Below are positions 1 through 51,010 of a stretch of 51,010 nt of DNA, in pieces; position 1 is the first letter of the stretch, and every line of letters starts with the position of its first letter. The position numbers and the translations under genes are program-made. The notes below the pieces were generated by a model. It ran no database searches. It saw only the letters and a list, made by a program, of their open reading frames with translations, and was not told the origin of the DNA. Source of the stretch: Butyrivibrio sp. Its GTDB lineage: Bacteria > Bacillota > Clostridia > Lachnospirales > Lachnospiraceae. The stretch is from positions 1 to 51,010 of the forward strand of contig JAILFT010000049.1 of the NCBI GenBank assembly GCA_024697425.1, given 5' to 3'.

Positions 1-977
1 GATATGGAAGATGCGATAAGCACCAGAATGGTGGTGACTTTCATTCCTCCCGCGGTGGATCCCGGGGCTCCGCCTATGAGCATAAGTATCATCATCACGA
101 TCCTGCCGTTCTGGGTAAGGGCTGTAAGGTCTTTGGTATTAAAGCCCGCTGTTCTTGTGGTCACGGACTGGAACAGGGATGCAAAAAACCTCTCGGCGAA
201 AGGAAGACCGCTATATTCCGCATGGTAGAAATACAGAGCAGGAACGCTGATTAGTATCAGTGTCATTATCAGGATTCCCTTGCTTTGAAGAGAATACCTT
301 GTTAAGTGCCATTTGTTGTTTATGATGTCCTTCCAGGTAAGGAAGCCAAGGCCGCCTGTGACAATAAGGCAGACGATCACCAGATTGATCAGGGGACTCT
401 GATAATAGGGACACAGGGAAGAAAAGGCTCCGTACTTTCCTTCAAGGTCAAAGCCGGCATTACAGAAAGCCGAAACAGAGTGAAAAACTGAGAAACCGAT
501 GCCCTTTAAAATACCGTATTCTCTGATAAATACAGGGCTAAGCAGAGCTGCGCCAAGAAGCTCTGTAAAAAACGTAAACCTGAATATAAAGGAAGTAAGC
601 CTTAAGATGCCTCCGACCTTGTCTGCGGATATGGCGTCTTTCATGATGAGTCGCTGACCGAGAGATATCTTTTTTCCGGAGATGATAAAGATAAGAAGGG
701 TCACGGTTATGATACCCAGGCCGCCTATCTGGATCAGGAGGATGATCACCGTTCGTCCGAATAGCGACCAGTACTGCCAGGTGTCTTTGACAACCAGGCC
801 TGTCACGCATACAGCTGAGACGGAGGTAAAAAGCGCGTCGAGAAACTTGGCTCCTGACCCGTCCCTTGTGGCGATGGGAAGGCAAAGAAGCAGAGCCCCG
901 GCCAGTATGGCTGTGGCAAAGGAATAAATGATTATCTGAAATGTGGATAGCTTCAAAAACTCACGTGTTTTTTTCAT
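1..977 (-). CDS. TrkH/KtrB-family potassium uptake transporter, C-terminus outside the window
   Basis: This is the membrane, ion-conducting subunit of a Trk/Ktr K+ uptake system. The reading frame is open from an ATG at 977 down to the window edge, so about 325 N-terminal residues are present and the C-terminus is missing. The first hydrophobic helix (IIIYSFATAILAGALLL) is followed by three pore-loop signatures of the superfamily: TSVSAVCVTGLV, HSVSAFCNAGFDL and QSVTTRTAGFNT. Each carries the filter-forming glycine. The run GGAPGSTAGGMK near the window edge is also typical of the family. Upstream in-frame ATGs are blocked by stops, which fixes the start, although no strong Shine-Dalgarno is visible. 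Its TrkA/KtrA regulatory partner is not in the window. KtrB and TrkH cannot be separated on this fragment. Confidence 0.93.
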   Translation of the reverse strand, partial: MKKTREFLKLSTFQIIIYSFATAILAGALLLCLPIATRDGSGAKFLDALFTSVSAVCVTGLVVKDTWQYWSLFGRTVIILLIQIGGLGIITVTLLIFIISGKKISLGQRLIMKDAISADKVGGILRLTSFIFRFTFFTELLGAALLSPVFIREYGILKGIGFSVFHSVSAFCNAGFDLEGKYGAFSSLCPYYQSPLINLVIVCLIVTGGLGFLTWKDIINNKWHLTRYSLQSKGILIMTLILISVPALYFYHAEYSGLPFAERFFASLFQSVTTRTAGFNTKDLTALTQNGRIVMMILMLIGGAPGSTAGGMKVTTILVLIASSI

Positions 978-1044
978 ACTACCATTATTTCACATATGGT
1001 ATTAATGGCATGTTAGTTCTTTTCCATTGGTATTAAGATTCTGT

Positions 1045-1077
1045 TAAAAAAATAAGCTCTGCCTATTAAGACAGAGC
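1045..1077 (-). terminator. Rho-independent terminator of the tRNA-Ser gene
   Basis: Read on the minus strand, a GCTCTG/CAGAGC stem (1056-1061 with 1072-1077, 10-nt loop) is followed by a T-rich tract (complement of 1045-1055). It lies 6 nt beyond the tRNA 3' end. Confidence 0.8.
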
Positions 1078-1082
1078 AAGAG

Positions 1083-1171
1083 CGGAGTTGAGGGGATTTG
1101 AACCCCTGCGCCGGCAAAGCCGACCTACCGGATTTCGAATCCGGACCCTTCAACCACTTGGGTACAACTCC
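1083..1171 (-). tRNA. tRNA-Ser (anticodon CGA)
   Basis: An 89-nt cloverleaf on the minus strand. The acceptor stem is GGAGTTG/CAACTCC with discriminator G at 1083. The anticodon stem CCGGA/TCCGG encloses the loop TTCGAAA, giving anticodon CGA, which reads UCG. A long variable arm (GGTCGGC-type stem) is diagnostic for serine. The T-arm reads GGGGTTCAAATCCCC. CCA is not encoded. The gene stands alone between its own promoter and terminator. Confidence 0.95.
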
Positions 1172-1229
1172 ATGTTACATATTATTAACAGATAAAGAGG
1201 CTTTGGGGCATTGCCGCAAAGCCTATATA

Positions 1230-1258
1230 ATTATACTTTTTTAGGAGCCTATCGTCAA
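1230..1258 (-). promoter_or_regulatory. Sigma-70/A promoter of tRNA-Ser
   Basis: On the minus strand, TTGACG (1253-1258), a 17-bp spacer and TATAAT (1230-1235) stand about 60 bp before the tRNA 5' end. The leader between them holds a small hairpin, AGGCTTT/AAAGCCT (1198-1204 with 1218-1224). Confidence 0.75.
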
Positions 1259-1323
1259 CATATGTGGTAATATAGTAGGTGCTATAAAAGGAAACTGATA
1301 TTTTTATCAAGGAGGTACATTCA

Positions 1324-2553
1324 ATGACTTTAGAAGAAGCCAGAAAGAAACTGGAGCAGTTCGGACAGCAGCACGTTCTCAAATACTACGATGAACTTAG
1401 CGAAGCTGAGAAACAGGAGCTCCTTACACAGATAGATGAGACCGACTTTTCGGTTCTTGCCAACTGCAAGAATCTCGGAAAGGGTGAGGCAAGAGGAGAG
1501 TTCGCTCCCCTGGCAGCCATGCAGGTTCCCGAGATCTTGGAGCGCAAGGACGAGTTCTGGGCCAAGGGCGTAGAGGCACTCATCTCCGGCAAGGTTGCAG
1601 CATGTCTTCTTGCAGGCGGCATGGGCACAAGACTTGGCAGCGACAATCCCAAGGGTATGTACGACATCGGACTTACCAAGCGCGTTTACATTTTCCAGAG
1701 GATAATCGAGAACCTTCTGGATACGGTTAAGGCAGCAGGCGGCAATTACATCAGGCTCTTTATCATGACCAGCGAGAAGAACAATGACGCCACCGTTGCT
1801 TTCCTTAAGGAGCACAACTACTTTGGCTATCCCGAGGAGAAGATCACCTTCTTCAAGCAGGACATGGCTCCCGCCTCTGACTACGAGGGCAGGGTTTACA
1901 TGGAAGGCAAGTCCCGTATCTCCACATCACCCAACGGCAACGCCGGCTGGTACACATCAATGCTCAAGGCCGGACTTCGCGACCTGATCCTCAAGGAGGG
2001 CATCGAATGGATCGACATTTTTGCTGTTGACAATGTTCTTCAGAGAATCTGCGATCCCTGCTTTGTCGGTGCGACTCTCACCGCTGATGTTTCCTGCGGT
2101 GCCAAGGTTGTAAGAAAGAACGCTCCCGACGAGAAGGTAGGCGTTATGTGCCTCGAGGACGGCAAGCCCTCAATCGTTGAGTACTATGAGCTTTCACAGG
2201 AGATGATGGATGCAAAGGATGAGAACGGAGATCCCGCCTACAACTATGGCGTAATTCTCAATTATCTTTTCCGGGAAAAAGACCTGTTTGAGATTGCAAA
2301 AAAGAGCCTTCCTCTCCACGTTGTTGAGAAGAAGATCCCTTACATCGACGACAACGCAAACCTCATTAAGCCCGAGAAGCCCAACGGCTGCAAGTTTGAG
2401 CAGCTGGTTCTTGATATGATCCACATGCTGGATACCTGCCTTCCTTATGAGGTTGTAAGAGAGCATGAGTTTGCACCTATTAAGAATAAAGAAGGAATAG
2501 ACTCCGTTGAGTCAGCCAGAGAGCTCTGCAAGCTCAACGGCATCGAACTGTAA
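1324..2553 (+). CDS. UDPGP-family UTP--sugar-1-phosphate uridylyltransferase
   Basis: This 409-residue cytosolic nucleotidyltransferase belongs to the eukaryotic-like UDPGP family (UGP/UAP1 type), not the GalU family. The nucleotide-binding signature LAGGMGTRLG followed by NPKG sits at about residues 96-111. The following GNAGWY stretch and NYGVILNYLF are also characteristic of the family. The substrate is most likely glucose-1-P or N-acetylglucosamine-1-P with UTP. The adjacent galE suggests UDP-glucose, UDP-galactose or UDP-GlcNAc supply, but the sequence alone does not decide which. The start is set by a strong AAGGAGG about 9 nt before the ATG. It lies 141 bp upstream of galE on the same strand. 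Confidence 0.9.
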   Translation: MTLEEARKKLEQFGQQHVLKYYDELSEAEKQELLTQIDETDFSVLANCKNLGKGEARGEFAPLAAMQVPEILERKDEFWAKGVEALISGKVAACLLAGGMGTRLGSDNPKGMYDIGLTKRVYIFQRIIENLLDTVKAAGGNYIRLFIMTSEKNNDATVAFLKEHNYFGYPEEKITFFKQDMAPASDYEGRVYMEGKSRISTSPNGNAGWYTSMLKAGLRDLILKEGIEWIDIFAVDNVLQRICDPCFVGATLTADVSCGAKVVRKNAPDEKVGVMCLEDGKPSIVEYYELSQEMMDAKDENGDPAYNYGVILNYLFREKDLFEIAKKSLPLHVVEKKIPYIDDNANLIKPEKPNGCKFEQLVLDMIHMLDTCLPYEVVREHEFAPIKNKEGIDSVESARELCKLNGIEL

Positions 2554-2694
2554 CAGGGAAAAGAGGAAACGTAAGAGTTAACATTTTGACAGGCAGTGAT
2601 AACAAAAGATGATTGTCTGCGATGGCTCTTTTTACTACAATACAGTTACAAAAGAACATAAATACAAATTTGGCATTATAGAAAAGAGGTAGAT

Positions 2695-3711
2695 ATGGCG
2701 ATTCTTGTAACAGGCGGAGCCGGATATATCGGCTCACACACAGTTGTAGAGCTTCAGAATGCAGGACATGATGTTGTGGTAATGGACAATCTTGCCAATT
2801 CCAGTGAGAAGTCCCTTAAGAGGGTTGAAGCCCTGACCGGTAAGAAAGTTCCTTTTTATGAGGCTGACATCAGAGACAGAGAGGCTCTTGAGAAGATCTT
2901 TACAAATGAGAAGATCGACAGCGTTATCCACTTTGCGGGACTTAAGGCAGTGGGAGAGTCTGTTCAGAAACCCTGGGAATATTATGACAACAACATCACA
3001 GGAACACTTACTCTTGTTGATGTTATGAGGAAGCACGGCTGCAAGAACATTATCTTCTCATCTTCAGCTACCGTATATGGTAACCCTGCATTTATTCCCA
3101 TTACTGAGGAGTGCCCCAAGGGACAGTGCACAAATCCCTACGGCTGGACCAAGTCAATGCTGGAGCAGATCCTGTCTGACATCCAGAAGGCAGATCCCGA
3201 GTGGAATGTAGTGCTGCTTCGTTACTTCAATCCTATCGGTGCTCACAAGAGCGGAACCATCGGTGAGAACCCCAATGGTATTCCCAACAACCTTATGCCT
3301 TACATAACACAGGTTGCTGTTGGCAAGCTTCCAAAGCTCAATGTCTTCGGTAATGACTATGATACTCCCGACGGAACCGGTGTCAGAGATTACATCCATG
3401 TTGTGGATCTGGCTGTTGGACACGTTAAGGCACTTGCAAAGCTGGCTCCCGGAAGCGGCCTGAACATTTATAACCTCGGAACAGGCGTTGGATACAGCGT
3501 TCTTGATATCGTTAAGAACTTCGAGGAAGCAACAGGTGTTAAGATCCCTTACGAGATCAAGGAGAGACGTGCCGGCGATATCGCTACCTGCTACTCCAAG
3601 GCTGACAAGGCTGAGAAGGAACTGGGCTGGAAGGCTGTTAACGGCATCCGCGAGATGTGCGAGGACTCCTGGAGATGGCAGAGCCAGAATCCTAACGGAT
3701 ACGAGGACTGA
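2695..3711 (+). CDS. galE: UDP-glucose 4-epimerase
   Basis: Interconverts UDP-glucose and UDP-galactose in the Leloir pathway and supplies UDP-hexoses for cell-surface glycans. The protein has 338 residues, the normal GalE length. It is an extended short-chain dehydrogenase: the NAD-binding Rossmann motif [10 protein letters not shown] lies at residues 6-15, the catalytic Ser region is SSSATVYG, and the catalytic Y149-GWT-K153 (YxxxK) is intact. The RBS AAAGAGGT precedes the ATG. It probably forms a nucleotide-sugar unit with the upstream uridylyltransferase and is closed by a hairpin downstream. Confidence 0.97.
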
Positions 3712-3767
3712 TACAAGATATAGATCAGTGAGCAGTTCATAAATTTAATGATTTTCAATTAAAAAAG

Positions 3768-3815
3768 TGGCCGGAACCGCATAAACAGTGGTGACGGCCA
3801 TTGTTAATTATTTTA
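3768..3815 (+). terminator. Terminator-like hairpin after galE with tandem G-A internal loop
   Basis: TGGCCG (3768-3773) pairs with CGGCCA (3795-3800). ACCGC pairs with GTGGT, including one G-T wobble, around the loop ATAAACA. The two helices are separated by a symmetric GA/GA internal loop. A T-rich but not pure-T tail follows (TTGTTAATTATTTTAT). Confidence 0.5.
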
Positions 3816-3889
3816 TAATATTTAAAACACAATTTTATCACACACTAAAACTATACTAGAGCCATGAAAACGAAAGGAAGGTTCACGAC

Positions 3890-5866
3890 ATGTTTGACGA
3901 CAAAAATGATCAGATGACAACTAACGAGAACAATTCGGGCTCAGCACCCACAACGGACCTGGGGCAGGAGGCAAAAGAGAACAAACCGGAGCAGGCTTCG
4001 GAGAATTCATATACCAACTACAACTACGGTCAGGGATCCACACCTGCAGCCGGTGCGGGAAGCACATACGGTCAGGGCAGCCAGCGCACTTACAGCAGTA
4101 CTCCTTACGGCCAGAGCAGCACAGGCTACGGCAGTTCTTATGGACAGAGAACAACCGCAGCAGGTTACGGCCAGGGTACTTCAGGAAGTTATGGCCAGGC
4201 AGGCACAGGAAGCTCCTACGGTCAGAGCTCGACAACAGGCTATGGCAACGGTTCTGCAAGCAGCTACGGTCAGAGCAGCTATTCCCAAGGACAGTTCAGA
4301 AGTCCTTCAGCATCGGGAAGCAGCTATGGACAGGGAACAAGCGGAAGTTCATATGGCCAGAGCAGCACAGGCTACGGACAGAGCCAGACAGGCTATGGAA
4401 GCTACGGCTCAGGATACTCATACGGCCAGAGCAGCCAGCCCACCTACGGTACATATCAGTACAGCACCGATAACGGAAACGGCGGCAATGTTCCTCCTGT
4501 AAAGCCCAAAAAGAAACACACAGCACTTAAGGTGATCGCAGCAATCGTTGCACTTTCACTTGTTGTGGGCGGTGTAGGACTTGGCTACAATGCAGTGAAC
4601 AAGGCATTTATTGCAAAGAACGATACACAGACTACAGAGCAGACAGAGGATCAGAGCAGCACTACAGTAACAGATAACAGTCAGAGAGAAGAGGATGAAA
4701 CTCCCATCAAGACTACTACAGTTACAGGTGAGTCCCTTGCAGTTGTGACAGACGTTACAGGCGTTGTTTCAGAGGTTATGCCTGCAATGGTAATGATCCA
4801 CAACAACTACACAGCATCCGCAAGCTACTTCGGATACGTAACTCAGGAAGAAGCAACAGCATCCGGCAGTGGTATCATCGTTGGCGAGAATGATACAGAG
4901 CTTCTTATTGCAACCAACTACCACGTAATAGAAGGAGCAGATACACTGGAAGTTATCTTCTCAGATGATTCTGCAATTGAGGCAGTTGTAAAGGGTACAG
5001 ACTCAGAGATGGACCTTGCTGTTATCGCAGTTATGCTTGATGATATTTCCTCAGAGACCAGAGAGACCATCAAGATCGCAACTCTTGGAGACAGTAATGC
5101 ATTGACTCTTGGTGAGCCTGCAATTGCCATCGGTAATGCTCTTGGCTACGGCCAGTCAGTTACCACAGGTGTTATCTCAGCCCTCAACAGAGAAGTAGAG
5201 ATCTCAGAAGGTAAGACACAAACCTTTATCCAGACAGATGCAGCTATCAACCCCGGTAACTCAGGCGGAGCGCTTCTTAACATCCAGGGTGAGGTTATCG
5301 GTATTAACTCCAATAAGATCGGTGGCGAGACTGTAGAAGGAATGGGATATGCAATCCCTATCTCAGTTGCTCAGCCTATCATCGACAAGCTCATGAATGA
5401 GCAGACCAAGCTTAAGGTTTCCGCAGAGGACAGAGGCTATATCGGAATTTCAGGCGTAAGCGTAACAGCAGATGTATCAGCAGGCTACGGCATTCCTCAG
5501 GGCGTATACGTTGCTGAAGTTTCAAGAGGCGGCGGCGCTGAGGCAGCAGGAATTGCCAAGGGCGATGTAATCACAGAGTTCGACGGCATGGAGATCACTT
5601 CAATGGATGACCTTCAGACAAGACTTCAGTACTATGCAGCCGGAACCACTGTACAGATCAAGGTTATGAGACAGAACGGCATAGAATACGTTGAGAGCAC
5701 CTATGACGTAACTCTCGGAGCAGCATCAGGCTCATCAAAGGGCTCTGATTCCAACGCAGGCGAAGAAGGCGGCGCAGGCGGATATGACGGTCAGGTTACA
5801 CCCGGAATGCCCGGAAGCGGATCCGGCAAGTCAGGCCAGGGATCAGGCAGTGGAGGAGGACACTGA
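3890..5866 (+). CDS. HtrA/DegP-type serine protease with YGQ-rich N-terminal arm
   Basis: A membrane-anchored quality-control protease of the trypsin-like S1C family, 658 residues. Order of parts: an acidic/polar start (1-40); a low-complexity segment rich in Gly, Ser, Tyr and Gln with twelve YGQ triplets (about 45-195); a basic PKKKH stop-transfer; one membrane helix (about 211-235); an extracellular linker; the protease domain with catalytic His345 (ATNYHVI), Asp375 (EMDLAV) and Ser458 (NPGNSGGAL); one PDZ domain (about 515-610); and a Gly/Ser-rich C-terminal tail. The topology puts the YGQ arm in the cytoplasm and the protease outside. The start ATG has GGAAGG about 7 nt upstream, and a TATACT -10-like box lies at 3852-3857. 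The protease and PDZ parts are ordinary; the arm is much longer than the usual short cytoplasmic tail. Confidence 0.95.
   Translation: MFDDKNDQMTTNENNSGSAPTTDLGQEAKENKPEQASENSYTNYNYGQGSTPAAGAGSTYGQGSQRTYSSTPYGQSSTGYGSSYGQRTTAAGYGQGTSGSYGQAGTGSSYGQSSTTGYGNGSASSYGQSSYSQGQFRSPSASGSSYGQGTSGSSYGQSSTGYGQSQTGYGSYGSGYSYGQSSQPTYGTYQYSTDNGNGGNVPPVKPKKKHTALKVIAAIVALSLVVGGVGLGYNAVNKAFIAKNDTQTTEQTEDQSSTTVTDNSQREEDETPIKTTTVTGESLAVVTDVTGVVSEVMPAMVMIHNNYTASASYFGYVTQEEATASGSGIIVGENDTELLIATNYHVIEGADTLEVIFSDDSAIEAVVKGTDSEMDLAVIAVMLDDISSETRETIKIATLGDSNALTLGEPAIAIGNALGYGQSVTTGVISALNREVEISEGKTQTFIQTDAAINPGNSGGALLNIQGEVIGINSNKIGGETVEGMGYAIPISVAQPIIDKLMNEQTKLKVSAEDRGYIGISGVSVTADVSAGYGIPQGVYVAEVSRGGGAEAAGIAKGDVITEFDGMEITSMDDLQTRLQYYAAGTTVQIKVMRQNGIEYVESTYDVTLGAASGSSKGSDSNAGEEGGAGGYDGQVTPGMPGSGSGKSGQGSGSGGGH
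4020..4470 (+). repeat. Degenerate YGQ codon repeats in the HtrA arm
   Basis: Imperfect short repeats encoding S/G/T-Y-G-Q-G/S units, twelve YGQ in roughly 150 residues. Codons vary between copies (TAC/TAT, GGC/GGT/GGA, CAG throughout). That argues for selection on the protein rather than a recent DNA slippage expansion. Confidence 0.8.
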
Positions 5867-5901
5867 TTCACATAGATGATAATTAAACAGACTCGGCACA
5901 G

Positions 5902-5940
5902 CCCCTGCATGTTTCCTATAAACATGCAGGGGTATTTCTA
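5902..5940 (+). terminator. Rho-independent terminator after the HtrA gene
   Basis: A perfect 13-bp stem, CCCCTGCATGTTT (5902-5914) with its complement (5920-5932), 5-nt loop, followed by TATTTCTAT. Confidence 0.85.
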
Positions 5941-5977
5941 TGTGTCAAAGGAAAGCGCCTTCAATGACCTGTCACCA

Positions 5978-6007
5978 ATGACACCCTTTTTGTATTAATG
6001 CTATAAT
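5978..6007 (+). promoter_or_regulatory. Promoter of the two-component/SBP operon
   Basis: ATGACA (5978-5983), an 18-bp spacer and an extended -10 TGCTATAAT (TATAAT at 6002-6007). The predicted transcript starts near 6014, which makes the ATG at 6048 more likely than the one at 6024. Confidence 0.65.
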
Positions 6008-6047
6008 CAATCATAACCCTGACATGGCAGAAACGGGAGCAGAAGGA

Positions 6048-6779
6048 ATGTTCAGCGTATATTTGGTGGATGATGATACTCTGATTTTGGAAGAACTGAT
6101 AGATATTATCCCCTGGATGGATAATGGCTTTGAGGTGATCGGGAACCAGACGGATCCCCAGGCCGCTTTTTCTGAAATACTGGAACTTAAGCCGGATGTT
6201 GTGGTATGTGATCTTAAGATGCCAAGGATGGACGGCAATGAACTGATGGATAAACTGCATGAGGCAGGCTGCAAGGCAGAGTTTATCATGCTGTCTGCTT
6301 ATGATGCCTACGAGGATGTGCGGGCCTTCTATAAGGGCTCGGGATTTGATTATATACTGAAACCTGTCAACAGCGATGACATGCAGATGGTCCTCTCGGG
6401 GGTCAGCAAAAAGATCTCAGAAAGAAATCCTGCTCCGGAGCAGCAGCCTTCAGCCACGGACAACGAGAGCTTTAATCAGCTGGTCAAATACCTGGACGAG
6501 CATTTTGCGGAGAAACTGACTCTGGATATGCTGGCGAAGAAATTCGGCTTCTCCAGGAATTATGTCTGCGAGCTTTTTGCAAGGCATTACAACACGTCGC
6601 TGGTGCGCTATCTCACTGACATCAGGATGCTGAAAGCAGGCGAGATGCTTGCTGACAGGAACAGGCAGGTAAAAGACATCTCGATAAGCTGCGGTTATCC
6701 GAACACTGCGTACTTTTACAGGGTGTTCAAATCTTATTACGGAATGACGGTAAAAGAATACAGGGACTCCAAATGTTGA
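6048..6779 (+). CDS. YesN-type response regulator (receiver + AraC HTH)
   Basis: A DNA-binding response regulator of 243 residues. The N-terminal receiver begins VYLVDDD, has phospho-acceptor Asp55 in VVCDLKMP, the conserved switch residues in MLSAYDAY, and Lys in ILKPV. The C-terminal AraC/XylS double helix-turn-helix spans about 145-243 and includes DISISCGYPNTAYFYRVFK. The ATG at 6048 is chosen because GGGAG lies 8 nt before it; the in-frame ATG at 6024 has no RBS and lies only about 10 nt after the predicted transcription start. The gene overlaps the next one by 7 nt. Its cognate kinase is probably the YesM-like protein at the end of the same operon, and its targets may be sugar-uptake genes outside this window. 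Confidence 0.93.
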   Translation: MFSVYLVDDDTLILEELIDIIPWMDNGFEVIGNQTDPQAAFSEILELKPDVVVCDLKMPRMDGNELMDKLHEAGCKAEFIMLSAYDAYEDVRAFYKGSGFDYILKPVNSDDMQMVLSGVSKKISERNPAPEQQPSATDNESFNQLVKYLDEHFAEKLTLDMLAKKFGFSRNYVCELFARHYNTSLVRYLTDIRMLKAGEMLADRNRQVKDISISCGYPNTAYFYRVFKSYYGMTVKEYRDSKC

Positions 6780-8104
6780 AGAATAAGAGCAGACTTTTTT
6801 CACTGATCCTGATAATGCTTATTACAGCCGGGATCTGCCCTGCTGCCGGAGGCTGTGGCAGCGCAGGTCAGAAGGATGTGATAAGGGTAGCCATGCCCTA
6901 TTCCGACAACTTGCTGGAGCCTGAAGATAATTATTATGTCAGATGGCTGGAGGAGAGATCCGGCCTGGATATCGAGCCTGTTATCGTCAGGCAGCGCAAG
7001 TGCAGCGAATATCTCGATGCACTTTTTTCCCAGGACAACAATATAGATATAGTCATGTTCAGCGAAGAATTTGAGATCTCCGCCCGGGAGCTTACGCCGT
7101 ACAGGGATGCGGGTTTTCTGGCAAACGCCACGGACGGCAATTATTTCTACCCCAATTACGGCAGAGAGGCCGTGGGTGACTGCGGGCAGATCCTCTGGAT
7201 CAATTCGGGGTGGCTTAAGGATCTGGGACTTAAGGTTCCTGAGACCACCGAAGAACTGCGGGAAGTACTTATCGCCTTCAGGGACAGAGATCCCAACGGC
7301 AATGGGCTGCGGGATGAGACAGCTCTTTTGTCCGCCAATGATAAGACCGCATGCCGGGCCAGTGAACTGCTGATGGAATCATATGTCTACAACGATCCCT
7401 ACCACGACAGGCTCTTTAAGGACGAGGCGGGAAATGTGATAGATGCCGCAAAGACCGGGGAGTATGCTGAGGGGACAGCGTATATTGATGATCTGAAAAG
7501 AGAAGGACTGCTGGTGGGAGAGGACGAGGACTGGTCTTTGTCTGCGTTCACGGAGCTCATCAACAGTCCCGAGGACATGGTTGGAGCCTTTACTGCCGAT
7601 AGTCTGTCCGGGGTGATCTATCAGGGCAACCCGGAAATACTGGCCAGGTTCATGCATGTGGCTCCGTTAAAGGGACCCGAGGGAGCGCAGAACGCTCTGT
7701 ACGCCGGCGAAGAGATGGAGGTCGGTGCCATTATATGTGCGTCTTCGGAGCACAGAGATGAGGCGCAGAAACTTCTGGATATCATGATGACAAAAGAGGC
7801 ATCGCTGATCGCAAGATACGGAGAAGAGGGAGTGGACTGGGATTATTCCGACGGGACGGACGTCAGCATCTACGGCACCCCTTCCACCATCGTTACCCAC
7901 AACTATATCTGGGATACGCCGCAGAACAAGCATTTAAACGGTATCGGTCCCATGAATGTTCCGGTGGAATACCTGAAGGGCGTCACCTGGAACGGCATAA
8001 ATTCAGACTTTGAGTACATCGACGCCAGGGCCCAGATGAGCTATGCGGCCTATCTTCCGGATATTTCAAGGACACTGGTGCAGACACAGGAGACAAGCCC
8101 ATGA
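6773..8104 (+). CDS. Lipoprotein extracellular solute-binding protein (sugar-type)
   Basis: A 443-residue extracytoplasmic ligand-binding lipoprotein. The N-terminal signal LFSLILIMLITAGICPA ends in a lipobox-like AAGGC with Cys at about residue 28. The rest has the cluster-1 solute-binding look (VAMPYSDN start, DIVMFSEEF, RDRDPNGNGLRDETALL). The DPNGNG loop is common in sugar-binding lipoproteins of Firmicutes. The coding region starts inside the end of the response regulator gene and overlaps the next gene by 4 nt (ATGA), so the genes are translationally coupled. No ABC permease or ATPase is adjacent, so a role in signal sensing for the neighbouring kinase is as plausible as transport. The ligand is unknown. 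Confidence 0.85.
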   Translation: MLKNKSRLFSLILIMLITAGICPAAGGCGSAGQKDVIRVAMPYSDNLLEPEDNYYVRWLEERSGLDIEPVIVRQRKCSEYLDALFSQDNNIDIVMFSEEFEISARELTPYRDAGFLANATDGNYFYPNYGREAVGDCGQILWINSGWLKDLGLKVPETTEELREVLIAFRDRDPNGNGLRDETALLSANDKTACRASELLMESYVYNDPYHDRLFKDEAGNVIDAAKTGEYAEGTAYIDDLKREGLLVGEDEDWSLSAFTELINSPEDMVGAFTADSLSGVIYQGNPEILARFMHVAPLKGPEGAQNALYAGEEMEVGAIICASSEHRDEAQKLLDIMMTKEASLIARYGEEGVDWDYSDGTDVSIYGTPSTIVTHNYIWDTPQNKHLNGIGPMNVPVEYLKGVTWNGINSDFEYIDARAQMSYAAYLPDISRTLVQTQETSP

Positions 8105-9267
8105 TGAGAAGGAAACTGAAAAACAAGGCAGCTGTTGCAGGCATCCTTGCTTTGATAATGATCATGACCGCAGGCTGTGAAAGCCACATTCCATCAGCTT
8201 CTCAAGGGGGAAAAGAATCATCGGCGTCCCTTATGGAGGACGACCTGTCGGAGGAAGAGCTCTATGAGAAGGCTCTGCAGGAGGATGTGCTGACGGTCTA
8301 TACGGTCACCACCAGGGCCACGGTCACCAAGGAAGTGTTCGAGGCCACCTACCCGGGGCTGTGCGTAGAGATTAGGGATCTTCGCAGCCCGGACCTCATC
8401 GACGCCGTAAGATCCGGTTATGAGAGCGGGAGCAGCGACTGCGATGTGGTGATATGCAACGACAACAGCGGAGATTTTAAGAGCACCCTGGTGGATACCG
8501 GCATTGTGTTGCCCTATGTTCCCGGGGATATCCGCGGCAAAATGAAGGAAGGTCATGTGGGGGAGAGTATCTCTTTTCTCGATGAGGCGGAGATCGTATT
8601 CTACAACTCGGGAAAGTATGACTCGCAGCCCATAAAGAATATCTGGGAGATGACTGAGGATGAGTACAAGGGCAGGATCTATTTCCCCAATCCTCTGAGG
8701 TCTTTCTCAACATTTGCTTTTGTGGGTTCGTCCTTTGAACATGAGGATGAGATACGATCGGCATACAGAGATTACTATGGAAAAGAGTTTGAGCCTTCGG
8801 ATCAGAGCGCGGCAGAGGCCCTATGGAGCGGGATCGCCCGCAACACGGTTTTTACCAACAGCTCTGACGAGGTACTGGAAGCGCTGAATACGGATGCGGC
8901 AGACCTGGGAATAATGGTTTCCAGTAAGCTCAGATTCAGGGATGTGGGCTACAATGTGGCTCCCATCTATAAGCTTGAACCTTTCTGCGGAAGCCGCACT
9001 TCCTATGCAGTCATGATCGGAAGCGGATCCCGGAACATCAATTCAGCCAGGCTGTTTGTGAGATGCCTCCTTGGCGGGGAAGACGGCACCGGAGAGGGCT
9101 ACAGTCCCTTCTGTACAGCCGGGACCTGGTCTGCCAGGACGGATGTGGCGGATGGAAATGAAGTACCCATCGACGATACCGATCTTATGATCCCGGATCA
9201 GGACTACCTGATCGAAAACAGAGAATATCTGGAGAAATTCTGGGCTGATTGCCTTAAAGATCATTGA
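8101..9267 (+). CDS. Lipoprotein extracellular solute-binding protein (Fe3+/polyamine-type fold)
   Basis: A second ligand-binding lipoprotein, 388 residues. Its signal peptide AVAGILALIMIMTAGC contains a good lipobox with Cys at about residue 26. The mature part starts LTVYTVTTRATV and continues with FEATYPGL, CDVVICND and IVFYNSGK, a pattern of the AfuA/FbpA-like family 1/6 binding proteins, so it is not a duplicate of the preceding gene. The ATG overlaps the upstream TGA by 4 nt, and a second in-frame ATG lies at 8104. It sits between the first binding protein and the histidine kinase. Ligand unknown; a sensing or transport role cannot be told from sequence. Confidence 0.83.
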   Translation: MMRRKLKNKAAVAGILALIMIMTAGCESHIPSASQGGKESSASLMEDDLSEEELYEKALQEDVLTVYTVTTRATVTKEVFEATYPGLCVEIRDLRSPDLIDAVRSGYESGSSDCDVVICNDNSGDFKSTLVDTGIVLPYVPGDIRGKMKEGHVGESISFLDEAEIVFYNSGKYDSQPIKNIWEMTEDEYKGRIYFPNPLRSFSTFAFVGSSFEHEDEIRSAYRDYYGKEFEPSDQSAAEALWSGIARNTVFTNSSDEVLEALNTDAADLGIMVSSKLRFRDVGYNVAPIYKLEPFCGSRTSYAVMIGSGSRNINSARLFVRCLLGGEDGTGEGYSPFCTAGTWSARTDVADGNEVPIDDTDLMIPDQDYLIENREYLEKFWADCLKDH

Positions 9268-9283
9268 GTGGAGTTTGCAATAA

Positions 9284-10942
9284 GTGAAACAGAGAGGAAT
9301 CGCTAAAAGTTTCATATTTGCCATGGGCGTTCTGAGCGCATTTCTGGTGGTGCTGTGGATTCTCTTTTACTACACCACCAGGCGGGCCTTCGTGAACAAC
9401 ATGATAGCCCAGGCGGAGACCATTTCCGGGTCCATCACTTCAAGCATAGAGGATGAGCTGCTGTCCATCGACGAAATAGCTTATACTCTGGCTCACTATG
9501 ACCTAATTGTGAGTATGATGGACGCTGATGACGCCGGCTCTTTTTACGAGCTTGGAAGAATTGCGGCGGTCCGCTCAGAAGGCATGATCGGCACCTACAG
9601 CCCGGTGGACAACTGCCTTATACTGCGGGAGGACGGACTCTTTTACAGGCTTAAAGGGCAGATCTCCAACACTGCGGTGAAGAGGGTACACCACCTGCTG
9701 ACTCAGGAAGGCAGGGAGAGCATTACCGTTTCCGTTGGCGGCATGACCTACGTGGGATCCTGCCAGAAGATAGATTCCGGTGAAGGCGCAGCCACCGGCT
9801 ACGTGATCCTTCTCATGGAAAAGAGCCGGCTAAAAGAGCTGATGACTTCTTTTGACGAGCTTGAATACGTGGGCGTGGCCGTGTCGGCAGGAGATGAGAT
9901 GATCTGTTCCGACCGCGATATCAGCTATGAAGACCTTGAGGAAGTAAAGAGGACGGCTGCGTTTTACAAGGAGAAGGCCATCGGCCTCACAGGGTTCACG
10001 CTCCATACCTACTGCGACAACTCTGTTCCCCAGAGGCTTGGAAGAGCATATCAGGCGGCCCTTCCTCTGACCATCCTGGTGCTGCTGATGGTACTGGGAG
10101 TCTTTGTCCTGTACTGGAACAGGCACATCGTGAGACCTGTAAGTACCATCATCAACAGCGTGGGAGATGCGCCGGACAGCCCGATCCCCGACACCGGGGA
10201 GCAGTACTTTGATGAACTGGTGCATCATGTCAACGACGCCCTGGAGAGGCTCGAGGACAGGGACAGGCAGCTCTATGAGTCCGACATCAGGATCAAGGAA
10301 TCCGAACTGGTGGCGGAGAGAACACTGATGTCGCTTCTCAAGAAGCAGATAAATGCTCACTTCACGGTTAACACGCTGAATGCAGTCAGAGCCCTTATCA
10401 ATAAGGGAGAAAAAGAGAAGGCGGCAATGATCTGCGATGAGCTGTCGGCTCTGCTTCGCTATGCCAATGCCGGAGACGAGTATATCTCCATCATCGAGGA
10501 GTTTGACGTGCTGGAGCAGTATGTTTCCATCATGCAGGTGAGATTCCCCGACAGGTTCACCTTTGAGGCGGAACCCGATGATGCGGCTGCTCAGTGCTAT
10601 ATCCCCAGGATGCTGATCCAGCCTATTATAGAGAATTCCATTACCCATGGCTTTGCTGAAAAGAGCGGAACCATCAGGATCACTGCTGTTGCCGAAAAAG
10701 ACCTTGTGGTGACCGTCAGAGATGACGGAGATGGAATGGATCCGGAGAAGCTGGCTGAGCTTCAAAGACGGCTAGAGGAAGAGGAGTCCACAGCGGATTC
10801 CGGAGTCCGGCATGTCGCACTTCTTAATATTCAGAAACGTATAAGGTTGACCTGCGGAGACGGGTACGGCCTTAGCATCGTGTCTTCAGGGGAGGAGGGG
10901 ACTCAGGTCACCCTTAATCTGCCCCTTCGTTTAACACCTTAA
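9284..10942 (+). CDS. YesM/LytS-type sensor histidine kinase
   Basis: A membrane sensor kinase of 552 residues that starts with GTG; GGAG at 9270-9273 is the RBS. One N-terminal membrane helix (FIFAMGVLSAFLVVLWILFYY) and a second at about residues 263-284 (ALPLTILVLLMVLGVFVLYW) enclose a roughly 230-residue extracytoplasmic sensor region. A short HAMP-like linker follows, then a His-kinase domain with phospho-acceptor His359 in NAHFTVNTLN (the family usually reads NPHFLYNTLN). The ATPase has the N box in LIQPIIENSITHGF, the G1 box DDGDGMD, and NIQKRIRLTCG near the end. Probable partner of the response regulator that opens the operon, with the two binding proteins as candidate accessory sensors. 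Confidence 0.93.
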   Translation: MKQRGIAKSFIFAMGVLSAFLVVLWILFYYTTRRAFVNNMIAQAETISGSITSSIEDELLSIDEIAYTLAHYDLIVSMMDADDAGSFYELGRIAAVRSEGMIGTYSPVDNCLILREDGLFYRLKGQISNTAVKRVHHLLTQEGRESITVSVGGMTYVGSCQKIDSGEGAATGYVILLMEKSRLKELMTSFDELEYVGVAVSAGDEMICSDRDISYEDLEEVKRTAAFYKEKAIGLTGFTLHTYCDNSVPQRLGRAYQAALPLTILVLLMVLGVFVLYWNRHIVRPVSTIINSVGDAPDSPIPDTGEQYFDELVHHVNDALERLEDRDRQLYESDIRIKESELVAERTLMSLLKKQINAHFTVNTLNAVRALINKGEKEKAAMICDELSALLRYANAGDEYISIIEEFDVLEQYVSIMQVRFPDRFTFEAEPDDAAAQCYIPRMLIQPIIENSITHGFAEKSGTIRITAVAEKDLVVTVRDDGDGMDPEKLAELQRRLEEEESTADSGVRHVALLNIQKRIRLTCGDGYGLSIVSSGEEGTQVTLNLPLRLTP

Positions 10943-10994
10943 TTTAGTGTAGTAAAAACTGAATAATGTGCATATCTTTACCGCACCCTCAGGA

Positions 10995-11023
10995 ATAAGA
11001 TGGAAGATGTAATACTATCTTAT
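10995..11023 (+). promoter_or_regulatory. Small inverted repeat abutting the RBS of the giant surface-protein gene
   Basis: ATAAGAT (10995-11001) pairs with ATCTTAT (11017-11023), directly before the GAGGAGGGG ribosome-binding site. It could modulate translation initiation; this is only a suggestion. Confidence 0.3.
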
Positions 11024-11038
11024 GAGGAGGGGTAAGGT

Positions 11039-14000
11039 ATGAGATTTAAGAAGCTAATGGCACTGGCGTTGGCGGCAATGCTGACAGTTGGCTCTGTTCC
11101 TGTGGATACGGTCAGGGCAGCAGATTTTTCTGATGAAGCAACTGTAGAGTTGTCAGCAGATGCAGAAGAAAGCTCTGATGAGGCGGCGCTTGAGCTGTCT
11201 GATTCGGAGGAGGGGGACGCCGGGCAGGAAGTTGATGCCGGGCAGGTCACGGATCCGTCTGAAGATCCGTCAGTGGAGACCGGTACGGGTGATGCCGGTG
11301 AATCCGAAGATTCCCAGGATGAATTAAATGAAGAGACATCGGATACGTCCGAGGCAGAGGAGGCTGCAGAGGAGGCAACTCTTGAAGAAGAGGAGTCTGC
11401 TCTTGAAGTTGAGCCTGTTATAGATGAAGAACTGCCGGAGCTTTTTGCTGATGCATCGGGCATGATCCTTGATGCCAACGGTGGTAAGTTCAGTGATGGA
11501 AAGAGTATTTTGAAAAAATCTTCTCCGACTTATTATCTGAGCGATAGTGATATACCGTCAAGAGAAGGGTATGTGTTTGTGGGATGGTTTTCCACAGCGA
11601 ATTGCAGGGAAGATGAGAATCTTTCGGATGAGAGCTACCCCCGCAGACTTAATGAAACTCCTGCTGCAGGAACTACCATATATGCAGGATGGACTGATGA
11701 TTATTACACCGTTACCTATGACATGGGAGACGGATATTATAGAAATTCAGATACCGGCTATATCAGGGAGACGTCCATGGTATACAAGGTGCCCAAGACA
11801 CATCGACTTGGAACAGGTTATGGATATTATTATCCAAGCGAAGGTAATGTATACTGCAATGATGAGAGCTATTCTTTTGACAAGTGGACGGACGATAGCG
11901 AACAGGCTGTATATCCGTACAGTTATGAGCTGACCGGTAATGTAACGATTCATGCCAATTACAAACAGGACAAGTATATTCTGACCTATCATGCCAATTA
12001 TGGAGAAAATGCATATTTCAGCATATATGGATATGATGACGAGGGGCATTCCGGATACACAAACCATGAGTATAAAACTGAGCGTGTAAGTATAGGCTCC
12101 AGCTATACTTCTAAGTCAGTTTCAACCGATAAGCCCAGTGAGCTGAAAATGACTGTACCCAGAATGGCTTTTACAGACTGGTATCTGAATAAAGAGTGTA
12201 CGGAATCACCTACATGGTACTCTGACTCCGCCTGCACACAGATATGGACTCCTGATTCAGGTTCAAGTTACAGATACCTTAAGCTTACAGGGGATACTGA
12301 GCTTTTTGCCGGCTGGGATTCCACCAATGTTATTCTCAGCTTTGATCCCAATGGGGGTTATTTCTGCGATTCTGATACAGGAAACAAGAAGTCGCTTGAT
12401 AAAAAGGAATTTGGATATCCTTCCGGTACTACGATATCTTATCTTTCCATATACAGTCCCAGGAATGATAATCTTCATGTGAGATTTACAGGCTGGTTTG
12501 ACAATAAAGATTGTACGGGAGACCCTGTGTTTGATCCGGAGGGATCCTATTACTACTATCTTAATGATTATACTCTGAACAGTGATACGACTTACTATGC
12601 CGGATGGGAAGCGGTATACAATGTCATAACCTATGACATGAATGGCGGAATTCTGACTCGTTATTATGATAATGTTACGGGAAATTATATCTATGATGCT
12701 GAGATAACAACTATCAAGTATCGTACCGATGATGATAACGAGCCGTACAGATATCCGGATTCTTCCTATATTGCGTGGCCTGATGGAAGCAAGGCTTTTG
12801 GCGGCTGGTACACACAGGCAGTGGGCGGAGATGAGATTAAGAATATATACAACCAGAAATTCACTGAGGACACTACTGTATATGTTCATTGGATTCCTGT
12901 GTATACGGCAACCTTTGATGCCAACGGCGGCAGGATCAAAACAAACGGGCATTATAACGATGAGGATGAGTACGTATATGATTATGAAGAGGTTGTGACC
13001 TATAAGACCGGTAGCGGAGGTAAGCTCACTTCATATCCCTCTGACAGTAATGTCTGCTGGTGGAGCGACGGAGCTGTAAGCGAAGCCAAGGTATTTGAAG
13101 GCTGGTATCTGAATGGAGAAAAAATAACTGATCTATATAATCATGTACCTGCTTCGAATGAGACTATTATTGCGCACTGGGTTCCGTGCTATACTGTGAC
13201 TTTTGATGCCAATGGCGGCAAGATCAAGGTGAACGGAAAATGGAATACCGAGCTGCAGCAGACTGTCTATGAATATGTAGACAGCGTAGAGCGTAAGACA
13301 AAGGGCAACGGAACTATCTATAATTATGTCAGTGATTATGAAGTTGTCTGGTGGAGCAACGGAGCTGTCAGTGAGGCTATGGTCTGTGCGGGCTGGTATG
13401 ATGCAAACGATGAATCTCAGACTCTGATCAGTAGTATAAGCAGCTATATACCTGAAGGAGACACTGTATTAAAGGCAAAATTCCTTACGGTCAGGACTGT
13501 CACCTTTAGTGCGAATGGCGGTAAGATCAGGATCGAACATTGGGATTCCTCACAACAGCAGACCATCTATGAAGAGTTTGACAGCGTAGAGCGCAAGACC
13601 AATAAAAAGGGCCTGGTTGAAAATAAACCTTATGATTCCTACATGATCCCTCCGGAGAACAGTAACAGTCTCTTTGCAGGCTGGTATCTGCAGGGGGATG
13701 AGAGTAAGACCCTGATTGATTTTTCTTCGTTTGTTCCGGAGAGTAATGTCACTCTTCTGGCATATTACAGACCGATCTACACGATCACCTTCAATGCTAA
13801 TGGCGGATTCATAAAGGAAAATTACTATGATACTACCGGATCTGCAACAAAGGAACTGAATACCAATGCGAAAGGAATGCTGGAGAGTACTTACTACGTC
13901 GGCGAATACTATGTTGGACATTCCGATCCTAAAAAGACATTTGAAGGATGGTTTACTGAAGCTACGGGTGGGGAGAAGATCACGGAATTAAGCAGCTATG

Positions 14001-17000
14001 TCTTTTCCGGGAATACGACCTTATATGCTCACTACTCGAGCCTTTTCGAGGTTATTTTTGATGCCACAGGCGGACAGATCAGGTACTGGGATGAAGATGA
14101 AGGTGAGTATGCTTATGCGTCCACCCGAAATTATGTGACAAATAGAGAAGGAAAGCTGAACAGGCATCCTTATGACTATGATGTTACCCGCGAGAGCTAT
14201 AATTTCATTGGCTGGTATTTAGAAGATACCTCCACAAAGATTGATGATCTTAGCAGCTATGTGTTTACAAAAGATACCACACTGAAGGCGCATTGGGGCA
14301 AGAAGTGTAAGGTTACTTTTGATGCCGGAAGCGGAAAGTTTACTTATTATGATGAAGAACAGGGTAAGGAAGTTACTGCCAGCAGAGCAACTATCCAGGT
14401 AAATGACAGGGGACACCTGGATCACTATCCCAGCGAGCCTGTTCTGGCAGGCAAGAGCTTCCTTGGATGGTATACAGCTTCAGGATTTAAGATTGACAGT
14501 CTGTGGGATTTCCAGCCCGCTGATGATGTTACTCTTACTGCAAGATATCAAACTCCTTTTTCCATCACTTTTGACGGCAAAGGGGGAACCTTTACCTACT
14601 ACGATGAGGAACAGGGCAAGTATATCAGCGGCGTAAAGACCGCTGTTATCAAGACCAGAGGTGAAGACAACTATATAAGCGGTCTTCCTTCAAATGTCAT
14701 TCCCGGAGATTCCACCACAGTATTTGACGGCTGGTATATCGGCGACAGAAAGCTTACCAGCAATTACAATGAGTTCGACAAGAGTCTTACAGTAACTGCC
14801 AGGTATGTGAAATACTATACAGTCACCTTCATTTCCATGGGTGGATATTATGAGGATTATAACGGAGATAAGATCCTTGCTGCCCAGACTGTAAAGGTTC
14901 CTGTAGGAAAGAGCCTTGGAGAGGGCATTGGAGAATTAAGAGACCTCCAGAATGAAGACGAGAACGTTGAATTTGCCGGATGGTATCTGGATACGGGATT
15001 TGGAGACAACAGCCAGATCAATGAGGAGAGTTACATTCCCACAAAGAATACAACTGTCTATGCGTATTGGGCGGAAGTGCACGACGTGGTCTTTGAAGCT
15101 GGCTTCTTCAATGATATAGAGGGAACCATAGAAGGTACAACCAGCCATACTATTGTTTATAAGGTAAGACACGGAGAGAAGCTTCGATATGTTGATGGTG
15201 CCGGTGTTCCCGGTGTGACCTTTAATATGGGGGATCCTTTCTTCCTGGACGGCTGGTTTGACGTGGATGATATGACTGTCTCCAAGGTCCTTCTTTCTGA
15301 CGAGGAGATACTGAACCGGGTCGTTGATAAGGACATTACCTATATGGCTCAGATAACTCTTGGAAGAGATCTTTCCTTCCACTCCAACGGGGGAAGATTC
15401 CTGTCAGTCAGGGAGGTTGTTGAAGGCTGTGGTTTCTATACAGTAAGGATAACTACTGATGAGTACCACGCTTCAGCCCGGGGAAAAGAGCCGGTGGTTG
15501 TAAGGGACGATGATCCTGAGCACCCTGACGTTCACTGGGTGTTTGGAGGCTGGTTCTATGATGAAGAATGCACGACTCCAGCAAATCTCTATGACCTTAA
15601 CAAGCCCGGCTATGACACTATAGACCTGTATGCGGGCTGGTCACAGTGCTATACACTGACCTTCCACAGCAATAAGGAAGGAGCAACCTTTAAGAATGGA
15701 AAAGATACTGTAGTTGTGAAGGTTGTAAAAGGAGAAACCTTCAGATACGGTGATGACAATGATGATCTGGATGTTGTCGGAGGTAATCCTGAGCTTAAGA
15801 CAAAACCTGACGACAGCTTTGCATCCAGAGGCTGGTATACTAATGCAGAATGCACCGAGGGATTCCGGTTAGATGTTGGTGGAATGGACGGAATATATGG
15901 TTTCATCCCCACTGAGGATATGGATTTCTATATCAAGTGGCACGACTACAGCGATGGAGTGGATGTCACCTTTGATGCAAACGGAGGCGTATTCAGCAGC
16001 TCAAAATACTGGTGGTATGGTTATGGAGAACCGCGTCTGGATACTGAGCATAAGCAGTGGACAGTAACCGTTCCCAAGGGGATTACATGGGGAGAACTTG
16101 AGTCTATTACTAATTTCCCGTATTCATTTGATTCAAGACCTGCGGGAATGAGATATAACAACTGGAAGTATTCCGATAAGGAATGCGCAAATTATATCAG
16201 GGATGATGTCCTGATCGACAATGATATTACCGTGTATTGCGCATGGTATCCTAAGAGCGGCGGAAATCCGGGAACTCCCGATACCTACAATAAGGTAACT
16301 TATCATGCCTGTGAAGGGTACTATAAGATAGGCAGCCGTCGCAAGAAGACCATTTCGGGCCAGTACAAGCTTTACAACGCAACTTCAAATAATGGGTGGT
16401 ACGGCTTTGAGGCTCCAAAGATAGATGATGACACAAAGATCTTCTCGGGCTGGTACCTTGATCCGGAACGTACAATTCCATATTACGACGGACATTTCCG
16501 CATACAGTATAACTGGGGATATTATTCATATGAGATTAGATTCCCTCAGGAAGTAACAGATCTTTATGCGGGATATTCTCCTTCCTATCAGGTGGAGTTT
16601 AATGCAAACGGCGGATACTTTGATGATGATTATGATAGATATAAAGATCCTGCCGTAAAGATGAGAAACAGATATATCATTGAGACCAAGCTTCTTCCGG
16701 GACAGACTGTCATCATATCCGATATCATCAAGAGAATCAGAAGAGACGGCGATATGCTCTTTGGCGGATGGTACACAGATGCGGCTTGTACTCCGGGAAA
16801 AGAGGCCGGGATCTATGCGGTAGATAACGATGCCGAGTTGTTTAAACCGACTGCAAATACAACACTTTATGCCAAGTGGATTCCTTATGAGAAACCGGCT
16901 TCTGTTTCCATAGATGGGGACAAAGAGAGAAACATTGACATAGGAACGTCTGTAAAACTCACTGCGACAGTAACACCCGAAGATGGGCAGACTGTAACCG

Positions 17001-20000
17001 GCAAGGTTCACTGGTTTATAGCTTATTGTGAATATGATTATGAAGATGGTTATGTTCAGCAATGCGCTAAGCTGGATGAAGATGGAACGGTCACCGGACT
17101 GTCACAGGGTATCTGCGATATTTATGCAGAAGTTAACGGTATCAGATCTGATACCGTAAGAATAAATATAAGCAACACGGTTGTCGAGAATAACATGGTG
17201 CTTGATATTACCGGAAGTATTGTAATGTACAGCGGCGGAGCCAGAACGGTAAAGGCGACTATCACACCTGAAAATCTGGCAGATATTCTCGGAGGAAGCA
17301 TTAAGTGGAGCAGCGACAAGCCTTCAGTTGTTTCGGTTACACCTTCAGGAGATGGTTCAGAAGCTATATTGACCGGAGGATTCAGTGAAGGTGAAGCTAC
17401 AATTACAGCTAAACTTGGTGAGATTACCAGAACCTTTACTGTTAAGGTATTAACGGCTGTCAAGCTGAACAGGGAGGAGATAATTCTTTCTGCAACGCAG
17501 GGGGCATCTACTACAGTACAGACAACCTGCATTTCTGCACTGGGTGATTCCTTATCCTGTACAATTACTACCAGGGATGGTAGTGCCTACGAAGGAGTGA
17601 CGATAGAAAAGTCCGGAGCAGCTGTTGCAGAAGGAGATAAATCCACACAGAACTGGGTCATCAAAGTTAATAAGGATCTTGAGCTGGAGTATCCGGGAGA
17701 AGCTGTATTAACGGCTTCAGTAACCGGAACAGATGCAATGATCTACAGACATACTTCCAGGATTACCCTTAATCCCAGGTCGCAGGTCGGAGCAGTTACG
17801 GTCAATATTGGAAAGCTTTATGACAGCAGCTACAATAATGCAGCTTCTGTTGCGAAGGGAACAAAAGTACTTCTTTATTGTGAAACTCAGGATAGCGATA
17901 TCTGGTATACCACAGATGGGACTGAGCCTGAAAAGAACGGAGCATCGTCAGTTCTTTTCACCGATGCGGTTGTGATAAACGGCAATACGTCCATCAGGGC
18001 TATCGGCGTTAAGAGTGGCAGAAGAAACAGCGCAGTCTACAGATTCGACTATGTTGTTGAGGACTGGGGTGACGCAGAAGATTACAAAGAGGCCTTTGGC
18101 AACAACATTGCTGAGGTTCCCGAGGACATATGGTTTGTTATCGGAACCATGGTTTACAAAGAAGTCGGTAACGGGGCAACAACCTACAGCAGGACATATA
18201 CAGGAAGCGCAATTACCTTTAACAGCGATGTAAAGGTATTTAACGGAACAGAAAGACTCATTGAGAACAGAGATTATACACTGAGCTATTCCAATAACAT
18301 AAATGTGGCGGGAATCGATGCTGTAAAGGGAACTAAGAGCATTGCGCCTGTCGTTACCATTAAGGGTAAAGGCAACTACACTAAGAATGCGGCCTTCAGA
18401 TTCACCATAGAGCCGGCTTCGATACATACTGCAGAAATCACTTCAGAGAAGGTGGTGGCTGTGGCAGCAGGACCTAAGGTGAAGTTATCTTCGGTTAAGC
18501 CGACAGTGGCATTTAATGGCAAGAAGCTGACCTTTGGTAAGGACTATGATCTTAAGTACTACGAGGGCACCGATACAACAGCTGCTCCGATAGATGCAGC
18601 AACCACGATACTTAAGGATGCGGGCAAAACCTATACCATCGTTCTGGCAGAGAAGGCAGGAAGCAACTTTGAAGAACCTGTGGGGACACCCGAGAATTCC
18701 AGGCTCAAGGTTACAGTGGTTACCATCGATAGCAAGGATGCTTCTGTTACCATGGCTTCCAAGCTTAAGTTCGGAAACGACAAGGGCAAGGCTATTACAG
18801 TTCCTTACAAAGCAGCCGATTATACCGCTGCAGAGCTCTTTGACAACAACGGAGAGGACAAGACCCCTGCAGGATACGTATATGTCAAAGGCGCTACAAA
18901 GGATGCATTTACTTATGGTGTTGATTACACCATTACCCTTGATGAGGACAGCAGATCTGCAGGTAAGCACAGCTTTGTTATCAGCGGCACGGAGAATGGC
19001 AGGATCACAGGAACCCGCACGGGAACATACACCATTGCTGAAGAAGCGGGCATGAGCTGGAAGTCCGTCAAGGTGGCGGGTCTTTTGACATCTGTTGAAT
19101 ACACGGGAAAGGCCGTTACACTGGATGACCTGTTCAATGCAAAAGACAAGACTGTTACAGCTCATAATAAGGATGCTTTGGATGCAGATAAGTGGAACGG
19201 AGTGACTCTTTACACTACTACAACCGAGAAGGTGGGTGGTAAGAAGGTTACAAAGTATCATGCGTTGAAGGTTTATGATGCTACCAATCCCAAGGGAGCA
19301 GTGCTGGATAATACCTATGACTGCGTGATTTCTTATGATAACACCGGTGTTGTGGGCAAGTTTGATCTGATAGTTATCGGTATCAACGGACTTAGCGGAA
19401 GCATGAAGAAGACCATTACTGTTAAGGCATACAACCTGAATGATGCTAAAAAGGGTGATGGTGCAAAGATCACAGTAAGGGCGGCTTCAACAAACTATTC
19501 CAAGGCCGGTGCCAAAGCTGAAGTCGAGGTTAAGTACGGCGATAGGCTTCTTAGAGAGGGAATTGATTACACTGTATCTTACAAGAATAACGCAAAGATT
19601 GTTGATAATTATAATGATCTTAAACCGGCAGCAAGACCTACGGCAGTTATCAAAGGAAAAGGCAACTATACCGGCAGCAATGCGACCGCTTACTTCAACA
19701 TATTCAGGGTGAATGCTGTGGATGCCATTACCCTGTCGGTATCTGATGTGGTATACAATCCTAAGGGTAAGAGCGGATATTTCCTGGCTGTTCCCAAACT
19801 TATGGACAATGGCAAAGCAGTAACTGCCGGAAAGAACAAGGACGTTGACGCTATAGCCAAGTATGATTACGCATATTATTATGCGGAGGATACAGTGCTC
19901 GATGATGCTGATAAGACCCTTAAGAGTGCAGGAGAGAGCCTGAGTGCCTCAGATGACATACCTGTAGGAACGCTGATACGCGTAACTGTAACTATCCACA

Positions 20001-20383
20001 TCAGCAATGACAAGAAGGTGCGCACAAAAGAGAGTCCTTATCTCGTATACGGAGCAGGACAGAGCGCAGTTCTTGAAGGCTTCTACAGATTTGTGGATGC
20101 AGGAAAAGATATCAGTAAGATGTCCGCAGCTATCAAGAAGGGCGTAACATATAACTTCCATAACGGAGATGAGATCATTCCTGTTAAGACTCAGGATATT
20201 CAGGTTTCGTATAAGGTTAAAGGCCAGAAAGACCCTGTATATCTGGGAGAAAATGATTTTGAGATCGTATCTGTTTCTCAGAACCGCTTCATTGGCACGG
20301 CAACAGTTGTTATCCGTGGTAAGAACGGATACGGAGGAACCAGGACCATTACCTTCAAGATCACCGCAGCAGGTATGCAATGA
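11039..20383 (+). CDS. Giant secreted InlB B-repeat surface protein (3114 aa)
   Basis: A very large secreted protein. Order of parts: signal peptide (MALALAAMLTVGSVPVDTVRA, cleavage near residue 28); a highly acidic Glu/Asp/Ser segment (30-140); about nineteen InlB B-type (Listeria-Bacteroides, Flg_new) repeats (about 140-1950), each with a TFDANGG strand and an F-x-GWY signature about 40-60 residues later; bacterial Ig-like domains (about 1950-2250); a chitobiase C-terminal-like module (IWYTTDGTEPEKNG, about 2250-2345); then YDG/MBG-like repeats with VTIKGKGNYT and AVIKGKGNYTGS (about 2380-3114). No LPXTG motif, transmembrane anchor or cell-wall-binding repeat is seen at the C-terminus, so attachment is unclear. 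Strong RBS GAGGAGGGG. The role is probably adhesion or scaffolding; no enzyme domain was recognised. A terminator follows. Confidence 0.9.
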   Translation: MRFKKLMALALAAMLTVGSVPVDTVRAADFSDEATVELSADAEESSDEAALELSDSEEGDAGQEVDAGQVTDPSEDPSVETGTGDAGESEDSQDELNEETSDTSEAEEAAEEATLEEEESALEVEPVIDEELPELFADASGMILDANGGKFSDGKSILKKSSPTYYLSDSDIPSREGYVFVGWFSTANCREDENLSDESYPRRLNETPAAGTTIYAGWTDDYYTVTYDMGDGYYRNSDTGYIRETSMVYKVPKTHRLGTGYGYYYPSEGNVYCNDESYSFDKWTDDSEQAVYPYSYELTGNVTIHANYKQDKYILTYHANYGENAYFSIYGYDDEGHSGYTNHEYKTERVSIGSSYTSKSVSTDKPSELKMTVPRMAFTDWYLNKECTESPTWYSDSACTQIWTPDSGSSYRYLKLTGDTELFAGWDSTNVILSFDPNGGYFCDSDTGNKKSLDKKEFGYPSGTTISYLSIYSPRNDNLHVRFTGWFDNKDCTGDPVFDPEGSYYYYLNDYTLNSDTTYYAGWEAVYNVITYDMNGGILTRYYDNVTGNYIYDAEITTIKYRTDDDNEPYRYPDSSYIAWPDGSKAFGGWYTQAVGGDEIKNIYNQKFTEDTTVYVHWIPVYTATFDANGGRIKTNGHYNDEDEYVYDYEEVVTYKTGSGGKLTSYPSDSNVCWWSDGAVSEAKVFEGWYLNGEKITDLYNHVPASNETIIAHWVPCYTVTFDANGGKIKVNGKWNTELQQTVYEYVDSVERKTKGNGTIYNYVSDYEVVWWSNGAVSEAMVCAGWYDANDESQTLISSISSYIPEGDTVLKAKFLTVRTVTFSANGGKIRIEHWDSSQQQTIYEEFDSVERKTNKKGLVENKPYDSYMIPPENSNSLFAGWYLQGDESKTLIDFSSFVPESNVTLLAYYRPIYTITFNANGGFIKENYYDTTGSATKELNTNAKGMLESTYYVGEYYVGHSDPKKTFEGWFTEATGGEKITELSSYVFSGNTTLYAHYSSLFEVIFDATGGQIRYWDEDEGEYAYASTRNYVTNREGKLNRHPYDYDVTRESYNFIGWYLEDTSTKIDDLSSYVFTKDTTLKAHWGKKCKVTFDAGSGKFTYYDEEQGKEVTASRATIQVNDRGHLDHYPSEPVLAGKSFLGWYTASGFKIDSLWDFQPADDVTLTARYQTPFSITFDGKGGTFTYYDEEQGKYISGVKTAVIKTRGEDNYISGLPSNVIPGDSTTVFDGWYIGDRKLTSNYNEFDKSLTVTARYVKYYTVTFISMGGYYEDYNGDKILAAQTVKVPVGKSLGEGIGELRDLQNEDENVEFAGWYLDTGFGDNSQINEESYIPTKNTTVYAYWAEVHDVVFEAGFFNDIEGTIEGTTSHTIVYKVRHGEKLRYVDGAGVPGVTFNMGDPFFLDGWFDVDDMTVSKVLLSDEEILNRVVDKDITYMAQITLGRDLSFHSNGGRFLSVREVVEGCGFYTVRITTDEYHASARGKEPVVVRDDDPEHPDVHWVFGGWFYDEECTTPANLYDLNKPGYDTIDLYAGWSQCYTLTFHSNKEGATFKNGKDTVVVKVVKGETFRYGDDNDDLDVVGGNPELKTKPDDSFASRGWYTNAECTEGFRLDVGGMDGIYGFIPTEDMDFYIKWHDYSDGVDVTFDANGGVFSSSKYWWYGYGEPRLDTEHKQWTVTVPKGITWGELESITNFPYSFDSRPAGMRYNNWKYSDKECANYIRDDVLIDNDITVYCAWYPKSGGNPGTPDTYNKVTYHACEGYYKIGSRRKKTISGQYKLYNATSNNGWYGFEAPKIDDDTKIFSGWYLDPERTIPYYDGHFRIQYNWGYYSYEIRFPQEVTDLYAGYSPSYQVEFNANGGYFDDDYDRYKDPAVKMRNRYIIETKLLPGQTVIISDIIKRIRRDGDMLFGGWYTDAACTPGKEAGIYAVDNDAELFKPTANTTLYAKWIPYEKPASVSIDGDKERNIDIGTSVKLTATVTPEDGQTVTGKVHWFIAYCEYDYEDGYVQQCAKLDEDGTVTGLSQGICDIYAEVNGIRSDTVRINISNTVVENNMVLDITGSIVMYSGGARTVKATITPENLADILGGSIKWSSDKPSVVSVTPSGDGSEAILTGGFSEGEATITAKLGEITRTFTVKVLTAVKLNREEIILSATQGASTTVQTTCISALGDSLSCTITTRDGSAYEGVTIEKSGAAVAEGDKSTQNWVIKVNKDLELEYPGEAVLTASVTGTDAMIYRHTSRITLNPRSQVGAVTVNIGKLYDSSYNNAASVAKGTKVLLYCETQDSDIWYTTDGTEPEKNGASSVLFTDAVVINGNTSIRAIGVKSGRRNSAVYRFDYVVEDWGDAEDYKEAFGNNIAEVPEDIWFVIGTMVYKEVGNGATTYSRTYTGSAITFNSDVKVFNGTERLIENRDYTLSYSNNINVAGIDAVKGTKSIAPVVTIKGKGNYTKNAAFRFTIEPASIHTAEITSEKVVAVAAGPKVKLSSVKPTVAFNGKKLTFGKDYDLKYYEGTDTTAAPIDAATTILKDAGKTYTIVLAEKAGSNFEEPVGTPENSRLKVTVVTIDSKDASVTMASKLKFGNDKGKAITVPYKAADYTAAELFDNNGEDKTPAGYVYVKGATKDAFTYGVDYTITLDEDSRSAGKHSFVISGTENGRITGTRTGTYTIAEEAGMSWKSVKVAGLLTSVEYTGKAVTLDDLFNAKDKTVTAHNKDALDADKWNGVTLYTTTTEKVGGKKVTKYHALKVYDATNPKGAVLDNTYDCVISYDNTGVVGKFDLIVIGINGLSGSMKKTITVKAYNLNDAKKGDGAKITVRAASTNYSKAGAKAEVEVKYGDRLLREGIDYTVSYKNNAKIVDNYNDLKPAARPTAVIKGKGNYTGSNATAYFNIFRVNAVDAITLSVSDVVYNPKGKSGYFLAVPKLMDNGKAVTAGKNKDVDAIAKYDYAYYYAEDTVLDDADKTLKSAGESLSASDDIPVGTLIRVTVTIHISNDKKVRTKESPYLVYGAGQSAVLEGFYRFVDAGKDISKMSAAIKKGVTYNFHNGDEIIPVKTQDIQVSYKVKGQKDPVYLGENDFEIVSVSQNRFIGTATVVIRGKNGYGGTRTITFKITAAGMQ

Positions 20384-20410
20384 TCCTTCATAAAACTATT
20401 CTACTAAAGG

Positions 20411-20440
20411 AGTCCGGGCCATCGTGCCCGGGCTTCTTTT
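20411..20440 (+). terminator. Rho-independent terminator after the giant gene
   Basis: CCGGGC (20414-20419) pairs with GCCCGG (20426-20431), followed by GCTTCTTTT. Confidence 0.8.
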
Positions 20441-20476
20441 GGCAGGTTCATTTGCAGGTTCCGGGAAATGCGGGTG

Positions 20477-20505
20477 TTATGTCCATCCGGTGGATGTGTT
20501 AGAAT
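20477..20505 (+). promoter_or_regulatory. Probable promoter of the LUD-domain gene
   Basis: TTATGT (20477-20482), a 17-bp spacer and an extended -10 TGTTAGAAT ending at 20505, about 30 bp before the start codon. Confidence 0.5.
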
Positions 20506-20535
20506 ATAAAGAAAAAAGACGGGGAGGTTACGTAT

Positions 20536-21165
20536 ATGAACGAGAATATTACAAAGAGAAACGAGCTTCTGGCCCAGACAGTGATCAAAGGCCTTGAGTC
20601 CAGGAACATGACCGGATACTATGCCTCAAGTGCCGATGAGGCCATGAAGATCGCTCTTAGCCTGATCCCTGAGGGCGGAAGCGTCGGCATGGGTGGCGCC
20701 ATGAGTGCCCACGAGATCGGTCTTGTGGATGCGGTCAAAAAAGGCAACTACAACTTCATAGATCGTGACGCGGCAGAGGATAAGAGAGCAGCAATGCTGG
20801 AAACCTACGATGCGGATGTATTCCTTGCAAGTACCAATGCCATGACCGAGGATGGTATCCTGGTGAACATCGATGGAAATTCCAACAGGGTTTCCGCAAT
20901 CGCTCAGGGCCCTAAGAAGGTTGTGTTCATCGTAGGAATGAACAAAGTCTGCAAGGATCTGGACGGCGCCATGAAGAGAGCAAGAAACGTGGCAGCTCCC
21001 ATCAACGCCCAGAGATTCGGGCTCAGCACTCCCTGTGCAAAGACAGGAGCCTGCATGGACTGCAAGTCCCCCGACACCATCTGCTGCCAGTTCCTGATCA
21101 CAAGATACTCCCGCCATAAAGACAGGATCCATGTTATCCTGGTGAATGACAATCTTGGATTCTGA
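20536..21165 (+). CDS. LUD-domain (DUF162, LutC/YkgG-like) protein
   Basis: A 209-residue cytosolic protein of the lactate-utilisation LutC/YkgG family. The signatures are GGSVGMGGAMS (about 51-61), VFLASTNAMTEDG and GNSNRVSAIAQGPKKV. The C-terminal Cys-rich segment (TPCAKTGACMDC and ICCQF) is typical of the stand-alone clostridial form and might bind metal or Fe-S. No lutA or lutB neighbours are present, so a lactate-oxidase role is not supported here and the function is unknown. The start has GGGGAGG about 8 nt upstream. It is separated from the HAD gene by 51 bp and may be co-transcribed with it. Confidence 0.9.
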   Translation: MNENITKRNELLAQTVIKGLESRNMTGYYASSADEAMKIALSLIPEGGSVGMGGAMSAHEIGLVDAVKKGNYNFIDRDAAEDKRAAMLETYDADVFLASTNAMTEDGILVNIDGNSNRVSAIAQGPKKVVFIVGMNKVCKDLDGAMKRARNVAAPINAQRFGLSTPCAKTGACMDCKSPDTICCQFLITRYSRHKDRIHVILVNDNLGF

Positions 21166-21216
21166 TAAATCGGACAATAAATAAACGCAACGGAATTAGA
21201 GGATAACAGTAATCAG

Positions 21217-21885
21217 ATGAGTAATAACGCTAAGAGCATGCCTGATATCAAGGCAGTAATCTTCGACCTTGACGGAACACTTACGGACACAGAAAAATAC
21301 TATCAGAAAGCCTGGCCAATGGCTCTTGAGCACTTTGGCTACAAGGTTGAACCATGGATGCCGCTTCAGTTGCGGTCTCTTGGCCGCCCCTTTGCGCCTC
21401 GGCAATTTAAGGAATGGTTCGGGGAAGACTTTGATTATAACGAGGTCCGTGAATATCGGAAGGCAATAGTAAAGGAAATGATGGGAGAGAGCGGGATCCC
21501 GCTTAAACCCGGGGCAAAAGAGATACTGGCCTGGCTTCGGGAGAATGGATACCTGACAGCTCTTGCCACCGCCAACAACTACGGCCGGGCGGAGCGCCTG
21601 CTTAAGGAGATAGGTCTTTTCGACAGCTTCGATAAGATTATCTGTGCCAATATGGTATCTCTGGGAAAGCCTGCTCCGGACATATATTCCTTCGCCTGCA
21701 AGGAGCTGGGGCTTGATCCTTCACAGACCTTTGCTGTTGAAGACTCACCAAACGGCGTGACCAGTGCTTATGGCGCCGGCTGCAATGTTATCATGGTTCC
21801 GGATCTTACGGAGCCGGACGAGGAGCTGGCGGGGAAGTTGTATGCGAGAGTTGATAAACTGATGGATATCACAGAGCTGCTTTGA
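21217..21885 (+). CDS. HAD-superfamily phosphatase/phosphomutase (beta-PGM-like)
   Basis: A 222-residue cytosolic HAD hydrolase. Motif I is VIFDLDGTLTD, holding the nucleophile Asp and acid/base Asp (about residues 13-23). An alpha-helical cap of subclass I follows. Motif II is LATANN, and motif III/IV is KPAPDIYSFACKELG then AVEDSPNGVTSAYGAG. The pattern fits beta-phosphoglucomutase or sugar-phosphate phosphatase subfamilies, but the substrate cannot be assigned. The ATG at 21217 has GAGG 13 nt upstream; a second in-frame ATG at 21238 would give a 215-residue form. It is convergent with prs, with a shared terminator between them. Confidence 0.88.
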   Translation: MSNNAKSMPDIKAVIFDLDGTLTDTEKYYQKAWPMALEHFGYKVEPWMPLQLRSLGRPFAPRQFKEWFGEDFDYNEVREYRKAIVKEMMGESGIPLKPGAKEILAWLRENGYLTALATANNYGRAERLLKEIGLFDSFDKIICANMVSLGKPAPDIYSFACKELGLDPSQTFAVEDSPNGVTSAYGAGCNVIMVPDLTEPDEELAGKLYARVDKLMDITELL

Positions 21886-21949
21886 TTTTCATTACTCATT
21901 AAACTAAATATCCGGATTGCTAAGAGCTAAAATGGTATATATGAAAGAG

Positions 21950-21982
21950 AAAGCCCACTACACTGATGCTGTAGTGGGCTTT
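21950..21982. terminator. Bidirectional terminator between the HAD gene and prs
   Basis: A perfect 13-bp stem AAAGCCCACTACA (21950-21962) with TGTAGTGGGCTTT (21970-21982), 7-nt loop. The A-rich and T-rich flanks suit both convergent genes. Confidence 0.9.
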
Positions 21983-22002
21983 GAATTTTAATTGATATTA
22001 CT

Positions 22003-23217
22003 TCAGGCTTTCTTCTCGGCTTCCATTGATGCCTTGAGCTCGCCGCTGTTGTAGCGCTCAATGATGCTGTTGATACGCTCAACGGGGTTGAGCAGATCGC
22101 TGATGGAAGCGTCGTGGTTAAGTGTATCGATAAGGTAAGCGATGTACTTACTCATATCGCAGCTGATATACCATTCTCTTGAGAGGAGCTCAGGGCTCTG
22201 ATATACCAGGTTTGTTGTCAGTACTCTGTCGATAACGCCGTCCTTGTAAGCCTGGTCGAACTCATCAAGTCCGTTGGTGAAAAGACCGAAGGTTGAGAAG
22301 GCGTAAATTCTTGCGGCCTTTCTCTCCTTGAGGGCTCTCGCTACATCGATCATGCTCTCGCCGGAGGAGATCATGTCATCTACGATGATAACAGACTTGC
22401 CTTCAACGCTGCTTCCCAGGAACTCGTGGGAGATGATGGGATTTCTGCCGTCGATAACCTGTGTATAGTCACGGCGCTTATAGAACATACCAACATCCAG
22501 ACCAAGTACGCTGGCAAGGTAGATTGCACGGCTCATTCCGCCCTCATCCGGGCTTATTACCATCATGTGCTCTGAATCGATCTTGAGGTCATCAACGTTT
22601 CGAAGGAGAGCCTTTATAAACTGATAAGTTGTGCGGACTGTCTCAAATCCGTTTAAAGGAATAGCATTCTGAACTCTGGCATCGTGGGCATCAAAGGTAA
22701 TGATATTGTCAACGCCCATGCTTACCAGCTCCTGAAGAGCGATAGCACAGTCAAGTGATTCTCTTGAACTTCTCTTGTGCTGTCTTGATTCATAGAGGAA
22801 AGGCATGATAACTGTGATCCTGCGGGCCTTTCCGCCTACGGCTGCAATGAGTCTCTTAAGATCCTGATAGTGATCGTCGGGAGACATATGATTTTCCTGA
22901 CCAAAAAGAGAATAGGTCTGTGAGTAGTTACAAACATCCACCAAAAGATACAGATCGTCACCTCTTACAGAGGTCTTGATAACTCCCTTGGCTTCACCGG
23001 TTCCGAATCTTGGAACCTCCGCATCAAGAATGTATGAGGGACGCTCATAGCCGGTAAAGGCAAGGCTGCCCTTGTGTTCATTTTCTCTTTCAGCTCTCCA
23101 CTTTACAAGATAATAATCAACCTTCTCTGCAAGTGGCTTAATACCTTTAAGAGGAATCATACCTAAGGAGCCTACAGGAATAGTCTCCAGATTACGTTTC
23201 TCTTCTCTTCTTGGCAT
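22003..23217 (-). CDS. prs: Ribose-phosphate pyrophosphokinase (PRPP synthetase), long form
   Basis: Makes PRPP from ribose-5-P and ATP for purine, pyrimidine, His, Trp and NAD synthesis. The protein has 404 residues, against about 315 for the common class I enzyme; the extra length is an N-terminal region of about 60-70 residues and a longer C-terminus. Recognisable motifs are PFLYESRQHKRSSRES (flexible catalytic loop region), ITFDAHDARVQNA (metal- and ribose-5-P-binding) and the PRPP-binding loop VIIVDDMISSGESMID (about 275-290). The stop codon of the upstream dnaI gene overlaps its start, so the two are probably co-transcribed. Confidence 0.93.
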   Translation of the reverse strand: MPRREEKRNLETIPVGSLGMIPLKGIKPLAEKVDYYLVKWRAERENEHKGSLAFTGYERPSYILDAEVPRFGTGEAKGVIKTSVRGDDLYLLVDVCNYSQTYSLFGQENHMSPDDHYQDLKRLIAAVGGKARRITVIMPFLYESRQHKRSSRESLDCAIALQELVSMGVDNIITFDAHDARVQNAIPLNGFETVRTTYQFIKALLRNVDDLKIDSEHMMVISPDEGGMSRAIYLASVLGLDVGMFYKRRDYTQVIDGRNPIISHEFLGSSVEGKSVIIVDDMISSGESMIDVARALKERKAARIYAFSTFGLFTNGLDEFDQAYKDGVIDRVLTTNLVYQSPELLSREWYISCDMSKYIAYLIDTLNHDASISDLLNPVERINSIIERYNSGELKASMEAEKKA

Positions 23218-24200
23218 TATTTAAGATCCTCGCTTTCTTTTTTGGCAAGCTTTTTAAGTCTGCGAATGTCCGGACCTGATATCTTCAGGAGTTTGTAGTT
23301 GCCTGTAACCCTTGAGAAAATTCGGTCCGAGTAAGTGTTTTGCAGCTGATCCAGTGCAAAATTGGTGGTAATGACTGTGGACTTCTTGCGCAGGTCCCTC
23401 TCATTGAGGAGAGAGAAGAGCTTGGACAGTACAAAATTGTTGACCATCTCAGTGCCCATGTCATCGATTATCAAAAGCTCACATTCGAGAAGCTCTCCGA
23501 AAACATTCTGGAAATCCTGTCTGCTCTCTCTGTTGAAGGTAACTTCACCCAGCAGTTCAAACAGACCTGTGGAGCTGAAATATATGACAGAATGGCCTTT
23601 TTTCAGCAGTTCGTCTGCGATGCATATTGATAGGAAGGATTTACCAGTCCCTACTGTACCATAAATGAATAGATTTTGGTAGTCGGAGTCAAAATTATTT
23701 ATAAAATCTTCAGCAGCCTTGACCGCACCGTTAAATCTGCTTAGATCATCGCCCTTGTAATAGTCCCTGGACATGATCCTGAAGTTGTTCTGCCTTGTCA
23801 GGGTGCGAAGATTGGATTTGTTGTAGAGGGTGTCCACGATCTTTTGTTTGAAGCAGTGGCACTTTTCATTGCCGATATATCCTGTGTCCTTGCAGTCGGG
23901 ACAGGTGTAGCCCATATCAAGGAAGTCTCTTGAGTAACCGGCCTGCACCAAGAGCATTTGTTTCTGTGCGGCTATCTGCGCCAGCTCTTTTGCCAGGTCT
24001 TCCTTGGGAAGAACTTCTCCGCGAAGAAGCCTCTTGCCGAATTCAACACTGGCAGTAGCGGTCCTGTCCTCCAGTTCCTTGTATCCCGGTACATTTTCGT
24101 ACACGCTTTGAAGGCGTTCCTCCAGCTCCTGTCTGTGAAGTGAACGCCTCTCTTCATATTCATGCATTATCGCATCGTACTGTGAATTGGTAAGTGCCAT
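23217..24200 (-). CDS. dnaI: DnaI/DnaC-type helicase loader ATPase
   Basis: An AAA+ ATPase that loads the replicative helicase, 327 residues. The N-terminal half has a coiled, charged region, then a zinc-binding cluster CPDC...CHCF (about 98-115). The C-terminal AAA+ domain has Walker A GTVGTGKS (about 181-188), Walker B LLIIDDMG (about 247-254), sensor 1 STVITTNF and an arginine-rich RIFSRVTGNY near the end. The zinc cluster plus AAA+ arrangement matches B. subtilis DnaI more than IstB, and no transposase is nearby. The RBS is a GGGGG run 6 nt before the ATG. Encoded downstream of dnaD with a 243-bp foldable spacer; it overlaps prs by 1 nt. Confidence 0.9.
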   Translation of the reverse strand: MALTNSQYDAIMHEYEERRSLHRQELEERLQSVYENVPGYKELEDRTATASVEFGKRLLRGEVLPKEDLAKELAQIAAQKQMLLVQAGYSRDFLDMGYTCPDCKDTGYIGNEKCHCFKQKIVDTLYNKSNLRTLTRQNNFRIMSRDYYKGDDLSRFNGAVKAAEDFINNFDSDYQNLFIYGTVGTGKSFLSICIADELLKKGHSVIYFSSTGLFELLGEVTFNRESRQDFQNVFGELLECELLIIDDMGTEMVNNFVLSKLFSLLNERDLRKKSTVITTNFALDQLQNTYSDRIFSRVTGNYKLLKISGPDIRRLKKLAKKESEDLK

Positions 24201-24225
24201 ATGGACCCCCGTGATTTATTCAGAT

Positions 24226-24248
24226 AGGAAACGCGTTAATCGTTTCCT
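24226..24248 (-). promoter_or_regulatory. Inverted repeat just upstream of dnaI
   Basis: AGGAAACG (24226-24233) and CGTTTCCT (24241-24248) form a perfect 8-bp palindrome around CGTTAAT, 26 bp before the dnaI start. It may be an operator or an RNA hairpin. Confidence 0.4.
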
Positions 24249-24302
24249 GCGCCGGCTTTCAATGTGAAGGATCATTTTGTCTGTGAAAAACCGATCGCAT
24301 TT

Positions 24303-24340
24303 TACTTATGTAAAACAAAATCGCCTGTTTTGCATAAGTA
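24303..24340. repeat. 15-bp imperfect inverted repeat in the dnaD-dnaI spacer
   Basis: TACTTATG and CATAAGTA (24303-24310, 24333-24340), one T-G wobble, then AAAACA and TGTTTT around the loop AAATCGCC. There is no clean T-tract on either side, so it is not a typical terminator. Confidence 0.6.
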
Positions 24341-24341
24341 T

Positions 24342-24443
24342 GGCCCTGTACGTGTTTCAGGGAAGGCTGATGCCGCCGCCGAACCAAAAGCACAGGGCCG
24401 AGCTTATGAATCTTCCCTTGCCCGATTCCCCAATCATGCAAGG
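24342..24443. other. Interleaved inverted repeats (possible pseudoknotted RNA) after dnaD
   Basis: GGCCCTGT (24342-24349) pairs with ACAGGGCC (24392-24399). AGGGAAG (24359-24365) pairs with CTTCCCT (24412-24418). CCTTGC (24416-24421) pairs with GCAAGG (24438-24443). The first two pairs interleave, as in a pseudoknot. No known RNA family was recognised. Confidence 0.35.
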
Positions 24444-25607
24444 TTAATTGTCCAGAAGCAGCTTCTCAAGTTCGTCCATATCAACGGTGTTATGTTCAAA
24501 CTGATTGAAGCGGTTCCGGTTGTCGCCCAGACGAATAGATGATTCGCCGGAGCGAAGCTTAGAGTCGATGGAAGATACGGAAGCCCGGGTTCTGGTTTTC
24601 TTGGCCAGATCCGCGGAATGCGTAGCATCTAAACCGGCAATATCCTCCCTTGTAACAACCTTATTCTTGTGCCAGTTTTGCAGAATACCGTCGCAGTACT
24701 TGAGACGGTTCTTCTGCACCGCTAAAACAGTGCGATCGCAGGCTTCCAGAATAATCTCCATCGAAAACCCCAACTCGTTACGCCACCTGTTGATAAAGGA
24801 TGTCTCCTTATCGGTAGGGTTGTTTTCCATACCCAGGGCCTTCATGATAGTGATGATATCACTGTCATATTTATAGGTTTCCGTGCGTGCCTGTTCCAGC
24901 GTTACGATGCCGTTCTGATTCCAGTTAATGGCAACCTTTTCCATGTAACGGAAATCAGTCTTATGATTATCGACGCAATACTGCATCAGATAGTCCAAAA
25001 GTTCGTCGGAGAACTTCAGCTCGTCACGGATGTAATAGACAATTGACATCTCGCTGGAGCTAAGAGGTCTTCCGAAATACTGCTCTGCAATTGCAAGGAG
25101 CTTGGCGCCCTCAGCCTGCTTGAATGCTCGAAGCTGAGCTGCACTGTAGCTTGGCCTGGATGCAACCTCTGTTACATTTCGCGTAGGAATGGCGGTAACA
25201 GAGGCGCTGGTCGCAGGCATAGGCGGCTGCACAACCTGCGGAGCGGGAGCGGTCACCGGAGTGATCACTGTATCGCCCCTGCGCCTGCCGTACTTCCTTG
25301 CGTTGGCGGAAGTAATATCCTCCATGTGGATTCCGGTCAGGTGCTGCGCACCGTCGTATTCAAGGCTTATAAGTCCCTTGTTCTCCCAGTATTTGAGAGC
25401 TCGCAGAACGTCCTTTTCTGTATGATTGAATTTATCCGCCAGAGCCGAAACACTGGTGGGTAAATTCGCACTCATCATACGCAGAAGAAAGAGGTAGATC
25501 TTAATCTGCGCATCATTAGCTTCTGACATGTATTCATCAATAAATATGTTGGAAACATTTGTTGAGTCCTCCCCATAGCCTGAACTAATAGATACTCTCC
25601 CCATCAT
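24444..25607 (-). CDS. dnaD: DnaD-domain primosomal protein
   Basis: A replication-initiation and restart protein, 387 residues, that remodels origin DNA and helps recruit the helicase with DnaI. The N-terminal winged-helix DnaD domain (about 25-105) includes QIKIYLFLLRMM and the recognition region VLRALKYWENKGLI. A Pro/Ala/Val linker (about 125-165) follows, then two DnaB_2/DnaD C-terminal modules: RPLSSSEMSIVYYIRDEL to IAINWNQNGI (about 185-250), and TSFINRWRNELGFSMEIILEAC to YCDGILQNWHKNKV (about 270-335). The last motif is the family's YxxxI-x(3)-W signature. Upstream lie an extended -10 promoter and a run of DnaA-box-like 9-mers. Confidence 0.9.
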   Translation of the reverse strand: MMGRVSISSGYGEDSTNVSNIFIDEYMSEANDAQIKIYLFLLRMMSANLPTSVSALADKFNHTEKDVLRALKYWENKGLISLEYDGAQHLTGIHMEDITSANARKYGRRRGDTVITPVTAPAPQVVQPPMPATSASVTAIPTRNVTEVASRPSYSAAQLRAFKQAEGAKLLAIAEQYFGRPLSSSEMSIVYYIRDELKFSDELLDYLMQYCVDNHKTDFRYMEKVAINWNQNGIVTLEQARTETYKYDSDIITIMKALGMENNPTDKETSFINRWRNELGFSMEIILEACDRTVLAVQKNRLKYCDGILQNWHKNKVVTREDIAGLDATHSADLAKKTRTRASVSSIDSKLRSGESSIRLGDNRNRFNQFEHNTVDMDELEKLLLDN

Positions 25608-25674
25608 AAACTTTCATCACCTGCTTTACTAAAAATCCGAAAAGAAAATTGTGTTTCCCGTCGGAACAATTCAG

Positions 25675-25703
25675 ATTATAGCATGGGGATTTTTAAAATG
25701 ATA
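25675..25703 (-). promoter_or_regulatory. Promoter of dnaD-dnaI-prs
   Basis: On the minus strand, an extended -10 TGCTATAAT (TATAAT at 25675-25680) lies about 68 bp before the dnaD ATG. The -35 is weak. An imperfect palindrome TGTTCC..GGAAACA lies just downstream (about 25652-25668). Confidence 0.55.
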
Positions 25704-25762
25704 TGGGTAAAAGTGACGAAGAAATCCAGTAAACACGGGAGGTTTAAGAATTTTATGTATTA

Positions 25763-25789
25763 TGTGGACAATGTGGATAACGTGGATTA
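25763..25789 (-). promoter_or_regulatory. Three abutting DnaA-box-like 9-mers
   Basis: Read on the minus strand, the 9-mers are TTGTCCACA (25763-25771), TTATCCACA (25772-25780, exact consensus) and TAATCCACG (25781-25789). They stand head to tail without a gap and next to an A/T-only tract (about 25786-25812). They lie about 155-180 bp upstream of the dnaD start. Confidence 0.65.
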
Positions 25790-25812
25790 TTTTTTATAAA
25801 AATAATATAAAC

Positions 25813-25845
25813 AAGTCCGGCTGTGGGTTTTATACAGCCGGACTT
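25813..25845. terminator. Terminator downstream of murC
   Basis: A perfect 12-bp stem AAGTCCGGCTGT (25813-25824) with its complement (25834-25845), 9-nt loop. On the minus strand it is followed by GTTTATATTATTTTT, which ends murC transcription. Confidence 0.85.
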
Positions 25846-25890
25846 TTCCACCAAAACTCATCTTGAAATTCTGTTTTCCAAGGGTGGAAA

Positions 25891-25899
25891 TGTGGATAA
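25891..25899 (-). promoter_or_regulatory. Exact DnaA box next to the murC stop
   Basis: TGTGGATAA on the plus strand is TTATCCACA on the minus strand, 3 bp from the murC stop codon. It is the second exact match in the murC-dnaD spacer. Confidence 0.55.
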
Positions 25900-25902
25900 G
25901 TG

Positions 25903-27297
25903 TTACCTGCCAAGGAGCTCATCGCCTATTTTAACAACATCTCCGGCTCCCATGGTTATCAACAAGTCACCCTTAGTGCAATTTTGCAGAAGGAATTTTT
26001 CTATTTCATTAAAGTTTTCAATTGTTGGAAAATAATTACACTCGTGTCCCATCTCAACGATCTTATCCCGAAGAGTTCTGGAGCTTATTCCTAAATTATC
26101 CTTCTCTCTTGCGGCATAAATATCGGCCAGTATCACATGATCTGCCAGCGAAAGGGCCTGTGCGAATTCATTCAAAAGAGCCTTCGTCCTGGTGTAGGTG
26201 TGTGGCTGGAATACACACCAGATCTTGTTGTGAGGATAGTTCTGGGCTGCAGTAAGGGTAGCCCTGATCTCTGTGGGGTGATGAGCGTAGTCATCAATAA
26301 TGGTTACTCCGCCAATCTCGCCCTTGTGCTCAAAACGTCTGCTGGTTCCGCCGAACATTGAAAGAGCAGTAAGGATATGCTCATCTTCTATATTAAGAAG
26401 AGTTGCCACAGCGATGGCGGCAAGAGCATTGTAAACGTTGTGGATTCCGGGAACTGCCAGTTTTACCTGAAGGCTCTTTTCCCCGGGAAGATGTGCTGTA
26501 AAGGACGGATTGCCAAACTCGTCATATACGATGTCCGTGGGATAGAAGTCGTAGCTGCCTTTGGACCCGTAGGTTAATACGCTGCATTTAAGTCCGTCTG
26601 TAATCTCAGAGAGGTTCTCAATATCTCCGCTGATGACAAGGGTTCCGTCTTCGGGAAGGAGCTGCGCAAACTTTCTGAAGGAGTGTCTTATGTCATCAAG
26701 GTCCTTGAAGAAATCCAGATGGTCTGCGTCAATATTGGAGATTACGCTGATCTTGGGAAAAAAGCTGAGGAAGGAGTTGGTGTACTCGCAGGCCTCAGTT
26801 ACGAAGTACTCTGACTTGCCGACTCTGATGTTGCCTCCGATGTCCTTGAAGATTCCACCGATGGAGAGGGTGGGATCCGTGTCTGCCTCAAGAAGGATCT
26901 TGGAGAGCATTGAAGTTGTGGTGGTCTTGCCGTGGGTTCCTGCGATGGCTATGGGAAGCTCGTACTCCTTCATGATCTGTCCCAGGAGCTCTGCTCTTGT
27001 GAGCATCGGAAGACCTGCCGCACTGGCAGCTGCGAACTCGGGATTGTCAGGATGCACAGCCGCTGTGTAGACTACTACATCTATATCTTTTGACCGGGAG
27101 ATATTCTCGGCCTTCTGTCCGTAAAATATTTCAACGCTTTTTTTCTCAAGGGCTTCAGTAATGGCGGATTTCTTGTTGTCCGAGCCGGAGATCTTAAAGC
27201 CTTCTTCAATGAGGATCTGCGCAAGGCCGCTCATGGAGATGCCGCCGATGCCCATGAAATAGACGTGAATGGGATTTTTGAAGTCGATTTTGAACAT
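25903..27297 (-). CDS. murC: UDP-N-acetylmuramate--L-alanine ligase
   Basis: The first amino-acid-adding enzyme of peptidoglycan precursor synthesis: it joins L-Ala to UDP-MurNAc with ATP in the cytoplasm. The protein has 464 residues, normal for MurC. The N-terminal UDP-binding motif is GIGGISMSGLA (about 16-26). The ATP loop is GTHGKTTTTSM (about 118-128). The Mur central-domain TEACEYTNSFL and the C-terminal DDYAHHPTEI and VFQPHTYTR are MurC-specific. The ATG at 27297 is preferred over the one at 27357 because GAGGCAAATTA is a good RBS and FKIDFKNP is the usual start of the family. The promoter region is shared with divergent glgC. Confidence 0.96.
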   Translation of the reverse strand: MFKIDFKNPIHVYFMGIGGISMSGLAQILIEEGFKISGSDNKKSAITEALEKKSVEIFYGQKAENISRSKDIDVVVYTAAVHPDNPEFAAASAAGLPMLTRAELLGQIMKEYELPIAIAGTHGKTTTTSMLSKILLEADTDPTLSIGGIFKDIGGNIRVGKSEYFVTEACEYTNSFLSFFPKISVISNIDADHLDFFKDLDDIRHSFRKFAQLLPEDGTLVISGDIENLSEITDGLKCSVLTYGSKGSYDFYPTDIVYDEFGNPSFTAHLPGEKSLQVKLAVPGIHNVYNALAAIAVATLLNIEDEHILTALSMFGGTSRRFEHKGEIGGVTIIDDYAHHPTEIRATLTAAQNYPHNKIWCVFQPHTYTRTKALLNEFAQALSLADHVILADIYAAREKDNLGISSRTLRDKIVEMGHECNYFPTIENFNEIEKFLLQNCTKGDLLITMGAGDVVKIGDELLGR

Positions 27298-27506
27298 TAA
27301 TTTGCCTCGATTCTTCACACATTTAATATGATGATTTACGAAATTATATTCTAACACTTATTCTGACAAAGTCAAAAAACACCGGGCGAAATTTGTTTAA
27401 AATAAATATAAAGAACACTTGGCAAATAGGTTTTTTTTCGTATGTTTGAGTGATATACTTATAATTAAGTAAAAAGCGAATTCTTTTATGTGCAGCGAGG
27501 TGAAAC

Positions 27507-28775
27507 ATGATAAAAAAAGAAATGATCGCCATGCTTTTGGCAGGTGGCCAGGGCAGCAGATTGGGAGTGCTGACCTCTAAAATGGCAAAACCTGCAGTTT
27601 CTTTTGGGGGAAAATACAGAATCATCGATTTCCCGCTCAGCAACTGCATCAATTCGGGAGTTGATACTGTAGGTGTCTTAACCCAGTATCGCCCGCTCAG
27701 ACTAAATTCTCACATCGGCATTGGTATTCCGTGGGATCTCGACCGTAACTTCGGAGGAGTAACGGTTCTTCCGCCCTACGAGAAGAGTGCCAACAGCGAA
27801 TGGTACACAGGTACCGCCAATGCTATCTATCAGAATCTCGAGTACATGGAGAACTATAATCCTGAATATGTGCTGATTCTTTCAGGTGACCACATCTACA
27901 AGATGGATTATGAGACCATGCTTGATTTCCACAAGTCCAGCAACGCTGATGTTACCATCGCCGTTATGCCGGTTCCCATGGAGGAGGCCAGCAGATTCGG
28001 TATCATGATCACCGACGACGACAAGCGCATTGTGGACTTTGAGGAGAAACCCGAGCATCCCCGCAGCAATCTGGCTTCCATGGGTATCTATATCTTCACG
28101 TGGCAGGCTCTTAAGGATGCGCTCATCAAGAACAAGGATCAGGCCGGACTTGATTTCGGTAAACATATAATCCCTTATTGCAAGGAGCAGGGTCAGTCCC
28201 TGTTTGCATACGAGTTTGACGGATACTGGAAGGATGTTGGAACTCTGACCTCCTATTGGGAAGCCAACATGGAGCTCATCGACATTGTTCCCGAGTTCAA
28301 CCTCTACGAGGAGTACTGGAAGATCTACACCGCCAGTGACGTTCAGCCTCCTCAGTACCTTGGCAACGAAAGCGCTATTGAGCGCAGTATCGTGGGTGAG
28401 GGATGTGAGATCTACGGCAAGGTTTACAACTCCGTTATCGGACCCGGCGTCAAGATCGGCAAGGATACTGTAGTCAGCCACTCCATCATCATGAATGAGA
28501 CGGAGATTGGCGAGGGCTGTAATATAGAGAAGGCTATCATCGCAGAGAAGGTCAAGATCGGCTCAGGCGTTAAGCTTGGTGCCTTCGAGGAAAAAGAGAA
28601 TGAGACCAAGCCCGGAATTTATTGTGAAGGCTTAGTCACCATCGGAGAGAGATCCGTTATTCCTGACAATGTTACTATCGGCAAGAACACTATGGTCTCC
28701 GGCAAAACAACAGCGGAAGACTACAAAGACGGTGTCCTCGACAGCGGACGAACATTAGATAAGGCAGGTGATTGA
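27507..28775 (+). CDS. glgC: Glucose-1-phosphate adenylyltransferase, catalytic subunit
   Basis: Makes ADP-glucose from glucose-1-P and ATP, the committed step of bacterial glycogen synthesis. The protein has 422 residues. The nucleotidyltransferase signature [13 protein letters not shown] (about 8-20), the [15 protein letters not shown] segment, the catalytic [10 protein letters not shown] and the sugar-binding FEEKP are all present. A left-handed beta-helix follows (about 290-400, hexapeptides such as [12 protein letters not shown]). RBS GAGGTG. A TATAAT lies at 27460-27465, 41 bp upstream. The partner gene glgD starts 2 nt after its stop, so the two are coupled. Confidence 0.96.
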
Positions 28776-28777
28776 GA

Positions 28778-29896
28778 ATGAGGGCGATTGGTATTATTTT
28801 GGCAGGCGGAAGCAGCAGCAGAATGCAGGACCTCTCCAAGAAGAGAGCTGTGTGCGCAATGCCTGTTGCAGGTTTTTACAGAAGTATCGACTTCGCACTG
28901 AGTAATATGACAAACTCTCATATCCAGACAGTTGCCGTATTTACCCAGTACAATGCGGGAAGTCTTAATTCACATTTAAGTTCCTCCAAGTGGTGGGACT
29001 TCGGACGTAAGCAGGGAGGCTTATATGTATTCACCCCTGCGGTTAAGGCGTCAGGCAATCTCTGGTACAGAGGTACAGCCGATGCCATTGCACAGAATCT
29101 CGAGTTCCTTCGGAGCTGTCATGAACCCTACGTGATCATCACCTCCGGAGACTGCGTATACAAGATGGATTACGGTAAACTGCTTGAGTACCATATTCAG
29201 AAGCAGGCCGATATCACCGTTGTTTGCAAGGATATGCCTGCAACCATCGATACCGAGAGATTCGGAACCATCCGCATGAATGAAGAGAGCAGGATCGAGG
29301 AATTTGAAGAGAAACCTGTGGTTTCCAAGTCAAACACCATCTCCTGCGGTATCTACGTAATCAGAAGAAGACAGCTCATTGAGCTCATCGAGAGAGCAGA
29401 GGAAGAGGAGCGCTACGATTTCGTAAGAGACATCCTTGTAAGATATAAGGATATGAAGCGCATCTACGGCTATAAGATCAAGGACTACTGGAGCAACATC
29501 GCATCGGTAGAGGATTATTTCAGAACCAACATGGACTTCCTTAAGCCCGAGATCCGCCACTACTTCTTCCGCGAGCATCCCGGAATCTACACAAAGGTGG
29601 TTGATCTTCCGCCCGCTAAGTACAATGTAGGTGTAAGCGTCAAGAACAGTCTTGTTTCCAGCGGATGTATCGTAAACGGAACCATTGAGGATTCAGTGAT
29701 CTTCAAGGGAGCATTCATCGGAAACAACTGCTATATCAAGAATTCAATCATTCTTAATGATGTGTATATCGGTGATAACTCACACATTGAGAACTGCATT
29801 GTTGAGAGCCACGGAACCATCCAGGCTAACTCATATTATAAAGAAGAAAATGGAATAAAGATTGTAGTCGAAAACAATGAGAGATACGTGATCTGA
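28778..29896 (+). CDS. glgD: GlgD regulatory/non-catalytic ADP-glucose pyrophosphorylase subunit
   Basis: A GlgC paralogue (372 residues) that forms the heteromeric enzyme in Firmicutes. It keeps the fold (AIGIILAGGSSSRM, SIDFALSNM, SGDCVYKMDY, C-terminal beta-helix with KNSIILNDVYIGD). The loop that is GQGSRL in GlgC reads GSSSRM here, as in known GlgD proteins, which have low or no activity alone. The ATG at 28778 is chosen because AGGTG lies 7 nt before it. A TTG at 28772, overlapping the glgC stop, is possible but badly spaced. glgA and glgB are not in the window. Confidence 0.93.
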   Translation: MRAIGIILAGGSSSRMQDLSKKRAVCAMPVAGFYRSIDFALSNMTNSHIQTVAVFTQYNAGSLNSHLSSSKWWDFGRKQGGLYVFTPAVKASGNLWYRGTADAIAQNLEFLRSCHEPYVIITSGDCVYKMDYGKLLEYHIQKQADITVVCKDMPATIDTERFGTIRMNEESRIEEFEEKPVVSKSNTISCGIYVIRRRQLIELIERAEEEERYDFVRDILVRYKDMKRIYGYKIKDYWSNIASVEDYFRTNMDFLKPEIRHYFFREHPGIYTKVVDLPPAKYNVGVSVKNSLVSSGCIVNGTIEDSVIFKGAFIGNNCYIKNSIILNDVYIGDNSHIENCIVESHGTIQANSYYKEENGIKIVVENNERYVI

Positions 29897-29970
29897 TAGA
29901 CGAGGCCTATTCGTTTATCGCTTTAATATGTAACTGACATCTGGGTTTCCACAAAGAGGGGGACGACAAT

Positions 29971-30291
29971 ATGAAGATTACAGACATCCGCGTAAGAAAA
30001 GTTGCAAAACAGGGAAAGATGCGTGCAGTAGTATCAGTTACTTTTGATAACGAGTTTGTTGTTCACGACATAAAGGTTATCGAAGGCGAGCGTGGCTTGT
30101 TCATTGCCATGCCCAGCAAGAAGTCGGCTGACGGAGAATACAGGGATATCGCACATCCCATCAACTCCGACACCCGCAAGATCTTGCAGGATGCCATCCT
30201 CGAGGCCTTTGAAAAGGCGGCACCACCCGATGAAGAGGGAGGTGGCGATGCAGCGCCTGAAGCACCGGTGGATAATCCGCCCTTCGCTTAA
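29971..30291 (+). CDS. spoVG: Septation/stage V sporulation regulator SpoVG
   Basis: A small nucleic-acid-binding regulator, 106 residues. The opening [11 protein letters not shown], the [17 protein letters not shown] strand and IAMPSKK are the conserved SpoVG core (1-88). The C-terminal tail is short and acidic or Pro-rich, ending DNPPFA. In other Firmicutes SpoVG influences septation, capsule and virulence genes; no target can be read from this window. The RBS is a GAGGGGG run 10 nt before the ATG. The stop codon region is followed by an in-frame degenerate copy of the tail and then by tandem repeats. Confidence 0.95.
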
Positions 30292-30342
30292 GTGGCCGGT
30301 GCAGGGACGAAGCTGTGGCTTGATAATCCGGCATTTGCGTAA
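30271..30342 (+). repeat. In-frame degenerate duplication of the SpoVG tail
   Basis: Codons for DNPPFA-stop (30271-30291) recur as DNPAFA-stop (30322-30342), exactly 51 nt later and in the same frame. Readthrough of the first stop would add 17 residues ending in a second similar tail. Confidence 0.6.
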
Positions 30343-30363
30343 GTTGGGTGTTGAATGGCATAA

Positions 30364-30445
30364 GCTGCGGCCTTTCCTATAGACGGATGGGTTGCGGATT
30401 CGAAGTTGCAGCCTTTCCTATAGGCGGATGGGTTGCGGATTCAAA
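30364..30445 (+). repeat. Two tandem 41-bp repeats after spoVG
   Basis: Units 30364-30404 and 30405-30445 share CCTTTCCTATAG and CGGATGGGTTGCGGATTC with only about 5 differences. A partial third start (GTTGCAG) follows at 30446. The repeats are non-coding as far as I can see. Confidence 0.85.
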
Positions 30446-30484
30446 GTTGCAGTGCTGCTATAAAGTTAGAGCTATAGAATATGA

Positions 30485-30516
30485 CGGGAGGCTTATATTT
30501 GGGGCCTCCCGTTTTT
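30485..30516 (+). terminator. Terminator downstream of spoVG
   Basis: CGGGAGGC (30485-30492) pairs with GCCTCCCG (30504-30511), followed by TTTTT. Confidence 0.9.
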
Positions 30517-30552
30517 GTTGCACTAGACCGGCAAGCGAATGGATGCTTGCAT
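30511..30552 (+). repeat. 42-bp dispersed repeat, copy 1 (directly after a terminator)
   Basis: It starts at the terminator's last stem base and T-tract, runs through TTGTTGCAC and ends in the hairpin GCAAGC/GCTTGC (30531-30536, 30545-30550). It matches 39225-39266 at 39 of 42 positions. Confidence 0.85.
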
Positions 30553-30603
30553 TTAATGATTAGCTTTTGCTGTATAACATGCTATGATTGATAGGAGAAA
30601 CAG

Positions 30604-30631
30604 TTGACTTTATCTGTGTTTCTGCTATTAT
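30604..30631 (+). promoter_or_regulatory. Promoter of pth-mfd
   Basis: TTGACT (30604-30609), a 16-bp spacer and TATTAT (30626-30631). The start site would be near 30638, so the coding start of pth must lie downstream. Confidence 0.55.
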
Positions 30632-30779
30632 TTGTGAGCACATTGATATAGACCCTTTACAGAATGGTCAGATCATCAAGAATAGTCAATTCGTAAAAAT
30701 ACCGGAATTGTTGGGGTGGGGAATGTTTGAGTTTTTGAAAAAGCTCTTTTTATTTAATAAGGAAGAGGAAGACGGAAAT

Positions 30780-31349
30780 ATGTTTGTGATCGTGGGACTG
30801 GGAAATCCCGAGAAGAAATACTTTAAGACCAGGCATAATGTGGGCTTTGAGACCATTGACGTGCTTTCGGATAAATATAATATCGGACTTACCGAGACCA
30901 AGTTTAAAGCCGCTTACGGCAAGGGAAGGATTGGAAATGAGAGAGTCATTCTGGTCAAGCCCCTCACTTATATGAACCTTAGCGGCGAGGCGGTGGCACC
31001 TCTTTGCAATTATTTTAAGGTGGATTCCAAGACGAACCTTATCGTAATCTCGGATGACGTTGATCTTGACCCCGGACTTATCAGGGTTCGCCCCAAGGGA
31101 AGCGCCGGGGGACACAACGGACTTAAGAACATCATTGCACAGCTTGGCCACAGCGAGTTTTCAAGAATTCGAGTCGGTGTCGGCAAGAAACCCAAGGAAT
31201 GGGATATGGTGGACTGGGTTCTCGGGCATTTTGAGGGCGAGGACCGAAAAGCTGTTGATGAGGCAGAACAGAACGCCGCGGATGCGGTTGTTGAGATTAT
31301 GGAAAACGGTGTTGATTCTGCCATGAATAAGTTTAACGGCAAGAAATGA
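30780..31349 (+). CDS. pth: Peptidyl-tRNA hydrolase
   Basis: Recycles peptidyl-tRNA released by stalled ribosomes. The protein is 189 residues from the ATG at 30780, the normal Pth length. It begins MFVIVGLGNP. The catalytic His19 lies in TRHNVGFE, Asn9 and the Asp of ISDDVDLDPG complete the active site, and GSAGGHNGLKNI is the family signature. The start at 30780 has a GGAAGACGGAA purine-rich RBS. An in-frame ATG at 30723, preceded by GGGGTGGGG, would add 19 residues (FEFLKKLFLFNKEEEDGN) and cannot be excluded. mfd begins 55 bp downstream, with a small hairpin between. Confidence 0.94.
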   Translation: MFVIVGLGNPEKKYFKTRHNVGFETIDVLSDKYNIGLTETKFKAAYGKGRIGNERVILVKPLTYMNLSGEAVAPLCNYFKVDSKTNLIVISDDVDLDPGLIRVRPKGSAGGHNGLKNIIAQLGHSEFSRIRVGVGKKPKEWDMVDWVLGHFEGEDRKAVDEAEQNAADAVVEIMENGVDSAMNKFNGKK

Positions 31350-31360
31350 TGTGATTGGAT

Positions 31361-31379
31361 AAACCGCGTGGAGCGGTTT
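31361..31379 (+). repeat. Hairpin between pth and mfd
   Basis: AAACCGC (31361-31367) pairs with GCGGTTT (31373-31379), loop GTGGA. There is no T-tract, so it is more likely a processing or mRNA-stability element than a terminator. Confidence 0.45.
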
Positions 31380-31404
31380 GCTTGTATAAAACGGACGGGA
31401 ATTG

Positions 31405-34400
31405 ATGAGAGCGATTACAACACCCCTATCTGAATTACAGGAATTTCAGGAGATAAACAAATACCTGGAGAAACCCTTTGCCTGTGCGGAGGTGACCGGG
31501 TGTGTTGACTCCCAGAAGCTGCATTTTATCAGCAGTCTGGGAGCTGATTTCAAATACAGAATTATTGTCACTTACTCTGATCTTCGGGCCAAGGAGATCT
31601 ATGAGGACTACAAGTTCTACGACCGGAATGTCACAGTCTATCCGGCAAAGGACCTTATCTTTTACCAGGCAGATGTTCACAGCAATGAGATAGTGCGTCA
31701 GCGTATCCGCTGTATGAGACGTCTTATTGAGGGCAGGCCTGTCACGGTTGTTACCACTTTTTCAGCACTGATGGCACCTCAGATTAAACCTGAGGTTATT
31801 AAGGAACATATTCTTTCCATAGATAAACACAAACCCATTGACGAGATCGAGATCAGCAAAAAGCTGGTGACCATGGGTTATACCAAGAATTATCAGGTCG
31901 AAGCCCCCGGCGAGTTCTCCGTGCGCGGTGACATTATAGACGTTTTTGACCTGACTGAAGAGAATCCTTTTAGAATTGAGCTGTGGGGTGACGAGATTCA
32001 GTCCATCAGGAGCTTCGATATCCTCTCTCAGAGATCCCTGGAGAAGCTGGAGTCTATCGACATTTATCCCGCTTCGGAGATAATTCTGGAGAGAGACCGT
32101 CTTGAGAAGGGAATGGAGAAGATCGAAGAAGAGTCGGAGAGATGCGTAAGTGCGCTTCGCGCCGAGTTCAAGACCAAGGAAGCCCATCAGCTCAAGACTC
32201 AGACCGCTGAACTTAAAGAGCAGCTATTTGAGCTTAATATGGCAGTTAACCTGGAAAGTTACATCAGATATTTCTACGAGGATACGGTCACAATTCAGGA
32301 GATGTTCCCCAAGGGAAGAACCTGCATTTTTATAGATGAGCCGCAGCGTGTGCAGGAGCATGCCATGGCGGTGGAAACTGAATTTCGCGAGAGCATGACC
32401 CACAGGGCAGAGAAGGGTTATGTGCTTCCCGGGCAGATGGATCTGCTCTATTCGATAGATAACTGCATTGCCAGAATGAGTAACGGCAGGCGTGTGCTGG
32501 TTTCTGCACTGGCTATGCCAAAGAGCCAAAATCTCTTTTCCCCGGAAAAAAGCTGGGACATTAAGGCCAGAAGTATCGCGCCTTATAATAACAGCTTTGA
32601 TACGCTGGTGAAGGACCTGAAGGACTACAAGGCGAAGGGCTATAAGGTGCTGATTCTTTCGGGATCAAGGACCAGGGCTAAGAGGATTGTCGAGGACCTT
32701 CGGGACAATCTGGTGTCGGCGTTCTACAGTGAGGACCCGGGAAGGGTGCTTTCCGCCGGTGAGATAATGACGTATTACGGGCGGATACTTAAAGGTTTTG
32801 AGTACCCGGATGTAAAGTTTGCGGTAATCGCCGAGAGTGACATCTTTACAGAGCATGCCCGCAAGAAAAAGAAGAAAAAGAGCAAGTACCAGGGGGAGAA
32901 GATCTCTGATTTTGCGGACCTTAAGGTTGGCGATTATGTGGTGCATGAGGATCACGGCCTTGGTATTTATCGCGGTATTGAGAAGATTGAGACCGACCAC
33001 GTGGTGAAGGACTACATTAAGGTTGAGTACGGCGGAGGCGGAAATCTCTACGTGCTGGCTACGGGACTGTCTGTTATTCAGAAGTATGCCTCCGGCGGCG
33101 ACGATGAGAACGGACATAAGCCGAAGCTGAACAAGCTGGGAACTGCGGAGTGGCATCACACCAAGAGCAAGGTCAAGGCTGCGGTGGAGGAAGTTGCACA
33201 GGATCTTGTGGAGCTCTATGCTAAGAGGCAGCAGGCTCAAGGCTTCCAGTTTGGCAGGGATACGGTGTGGCAGCAGGAGTTTGAGGATGCTTTCCCTTAT
33301 CAAGAGACTGAGGACCAGCTTCAGGCCATTGAGGATACGAAGCATGACATGGAGTCTTCGGGCATCATGGACAGACTCATCTGCGGTGACGTGGGATTTG
33401 GAAAGACTGAGGTTGCTATACGTGCGGCCTTTAAGGCGGTACAGGACGGTAAGCAGGTAGCTCTTTTGGTTCCTACTACTATTCTGGCGCAGCAGCATTA
33501 CAATACATTTACCGAGAGAATGAGGGCCTTCCCTGTTCGAGTGGATCTGATGTCCCGCTTCAGGACTGCCTCCGAGCAGAAGAAGACGGTGGCGGATCTT
33601 AAGAAGGGCCTTGTGGATATTGTCATCGGGACGCATCGTCTTTTGTCCAAGGACGTGACCTACAAGGATCTTGGACTTCTGATTGTGGATGAGGAACAGC
33701 GCTTTGGCGTTACTCACAAGGAAAAGATCAAGGCCATGAAGGAGAACATCGATGTTCTTACTTTGACAGCGACGCCTATTCCCAGGACTTTACACATGTC
33801 ACTTGTGGGGATCAGGGATATGAGCGTGCTGGAGGAGGCTCCTAACGACAGGCTTCCCATTCAGACCTATGTAATGGAGTACAATGATGAACTGGTCCGC
33901 GAGGCGATTGTTCGTGAGCTTTCAAGGGGTGGACAGGTTTACTATGTGTATAACAGAGTCAATACCATTGCGGATACGGCGGCGGCTATACAGAAGCTGG
34001 TGCCTGAGGCCAATGTTGCTTTTGCCCATGGACAGATGAAGGAAGCTGAGCTTGAGCGCATCATGTACGACTTCATTGACGGGACTATTGATGTGCTGGT
34101 GTCAACGACAATCATTGAGACCGGACTTGATATTCCGAATGTTAATACCATGATAATTCATGATTCGGATAAAATGGGACTTTCTCAGCTGTATCAGCTT
34201 AGGGGACGTGTGGGAAGGTCCAATAAGACGGCCTATGCCTTCCTTATGTATAAGAGGGATAAGATGCTCAAGGAGGTGGCGGAGAAGAGACTTGCGGCCA
34301 TCAAGGAATTCACGGACCTGGGCAGCGGCTTTAAGATTGCCATGCGTGACCTTGAAATCCGCGGTGCCGGCAGCCTTCTTGGCAAAAAGCAGAGCGGACA

Positions 34401-35070
34401 TATGGCCGCGGTTGGCTATGATATGTACTGCAAGATGCTGGGAGAAGCTGTAAAGATCAGGAAAGGTGATGAGGGCGATGTCGTGCTGGATGCCATCAAC
34501 ACCAGCATAGATCTTGATGTGGACGCTTATATCCCTGCTGAGTATATTCTGAACGAAGAGCAGAAGCTTGAGATTTATAAGAGAATCGCCAGCCTTGAGA
34601 ATTCTCAGGAGTGTGATGAAATGCGGGATGAGTTGATCGACAGATTCGGAGAAGTGCCGGAGCCTGTAGAGAATCTCCTTAGAATTTCACTATTGCGTAC
34701 CAGAGCCCATGATCTGTATATTATGGAGATTAACGGCGGAAGCGTCGCAGGCAGTGTAAGCGGCGGCATAAGCAGCAGCGTCGGAAGCAGCGGTGGAAAC
34801 AGCGGAAATGGCGGAAACGAGCTGGTTGGAGGTGTTGGCAGCGGCGGCGCAGGGGAGATTGAGATCAAGATCAATCCTTCTGCAAAGATTGATGCCGGTA
34901 AGATTCCCGGCCTGATCGCATCCTACAAGGGCGCCATGGCCTTCCATCAGGCTGGCATTCCCGCCTTTGTCTACAAGTACAAGAAGGACTCCAATCCTAG
35001 CAAGGCCGAGCAGCAGCTCCTGGCAGATGCCGAGAGCATTGTGGAGAAGCTTGCGAGTTTGAGGGCGTGA
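31405..35070 (+). CDS. mfd: Transcription-repair coupling factor
   Basis: Releases RNA polymerase stalled at DNA lesions and recruits UvrA. The protein has 1221 residues from the ATG at 31405 (a TTG just before is less likely). Order of parts: UvrB-like N-terminal module (about 1-350); RNA-polymerase-interaction domain beginning ISDFADLKVGDYVVHEDHGLG (about 497-570); RecG-like superfamily 2 translocase with Walker A GDVGFGKTEVA (about 660), DEEQRFG box (about 760), TATPIPRTL and QLRGRVGRS; and the C-terminal UvrA-inhibitory TRCF domain. A Gly/Ser-rich stretch of about 40 residues (about 1110-1152) sits inside the last domain, between IMEINGG and EIKINPSAK. The RBS is weak. Confidence 0.96.
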   Translation: MRAITTPLSELQEFQEINKYLEKPFACAEVTGCVDSQKLHFISSLGADFKYRIIVTYSDLRAKEIYEDYKFYDRNVTVYPAKDLIFYQADVHSNEIVRQRIRCMRRLIEGRPVTVVTTFSALMAPQIKPEVIKEHILSIDKHKPIDEIEISKKLVTMGYTKNYQVEAPGEFSVRGDIIDVFDLTEENPFRIELWGDEIQSIRSFDILSQRSLEKLESIDIYPASEIILERDRLEKGMEKIEEESERCVSALRAEFKTKEAHQLKTQTAELKEQLFELNMAVNLESYIRYFYEDTVTIQEMFPKGRTCIFIDEPQRVQEHAMAVETEFRESMTHRAEKGYVLPGQMDLLYSIDNCIARMSNGRRVLVSALAMPKSQNLFSPEKSWDIKARSIAPYNNSFDTLVKDLKDYKAKGYKVLILSGSRTRAKRIVEDLRDNLVSAFYSEDPGRVLSAGEIMTYYGRILKGFEYPDVKFAVIAESDIFTEHARKKKKKKSKYQGEKISDFADLKVGDYVVHEDHGLGIYRGIEKIETDHVVKDYIKVEYGGGGNLYVLATGLSVIQKYASGGDDENGHKPKLNKLGTAEWHHTKSKVKAAVEEVAQDLVELYAKRQQAQGFQFGRDTVWQQEFEDAFPYQETEDQLQAIEDTKHDMESSGIMDRLICGDVGFGKTEVAIRAAFKAVQDGKQVALLVPTTILAQQHYNTFTERMRAFPVRVDLMSRFRTASEQKKTVADLKKGLVDIVIGTHRLLSKDVTYKDLGLLIVDEEQRFGVTHKEKIKAMKENIDVLTLTATPIPRTLHMSLVGIRDMSVLEEAPNDRLPIQTYVMEYNDELVREAIVRELSRGGQVYYVYNRVNTIADTAAAIQKLVPEANVAFAHGQMKEAELERIMYDFIDGTIDVLVSTTIIETGLDIPNVNTMIIHDSDKMGLSQLYQLRGRVGRSNKTAYAFLMYKRDKMLKEVAEKRLAAIKEFTDLGSGFKIAMRDLEIRGAGSLLGKKQSGHMAAVGYDMYCKMLGEAVKIRKGDEGDVVLDAINTSIDLDVDAYIPAEYILNEEQKLEIYKRIASLENSQECDEMRDELIDRFGEVPEPVENLLRISLLRTRAHDLYIMEINGGSVAGSVSGGISSSVGSSGGNSGNGGNELVGGVGSGGAGEIEIKINPSAKIDAGKIPGLIASYKGAMAFHQAGIPAFVYKYKKDSNPSKAEQQLLADAESIVEKLASLRA
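34735..34859 (+). repeat. Low-complexity Gly/Ser insertion in the Mfd C-terminal domain
   Basis: GGC/AGC-type codons encode short Gly/Ser/Asn/Val runs (GSSGGNSGNGG and similar). The reading frame is preserved on both sides. Confidence 0.75.
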
Positions 35071-35075
35071 GAATT

Positions 35076-35195
35076 TGAGAGTATGAGTATTTGAGAGCGT
35101 GGCTTGTGGTTTGTGATGATTATGTGGCTGGGGCGGCTTCTGCGGTCTGGGCGGCTTATGTGGTTTATGTGGCATGGGCGCTTATATGGCTTGCG
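35076..35195 (+). other. GT-rich, C-poor tract after mfd
   Basis: About 120 bp with strong strand asymmetry: repeated TATGTGG (three times) and GGGCGGCTT (twice). No open frame or hairpin stands out. Confidence 0.4.
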
Positions 35196-35230
35196 CACTA
35201 ATATTTGTGCCCAATTTTATATTATTGTTT

Positions 35231-35270
35231 GTATTAGGCACATGAATCGATTGGTTCATGTGCCTAATAC
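35231..35270 (+). repeat. Perfect 16-bp inverted repeat (GGCAC sites 1 and 2)
   Basis: GTATTAGGCACATGAA (35231-35246) and its exact complement (35255-35270) around TCGATTGG. It may terminate transcription or be a paired binding site. It opens the GGCAC array. Confidence 0.85.
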
Positions 35271-35552
35271 TTTGTACTAAGCTAGTATTGGCACAGAAAA
35301 AACCATTATGTATGTGCGAAGGTGTGCCGAGATTTATAGCACTAAGAGGTATAGGCACACGCATCGCTCTATTTATGGGGTGATTTGAAGAAAACATGTG
35401 CCGAAGCAACAGAAGAATATGTGGATAAGGCACACTCGGCACAAGAAAACTGTGCTTCAATTTATTGTAATTAGATAGTTCGGCACATTAAGTTAGACGA
35501 GTGCCGAATCCATCTATGCCACAAAACGCTTCATATTAAGCATTAGGCACAT
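35231..35552. repeat. Array of eleven GGCAC(A) sites in mixed orientation
   Basis: Sites (consensus TTMGGCACAT) start at 35237, 35290, 35354, 35429, 35438, 35482 and 35546 on the plus strand, and at 35260, 35324, 35398 and 35501 on the minus strand. Ten of eleven read GGCACA. Four plus/minus neighbours form inverted repeats. The 8-bp pair TTCGGCAC (35480-35487)/GTGCCGAA (35501-35508) is perfect. An exact DnaA-box 9-mer (35420-35428) lies inside. No gene is supported in this stretch. Confidence 0.7.
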
Positions 35553-35650
35553 ATCTTGTATTTGATCCATGTGAAGATATGCATTTTTATATTTTGAAGG
35601 CATATACCGGTGATGAATAGTTAAATGGTTGGCTAGAGCGATTTAAATGA

Positions 35651-35680
35651 TTGACACTCTACCGGAATGTCTATTATAAT
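35651..35680 (+). promoter_or_regulatory. Consensus promoter before the truncated gene
   Basis: TTGACA (35651-35656), an 18-bp spacer and TATAAT (35675-35680), about 80 bp before the ATG at 35763. Confidence 0.75.
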
Positions 35681-35762
35681 AACCAATTGTCTAAGATATT
35701 CTTGGCAAATGCGTGCCGGTTCTAGGCGTTCAAAGCGCATAATCACATTTTAGGAGCTAAAT

Positions 35763-36257
35763 ATGATATTAGAAGAATTACAAAAGGAGCAACTTCGCTT
35801 AAAGTCTCTATTAATGTCCGCGAAGAAGGACATGGAGCAGGCGCCGCAAGGAAGCCTTAGGATAACTCACACTGATGGAAAAGTAAGATTTCGCCATAGG
35901 GAAAATACAAAGGATCGTTCCGGAACTTACATTCCCAAAGACCAGTTATCCACAGCAAAAGCTCTGGCTCAGAAAGCCTATGCAGCCAGGTTCATTAAGA
36001 CTATCACCCCGAAGCTGGACAAAATCACCGAGCTGATCAATGAATACGAAGCCAACCCGTCCAAAGTGGTCTTTGAAGCTCAAAACGAGATCAGGCAGCA
36101 ACTGACAACGCCGTACATAATGAGCGACGAAGAATTCGCCCAAAAGTGGCTCTCCATCCCATTTGTGCCAAACCCCAAGTTCCCCGAGAGCAAGGATCAA
36201 ACCACTGCCAATGGGGAGAAGGTGCGCTCAAACCTCACACCCACTTTAATGATGTAA
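35763..36257 (+). CDS. Hypothetical protein, apparently truncated (164 aa)
   Basis: The start has RBS AGGAG and a consensus promoter upstream. Residues 1-25 are a charged helix (MILEELQKEQLRLKSLL). Then comes GSLRITHTDGKVRFRHREN (about 30-48), a helical part (about 60-105), and YIMSDEEFAQKWLSIPF. The layout resembles the N-terminal part of Lachnospiraceae hypothetical proteins in which a GEKVRSKSE-like motif opens a putative nuclease-type C-terminal domain. This is from memory and unverified. Here the frame reaches NGEKVRS and then ends within 8 residues (NLTPTLMM), with no such domain in any downstream frame. It may be a deletion product. Function unknown. An exact TTATCCACA lies within it at 35946-35954. 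Confidence 0.6.
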   Translation: MILEELQKEQLRLKSLLMSAKKDMEQAPQGSLRITHTDGKVRFRHRENTKDRSGTYIPKDQLSTAKALAQKAYAARFIKTITPKLDKITELINEYEANPSKVVFEAQNEIRQQLTTPYIMSDEEFAQKWLSIPFVPNPKFPESKDQTTANGEKVRSNLTPTLMM

Positions 36258-36338
36258 ACTGTTAAACATTGTGTTATAATCATACAGATAAATGACTAAG
36301 CCTGCACATCGCAGCGAAAGTCCGGCCACTGATACCCG

Positions 36339-36422
36339 GTGATAACTGCCAAGGTAACCGCCATGTCAGCCACAATGCCGGTGATAACTGCCAAGGTAAC
36401 CGCCATGTCAGACACAATGCCT
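36339..36422 (+). repeat. Two tandem 42-bp repeats upstream of the aminotransferase
   Basis: Units 36339-36380 and 36381-36422 differ at two positions only; a partial third unit (GTGAT) starts at 36423. The unit contains GTGATAACTGCC and AAGGTAACCGCC. The repeats stay open in the frame of the next gene but lie before its RBS. Confidence 0.9.
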
Positions 36423-36464
36423 GTGATCTGCAGCCTATATAATAAGTACACCCGGAGGAGCACA

Positions 36465-37655
36465 ATGATAAACGAAACCTATAAGAATATGCTTGGCGCA
36501 AAATCCGTGATCCGTGAACTGTCTGAATATGCCACAGCCCGCGGCAAGGAAATAGGATATGAGAACGTCTTTGACTTCAGTCTCGGAAATCCCAGTGTGG
36601 AAGTTCCCAAGTCTTTTACGGATGAGATGATAAGACTGCTCAGGGAAGAGGACACCATGACACTTCATGGCTACACTCCCAGCCTTGGCAATCCTTTATA
36701 TAAGGAAAAGATAGCAGAGTCCCTGAATAAACGATTTGGCATGAACTATGGTCCGGAGCACATTTTCCCCACTACAGGAGCGGCCGGCGCCATCGCGCAC
36801 GCAGTTCGCGCAGTGACGAAGCCCGGAGATGAGGTGCTCACATTTGCACCCTATTTTCCTGAGTACGGCCCTTACATAACAGGCGCAGGTCTTAAGCTGT
36901 CAGTGGTTCCTGCAGATACGGAAACTTTCCAGATCAACTTCGACAAGTTCCTGGAGATGCTCAATCCCAATGTCATGGCGGTTCTTATAAATACTCCCAA
37001 CAATCCGTCAGGCGTTGCATATTCAACGGAAACACTCAGGAAGCTGGCTGCGATTCTCACTGACAAGTCTCAGGATTACGGACATGCCATTTTCCTGCTC
37101 TCCGACGAGCCTTACAGAGAGATTGTTTTCAAAGGCGCAGACGCCCCCTATGTTTCCAAATTCTACGACAACACCTTAAGCTGCTATTCCTTCTCCAAGT
37201 CACTGTCACTTCCCGGAGAAAGAATCGGCTACGTCGCTGTAAATCCTGCCTGCGAGGGTGCTGATGTCATCGTTCCCATGTGCGGCCAGATTTCCAGAGG
37301 CACCGGACACAATTGCCCGCCTTCAATTATCCAGCAGGCAGTGGCTGCAGTTTGCTATGAAACCGCAGACCTCTCTGTATACGAGACAAACATGAACATC
37401 ATCTACGATACCCTGGTTGATCTTGGATTTACTGTAGTAAAGCCCGGCGGAACTTTCTATATCATGCCCAAGGCTCTGGAAGAGAGCTCCATTGAATTCT
37501 GCAAAAAGGCCAAGGACTATGACCTGATCTTCGTGCCCACCGACGGTTTCGGAGCCCCCGGCTTCTTCCGCATGGCTTACTGTATCGACACGGAGAAGGT
37601 AGAGCGCGCCATGGTTCAGCTCCGCAAGTTTGTGAGCGAAGTCTACGGCAAGTAA
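36465..37655 (+). CDS. PLP-dependent class I/II aminotransferase
   Basis: A cytosolic fold-type I aminotransferase of 396 residues. Seen: FDFSLGNPSVEVP near the N-terminus (substrate-binding region), NTPNNPSG (PLP-binding Asn region), LSDEPYREIVF (Asp that contacts the PLP ring N), and YSFSKSLSLPGERIGYV with the Schiff-base Lys245. The family is that of AspC/PatA-like enzymes; aspartate is the usual annotation, but the substrate is not determined by the sequence. The start ATG at 36465 is set by CCGGAGGAG. The reading frame extends upstream through the 42-bp repeats from a GTG at 36339, but that has no RBS. TATAAT lies at 36438-36443. Confidence 0.92.
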   Translation: MINETYKNMLGAKSVIRELSEYATARGKEIGYENVFDFSLGNPSVEVPKSFTDEMIRLLREEDTMTLHGYTPSLGNPLYKEKIAESLNKRFGMNYGPEHIFPTTGAAGAIAHAVRAVTKPGDEVLTFAPYFPEYGPYITGAGLKLSVVPADTETFQINFDKFLEMLNPNVMAVLINTPNNPSGVAYSTETLRKLAAILTDKSQDYGHAIFLLSDEPYREIVFKGADAPYVSKFYDNTLSCYSFSKSLSLPGERIGYVAVNPACEGADVIVPMCGQISRGTGHNCPPSIIQQAVAAVCYETADLSVYETNMNIIYDTLVDLGFTVVKPGGTFYIMPKALEESSIEFCKKAKDYDLIFVPTDGFGAPGFFRMAYCIDTEKVERAMVQLRKFVSEVYGK

Positions 37656-37833
37656 ACCCTTCACGGTTCATTTGCTGAGGAGAAGCGTTTACGTGCGAAC
37701 CGGAATCACATGTGTATAAACGAATGCATGCAATAACAAATACGCAGGTAAAGTCCATAGGATTTCAAAACGCATACACACTATCTCAAATTCATACACA
37801 AACGAAATTTTCTATATTAAAGAGGGAAAAGAA

Positions 37834-38481
37834 ATGGATACAAAAAACAAAAATTACACCAGGCCGCTGGCTCTTCTTGCGATAACCGCGATTTTCTCGG
37901 TGCTGGCTACAGTCATCGACCGCCAGGCCATCGGCCCCGACAATACAGTAGTTGGCTTCGCAAGCCTCAACGGCGCCTTTGCAGGAAGGTTTGGCTATAA
38001 CAGCATCTTTGACACAATCTCCGATCTGGCAATGGTAATTGCCTTTGCGGTAGTGGCGTCTTTTGCAATATTGGGAGTCTACAAACTCATCAGGGAAAAG
38101 AGCCTTAGCAAGGTAGGGAAGGTTATCATCGGCCTTGGAATTCTCTATGTTGCGGTGGCAGTTATCTATGTTGTCTTCGGCAAGATCCCGATCAATTACA
38201 GGCCGGTGCTTCAGCCCGGAGAAACCGAGCTCGAAACATCTTACCCTTCAACACATACCCTTATAATCTGCAGCGTTTTAGGCAGCGCAATCCCGGCGTG
38301 GAAAAGACTCATCAAGAATCCGGCAGTCTTCAAAGTGCTGAAGATTGCTGCATTTGCGGTGATGGTGATCGGCGTAGCCGCCAGAATGTTTGCCGGCGTG
38401 CATTGGCTGACTGATATTTTCGCAGGAATACTGTTTTCGCTGACTCTGAAAACCTTTTATGCCGCATGGAGCTTGGATTAA
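37834..38481 (+). CDS. PAP2-family membrane phosphatase
   Basis: A 215-residue integral-membrane phosphatase of the PAP2/acidic phosphatase type. About five membrane helices are visible (LALLAITAIFSVLATVI, VIAFAVVASFAILGVY, VIIGLGILYVAVAVIYVV and two near the end). The three PAP2 motifs are present: K-x(6)-RP as KIPINYRP (about 117-124), PSTH as YPSTHT (about 135-140, usually PSGH), and RMFAGVHWLTD (about 183-193) with the catalytic His. Likely substrates are lipid phosphates such as undecaprenyl-PP or phosphatidate-like lipids; the sequence does not decide. RBS AAAGAGGG. Confidence 0.9.
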   Translation: MDTKNKNYTRPLALLAITAIFSVLATVIDRQAIGPDNTVVGFASLNGAFAGRFGYNSIFDTISDLAMVIAFAVVASFAILGVYKLIREKSLSKVGKVIIGLGILYVAVAVIYVVFGKIPINYRPVLQPGETELETSYPSTHTLIICSVLGSAIPAWKRLIKNPAVFKVLKIAAFAVMVIGVAARMFAGVHWLTDIFAGILFSLTLKTFYAAWSLD

Positions 38482-38506
38482 ATTTGATATCAGCTCAGAG
38501 AATGCG

Positions 38507-38535
38507 TTGACAAGGGGAATTAATGAGTGTAAACT
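38507..38535 (+). promoter_or_regulatory. Promoter of the DUF6465 gene
   Basis: TTGACA (38507-38512), a 17-bp spacer and TAAACT (38530-38535). The leader to the ATG at 38608 is about 65 nt. Confidence 0.7.
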
Positions 38536-38607
38536 CTATTCCGTAATCACTTTATTGTTTTAACGAGTTACATAAATCCAATGTGATTTTGAGGAGGAAA
38601 ACAAGAA

Positions 38608-39162
38608 ATGGCTGAGATTAAAAAGACAGAGGCAGCTAAGCCTGTTGCAACTATTAAGACACCCGTTGCTGCAGAAGCTAAGGCTGTAGCACCCGTAGTA
38701 AAGACAGAAGAGAAGAAGGCTGAAGTTAAGGCAGAGGCTAAGAAGCCCGCAGCTAAGAAAGCTCCCGCCAAGAAGGCAGCACCTGCTAAGAAGGCAGCTC
38801 CCGCTAAGAAGGCTGAACCCAAGAAGGCAGAAGTTAAGAAGGCAGAAGTTAAGAAGGCTGAGCCCAAGAAGGCAGAGGCTAAGAAGCCCGCAGCTAAGAA
38901 GGCAACAGCAGCTAAGAAAGCTCCCGCTAAGAAGGCTACAACAGCTCCTAAGGCAGCAGCAGTTACAGCTAACATCGAACTTCAGTATTCATACAAGCAC
39001 ATCTCCTATGACGAGCTTGTTCAGAACGCTAAGAACAACTATCAGTATGAGATGGGCGGAAACGTAGATGAGATCACAAAGCTCAGCATCTATGTAAAGC
39101 CTGAAGAAGACGCTGCTTACTATGTTGTAAACGACAAGGTACAGGGCAGAATCGGTCTTTGA
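38608..39162 (+). CDS. Histone-H1-like Lys/Ala-rich protein with DUF6465 C-terminus
   Basis: A 184-residue protein. Residues 1-115 are almost only Lys, Ala, Pro, Glu and Val in repeats such as [17 protein letters not shown] and KKAAPAKKA, like the tail of eukaryotic histone H1 and bacterial H1-like proteins. Residues about 118-184 form a small globular part ([38 protein letters not shown]) that I recognise as the DUF6465 domain found in clostridia. It probably binds nucleic acid through the basic tail; this is inferred from composition. Strong promoter, RBS GAGGAGG and a strong terminator suggest high expression as a single gene. Confidence 0.88.
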
Positions 39163-39198
39163 TCTTTCAGGTAATATAATTGCTCAAGCGAATGTATA

Positions 39199-39230
39199 CA
39201 GGCGTAGCCGTTGAGGCTGCGCCTGTTTTT
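39199..39230 (+). terminator. Terminator after the DUF6465 gene
   Basis: An 11-bp stem CAGGCGTAGCC (39199-39209) with GGCTGCGCCTG (39215-39225), including one T-G wobble, loop GTTGA, then TTTTT. Confidence 0.9.
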
Positions 39231-39266
39231 GTTGCACAAGACAAGCAAGCGAATGGATGCTTGCAT
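39225..39266 (+). repeat. 42-bp dispersed repeat, copy 2 (directly after a terminator)
   Basis: Differs from 30511-30552 at three positions. It again overlaps the terminator T-tract and ends in GCAAGC/GCTTGC. A shorter relative, CAAGCGAATGTAT, lies just before the terminator at 39185-39197. Apart from this repeat and terminator, I see nothing of note in 39163-39464 except the RBS AAAGGGG of the next gene. Confidence 0.85.
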
Positions 39267-39464
39267 GCAAATTCATCTGACGGTCGTAAGGACGTAAACG
39301 TATTATCGGACACATTGAAACTGAAATACGCTTTCATCAGAGCTCTCTGCAAATTGAAATAATGTAGCAAAACAGGGCAAAAAATGTGTTTTTCCATCTT
39401 TCTTTTAAATATATGCCGGAGATATACTTGCTTCAGTGGCTTATGAGAAAGGGGTATTTAACCT

Positions 39465-42404
39465 ATGAAAACAAGGCTTATAAAGCAGTTATTAACCGCA
39501 GCTCTTGCTGCAACACTGGCATTTACATCAGTTGCTCCTGCTTATGCAGCTGATAATACGAATCTTGAAATTGATGAGACAGCTCTTTTGCCCGAGGATC
39601 CTGAGCAGAATGATGAGACAACCGATCCGGTAGAGGAGTCTGAGACAAAGCAGCAGAACCAGGAAAATACTAATAATGAAACTGTTCCTGCAAATGGAGA
39701 GAACTCTGATTCCGAAAAGAACAATCAGGCTAACCCTGCAGTTCCTGAAGAAGGCAAGGAGAACAACGATCTTCAGAACGAAAATGATGAAGAGCAGATA
39801 CAGGACACAGACGGTGAGAATACAGAAACCGCCGATGAAAACAATGCTGTTTCTGCTGTTATAAACATAAACTATGAGCTTGACGGCCATGAGCTGAACG
39901 CTGAGGATGCAGACAAGACTGCAATTGAAGGTGTGGTTGGCAAGGAGATGACAATCTCTTTACACGAGCCCTCTGATACAGTTGATGAGCTTATTACAGA
40001 TGCCTCTTTTGCAGGCTGGTACACAACAGCTGATTATAGTGACAATGATTTTGTTAAGACAGATGATACATGGACTTACACCTTCACTCCCGATGCGGAG
40101 GAAGTAAGTCTTACTCTCTATGCACGCTATAATGAGGAGGCCACACTTGTGGGAGAGCCACAAGCTGGCGAATGGATTGACATTACAGTAGAGAGTAGTG
40201 GCCATGGAAGATTTTATTACATCGATTATGATAATGAAGCAACAAATCTAACATTGTATCCTGATAAGGGAAAAGTTTTTTATTATAATTACCTTGATTT
40301 CGATGCACGCTCTATGCCAATAGATCCTTATAAAGTTGGTAGTGGTAATTTTGCAATCCCCGAAGGAGGATATCGCTTTGAGGGCCTTTATACTGACAGT
40401 AATCACACCCAAAAGCTGACCTTAAGTGAAGCACCTTACAATGACATAATTAAAGAAGTAAAATGGGAGGATTTTCCTGAAACATTAAAGGAAGAACTTG
40501 CAGAGACAGGAACTTGTACTCTTTATGCCAAATTTGTGCCTATAGTGGCAAATATATATAAATATACCGGATGTGGTGATGGTAATTTCTATTCTGACCA
40601 GACAGTTTCCATAGGAGGGACATTCCCTGTTATTTCCAATCCCTCAGTTAAACCTGGGTATAGCATCAACGGATGGAAATACTATGATCGATCCAGCCGC
40701 TCATATGTTGCAATAACCCCAGGTGTAACTACACTGGAGCTTGGTGAGTATAAGGGTGAATATGAGTACTATTACAACTATGGTTATAACGAGGGAGATA
40801 ATAAGTACTATGTTGATGTTTATGCGGATTGGACTGAGAACTCATATACATTCAACTTCCATTTAAACAAAGGAACAGAAGATCTTAAGACAACCAAGAC
40901 CTATAAGGGAAGACAGCACAATAAGACCCTTGACCCTTCTAAGGGAGATCTTAGTAATAACAGCCATTTCAAAGCCGATGGCTTTAAGGGCTGGAAAGTT
41001 GGAGACAAGGAATTTACAGTAGACCAGACAATTGGTGATGTAATGTCTTATGTTGACAGTCAGGGCATTACCAATGTGGATCTTTTTGCTCTTTGGGATG
41101 GCGCTGAGGATCAGACTTATACTTATGTTTTGAAGGATAGTGACGCTGAAGATGCGAAGACCATCACAAGGACTGCCACTACAGGCCAGGCTATCACTTT
41201 TTCGGGAAAAGAGTTCTCACGTCTTGGATACGCACTGACCGGTTGGACTACCGAAGATGGTAAAACCATAAAGATCACCGATAAACCTAAGAATCTTGCG
41301 GCAGCAAAAGGAGAAGCTGTCCTCACAGCAATCTGGACTCCTGTTGACTATACAGTTAATTACTATGCGAGCGATGAAAAAGGTGCTACAAAAGTTACTG
41401 CTAAATATAATATCAAAGACAACGCAGAAGTAGTTCTTAATACAGAAAATGAAGCGCTTAAGGGAAAAGCTGCATTTGATGAGAATGAGCAGGGAACGCT
41501 GATCGGATGGACTACTGTTGGTGAGAAGACTTTTAGTAAAGAAGCTAAAGTTCAGGATCTTATAGAGTATGCAAATGAACAAGGGGTTAAATCTGTAAAT
41601 CTTTATGCTCAGTGGAATAGCCTTACATATACAGTCAAGTTTACTACAGGCCTAACAGCTGAAGAATACGCTGCAGAGAATTTTACCGGCAGCGAATATA
41701 AAACTGATAATCATAAGGAAACAGTAGCCAAGGGAGAGACACTTGTCCTTTCCGGAAAAGAGTATGTGAGAGAAGGATGGACTCTGACAGGATGGACGTA
41801 TGGTAATACCTCAGTTAAAGCAACTGCTAATCTTAAGGATATTGCTGCGCCCGGTAATACTGTAACACTTACTGCTAAGTGGTCGCCTGATAAATATGCA
41901 ATTACATATAATCTTAATGGTGGATCACTTACAGATAAGAGCATCAAGACTTCTGTTTCATACTCCAAGGTAGATGTGTCCAAAGCAGTAACGGTAACAG
42001 AAAAGACACCTCTCCTTAACTATACGAAGAACGGCGAATCCTTTGTCATTAATGAAGATGATCCTCAGGTTGTAAGGCCGGGATATGAATTTGCTGGCTG
42101 GAAAGAGAACGGCACAAGTTATACATATTATGGCGGTGACATTTATAAGAAGCTGACACTTGTCGCAGAGTGGGAGGCTGCTGAATATACAGTAACTTTT
42201 AATGCAGCCGGCGGAACTATCAGGTCCTACAATATAAATCACGAATTAATATACCCGGATCGTATCTATGTAGCCTTTTCAATTACCGATTCCAGAAGCT
42301 TAAATTACTATAGTAACCGGACTAGCTATCCCGGATATAAGCTTAAGGCATGGAAAGGAGTAGTGGGTGGAAAGGTAAGAACTACAGTACGACAGCAACT
42401 TTAA
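39465..42404 (+). CDS. InlB B-repeat surface protein, N-terminal part (frameshifted)
   Basis: A secreted repeat protein. Signal peptide LLTAALAATLAFTSVAPAYA (cleavage near residue 28); an acidic Asn/Glu/Asp-rich stretch (30-130); then about nine InlB-type repeats (for example TASFAGWYTTADY, RLGYALTGWTTEDG, RPGYEFAGWKENG). The frame ends after 979 residues in an out-of-family tail (VVGGKVRTTVRQQL). The missing continuation (KNYSTTATLKGVTEDITLTAEW) is encoded immediately in the -1 frame. A single gene of about 1660 codons was probably broken by a 1-nt loss, or the sequence has an error at about 42361-42376. Similar in design to the 3114-residue protein at 11039. The promoter is not clear. Confidence 0.82.
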   Translation: MKTRLIKQLLTAALAATLAFTSVAPAYAADNTNLEIDETALLPEDPEQNDETTDPVEESETKQQNQENTNNETVPANGENSDSEKNNQANPAVPEEGKENNDLQNENDEEQIQDTDGENTETADENNAVSAVININYELDGHELNAEDADKTAIEGVVGKEMTISLHEPSDTVDELITDASFAGWYTTADYSDNDFVKTDDTWTYTFTPDAEEVSLTLYARYNEEATLVGEPQAGEWIDITVESSGHGRFYYIDYDNEATNLTLYPDKGKVFYYNYLDFDARSMPIDPYKVGSGNFAIPEGGYRFEGLYTDSNHTQKLTLSEAPYNDIIKEVKWEDFPETLKEELAETGTCTLYAKFVPIVANIYKYTGCGDGNFYSDQTVSIGGTFPVISNPSVKPGYSINGWKYYDRSSRSYVAITPGVTTLELGEYKGEYEYYYNYGYNEGDNKYYVDVYADWTENSYTFNFHLNKGTEDLKTTKTYKGRQHNKTLDPSKGDLSNNSHFKADGFKGWKVGDKEFTVDQTIGDVMSYVDSQGITNVDLFALWDGAEDQTYTYVLKDSDAEDAKTITRTATTGQAITFSGKEFSRLGYALTGWTTEDGKTIKITDKPKNLAAAKGEAVLTAIWTPVDYTVNYYASDEKGATKVTAKYNIKDNAEVVLNTENEALKGKAAFDENEQGTLIGWTTVGEKTFSKEAKVQDLIEYANEQGVKSVNLYAQWNSLTYTVKFTTGLTAEEYAAENFTGSEYKTDNHKETVAKGETLVLSGKEYVREGWTLTGWTYGNTSVKATANLKDIAAPGNTVTLTAKWSPDKYAITYNLNGGSLTDKSIKTSVSYSKVDVSKAVTVTEKTPLLNYTKNGESFVINEDDPQVVRPGYEFAGWKENGTSYTYYGGDIYKKLTLVAEWEAAEYTVTFNAAGGTIRSYNINHELIYPDRIYVAFSITDSRSLNYYSNRTSYPGYKLKAWKGVVGGKVRTTVRQQL

Positions 42405-44449
42405 AGGGAGTTACAGAAGACATTACGCTGACAGCTGAGTGGACACCTGTAACTTATACATTAAAAACTGATCTTAATGGCGGTAAATTTGCCGGAAAGA
42501 GCAAAAACCCTACGAAGTATACTATTGATGACACAAAGAAAAATGAAGATGCAGGACTTGCTCTTCAGATTCCTGAAAAGTCAGGATATATCTTCGCGGG
42601 ATATAAGCTTACATTAGACGGAACAGAGATTTCAGACGAGAATATAGCAACATATATATCTGAGACAAAAAATGGTAATGCTGTTGTGGCAACAACAATA
42701 AAGTCCGGCACATATGGTGATGCTGTTCTGACAGCAAAATGGACACCCGGGAAATATAGTGTTGTATTTGCTGAAGATAGTGAAAATACTACTTCCTTGG
42801 ATGAGTATAGTAACAAGGTATATACAGATGTTGTGAACTTCCGCTATGCTGCAACAAGCCTTGATGCTGACAAGGAGACAGGCATTATTGGATTTGCGAG
42901 CAGTGCTGCTAATCAGGCTAAGAAGAAGATAGCCTATAAGCTGGATACAGATTATTCGGTTTCTAAGATTTTCGGTAATGGCAGCAATAGTACTGTGGTT
43001 GTTTACCCTGTATACGGATCAGCTAAGACTTATCATATCGAGTATATTCTTGGTAATGCTACTCTGTCGAAAAAGACCTACACCTATGTCGCAAAAGATA
43101 CAGAGCAGACGCTTCCTGTTGCAAAGCAGGCCGGATATACATTTACAAAGTGGATTGAAGTTAATTCTACAGGAAATATTGTTGAAAACAGTACAGCACT
43201 TAATGAGGCAGGAACAGCAATAGCTGCAGGATATCATGATAATATTATCCTTAAGCCTGATATGAAAGCCATCAGCTATGAGGTGAAGTTCAGCCCCAAT
43301 GCAAAGGATGTGTTTGAGACAGCTGATGATAAAGATGTCGCTGTTGCAAATAAGGCTGTTTCCTTTGGCACTATAAGTTACATGACAGGAAAAACAGCAG
43401 ATAGTAAAGACCTTAATGAGCTTCGCGAACTTGTGTCAAAGTGGAAGAAAAACGGCTATACTTTCGAAGGATTCGGAACATCGCCCAAGGCAACAAAGCC
43501 TATAACAAGCCTTGCTGAACTTACAACCAAAAGTAATATCACAGTTTATGCTATCTGGAAGCCGGTAGAGCACACAATAGAATACAGCACCAGCTTTTAT
43601 GTAGATGATAAACCTTACTCTTATAACTCGTCTTATCAGTTATTTGGAACTACAGCAACCCAGTACTATGGCAAGGCTTTTAAGCCCGGGAAGGTAAGTC
43701 TGAATGGTGCTATTTTCAAGGGCTGGAGAGTAACTGATAAAGGATGGGATGTAGATAAACAAGAGTACATCTATCCGGAGGGATCAAAATTTACTCTTGA
43801 TAAGAATGGATACTTAAAGAGCATTGATGCTAAAAATATGGCTGATCTTATACTTACTGCCGAGTTTACAAGCTATAAGTACAAGATAGTGATTAATGGT
43901 AATGGCGGTAATGTATACCGCAATAAGTCATACACAATAAACAATGTAAGCATAGATACTGATGTAGAGAACAAATTAAGGAGCGCAGTTGGAAGTACAA
44001 CCAGAAAGGGATATACATTAATAGGTCTTGCCTATGACAAGGCGGGAAAGAAACCTATTATGGGTGCTGATGGTACGGGTTACCTTTCAAGTTACACAGC
44101 TCTTTCTACTAAAAACAATGGTTCAGTAACAGTATATGCTATATGGCAAAAGGTTGATCCTGCGCAGCCTGTTTCGGTAACAGCTTCACTGAAGGATAGA
44201 AAGCTTACAGTAAATACCAATGAGACAGGGAATGAAGCTGTAGCATATGAAGTTCAATACTCAACAAATATGTTCTTCATTACAGGTACTGTTACAAGCA
44301 AGATCGACTATAACAAGACTGCATTGGAGACTAATGTTTCCGGCTCTAAGTATTATGTAAGAGTACGGAAGATAATGAAAGACTCCACAAAGTCAGAAGT
44401 TGCAGGAAAGTGGAGCTCCACAGTCAGAGCTTCCAAAACCGCTGATTAA
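42350..44449 (+). pseudogene. InlB B-repeat surface protein, C-terminal part (out of frame)
   Basis: The continuation of the upstream gene in the -1 frame, open for 699 codons from an ATG that has no RBS and no signal peptide. It was therefore not born as a separate gene. It contains further InlB-type repeats (YTLKTDLNGGKFAGKS, KSGYIFAGYKLTLDG, KNGYTFEGFGTSPK, RKGYTLIGLAYDK) and ends with a fibronectin type III-like domain (QPVSVTASLKDRKLTVNT to YYVRVRKIM). No LPXTG or other anchor is visible. A terminator follows. If the frameshift is real, this part is silent; if it is a sequencing error, it belongs to one 1660-residue protein. Confidence 0.75.
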
Positions 44450-44492
44450 ATCAAGCTATTTCCTCACACACATACCTAATATATTTAGCCAG

Positions 44493-44529
44493 GCCCCGGA
44501 GGCTGCGAAAAGCAGCCCCCGGGGCTTTT
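44493..44529 (+). terminator. Terminator after the second InlB-repeat gene
   Basis: GCCCCGG (44493-44499) pairs with CCGGGGC (44519-44525); inner GCTGC/GCAGC; loop GAAAA; then TTTT. Confidence 0.88.
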
Positions 44530-44679
44530 GGCGTGGGAGAAAGGGGTGAAATATGAATAGTCTGTAAAGTTTATAAATGATCTTAATGAAAAATAAACAG
44601 GGTATGCACTACACCGACAAGTAAGGAATTTGCGGCATTGCGGAATGAGTGTGTTCAAGATATTCCACAATAAAGCAAA

Positions 44680-44693
44680 TGTAAGCTCTTACA
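44680..44693 (+). promoter_or_regulatory. LacI/cre-like operator upstream of kdgK
   Basis: TGTAAGCTCTTACA, arms TGTAAG/CTTACA, compares with the LacI/CcpA-type consensus TGTAANCGNTTACA except at the centre. It lies 11 bp before a TATATTAT -10-like stretch (44705-44712). Nothing else is apparent in 44530-44679. Confidence 0.55.
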
Positions 44694-44790
44694 TGCGAAT
44701 ATCCTATATTATAAGATGAGAGTACAAGAAACTTTCGACAATATGTCGAGGGAAGCCACTGTATTTTTTCACCAAAAAGGGGGACCTGCC

Positions 44791-45813
44791 ATGTGTGAGG
44801 GTAAATTCGATCTGCTGACCTTTGGAGAGATCATGCTCAGACTTTCTCCGCCCAATTACGAGCGCATGACCAGAGGAGATATTTTTGATAAAAGAGCCGG
44901 CGGCTCCGAGTTTAATGTTGCTTCGGGCGTTGCGCTTTTAGGACTTAGAACCGGCGTGATCTCAAGGATCCCGAAGAACGCGCTGGGTACTTTCATCAAG
45001 AACAGGATCAGATTCGAAGGGGTATCCGACGACTACCTTATATATGATGACTCCGATGATGCAAGACTTGGCATTTACTATTATGAAAACGGTGCGGCGC
45101 CAAGAAAGCCTTCCATCGTCTATGACAGAAAAAACTCATCAATTACCAGGATTTCCCTGGATGAACTGCCGCAGAGCATGTTCACTTCCACGAGGATGTT
45201 CCACACCAGCGGAATAACGCTGGCTCTTAACAGGAACACCTGCGAAGTGACTACTGAGATGATAAAACGATTCAAGAAGGGTGGGGCCACTGTTTCTTTT
45301 GACTGCAACTACAGGGCAAATCTCTGGAGCGAAGAAGAGGCCAGGGCGGCCATAAAGAATATTCTGCCCTATGTGGACGTTCTGTTTGTGTCGGAGGAGA
45401 CTTCAAGGCGAATGATGCAGAAGGAGGGAAGTCTCGCGGACATTATGAGAAGCTACACCACCGAATATCCCATCAAGGTGGTTTGCACAACCCAGCGTGA
45501 GGTCATAAGTCCCAGGAAGCACAATTTTACGTCTACCATCTACGATGCCGCGCAGGATAAACTTTTCACCGAGGAGCCCTACAGGAATATTGATGTTATC
45601 GACAGAATTGGCTCCGGGGATGCCTATGTTTCCGGCGTTCTCTACGGCCTCCTTAAATACAACGATGTGGAGAAGGCCCTTGAATACGGAAATGCAACTT
45701 CCAGCGTGAAGAACACAATCCCGGGAGACCTCCCCGCCAGCGATCTTAATGAGATCGACGGTATTATCAGAAACCACAAGGCTACTGGGCCGGTCAGCGA
45801 ACTGAACAGATAA
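44791..45813 (+). CDS. kdgK: PfkB-family sugar kinase, probably 2-keto-3-deoxygluconate kinase
   Basis: Phosphorylates 2-dehydro-3-deoxygluconate in uronate/pectin breakdown. The protein has 340 residues from the ATG at 44791, which has a GGGGG RBS. An in-frame ATG at 44716 has none and lies almost on the predicted promoter. Seen: LLTFGEIMLRLSPP at the start, GGSEFNVASGVALLGL (PfkB signature 1, sugar-binding) and DRIGSGDAYVSGVLYG (PfkB signature 2, catalytic Asp in GSGD, about 270-285). FDCNYRANLW is typical of KDG kinases. The assignment rests on similarity in memory; another PfkB substrate is possible. Single gene with its own operator and terminator. Confidence 0.82.
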   Translation: MCEGKFDLLTFGEIMLRLSPPNYERMTRGDIFDKRAGGSEFNVASGVALLGLRTGVISRIPKNALGTFIKNRIRFEGVSDDYLIYDDSDDARLGIYYYENGAAPRKPSIVYDRKNSSITRISLDELPQSMFTSTRMFHTSGITLALNRNTCEVTTEMIKRFKKGGATVSFDCNYRANLWSEEEARAAIKNILPYVDVLFVSEETSRRMMQKEGSLADIMRSYTTEYPIKVVCTTQREVISPRKHNFTSTIYDAAQDKLFTEEPYRNIDVIDRIGSGDAYVSGVLYGLLKYNDVEKALEYGNATSSVKNTIPGDLPASDLNEIDGIIRNHKATGPVSELNR

Positions 45814-45866
45814 TGGCGGATGTGGACATTTCATTTTGGCTTATATTACTTAACGGACCAATGATA

Positions 45867-45901
45867 CGGCAGCTGTGATATACTCGCAGCTGCTGTTTTT
45901 G
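45867..45901 (+). terminator. Terminator after kdgK
   Basis: A 9-bp stem CGGCAGCTG (45867-45875) with CAGCTGCTG (45887-45895), including one wobble, then TTTTT. Confidence 0.85.
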
Positions 45902-45916
45902 TGCTCTATTTCTTTA

Positions 45917-45954
45917 GAAATCTTAAGAAATTTCGACGGTAAATCTTAAGATTT
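45917..45954. repeat. Palindromes built on ATCTTAAG upstream of the toxin-antitoxin genes
   Basis: AAATCTTAAGATTT (45941-45954) is a perfect 14-bp palindrome. GAAATCTTAAG at 45917-45927 repeats its half. They lie 80-110 bp before the higB promoter. Confidence 0.5.
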
Positions 45955-46030
45955 GTCTGGTATTCTGTTTAAGTCTGCTCCAATCGGAGCAACCGCTGCA
46001 ATCCCACTTGGCGGAATCATCCAACAAAGA

Positions 46031-46060
46031 TTGACACCCTATTAGATGGGGCAATAAAAT
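46031..46060 (+). promoter_or_regulatory. Promoter of the higBA-like operon
   Basis: TTGACA (46031-46036), an 18-bp spacer and TAAAAT (46055-46060), immediately before the RBS AGGAGG at 46070-46075. Confidence 0.7.
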
Positions 46061-46078
46061 GGTAGTATCAGGAGGAAT

Positions 46079-46429
46079 ATGACAAAAACATTTATACAGA
46101 CCAGCGAGTTCTCAAGTAATTGGGACAGGCTTGGTTTTGACGATGAGGACCTACGCTGGTTAGAAAATGAAATAATGAAGGATCCGAGAAAGTATCCTGT
46201 TATTAAAGGCACAGGTAGCCTTAGGAAAGCACGAATCGCATTGAATAACAGAGGGAAAAGTAAAAGTGCACGAGTATGTTATGTTGATTTTGTTATTGCA
46301 GAAACGGTATATTTGATAACTGTATATGGGAAGAATGAGAAAGATAATCTTTCTATGCAGGAAAGGCGTGATATCAAAAAGATGATTGAGGCATTGGAGA
46401 GGAATCTGGGAGGTAAACGAGATGAATAA
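46079..46429 (+). CDS. HigB/RelE-type toxin
   Basis: A small basic protein of 116 residues. It has the RelE/HigB-superfamily look: TSEFSSNWDRLGF, then ENEIMKDPRKYPVIKGTGSLRKARIAL (the G-x-G-x-RKAR stretch of these mRNA interferases), then ARVCYVDFVIAETVYLITVYGKNEKDNLS with the terminal beta-strand and Lys-rich end. Members cut mRNA at the ribosome in type II toxin-antitoxin systems. The toxin comes first and overlaps an XRE-type antitoxin by 8 nt, as in higBA. The RBS AGGAGGAAT is very close to the promoter, leaving a short leader. Confidence 0.85.
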   Translation: MTKTFIQTSEFSSNWDRLGFDDEDLRWLENEIMKDPRKYPVIKGTGSLRKARIALNNRGKSKSARVCYVDFVIAETVYLITVYGKNEKDNLSMQERRDIKKMIEALERNLGGKRDE

Positions 46430-46757
46430 GAAGAGTGTTTATGACAGCATAATGGCGGGACTTAATGAAGCGCTTGAAGACTCTGCCAGCAAAAAGCCTA
46501 TTCTGAAGCGCCACAAGGTTATTGTGGAACCAATCAAGACATACAAAGCTGACGATGTAAAACGAATACGGAATACTACAGGAATGTCGCAGAAGACATT
46601 TGCCAGTTACCTTGGGGTGTCATGTAAAACTGTAGAGGCATGGGAGGCTGGGACAAATAGGCCATCAGGGATTGCCAGCAGATTCTTGATGATGATAGAG
46701 ATGGATAAGGACCTGGTAATTAAATACCCTTTTGTCAGCAATGCAGTAATGAAGTAA
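46422..46757 (+). CDS. HigA-type XRE-family antitoxin
   Basis: A 111-residue helix-turn-helix protein. The N-terminal part (1-48) is charged and probably flexible. The C-terminal XRE/HTH_3 domain spans about 48-95 and has DVKRIRNTTGMSQKTFASYLGV and VEAWEAGTNRPSG, the standard helix 2/3 recognition pattern. It would neutralise the upstream toxin and repress the operon. The ATG at 46422 has GGGAGG upstream and overlaps the toxin stop by 8 nt. A terminator follows. Confidence 0.87.
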   Translation: MNKKSVYDSIMAGLNEALEDSASKKPILKRHKVIVEPIKTYKADDVKRIRNTTGMSQKTFASYLGVSCKTVEAWEAGTNRPSGIASRFLMMIEMDKDLVIKYPFVSNAVMK

Positions 46758-46826
46758 CAGGAACATATTAGTGCCAGTACAGAGTCAGATAAGAGAACCA
46801 GATTATTATTGTAAAAGACATAACAA

Positions 46827-46871
46827 TCCCCCACCACTCATGTATATTCCAGTGAGCAGTGGGGGAGTTTT
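46827..46871. terminator. Bidirectional terminator between the antitoxin and the Ca-loop gene
   Basis: TCCCCCAC (46827-46834) pairs with GTGGGGGA (46859-46866). Inner CTCA/TGAG is separated from the outer stem by a CA/CA internal loop. A T-run follows on the plus strand. Confidence 0.8.
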
Positions 46872-46922
46872 AATTAAGAAATCGTGTAAATAAGCATATG
46901 GTTGAGAGAATGACACATCGGT

Positions 46923-48062
46923 TTACAGCGCTGCCAGGTCTACCTGCTGGACGGTGCCAACGCCACCGCTCTCCTTCAGGAAGATGCCGGAGGAGCGGGT
47001 CACGCCGGTGACTCTGAAATCAGCAGCCCCTGCGCCGATAAGTCCGTCAGCCCCTGCGCTGCCAAGACCTGATCCGCCGAATCCGCCAAGGCCATTAGCG
47101 CCGCCAAATCCGCCGAAGTGACTAAACTGCGTTTCGGCGCTGCCAAGATAGATGGCGCCTACGTCGGCTTCCTTGAGGCTAAGCAGTGTATCGGTGCCGT
47201 CTTCGCCACGGATCCAGACACGGAGCTGATCGTAGATTTCGTCGCTCTCGTCGATCCAGCCGTTACCGTCGCCATCGTACCCGCGAAGGTCCTCGAAGCC
47301 GTTGCCGCTCTTTGCTCCGAAGAGCTCCGAGCCGTCCCCGATCTTGCCGTCGCCGTTGCGGTCATAGGCAAGGAATCCGCTGCCGGCGCCAAGGTTTGAT
47401 ACCTTATCATCAACGCCGTCGCAGTCCAGGTCGAAGTAGAAGGACTGGTCACTGATATGTGTCACGCCGCTGTCCACGTTGATGACCAGGGGATCGATGA
47501 GGTTCACAACCGAACTTGTGCTGATTCCTGCGTATTCGCACAGGCGCCTGGACATGGAGAACTGAACCCCGAAGTCGATGACGCGGCCATCCTCGGTGAG
47601 AGCAGTACCACTGCCATTAAAGGTGGTAGTTTCTTCCTCCATATGAACCGCAGTTACCGTAGTGGTCCGCACGAAGGAGCCGCCACTCAGCATATTTGCA
47701 GTGTTCTCCAGAGCACCCTGATAGCCGCGCTTGCTGCCGCCTCCGTCCAGGAGCTGCAGGAGCCGCAGGATACGCTCCAATAGAGTTGTCCGAAGATTGG
47801 CAATCTGTTCCTCCAGTGACGACTCCATGGGAGAGAGGTAATCTGATCGTGAAGGTTTAAGCGACGTGTAGCTTTCGCTGTTAAGCGGCAGATCACCCCG
47901 GCCGAACTCTGTGATATCTACAGAATCCAGCTTTTTTTCCTGGTCAATAAGACTGTCCATAAAGGATCCCCGGGTTACCACGCCGCTTTGGATGGTCACG
48001 GTGTTCTCCTCATAGTAGGTCCGGTTGGAGACCAGGTTTACGTTACTTTGTGCAATTTTCAT
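46923..48062 (-). CDS. Ca2+-loop (RTX/EF-hand-like) protein next to flagellar genes
   Basis: A 379-residue protein without a signal peptide or membrane helix. The N-terminal half (1-190) has a helical part (SSLEEQIANLRTTLLERIL, about 80-110) and a segment of beta-like sequence. Residues about 205-285 carry three calcium-type loops: DLDCDGVDD, DRNGDGKIGDGSELFG and DGDGNGWIDESDE followed by QLRVW. This is the pattern seen near the ends of some RTX/hemolysin-type proteins and in dockerin-like loops. The tail is Gly-rich (GGFGGANGLGGFGG). RBS AAGGAGGT. The upstream region has a GCCGATAT box on its strand, the -10 of flagellar sigma-28 promoters. The role is unknown, possibly flagellum- or surface-associated. 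Confidence 0.72.
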   Translation of the reverse strand: MKIAQSNVNLVSNRTYYEENTVTIQSGVVTRGSFMDSLIDQEKKLDSVDITEFGRGDLPLNSESYTSLKPSRSDYLSPMESSLEEQIANLRTTLLERILRLLQLLDGGGSKRGYQGALENTANMLSGGSFVRTTTVTAVHMEEETTTFNGSGTALTEDGRVIDFGVQFSMSRRLCEYAGISTSSVVNLIDPLVINVDSGVTHISDQSFYFDLDCDGVDDKVSNLGAGSGFLAYDRNGDGKIGDGSELFGAKSGNGFEDLRGYDGDGNGWIDESDEIYDQLRVWIRGEDGTDTLLSLKEADVGAIYLGSAETQFSHFGGFGGANGLGGFGGSGLGSAGADGLIGAGAADFRVTGVTRSSGIFLKESGGVGTVQQVDLAAL

Positions 48063-48173
48063 GGTACCTCCTTATCTTTCTGCGAAGGTCCATGGCACAA
48101 AAAAATGAACCTTCACGTTTGATGAAGATTTCTCATCCATGAAGATCCATGCTTTCCATAGCTGTCAAAAAAT

Positions 48174-48181
48174 ATATCGGC
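48174..48181 (-). promoter_or_regulatory. Sigma-28-like -10 box before the Ca-loop gene
   Basis: GCCGATAT on the minus strand (complement ATATCGGC at 48174-48181), 112 bp before the ATG. No good TAAA -35 lies at the 15-bp distance, so this is only a partial match. Confidence 0.4.
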
Positions 48182-48294
48182 ATAGTTCTTTTCCCTCAAT
48201 ACATCTAAATGAAAAGACTAAATATTCTGACATTTTAATCTGCGATGTTCAGAGCCAAGACTCGAAAATTATAAAAAAAAAATAAAAAATGCCC

Positions 48295-48321
48295 TAAAGT
48301 TTTTTCTAAAAGGGTCGATAT
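48295..48321 (+). promoter_or_regulatory. Sigma-28 (flagellar) promoter 1 of flgM
   Basis: TAAA (48295-48298), a 15-bp spacer and GTCGATAT (48314-48321), one change from the TAAA-N15-GCCGATAT consensus of sigma-D/FliA. Confidence 0.75.
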
Positions 48322-48469
48322 ATTTAACGACGGAACGAATGGGCAGGATGAAAAAGCCCGGAATTGTAAGGAAACAAGCGTAACTGATAACATTTTAATA
48401 TATGCCCTGAAAGTTTTTGGATCATTATTTTCAGCCCGAAGGTTTGGGGGAAAACTTTTCGGAAAAAGC

Positions 48470-48496
48470 TAAAGTAATGGAGACTTCTACCGATAA
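48470..48496 (+). promoter_or_regulatory. Sigma-28 (flagellar) promoter 2 of flgM
   Basis: TAAAGTAA at 48470-48477 (TAAA 48470-48473), a 15-bp spacer after TAAA and ACCGATAA (48489-48496), 44 bp before the flgM ATG. Apart from these promoter elements, 48063-48539 holds no gene that I can support. Confidence 0.75.
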
Positions 48497-48539
48497 ATGT
48501 AGTAGAAAACAAAAATCTTCCAGGGAAGGAGGAAAAGAT

Positions 48540-48818
48540 ATGCGAATAGAAGCATACAGTCAGGTTCAGCAGATTTACTCAAACAACAAAGTAAGCAAAC
48601 CACAGGCAACAAAGAAGACCGGTGATGTACGCGATACAGTATCGTTCTCTTCGATTGGAAAAGATATCCAGGTTGCTAAACAGGCTGTGAACAATGCACC
48701 CGACATCAGGGAAGATAAGGTTGCATCGTTAAAAGCTGCTATTAAAAATGGTACTTATGATGTGAGTGGAGAGGCTTTTGCTGATAAGTTACTGGCAAAA
48801 TACGACGAGCTTTTCTAA
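48540..48818 (+). CDS. flgM: Anti-sigma-28 factor FlgM
   Basis: Holds sigma-28 inactive until the hook-basal body is complete. It is 92 residues, the usual small FlgM size. The N-terminal part is disordered-type (SQVQQIYSNNKVSKPQATKK). DTVSFSSIGKDIQVAKQAV is the FlgM N-motif (SxxAKEL-like). The C-terminal sigma-binding helices are VASLKAAIKNGTYDVSGEAFADKLLAKY. The ATG at 48540 has GGAAGGAGG. Two sigma-28 promoters upstream give the usual feedback loop. It starts the flgM-flgN-flgK order. Confidence 0.92.
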   Translation: MRIEAYSQVQQIYSNNKVSKPQATKKTGDVRDTVSFSSIGKDIQVAKQAVNNAPDIREDKVASLKAAIKNGTYDVSGEAFADKLLAKYDELF

Positions 48819-48854
48819 AGCACTACATCAATTTAATACAGGAGGATGATCTCA

Positions 48855-49373
48855 GTGGCTAGTTTAGTCGAGAATCTGGTTGAGGTACTTGACCAGGAAT
48901 GCACATTGTACGAGAAATTACTGGGATTATCGAGCCGCAAGACAACCATTATCATTAAAGGTGATCTTGAGGCACTTGCAGGAATCACGGATGAGGAGCA
49001 GTGCATAATCGGCAGTATCCAGGGGCTGGAGAAACAGCGCGAAACAGCCATGAAGGATATTGCGAATGTACTTAACAAGGATGTTAATTCATTAAAACTG
49101 ACCGAGCTGATCCAGATATTGGACAAAAGACCTGTGGATCAGAAGAAACTGGCATTCCAACGCGATAGGCTCGTTGGCGTTGCGGAAAATGTCAGACGTG
49201 TAAACGGACAGAACCAGCAGTTACTGGAAAGTTCCTTAGAGATGGTTCAGTTCGAAATGAACATCATCCAGGCGGCTAAAATGGCTCCACAGACGGCGAA
49301 TTACTCAAGAGCTGCAGGCACTACAGGCGAATGTTTAGGTTACACATCGGGCGGGTTTGATGCAAAGCAGTAA
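48855..49373 (+). CDS. flgN: FlgN-family flagellar chaperone
   Basis: A cytosolic chaperone for the hook-associated proteins FlgK and FlgL. It is 172 residues if started at GTG 48855, which is 9 nt after GGAGG; an ATG at 48846 overlaps the RBS and is unlikely. The protein is almost all helical, with ASLVENLVEVLDQECTLYEKLLGLSSRK at the start, a coiled-coil pattern through about residue 130, and the FlgN-typical NQQLLESSLEMVQFEMN in the C-terminal third. It lies directly before flgK, its client, which supports the call. Confidence 0.88.
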   Translation: MASLVENLVEVLDQECTLYEKLLGLSSRKTTIIIKGDLEALAGITDEEQCIIGSIQGLEKQRETAMKDIANVLNKDVNSLKLTELIQILDKRPVDQKKLAFQRDRLVGVAENVRRVNGQNQQLLESSLEMVQFEMNIIQAAKMAPQTANYSRAAGTTGECLGYTSGGFDAKQ

Positions 49374-49396
49374 CGTACCACTTTCAAAGTGGTACG
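49374..49396 (+). repeat. Hairpin right after the flgN stop
   Basis: CGTACCACT (49374-49382) pairs with AGTGGTACG (49388-49396), loop TTCAA. No T-tract follows, so it looks like an mRNA stability or processing element. Confidence 0.6.
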
Positions 49397-49453
49397 GATG
49401 CATGTAGATAATCCACCCGGGTGAATACCGTAGAATCGCGGTAGTGTCTTTTT

Positions 49454-49607
49454 TGCGCGATAAATTGAGCGAGCGAACAAACATTTGCACTTGTGCAAAA
49501 TGTTTGATTCGTGAAGCGAGATAACGTACATGAGGAAGTAGCATGCAGTGCGGATTCCGAATGTACGTAGGATTGCGGGAGCGCAGCGGAGCAATCCGTA
49601 TCGCGCA
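49454..49607 (+). ncRNA. Multi-branched foldable element upstream of flgK (unrecognised)
   Basis: A closing helix TGCGCGATA (49454-49462) with TATCGCGCA (49599-49607) encloses three hairpins. Hairpin A is 49474-49511 (17 bp with two bulges, arms CGAACAAACATTTGCAC and complement). Hairpin B is ACGTACAT (49524-49531) with ATGTACGT (49561-49568), then a GA/GA internal loop and GGAA/TTCC. Hairpin C is GGATTGC (49570-49576) with GCAATCC (49591-49597). The flgK RBS follows within 10 nt. Whether it acts as RNA or DNA is not shown. Confidence 0.5.
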
Positions 49608-49630
49608 CTTATATTAGGAGGACCATCAAC

Positions 49631-51010
49631 ATGTCACTCATGGCCAACTTATATGTGGGAGCTTCAGGACTGACGGTTTCCCAGAACGCCCTGAATACCA
49701 CGGCCCACAACATGGCAAACCTTGATACCACAGGTTATACAAGGCAGCAGGTTTCCCAGGGAACCAGGGCGTATCAGACCATAGAAAGAAAATACAACAC
49801 CATCGCCCTGAAGCAGATAGGAACCGGCGTTAACTACAATAATTGTATGCAGGTAAGAAGCACCTTCCTGGATCTTTCTTATAGGACAGAGACCGGAAGA
49901 GGTGCCTTTTATGATGTTTCCCTGAAGGCCATTGAGGAGATTGAGGACCAGCTGCAGGAGATGAACGGATCGGAATTCGCCCAGTCCATGAACAACCTCT
50001 GGGTTTCGGTTCAGGAACTGGCAAAAGACCCGTGCTCAGCCGTTACACAGAGTTCCTTCGTTACAAGAGCAAACGAGTTTTTGACAAGAGCAAAGAGCGT
50101 GTACGACGGACTTACCGATTACCAGGAGAACCTTGATTCCACGGTAAAAGATATGGTGGATAACATCAACAAGTACGGCGACAGAATTCAGCAGCTCAAT
50201 CTTGATATCGTGGACATCGAGTCCGGCAAACAGGAAAAGGCCAACGATCTTCGAGATGAGAGAAACCTCCTTCTTGATAAGCTGGCTGAATATGGAAAGA
50301 TAGATTATCAGGAAGACATTTTCGGAAATGTGCTGGTTCTTTTCGAAGGAGCTTCATTTATAACTTCCGATCATGTCAACCATATGGCAATAGATACAAG
50401 CCTCTCGGAGGATGACGGAGGAACAGCTGCAGGATATGCAACACCTTATTGGGAGTACGCAGCGAAGACAGAGATCAAGCCCGACGGAAGAAAAGAAGTT
50501 GTTTCCATCAAAGGCGCACATGTTTTTGACCTGACACAGCCTGTATCCACAGTTACCAACACCGACATCGGCAAGCTCAAGTCTGTACTCCTTGCAAGAG
50601 GCGATCACCAGGCAACCTACCACGACATCATGGAAGATCCTCAGCACTACAGCGACAGGATTTCCCAGTCGGTTATCATGAATGTTCAGGCCGAGTTCGA
50701 CAACATGGTCCACAACATGATGACAGCCATTAACGACATTATGACAATGGCAGAGAGCAATCCCGCTACACTTGATCCTTCAAAGGGTGCGGCTTCCGAC
50801 TTCACACTTTTTGTCTGTGCCAACCCTACTGACAGACTTATCTACAACATAGGTAAGGACGAGCTTGGGAACGTCAAGTATCCGGCAGGTGAGATCCCTA
50901 CAGGCTTTACCATCAAGAACTCCCAGGTGAATCCGCTGATGGTTCAGGAGCCGACTCTTTTCACCTTCAGGACCATAGACGGAAACGAAGACAACGCCAC
51001 CACCACTAAG
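49631..51010 (+). CDS. flgK: Flagellar hook-associated protein 1, C-terminus outside the window
   Basis: Joins hook and filament and is exported by the flagellar type III system. The frame is open from ATG 49631 (RBS TAGGAGGACC) to the window edge: 460 codons, no stop. It starts MSLMANLYVGASGLTVSQNALNTTAHNMANLDTTGYTRQQ (shown by parts: GASGLTVSQNALNTT, AHNMANLDTTGYTRQQV), the flg_bb_rod-type N-terminus shared by FlgK and FlgE. Then follow NNLWVSVQELAKDP and NKYGDRIQQLNLDIV, both typical of FlgK. The C-terminal D0 helix is beyond the window. Confidence 0.95.
   Translation, partial: MSLMANLYVGASGLTVSQNALNTTAHNMANLDTTGYTRQQVSQGTRAYQTIERKYNTIALKQIGTGVNYNNCMQVRSTFLDLSYRTETGRGAFYDVSLKAIEEIEDQLQEMNGSEFAQSMNNLWVSVQELAKDPCSAVTQSSFVTRANEFLTRAKSVYDGLTDYQENLDSTVKDMVDNINKYGDRIQQLNLDIVDIESGKQEKANDLRDERNLLLDKLAEYGKIDYQEDIFGNVLVLFEGASFITSDHVNHMAIDTSLSEDDGGTAAGYATPYWEYAAKTEIKPDGRKEVVSIKGAHVFDLTQPVSTVTNTDIGKLKSVLLARGDHQATYHDIMEDPQHYSDRISQSVIMNVQAEFDNMVHNMMTAINDIMTMAESNPATLDPSKGAASDFTLFVCANPTDRLIYNIGKDELGNVKYPAGEIPTGFTIKNSQVNPLMVQEPTLFTFRTIDGNEDNATTTK

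Follow-up and report, generated by a model that had tools for sequence, protein, structure and literature searches.

Why should two binding proteins (SBP1 and SBP2) be encoded between a response regulator (RR) and a sensor kinase (HK), with no transporter among them? This question is raised by a four-gene module at positions 6048 to 10942 of the window, the stretch of 51,010 nucleotides analyzed here, which is the entire 51-kb contig C206. The earlier note had read the locus as RR-SBP-SBP-HK, and this layout and its spacing were borne out when the coordinates were re-read: all four genes lie in that order on the + strand, RR and SBP1 overlap by 7 nt, SBP1 and SBP2 overlap by 4 nt, and a gap of 16 nt separates SBP2 from HK. 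The features of the locus are as follows.

5901..5933, + strand: terminator-like hairpin (14 pairs, 7 GC, short T tail), 3' of a trypsin-like/PDZ protease gene
5978..6007, + strand: promoter-like site ATGACA-18-TATAAT (11/12 consensus match, TG before the -10), preceding RR
6048..6779, + strand: RR, short, with a receiver and an AraC-type HTH (Pfam Response_reg and HTH_18/AraC)
6773..8104, + strand: SBP1, LplA/AlgQ-type binding protein with a lipobox-like N-terminus (Pfam, structure matches, alignment)
8101..9267, + strand: SBP2, ferric/AfuA-type (SBP_bac_8-like) binding lipoprotein, from matches to ferric-type binding proteins
9284..10942, + strand: HK, sensor kinase with a GTG start (Pfam His_kinase, PF06580, and HATPase_c)
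11039..20383, + strand: 3114-aa repeat-rich secreted/surface protein with Flg_new repeats, 96 nt after HK

The start of RR was taken as the ATG at 6048, which is preceded by GGGAG at 8 nt and aligns with the start of its relatives; the first ATG of the frame is at 6024. The hairpin would insulate the module from the upstream protease gene. Promoter-like matches are no commoner in this region than in shuffles, and the site at 5978..6007 is a consensus match only. A palindrome at this site, TGTCA-N4-TGACA, was rejected as a shared regulator-binding sequence: in a search upstream of RR at 23 loci, the exact copy occurred only in the window, and variants with one mismatch (L001, L007, and L013) lay at unlike positions.

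The four proteins largely belong to the classes first proposed for them. The regulator had been called YesN-type; its receiver and AraC-type HTH agree with this, but it is short, as are its relatives (~240 to 260 aa), and lacks the long linker of YesN. The designation of the kinase as YesM-type holds, with PF06580 and HATPase_c present in 17/17 aligned kinases. By inspection, HK consists of TM1, an extracellular domain of ~225 residues (~32 to 255), TM2, a HAMP-like linker (Pfam reports no HAMP), His_kinase, and HATPase_c. Inspection likewise supports two lipoproteins, since both SBPs have lipobox-like N-termini, and the lipobox Cys of SBP2 is invariant in 17/17 aligned proteins. Against the Pfam SBP_bac families, SBP1 and SBP2 gave matches below the Pfam cut-offs only. 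The SBP1 profile, however, matched the structures 5g5z and AlgQ2 at an E value of ~3e-40, and the match that places it in the LplA/AlgQ type includes the DPNxNGxxDE loop, in which D173, N175, N177, G178, and D181 are invariant (18/18 aligned). The two SBPs had also been assigned to different fold classes; their families are indeed distant, but we take both to have the type II periplasmic-binding-protein fold.

The module is not peculiar to the window. All four genes were found together in 30 loci, counting the window and four close copies, which are spread over Bacillota and one Treponema bin. A kinase-seeded search returned 28 loci, comprising 17 with four genes (L001 to L010, L012, and L014 to L019), 3 with this kinase type but not both SBPs (L011, L013, and L020), and 8 that match in the kinase region alone; SBP2-seeded searches added 12 four-gene loci besides the window. 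L001 belongs to the cultured [Clostridium] polysaccharolyticum DSM 1801 and L012 to the cultured Anaerovorax odorimutans DSM 5092. In the window and in the other 29 loci, SBP genes cluster with HK and RR in an operon-like manner, so the suggestion of a self-contained module of the three-component kind extends to distant bacteria. The gene order is shuffled into six arrangements; the genes stay linked in all six, and SBP1 adjoins SBP2 in 29 of the 30 loci. L020 has RR-SBP1-HK without SBP2, beside ABC transporter genes. L011 and L013 retain RR and HK, sensor domain included, while neither SBP2 (at E 1e-8) nor SBP1 (at E 1e-6) was matched anywhere in their genomes; this kinase family can therefore do without the SBPs.

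Distances among the module proteins also bear on how the components belong together. Mirror-tree correlations were high for all six gene pairs (0.80 to 0.91); because shared species history explains much of these values, we preferred a partial test. SBP1 and SBP2 co-diverge beyond what the kinase, RR, and sensor distances account for (partial r of 0.60; 0/999 permutations), and their conserved pairing is compatible with two-input sensing. The partial correlation of the sensor with either SBP was weak (0.24, or 0.12 with the other SBP controlled), while that of SBP1 with the kinase domain, given RR and sensor, was 0.37 (7/999) and exceeded that of SBP1 with the sensor. Co-divergence therefore does not point to the sensor. 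The extracellular domain of HK is specific to the module: its profile scored at least 66 bits in 28 module-type kinases and at most 4.3 bits, or was unreported, in 10 other His_kinase-type kinases.

We consider it probable that the module is a dedicated sensing cassette, in which two SBPs are coupled to one kinase and RR, with secreted or surface proteins as a frequent output. For such a cassette we infer ligand binding, SBP-kinase contact, co-operation of SBP1 with SBP2, and a regulon along the following lines. SBP1 and SBP2, tethered outside the membrane, would bind one or more small extracellular ligands and jointly signal their binding state to a single HK through its extracellular domain. 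The kinase would phosphorylate the AraC-type RR, which would switch nearby genes, often one for a large secreted or surface protein.

In the window, the 3114-aa repeat protein is probably the target, or a fifth operon gene, of the module; no terminator-like site was found on the + strand between it and HK. A co-directional downstream gene encodes a secreted protein in 9/14 modules, compared with 42/147 control pairs (one-sided p of 0.009, in a post hoc test made after the loci had been inspected and with a home-made signal-peptide rule). Five of these nine proteins carry SLH, LRR, Big_2, or Flg_new repeats, and four match no Pfam family. In a looser test of genes flanking 22 modules, 16/40 were secreted, compared with 33/137 within the same loci (p of 0.07, not significant) and 17/137 among genes away from transporter loci (p of 0.0003). 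A single conserved target gene was rejected, as each recurrent family occurs in few loci and what recurs is the secreted/surface class. The repeats of the 3114-aa window protein match the post-module protein in L137 only weakly (E 2e-5).

Could SBP1 and SBP2 instead be ordinary transport SBPs for permeases encoded elsewhere, with RR and HK regulating uptake? The window genome does encode at least two pairs of a fused permease and an ATPase such as accompany relatives of SBP2; each of the two sits at the end of a contig, where no SBP can be seen. Transporter genes also lie close to the module or its relatives in L119 (a complete ABC importer directly upstream), L014 (ABC-3), L020 (ABC with a PERM-type permease), L012 (ABC_tran), L136 (ZnuA, on the opposite strand), and L001 (CbiQ), and L016 and L117 have probable ABC genes less than 7 kb away, namely multi-TM genes clustered with ABC ATPases. 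The neighbors identified differ from one another, however, and a conserved partner transporter was rejected on that ground. Counting every class, at least 5/30 four-gene loci have a transporter gene for a neighbor, and 1/30 has a BPD_transp_1-type permease; the latter count was made with a permease profile that may miss other permease classes, such as the ABC-3 gene that Pfam finds in L014. Relatives thus do not regularly carry permeases that were lost only here, and the absence of a permease from the module was upheld by a PF00528 search of the genome, in which 0 of 67 matches fell on the 51-kb window contig. In three better assemblies (one closed), PF00528 lies at least 39 kb from the module among the matches listed. 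The SBP2 tree also argues against transport: one branch (97/97) splits 26 module SBP2s from 22 others, of which 20 have a permease in their own locus. These transporter-linked relatives, presumably AfuABC-like, belong to the same SBP family but sit near a ~600-aa two-domain fused permease without SBP1. Together with the travel of both SBPs with HK and RR in six arrangements, this makes a transport role unlikely. Ferric iron is disfavored as the SBP2 ligand because the adjacent Tyr pair that binds iron in FbpA proteins is absent: in one modest-score alignment, the Tyr-Tyr of 1y4t falls opposite the "dd" of the profile "ddigil," where the window SBP2 reads AADLGI.

That HK senses its cue directly, with the SBPs as accessories that buffer, sharpen, or inhibit, or with each SBP serving a different kinase, seems more doubtful still. 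L011 and L013 fit this idea, and CuaS alone still seems cellobiose-responsive (PMC10384115); yet these two loci have a common layout and look like one lineage event, and both SBPs stay linked to HK in 30 loci. We regard as very improbable a hexose-phosphate sensor of the HptASR type with one extra SBP. HptR is an AraC-type RR, and by Pfam the module has the AraC-type RR and His_kinase-type HK expected of the HptR/HptS family, besides a ferric-fold SBP; dCache_1 matches weakly in 3/17 module kinases, and PMC8534201 lists HptS among double-PDC sensors. HptA (6lkg/6lki), however, was absent from the hits of the profile of 17 SBP2s even at E 10, whereas a control SBP of the window genome (L145), which adjoins its own kinase and RR, matched HptA at 6.9e-24, and the L145 kinase was unreported by the module sensor profile. 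A separate HptA-like system is thus present in the window genome, on contig C171, and no uhpT-type transporter occurs among 19 Pfam-scanned window genes.

Within the favored reading of a sensing cassette, a stronger version is conceivable, although we would not expect it to hold: SBP1 and SBP2, drawn from two unlike importer families, might form an obligate heteromer that serves one kinase as its extracellular receptor; the resulting four-component coincidence detector (of two ligands, or of one via two proteins) would control surface display rather than uptake. Neighborhood does not prove contact, as two Pseudomonas aeruginosa kinases are not activated by adjacent SBPs (PMC11113362). If the pair is one receptor, it would show transport proteins turning into multi-input receptors and offer a handle on the control of large surface proteins in these Clostridia. 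In the literature surveyed, SBP-assisted kinases rely on a single SBP for sensing, and most of them guard an importer. In the module, by contrast, one kinase keeps SBPs of two importer families across distant bacteria, with the gene order shuffled and a permease mostly absent.

In Clostridium beijerinckii XylFII-LytS and in the arabinose system (AraPST) of Geobacillus stearothermophilus, an SBP presents the ligand to the kinase, as is proposed for the module. There, too, two SBPs are encoded, but their roles are divided: one is for sensing, the other for uptake within a cluster for sugar import (PMC10384115). CuaDSR of Ruminiclostridium cellulolyticum likewise joins an SBP, a kinase, and an AraC-type RR, and assigns sensing and transport to separate SBPs; it has one sensing SBP beside a dedicated importer operon and a 318-residue linker in CuaR (PMC10384115, PMC5663094), whereas the module has two SBPs, a short RR, and no consistent importer. 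HptASR (HptRSA) of Staphylococcus aureus also places an RR, a sensor kinase, and a ferric-fold SBP that serves sensing in one cluster, but with one SBP, HptA, and with uhpT as target (PMC8774646). AibA/AibB with TlpB of Helicobacter pylori similarly bring two ligand-binding proteins to one receptor, in chemotaxis rather than through a kinase (PMC6321045). No description of a two-SBP cassette like the module was found in searches of open-licence PMC papers. SBP-kinase three-component systems are themselves established by CuaDSR, HptASR, and XylFII-LytS (PMC10384115, PMC8774646, PMC6321045). On our best reading, the module would work like these three systems, but would not be HptA-type and would have both SBPs on the sensing side.

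The earlier note had proposed an operon of a response regulator (RR), two substrate-binding proteins (SBP1 and SBP2) and a histidine kinase (HK) that lacks a transporter. Gene reading combined with a domain scan recovered all four genes in window 6048-10942, followed after 96 nt by a gene for a large secreted protein:

6048-6779, + strand, RR (REC-AraC)
6773-8104, + strand, SBP1 (LplA/AlgQ-type)
8101-9267, + strand, SBP2 (ferric/AfuA-type)
9284-10942, + strand, HK (PF06580 His_kinase-type)
11039-20383, + strand, secreted protein of 3114 aa containing Flg_new repeats plus an Fn3_assoc stretch

Further along, window 25903-35070 provides a housekeeping context (Mur ligase, peptidyl-tRNA hydrolase, an mfd-like gene and a glgC/glgD-like pair, the last being two adjacent NTP_transferase/hexapeptide genes).

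The four genes occur together in 30 loci, counting the window and including L003, L005, L019 and L165, each of which is close to another row. Neighborhood reading showed that the order RR-SBP1-SBP2-HK recurs in 24 of these, while RR-HK-SBP1-SBP2 is found in two and SBP1-SBP2-RR-HK, SBP1-SBP2-HK-RR, RR-SBP1-HK-SBP2 and a divergent form in one each; SBP2 of L122 and HK of L016 are each split over two frames. That the linkage survives rearrangement is the main evidence that the genes form a functional unit.

A kinase-seeded scan of genome contigs returned 28 loci. Twenty (L001-L020) carry the same kinase type as the window, and 17 of these have all four genes, the exceptions being L011 and L013 (RR-HK only) and L020 (RR-SBP1-HK); in L021-L028 the similarity is confined to the kinase region. 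The 17 loci come from Lachnospiraceae, other Clostridia (Ruminiclostridium, Thermoclostridium, Oscillospiraceae/Ruminococcaceae, Christensenellaceae and Anaerovorax) and one Treponema bin. Seeding with SBP2, in samples that overlap one another, gave matches in 5/391 genomes of the class (cutoff, 1e-20), 5/392 of the order (1e-100), 21/397 of the family (1e-15) and 8/79 of the genus (1e-10), and two small family searches gave 1/3 and 2/32. By neighborhood, these matches fall into two groups, module loci and lower-scoring relatives: 9 and 12 genomes, respectively, in the family sample (three of the nine, G658, G549 and G427, being those of L001, L010 and L008) and 4 and 4 in the genus sample. 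In class-sample genome G084, HK-SBP1-SBP2 is interrupted by a contig end (L113).

The claimed lack of a permease held on C206, the contig that the window spans in full, where none of the genome's 67 matches to the ABC permease family PF00528 lies. By manual count, 8 of the 15 PF06580 kinases in this genome have a PF00528 match on the same contig no more than ~10 kb away; kinases of this type thus commonly have an importer nearby here, so that its absence from the module is a meaningful observation, albeit one made on short contigs. A profile trained on 25 permeases from the window genome, which may miss other permease classes, matched beside only one of the 30 four-gene loci (L119), some of them on short contigs (L017, L018, L019, L122 and L138), and also beside L020; as a positive control, it matched in 20 of 21 loci with lower-scoring SBP2 relatives. 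Within the family sample, 11 of the 12 such relatives have a permease in the locus (all but L124). For G1004 (one contig), G502 and G670, no listed PF00528 match comes closer to the module than 39 kb. Other transporter genes do lie near modules (ABC-3 at L014, ZnuA at L136, ABC_tran at L012 and CbiQ at L001), as do multi-TM genes clustering with ABC ATPases at L016 and L117. SBP2 may nonetheless serve transport, since the assembly of the window genome is fragmented (a bin of 3.0 Mb in 232 contigs, 84.5% complete, 6.6% contaminated) and two fused permeases in it run to or near contig edges. These belong to two very similar pairs with a 548-aa ATPase (L175 on C28 and L176 on C213).

A tree built from 48 SBP2-type proteins, with groups labeled by profile score, has a branch (97/97) that parts 26 module members, which have SBP1 and kinase matches alongside, from permease-linked ones, of which 20 transport rows have no SBP1 match. 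L132 (6526-12332), where another HK and RR precede an SBP2 relative and then a fused permease, is intermediate between importer and sensor. SBP1 is a member of the LplA/AlgQ family, whose DPNxNGxxDE loop it retains; paralogs exist in the window genome, one of which, on C119, adjoins two permeases. The window SBP1 (6773-8104) stops ~50 profile positions early, and those of L009, L010, L012, L015, L120, L164 and L166 lack a clear lipobox and appear TM anchored.

A profile of the kinase extracellular region scored at least 66 bits for 28 module-type kinases, 16 of them training rows (L011 and L013 included), and at most 4.3 bits for 10 others (nine from among the 14 other kinases of the window genome, plus that of L132; two were unreported). 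The domain has no Pfam name, with a weak dCache_1 match in 3 of 17 members (best E, 0.0014). The lowest score belongs to L016, a partial frame, and the second lowest (72 bits) to L020, which lacks SBP2. The L011 and L013 kinases scored 249 to 256 bits, and searches of their genomes for SBP1 and SBP2 matched neither, which argues against the SBPs being indispensable. In 12 of the 28 kinases (L002, L006-L008, L011, L013, L020, L117, L119 and L136-L138), the stretch joining TM2 to the kinase domain has ~50 fewer residues, which would fit the absence of a HAMP-like linker.

Partial distance correlations over 24 loci (999 permutations) gave 0.60 for SBP1 against SBP2 given kinase, RR and sensor (0/999). 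For the sensor, the value with either SBP was 0.24 once kinase and RR were controlled (14 and 9 of 999) and 0.12 once the remaining SBP was controlled as well (133 and 115 of 999). Given RR and sensor, the kinase domain correlated with SBP1 at 0.37 (7/999) and with SBP2 at 0.07 (302/999). The SBPs therefore behave as a pair, with no demonstrated coupling to the sensor in particular; joint transfer of neighboring genes would yield the same co-divergence.

A codirectional gene follows the module within 300 nt in 14 of 23 loci examined. Nine of the 14 look secreted, against 42/147 control pairs from the same loci (one-sided P = 0.009), or 24/147 with a length filter chosen afterwards (P = 0.0002); a less strict comparison, taking in the genes that flank the module on both sides, gave no significant difference from controls of the same loci (16/40 versus 33/137; P = 0.07). 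Five of the nine carry known repeats (SLH in L012 and L164, LRR in L002, Big_2/DUF285 in L137 and Flg_new in the window), and a Pfam scan assigned no family to the other four (L009, L010, L118 and L120). Because the secretion rule is homemade and the loci are related, this link is only a lead. A short N-terminal domain recurs near three module loci (L012 at 17686; L116 at 14137, 14964 and 18173; L119 at 2345 and 6559), and a Pfam scan of the L012 protein gave no match.

Among kinases assisted by an SBP, the module differs from HptASR, whose HptSA structures 6LKG and 6LKI (PMC8534201) are absent from the SBP2 profile matches even at an E value of 10. Another SBP of the window genome, on C171, matches 6lkg at 6.9e-24 and adjoins its own kinase and RR; this HptA-like SBP-kinase-RR locus (L145, 421-3961) is a single-SBP comparator for the two-SBP cassette. 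Gene neighborhood is no proof of function, as shown in PMC11113362. In Gram-positive two-SBP systems described in PMC10384115 and PMC5663094, one SBP senses and the other feeds an importer. Whereas sensing and importer SBPs are divided in this way in the CuaDSR, xylose and arabinose systems, both SBPs of the module sit with the kinase. The module is a new, two-SBP kind of SBP-assisted two-component system; it is real and conserved, with a sparse distribution.
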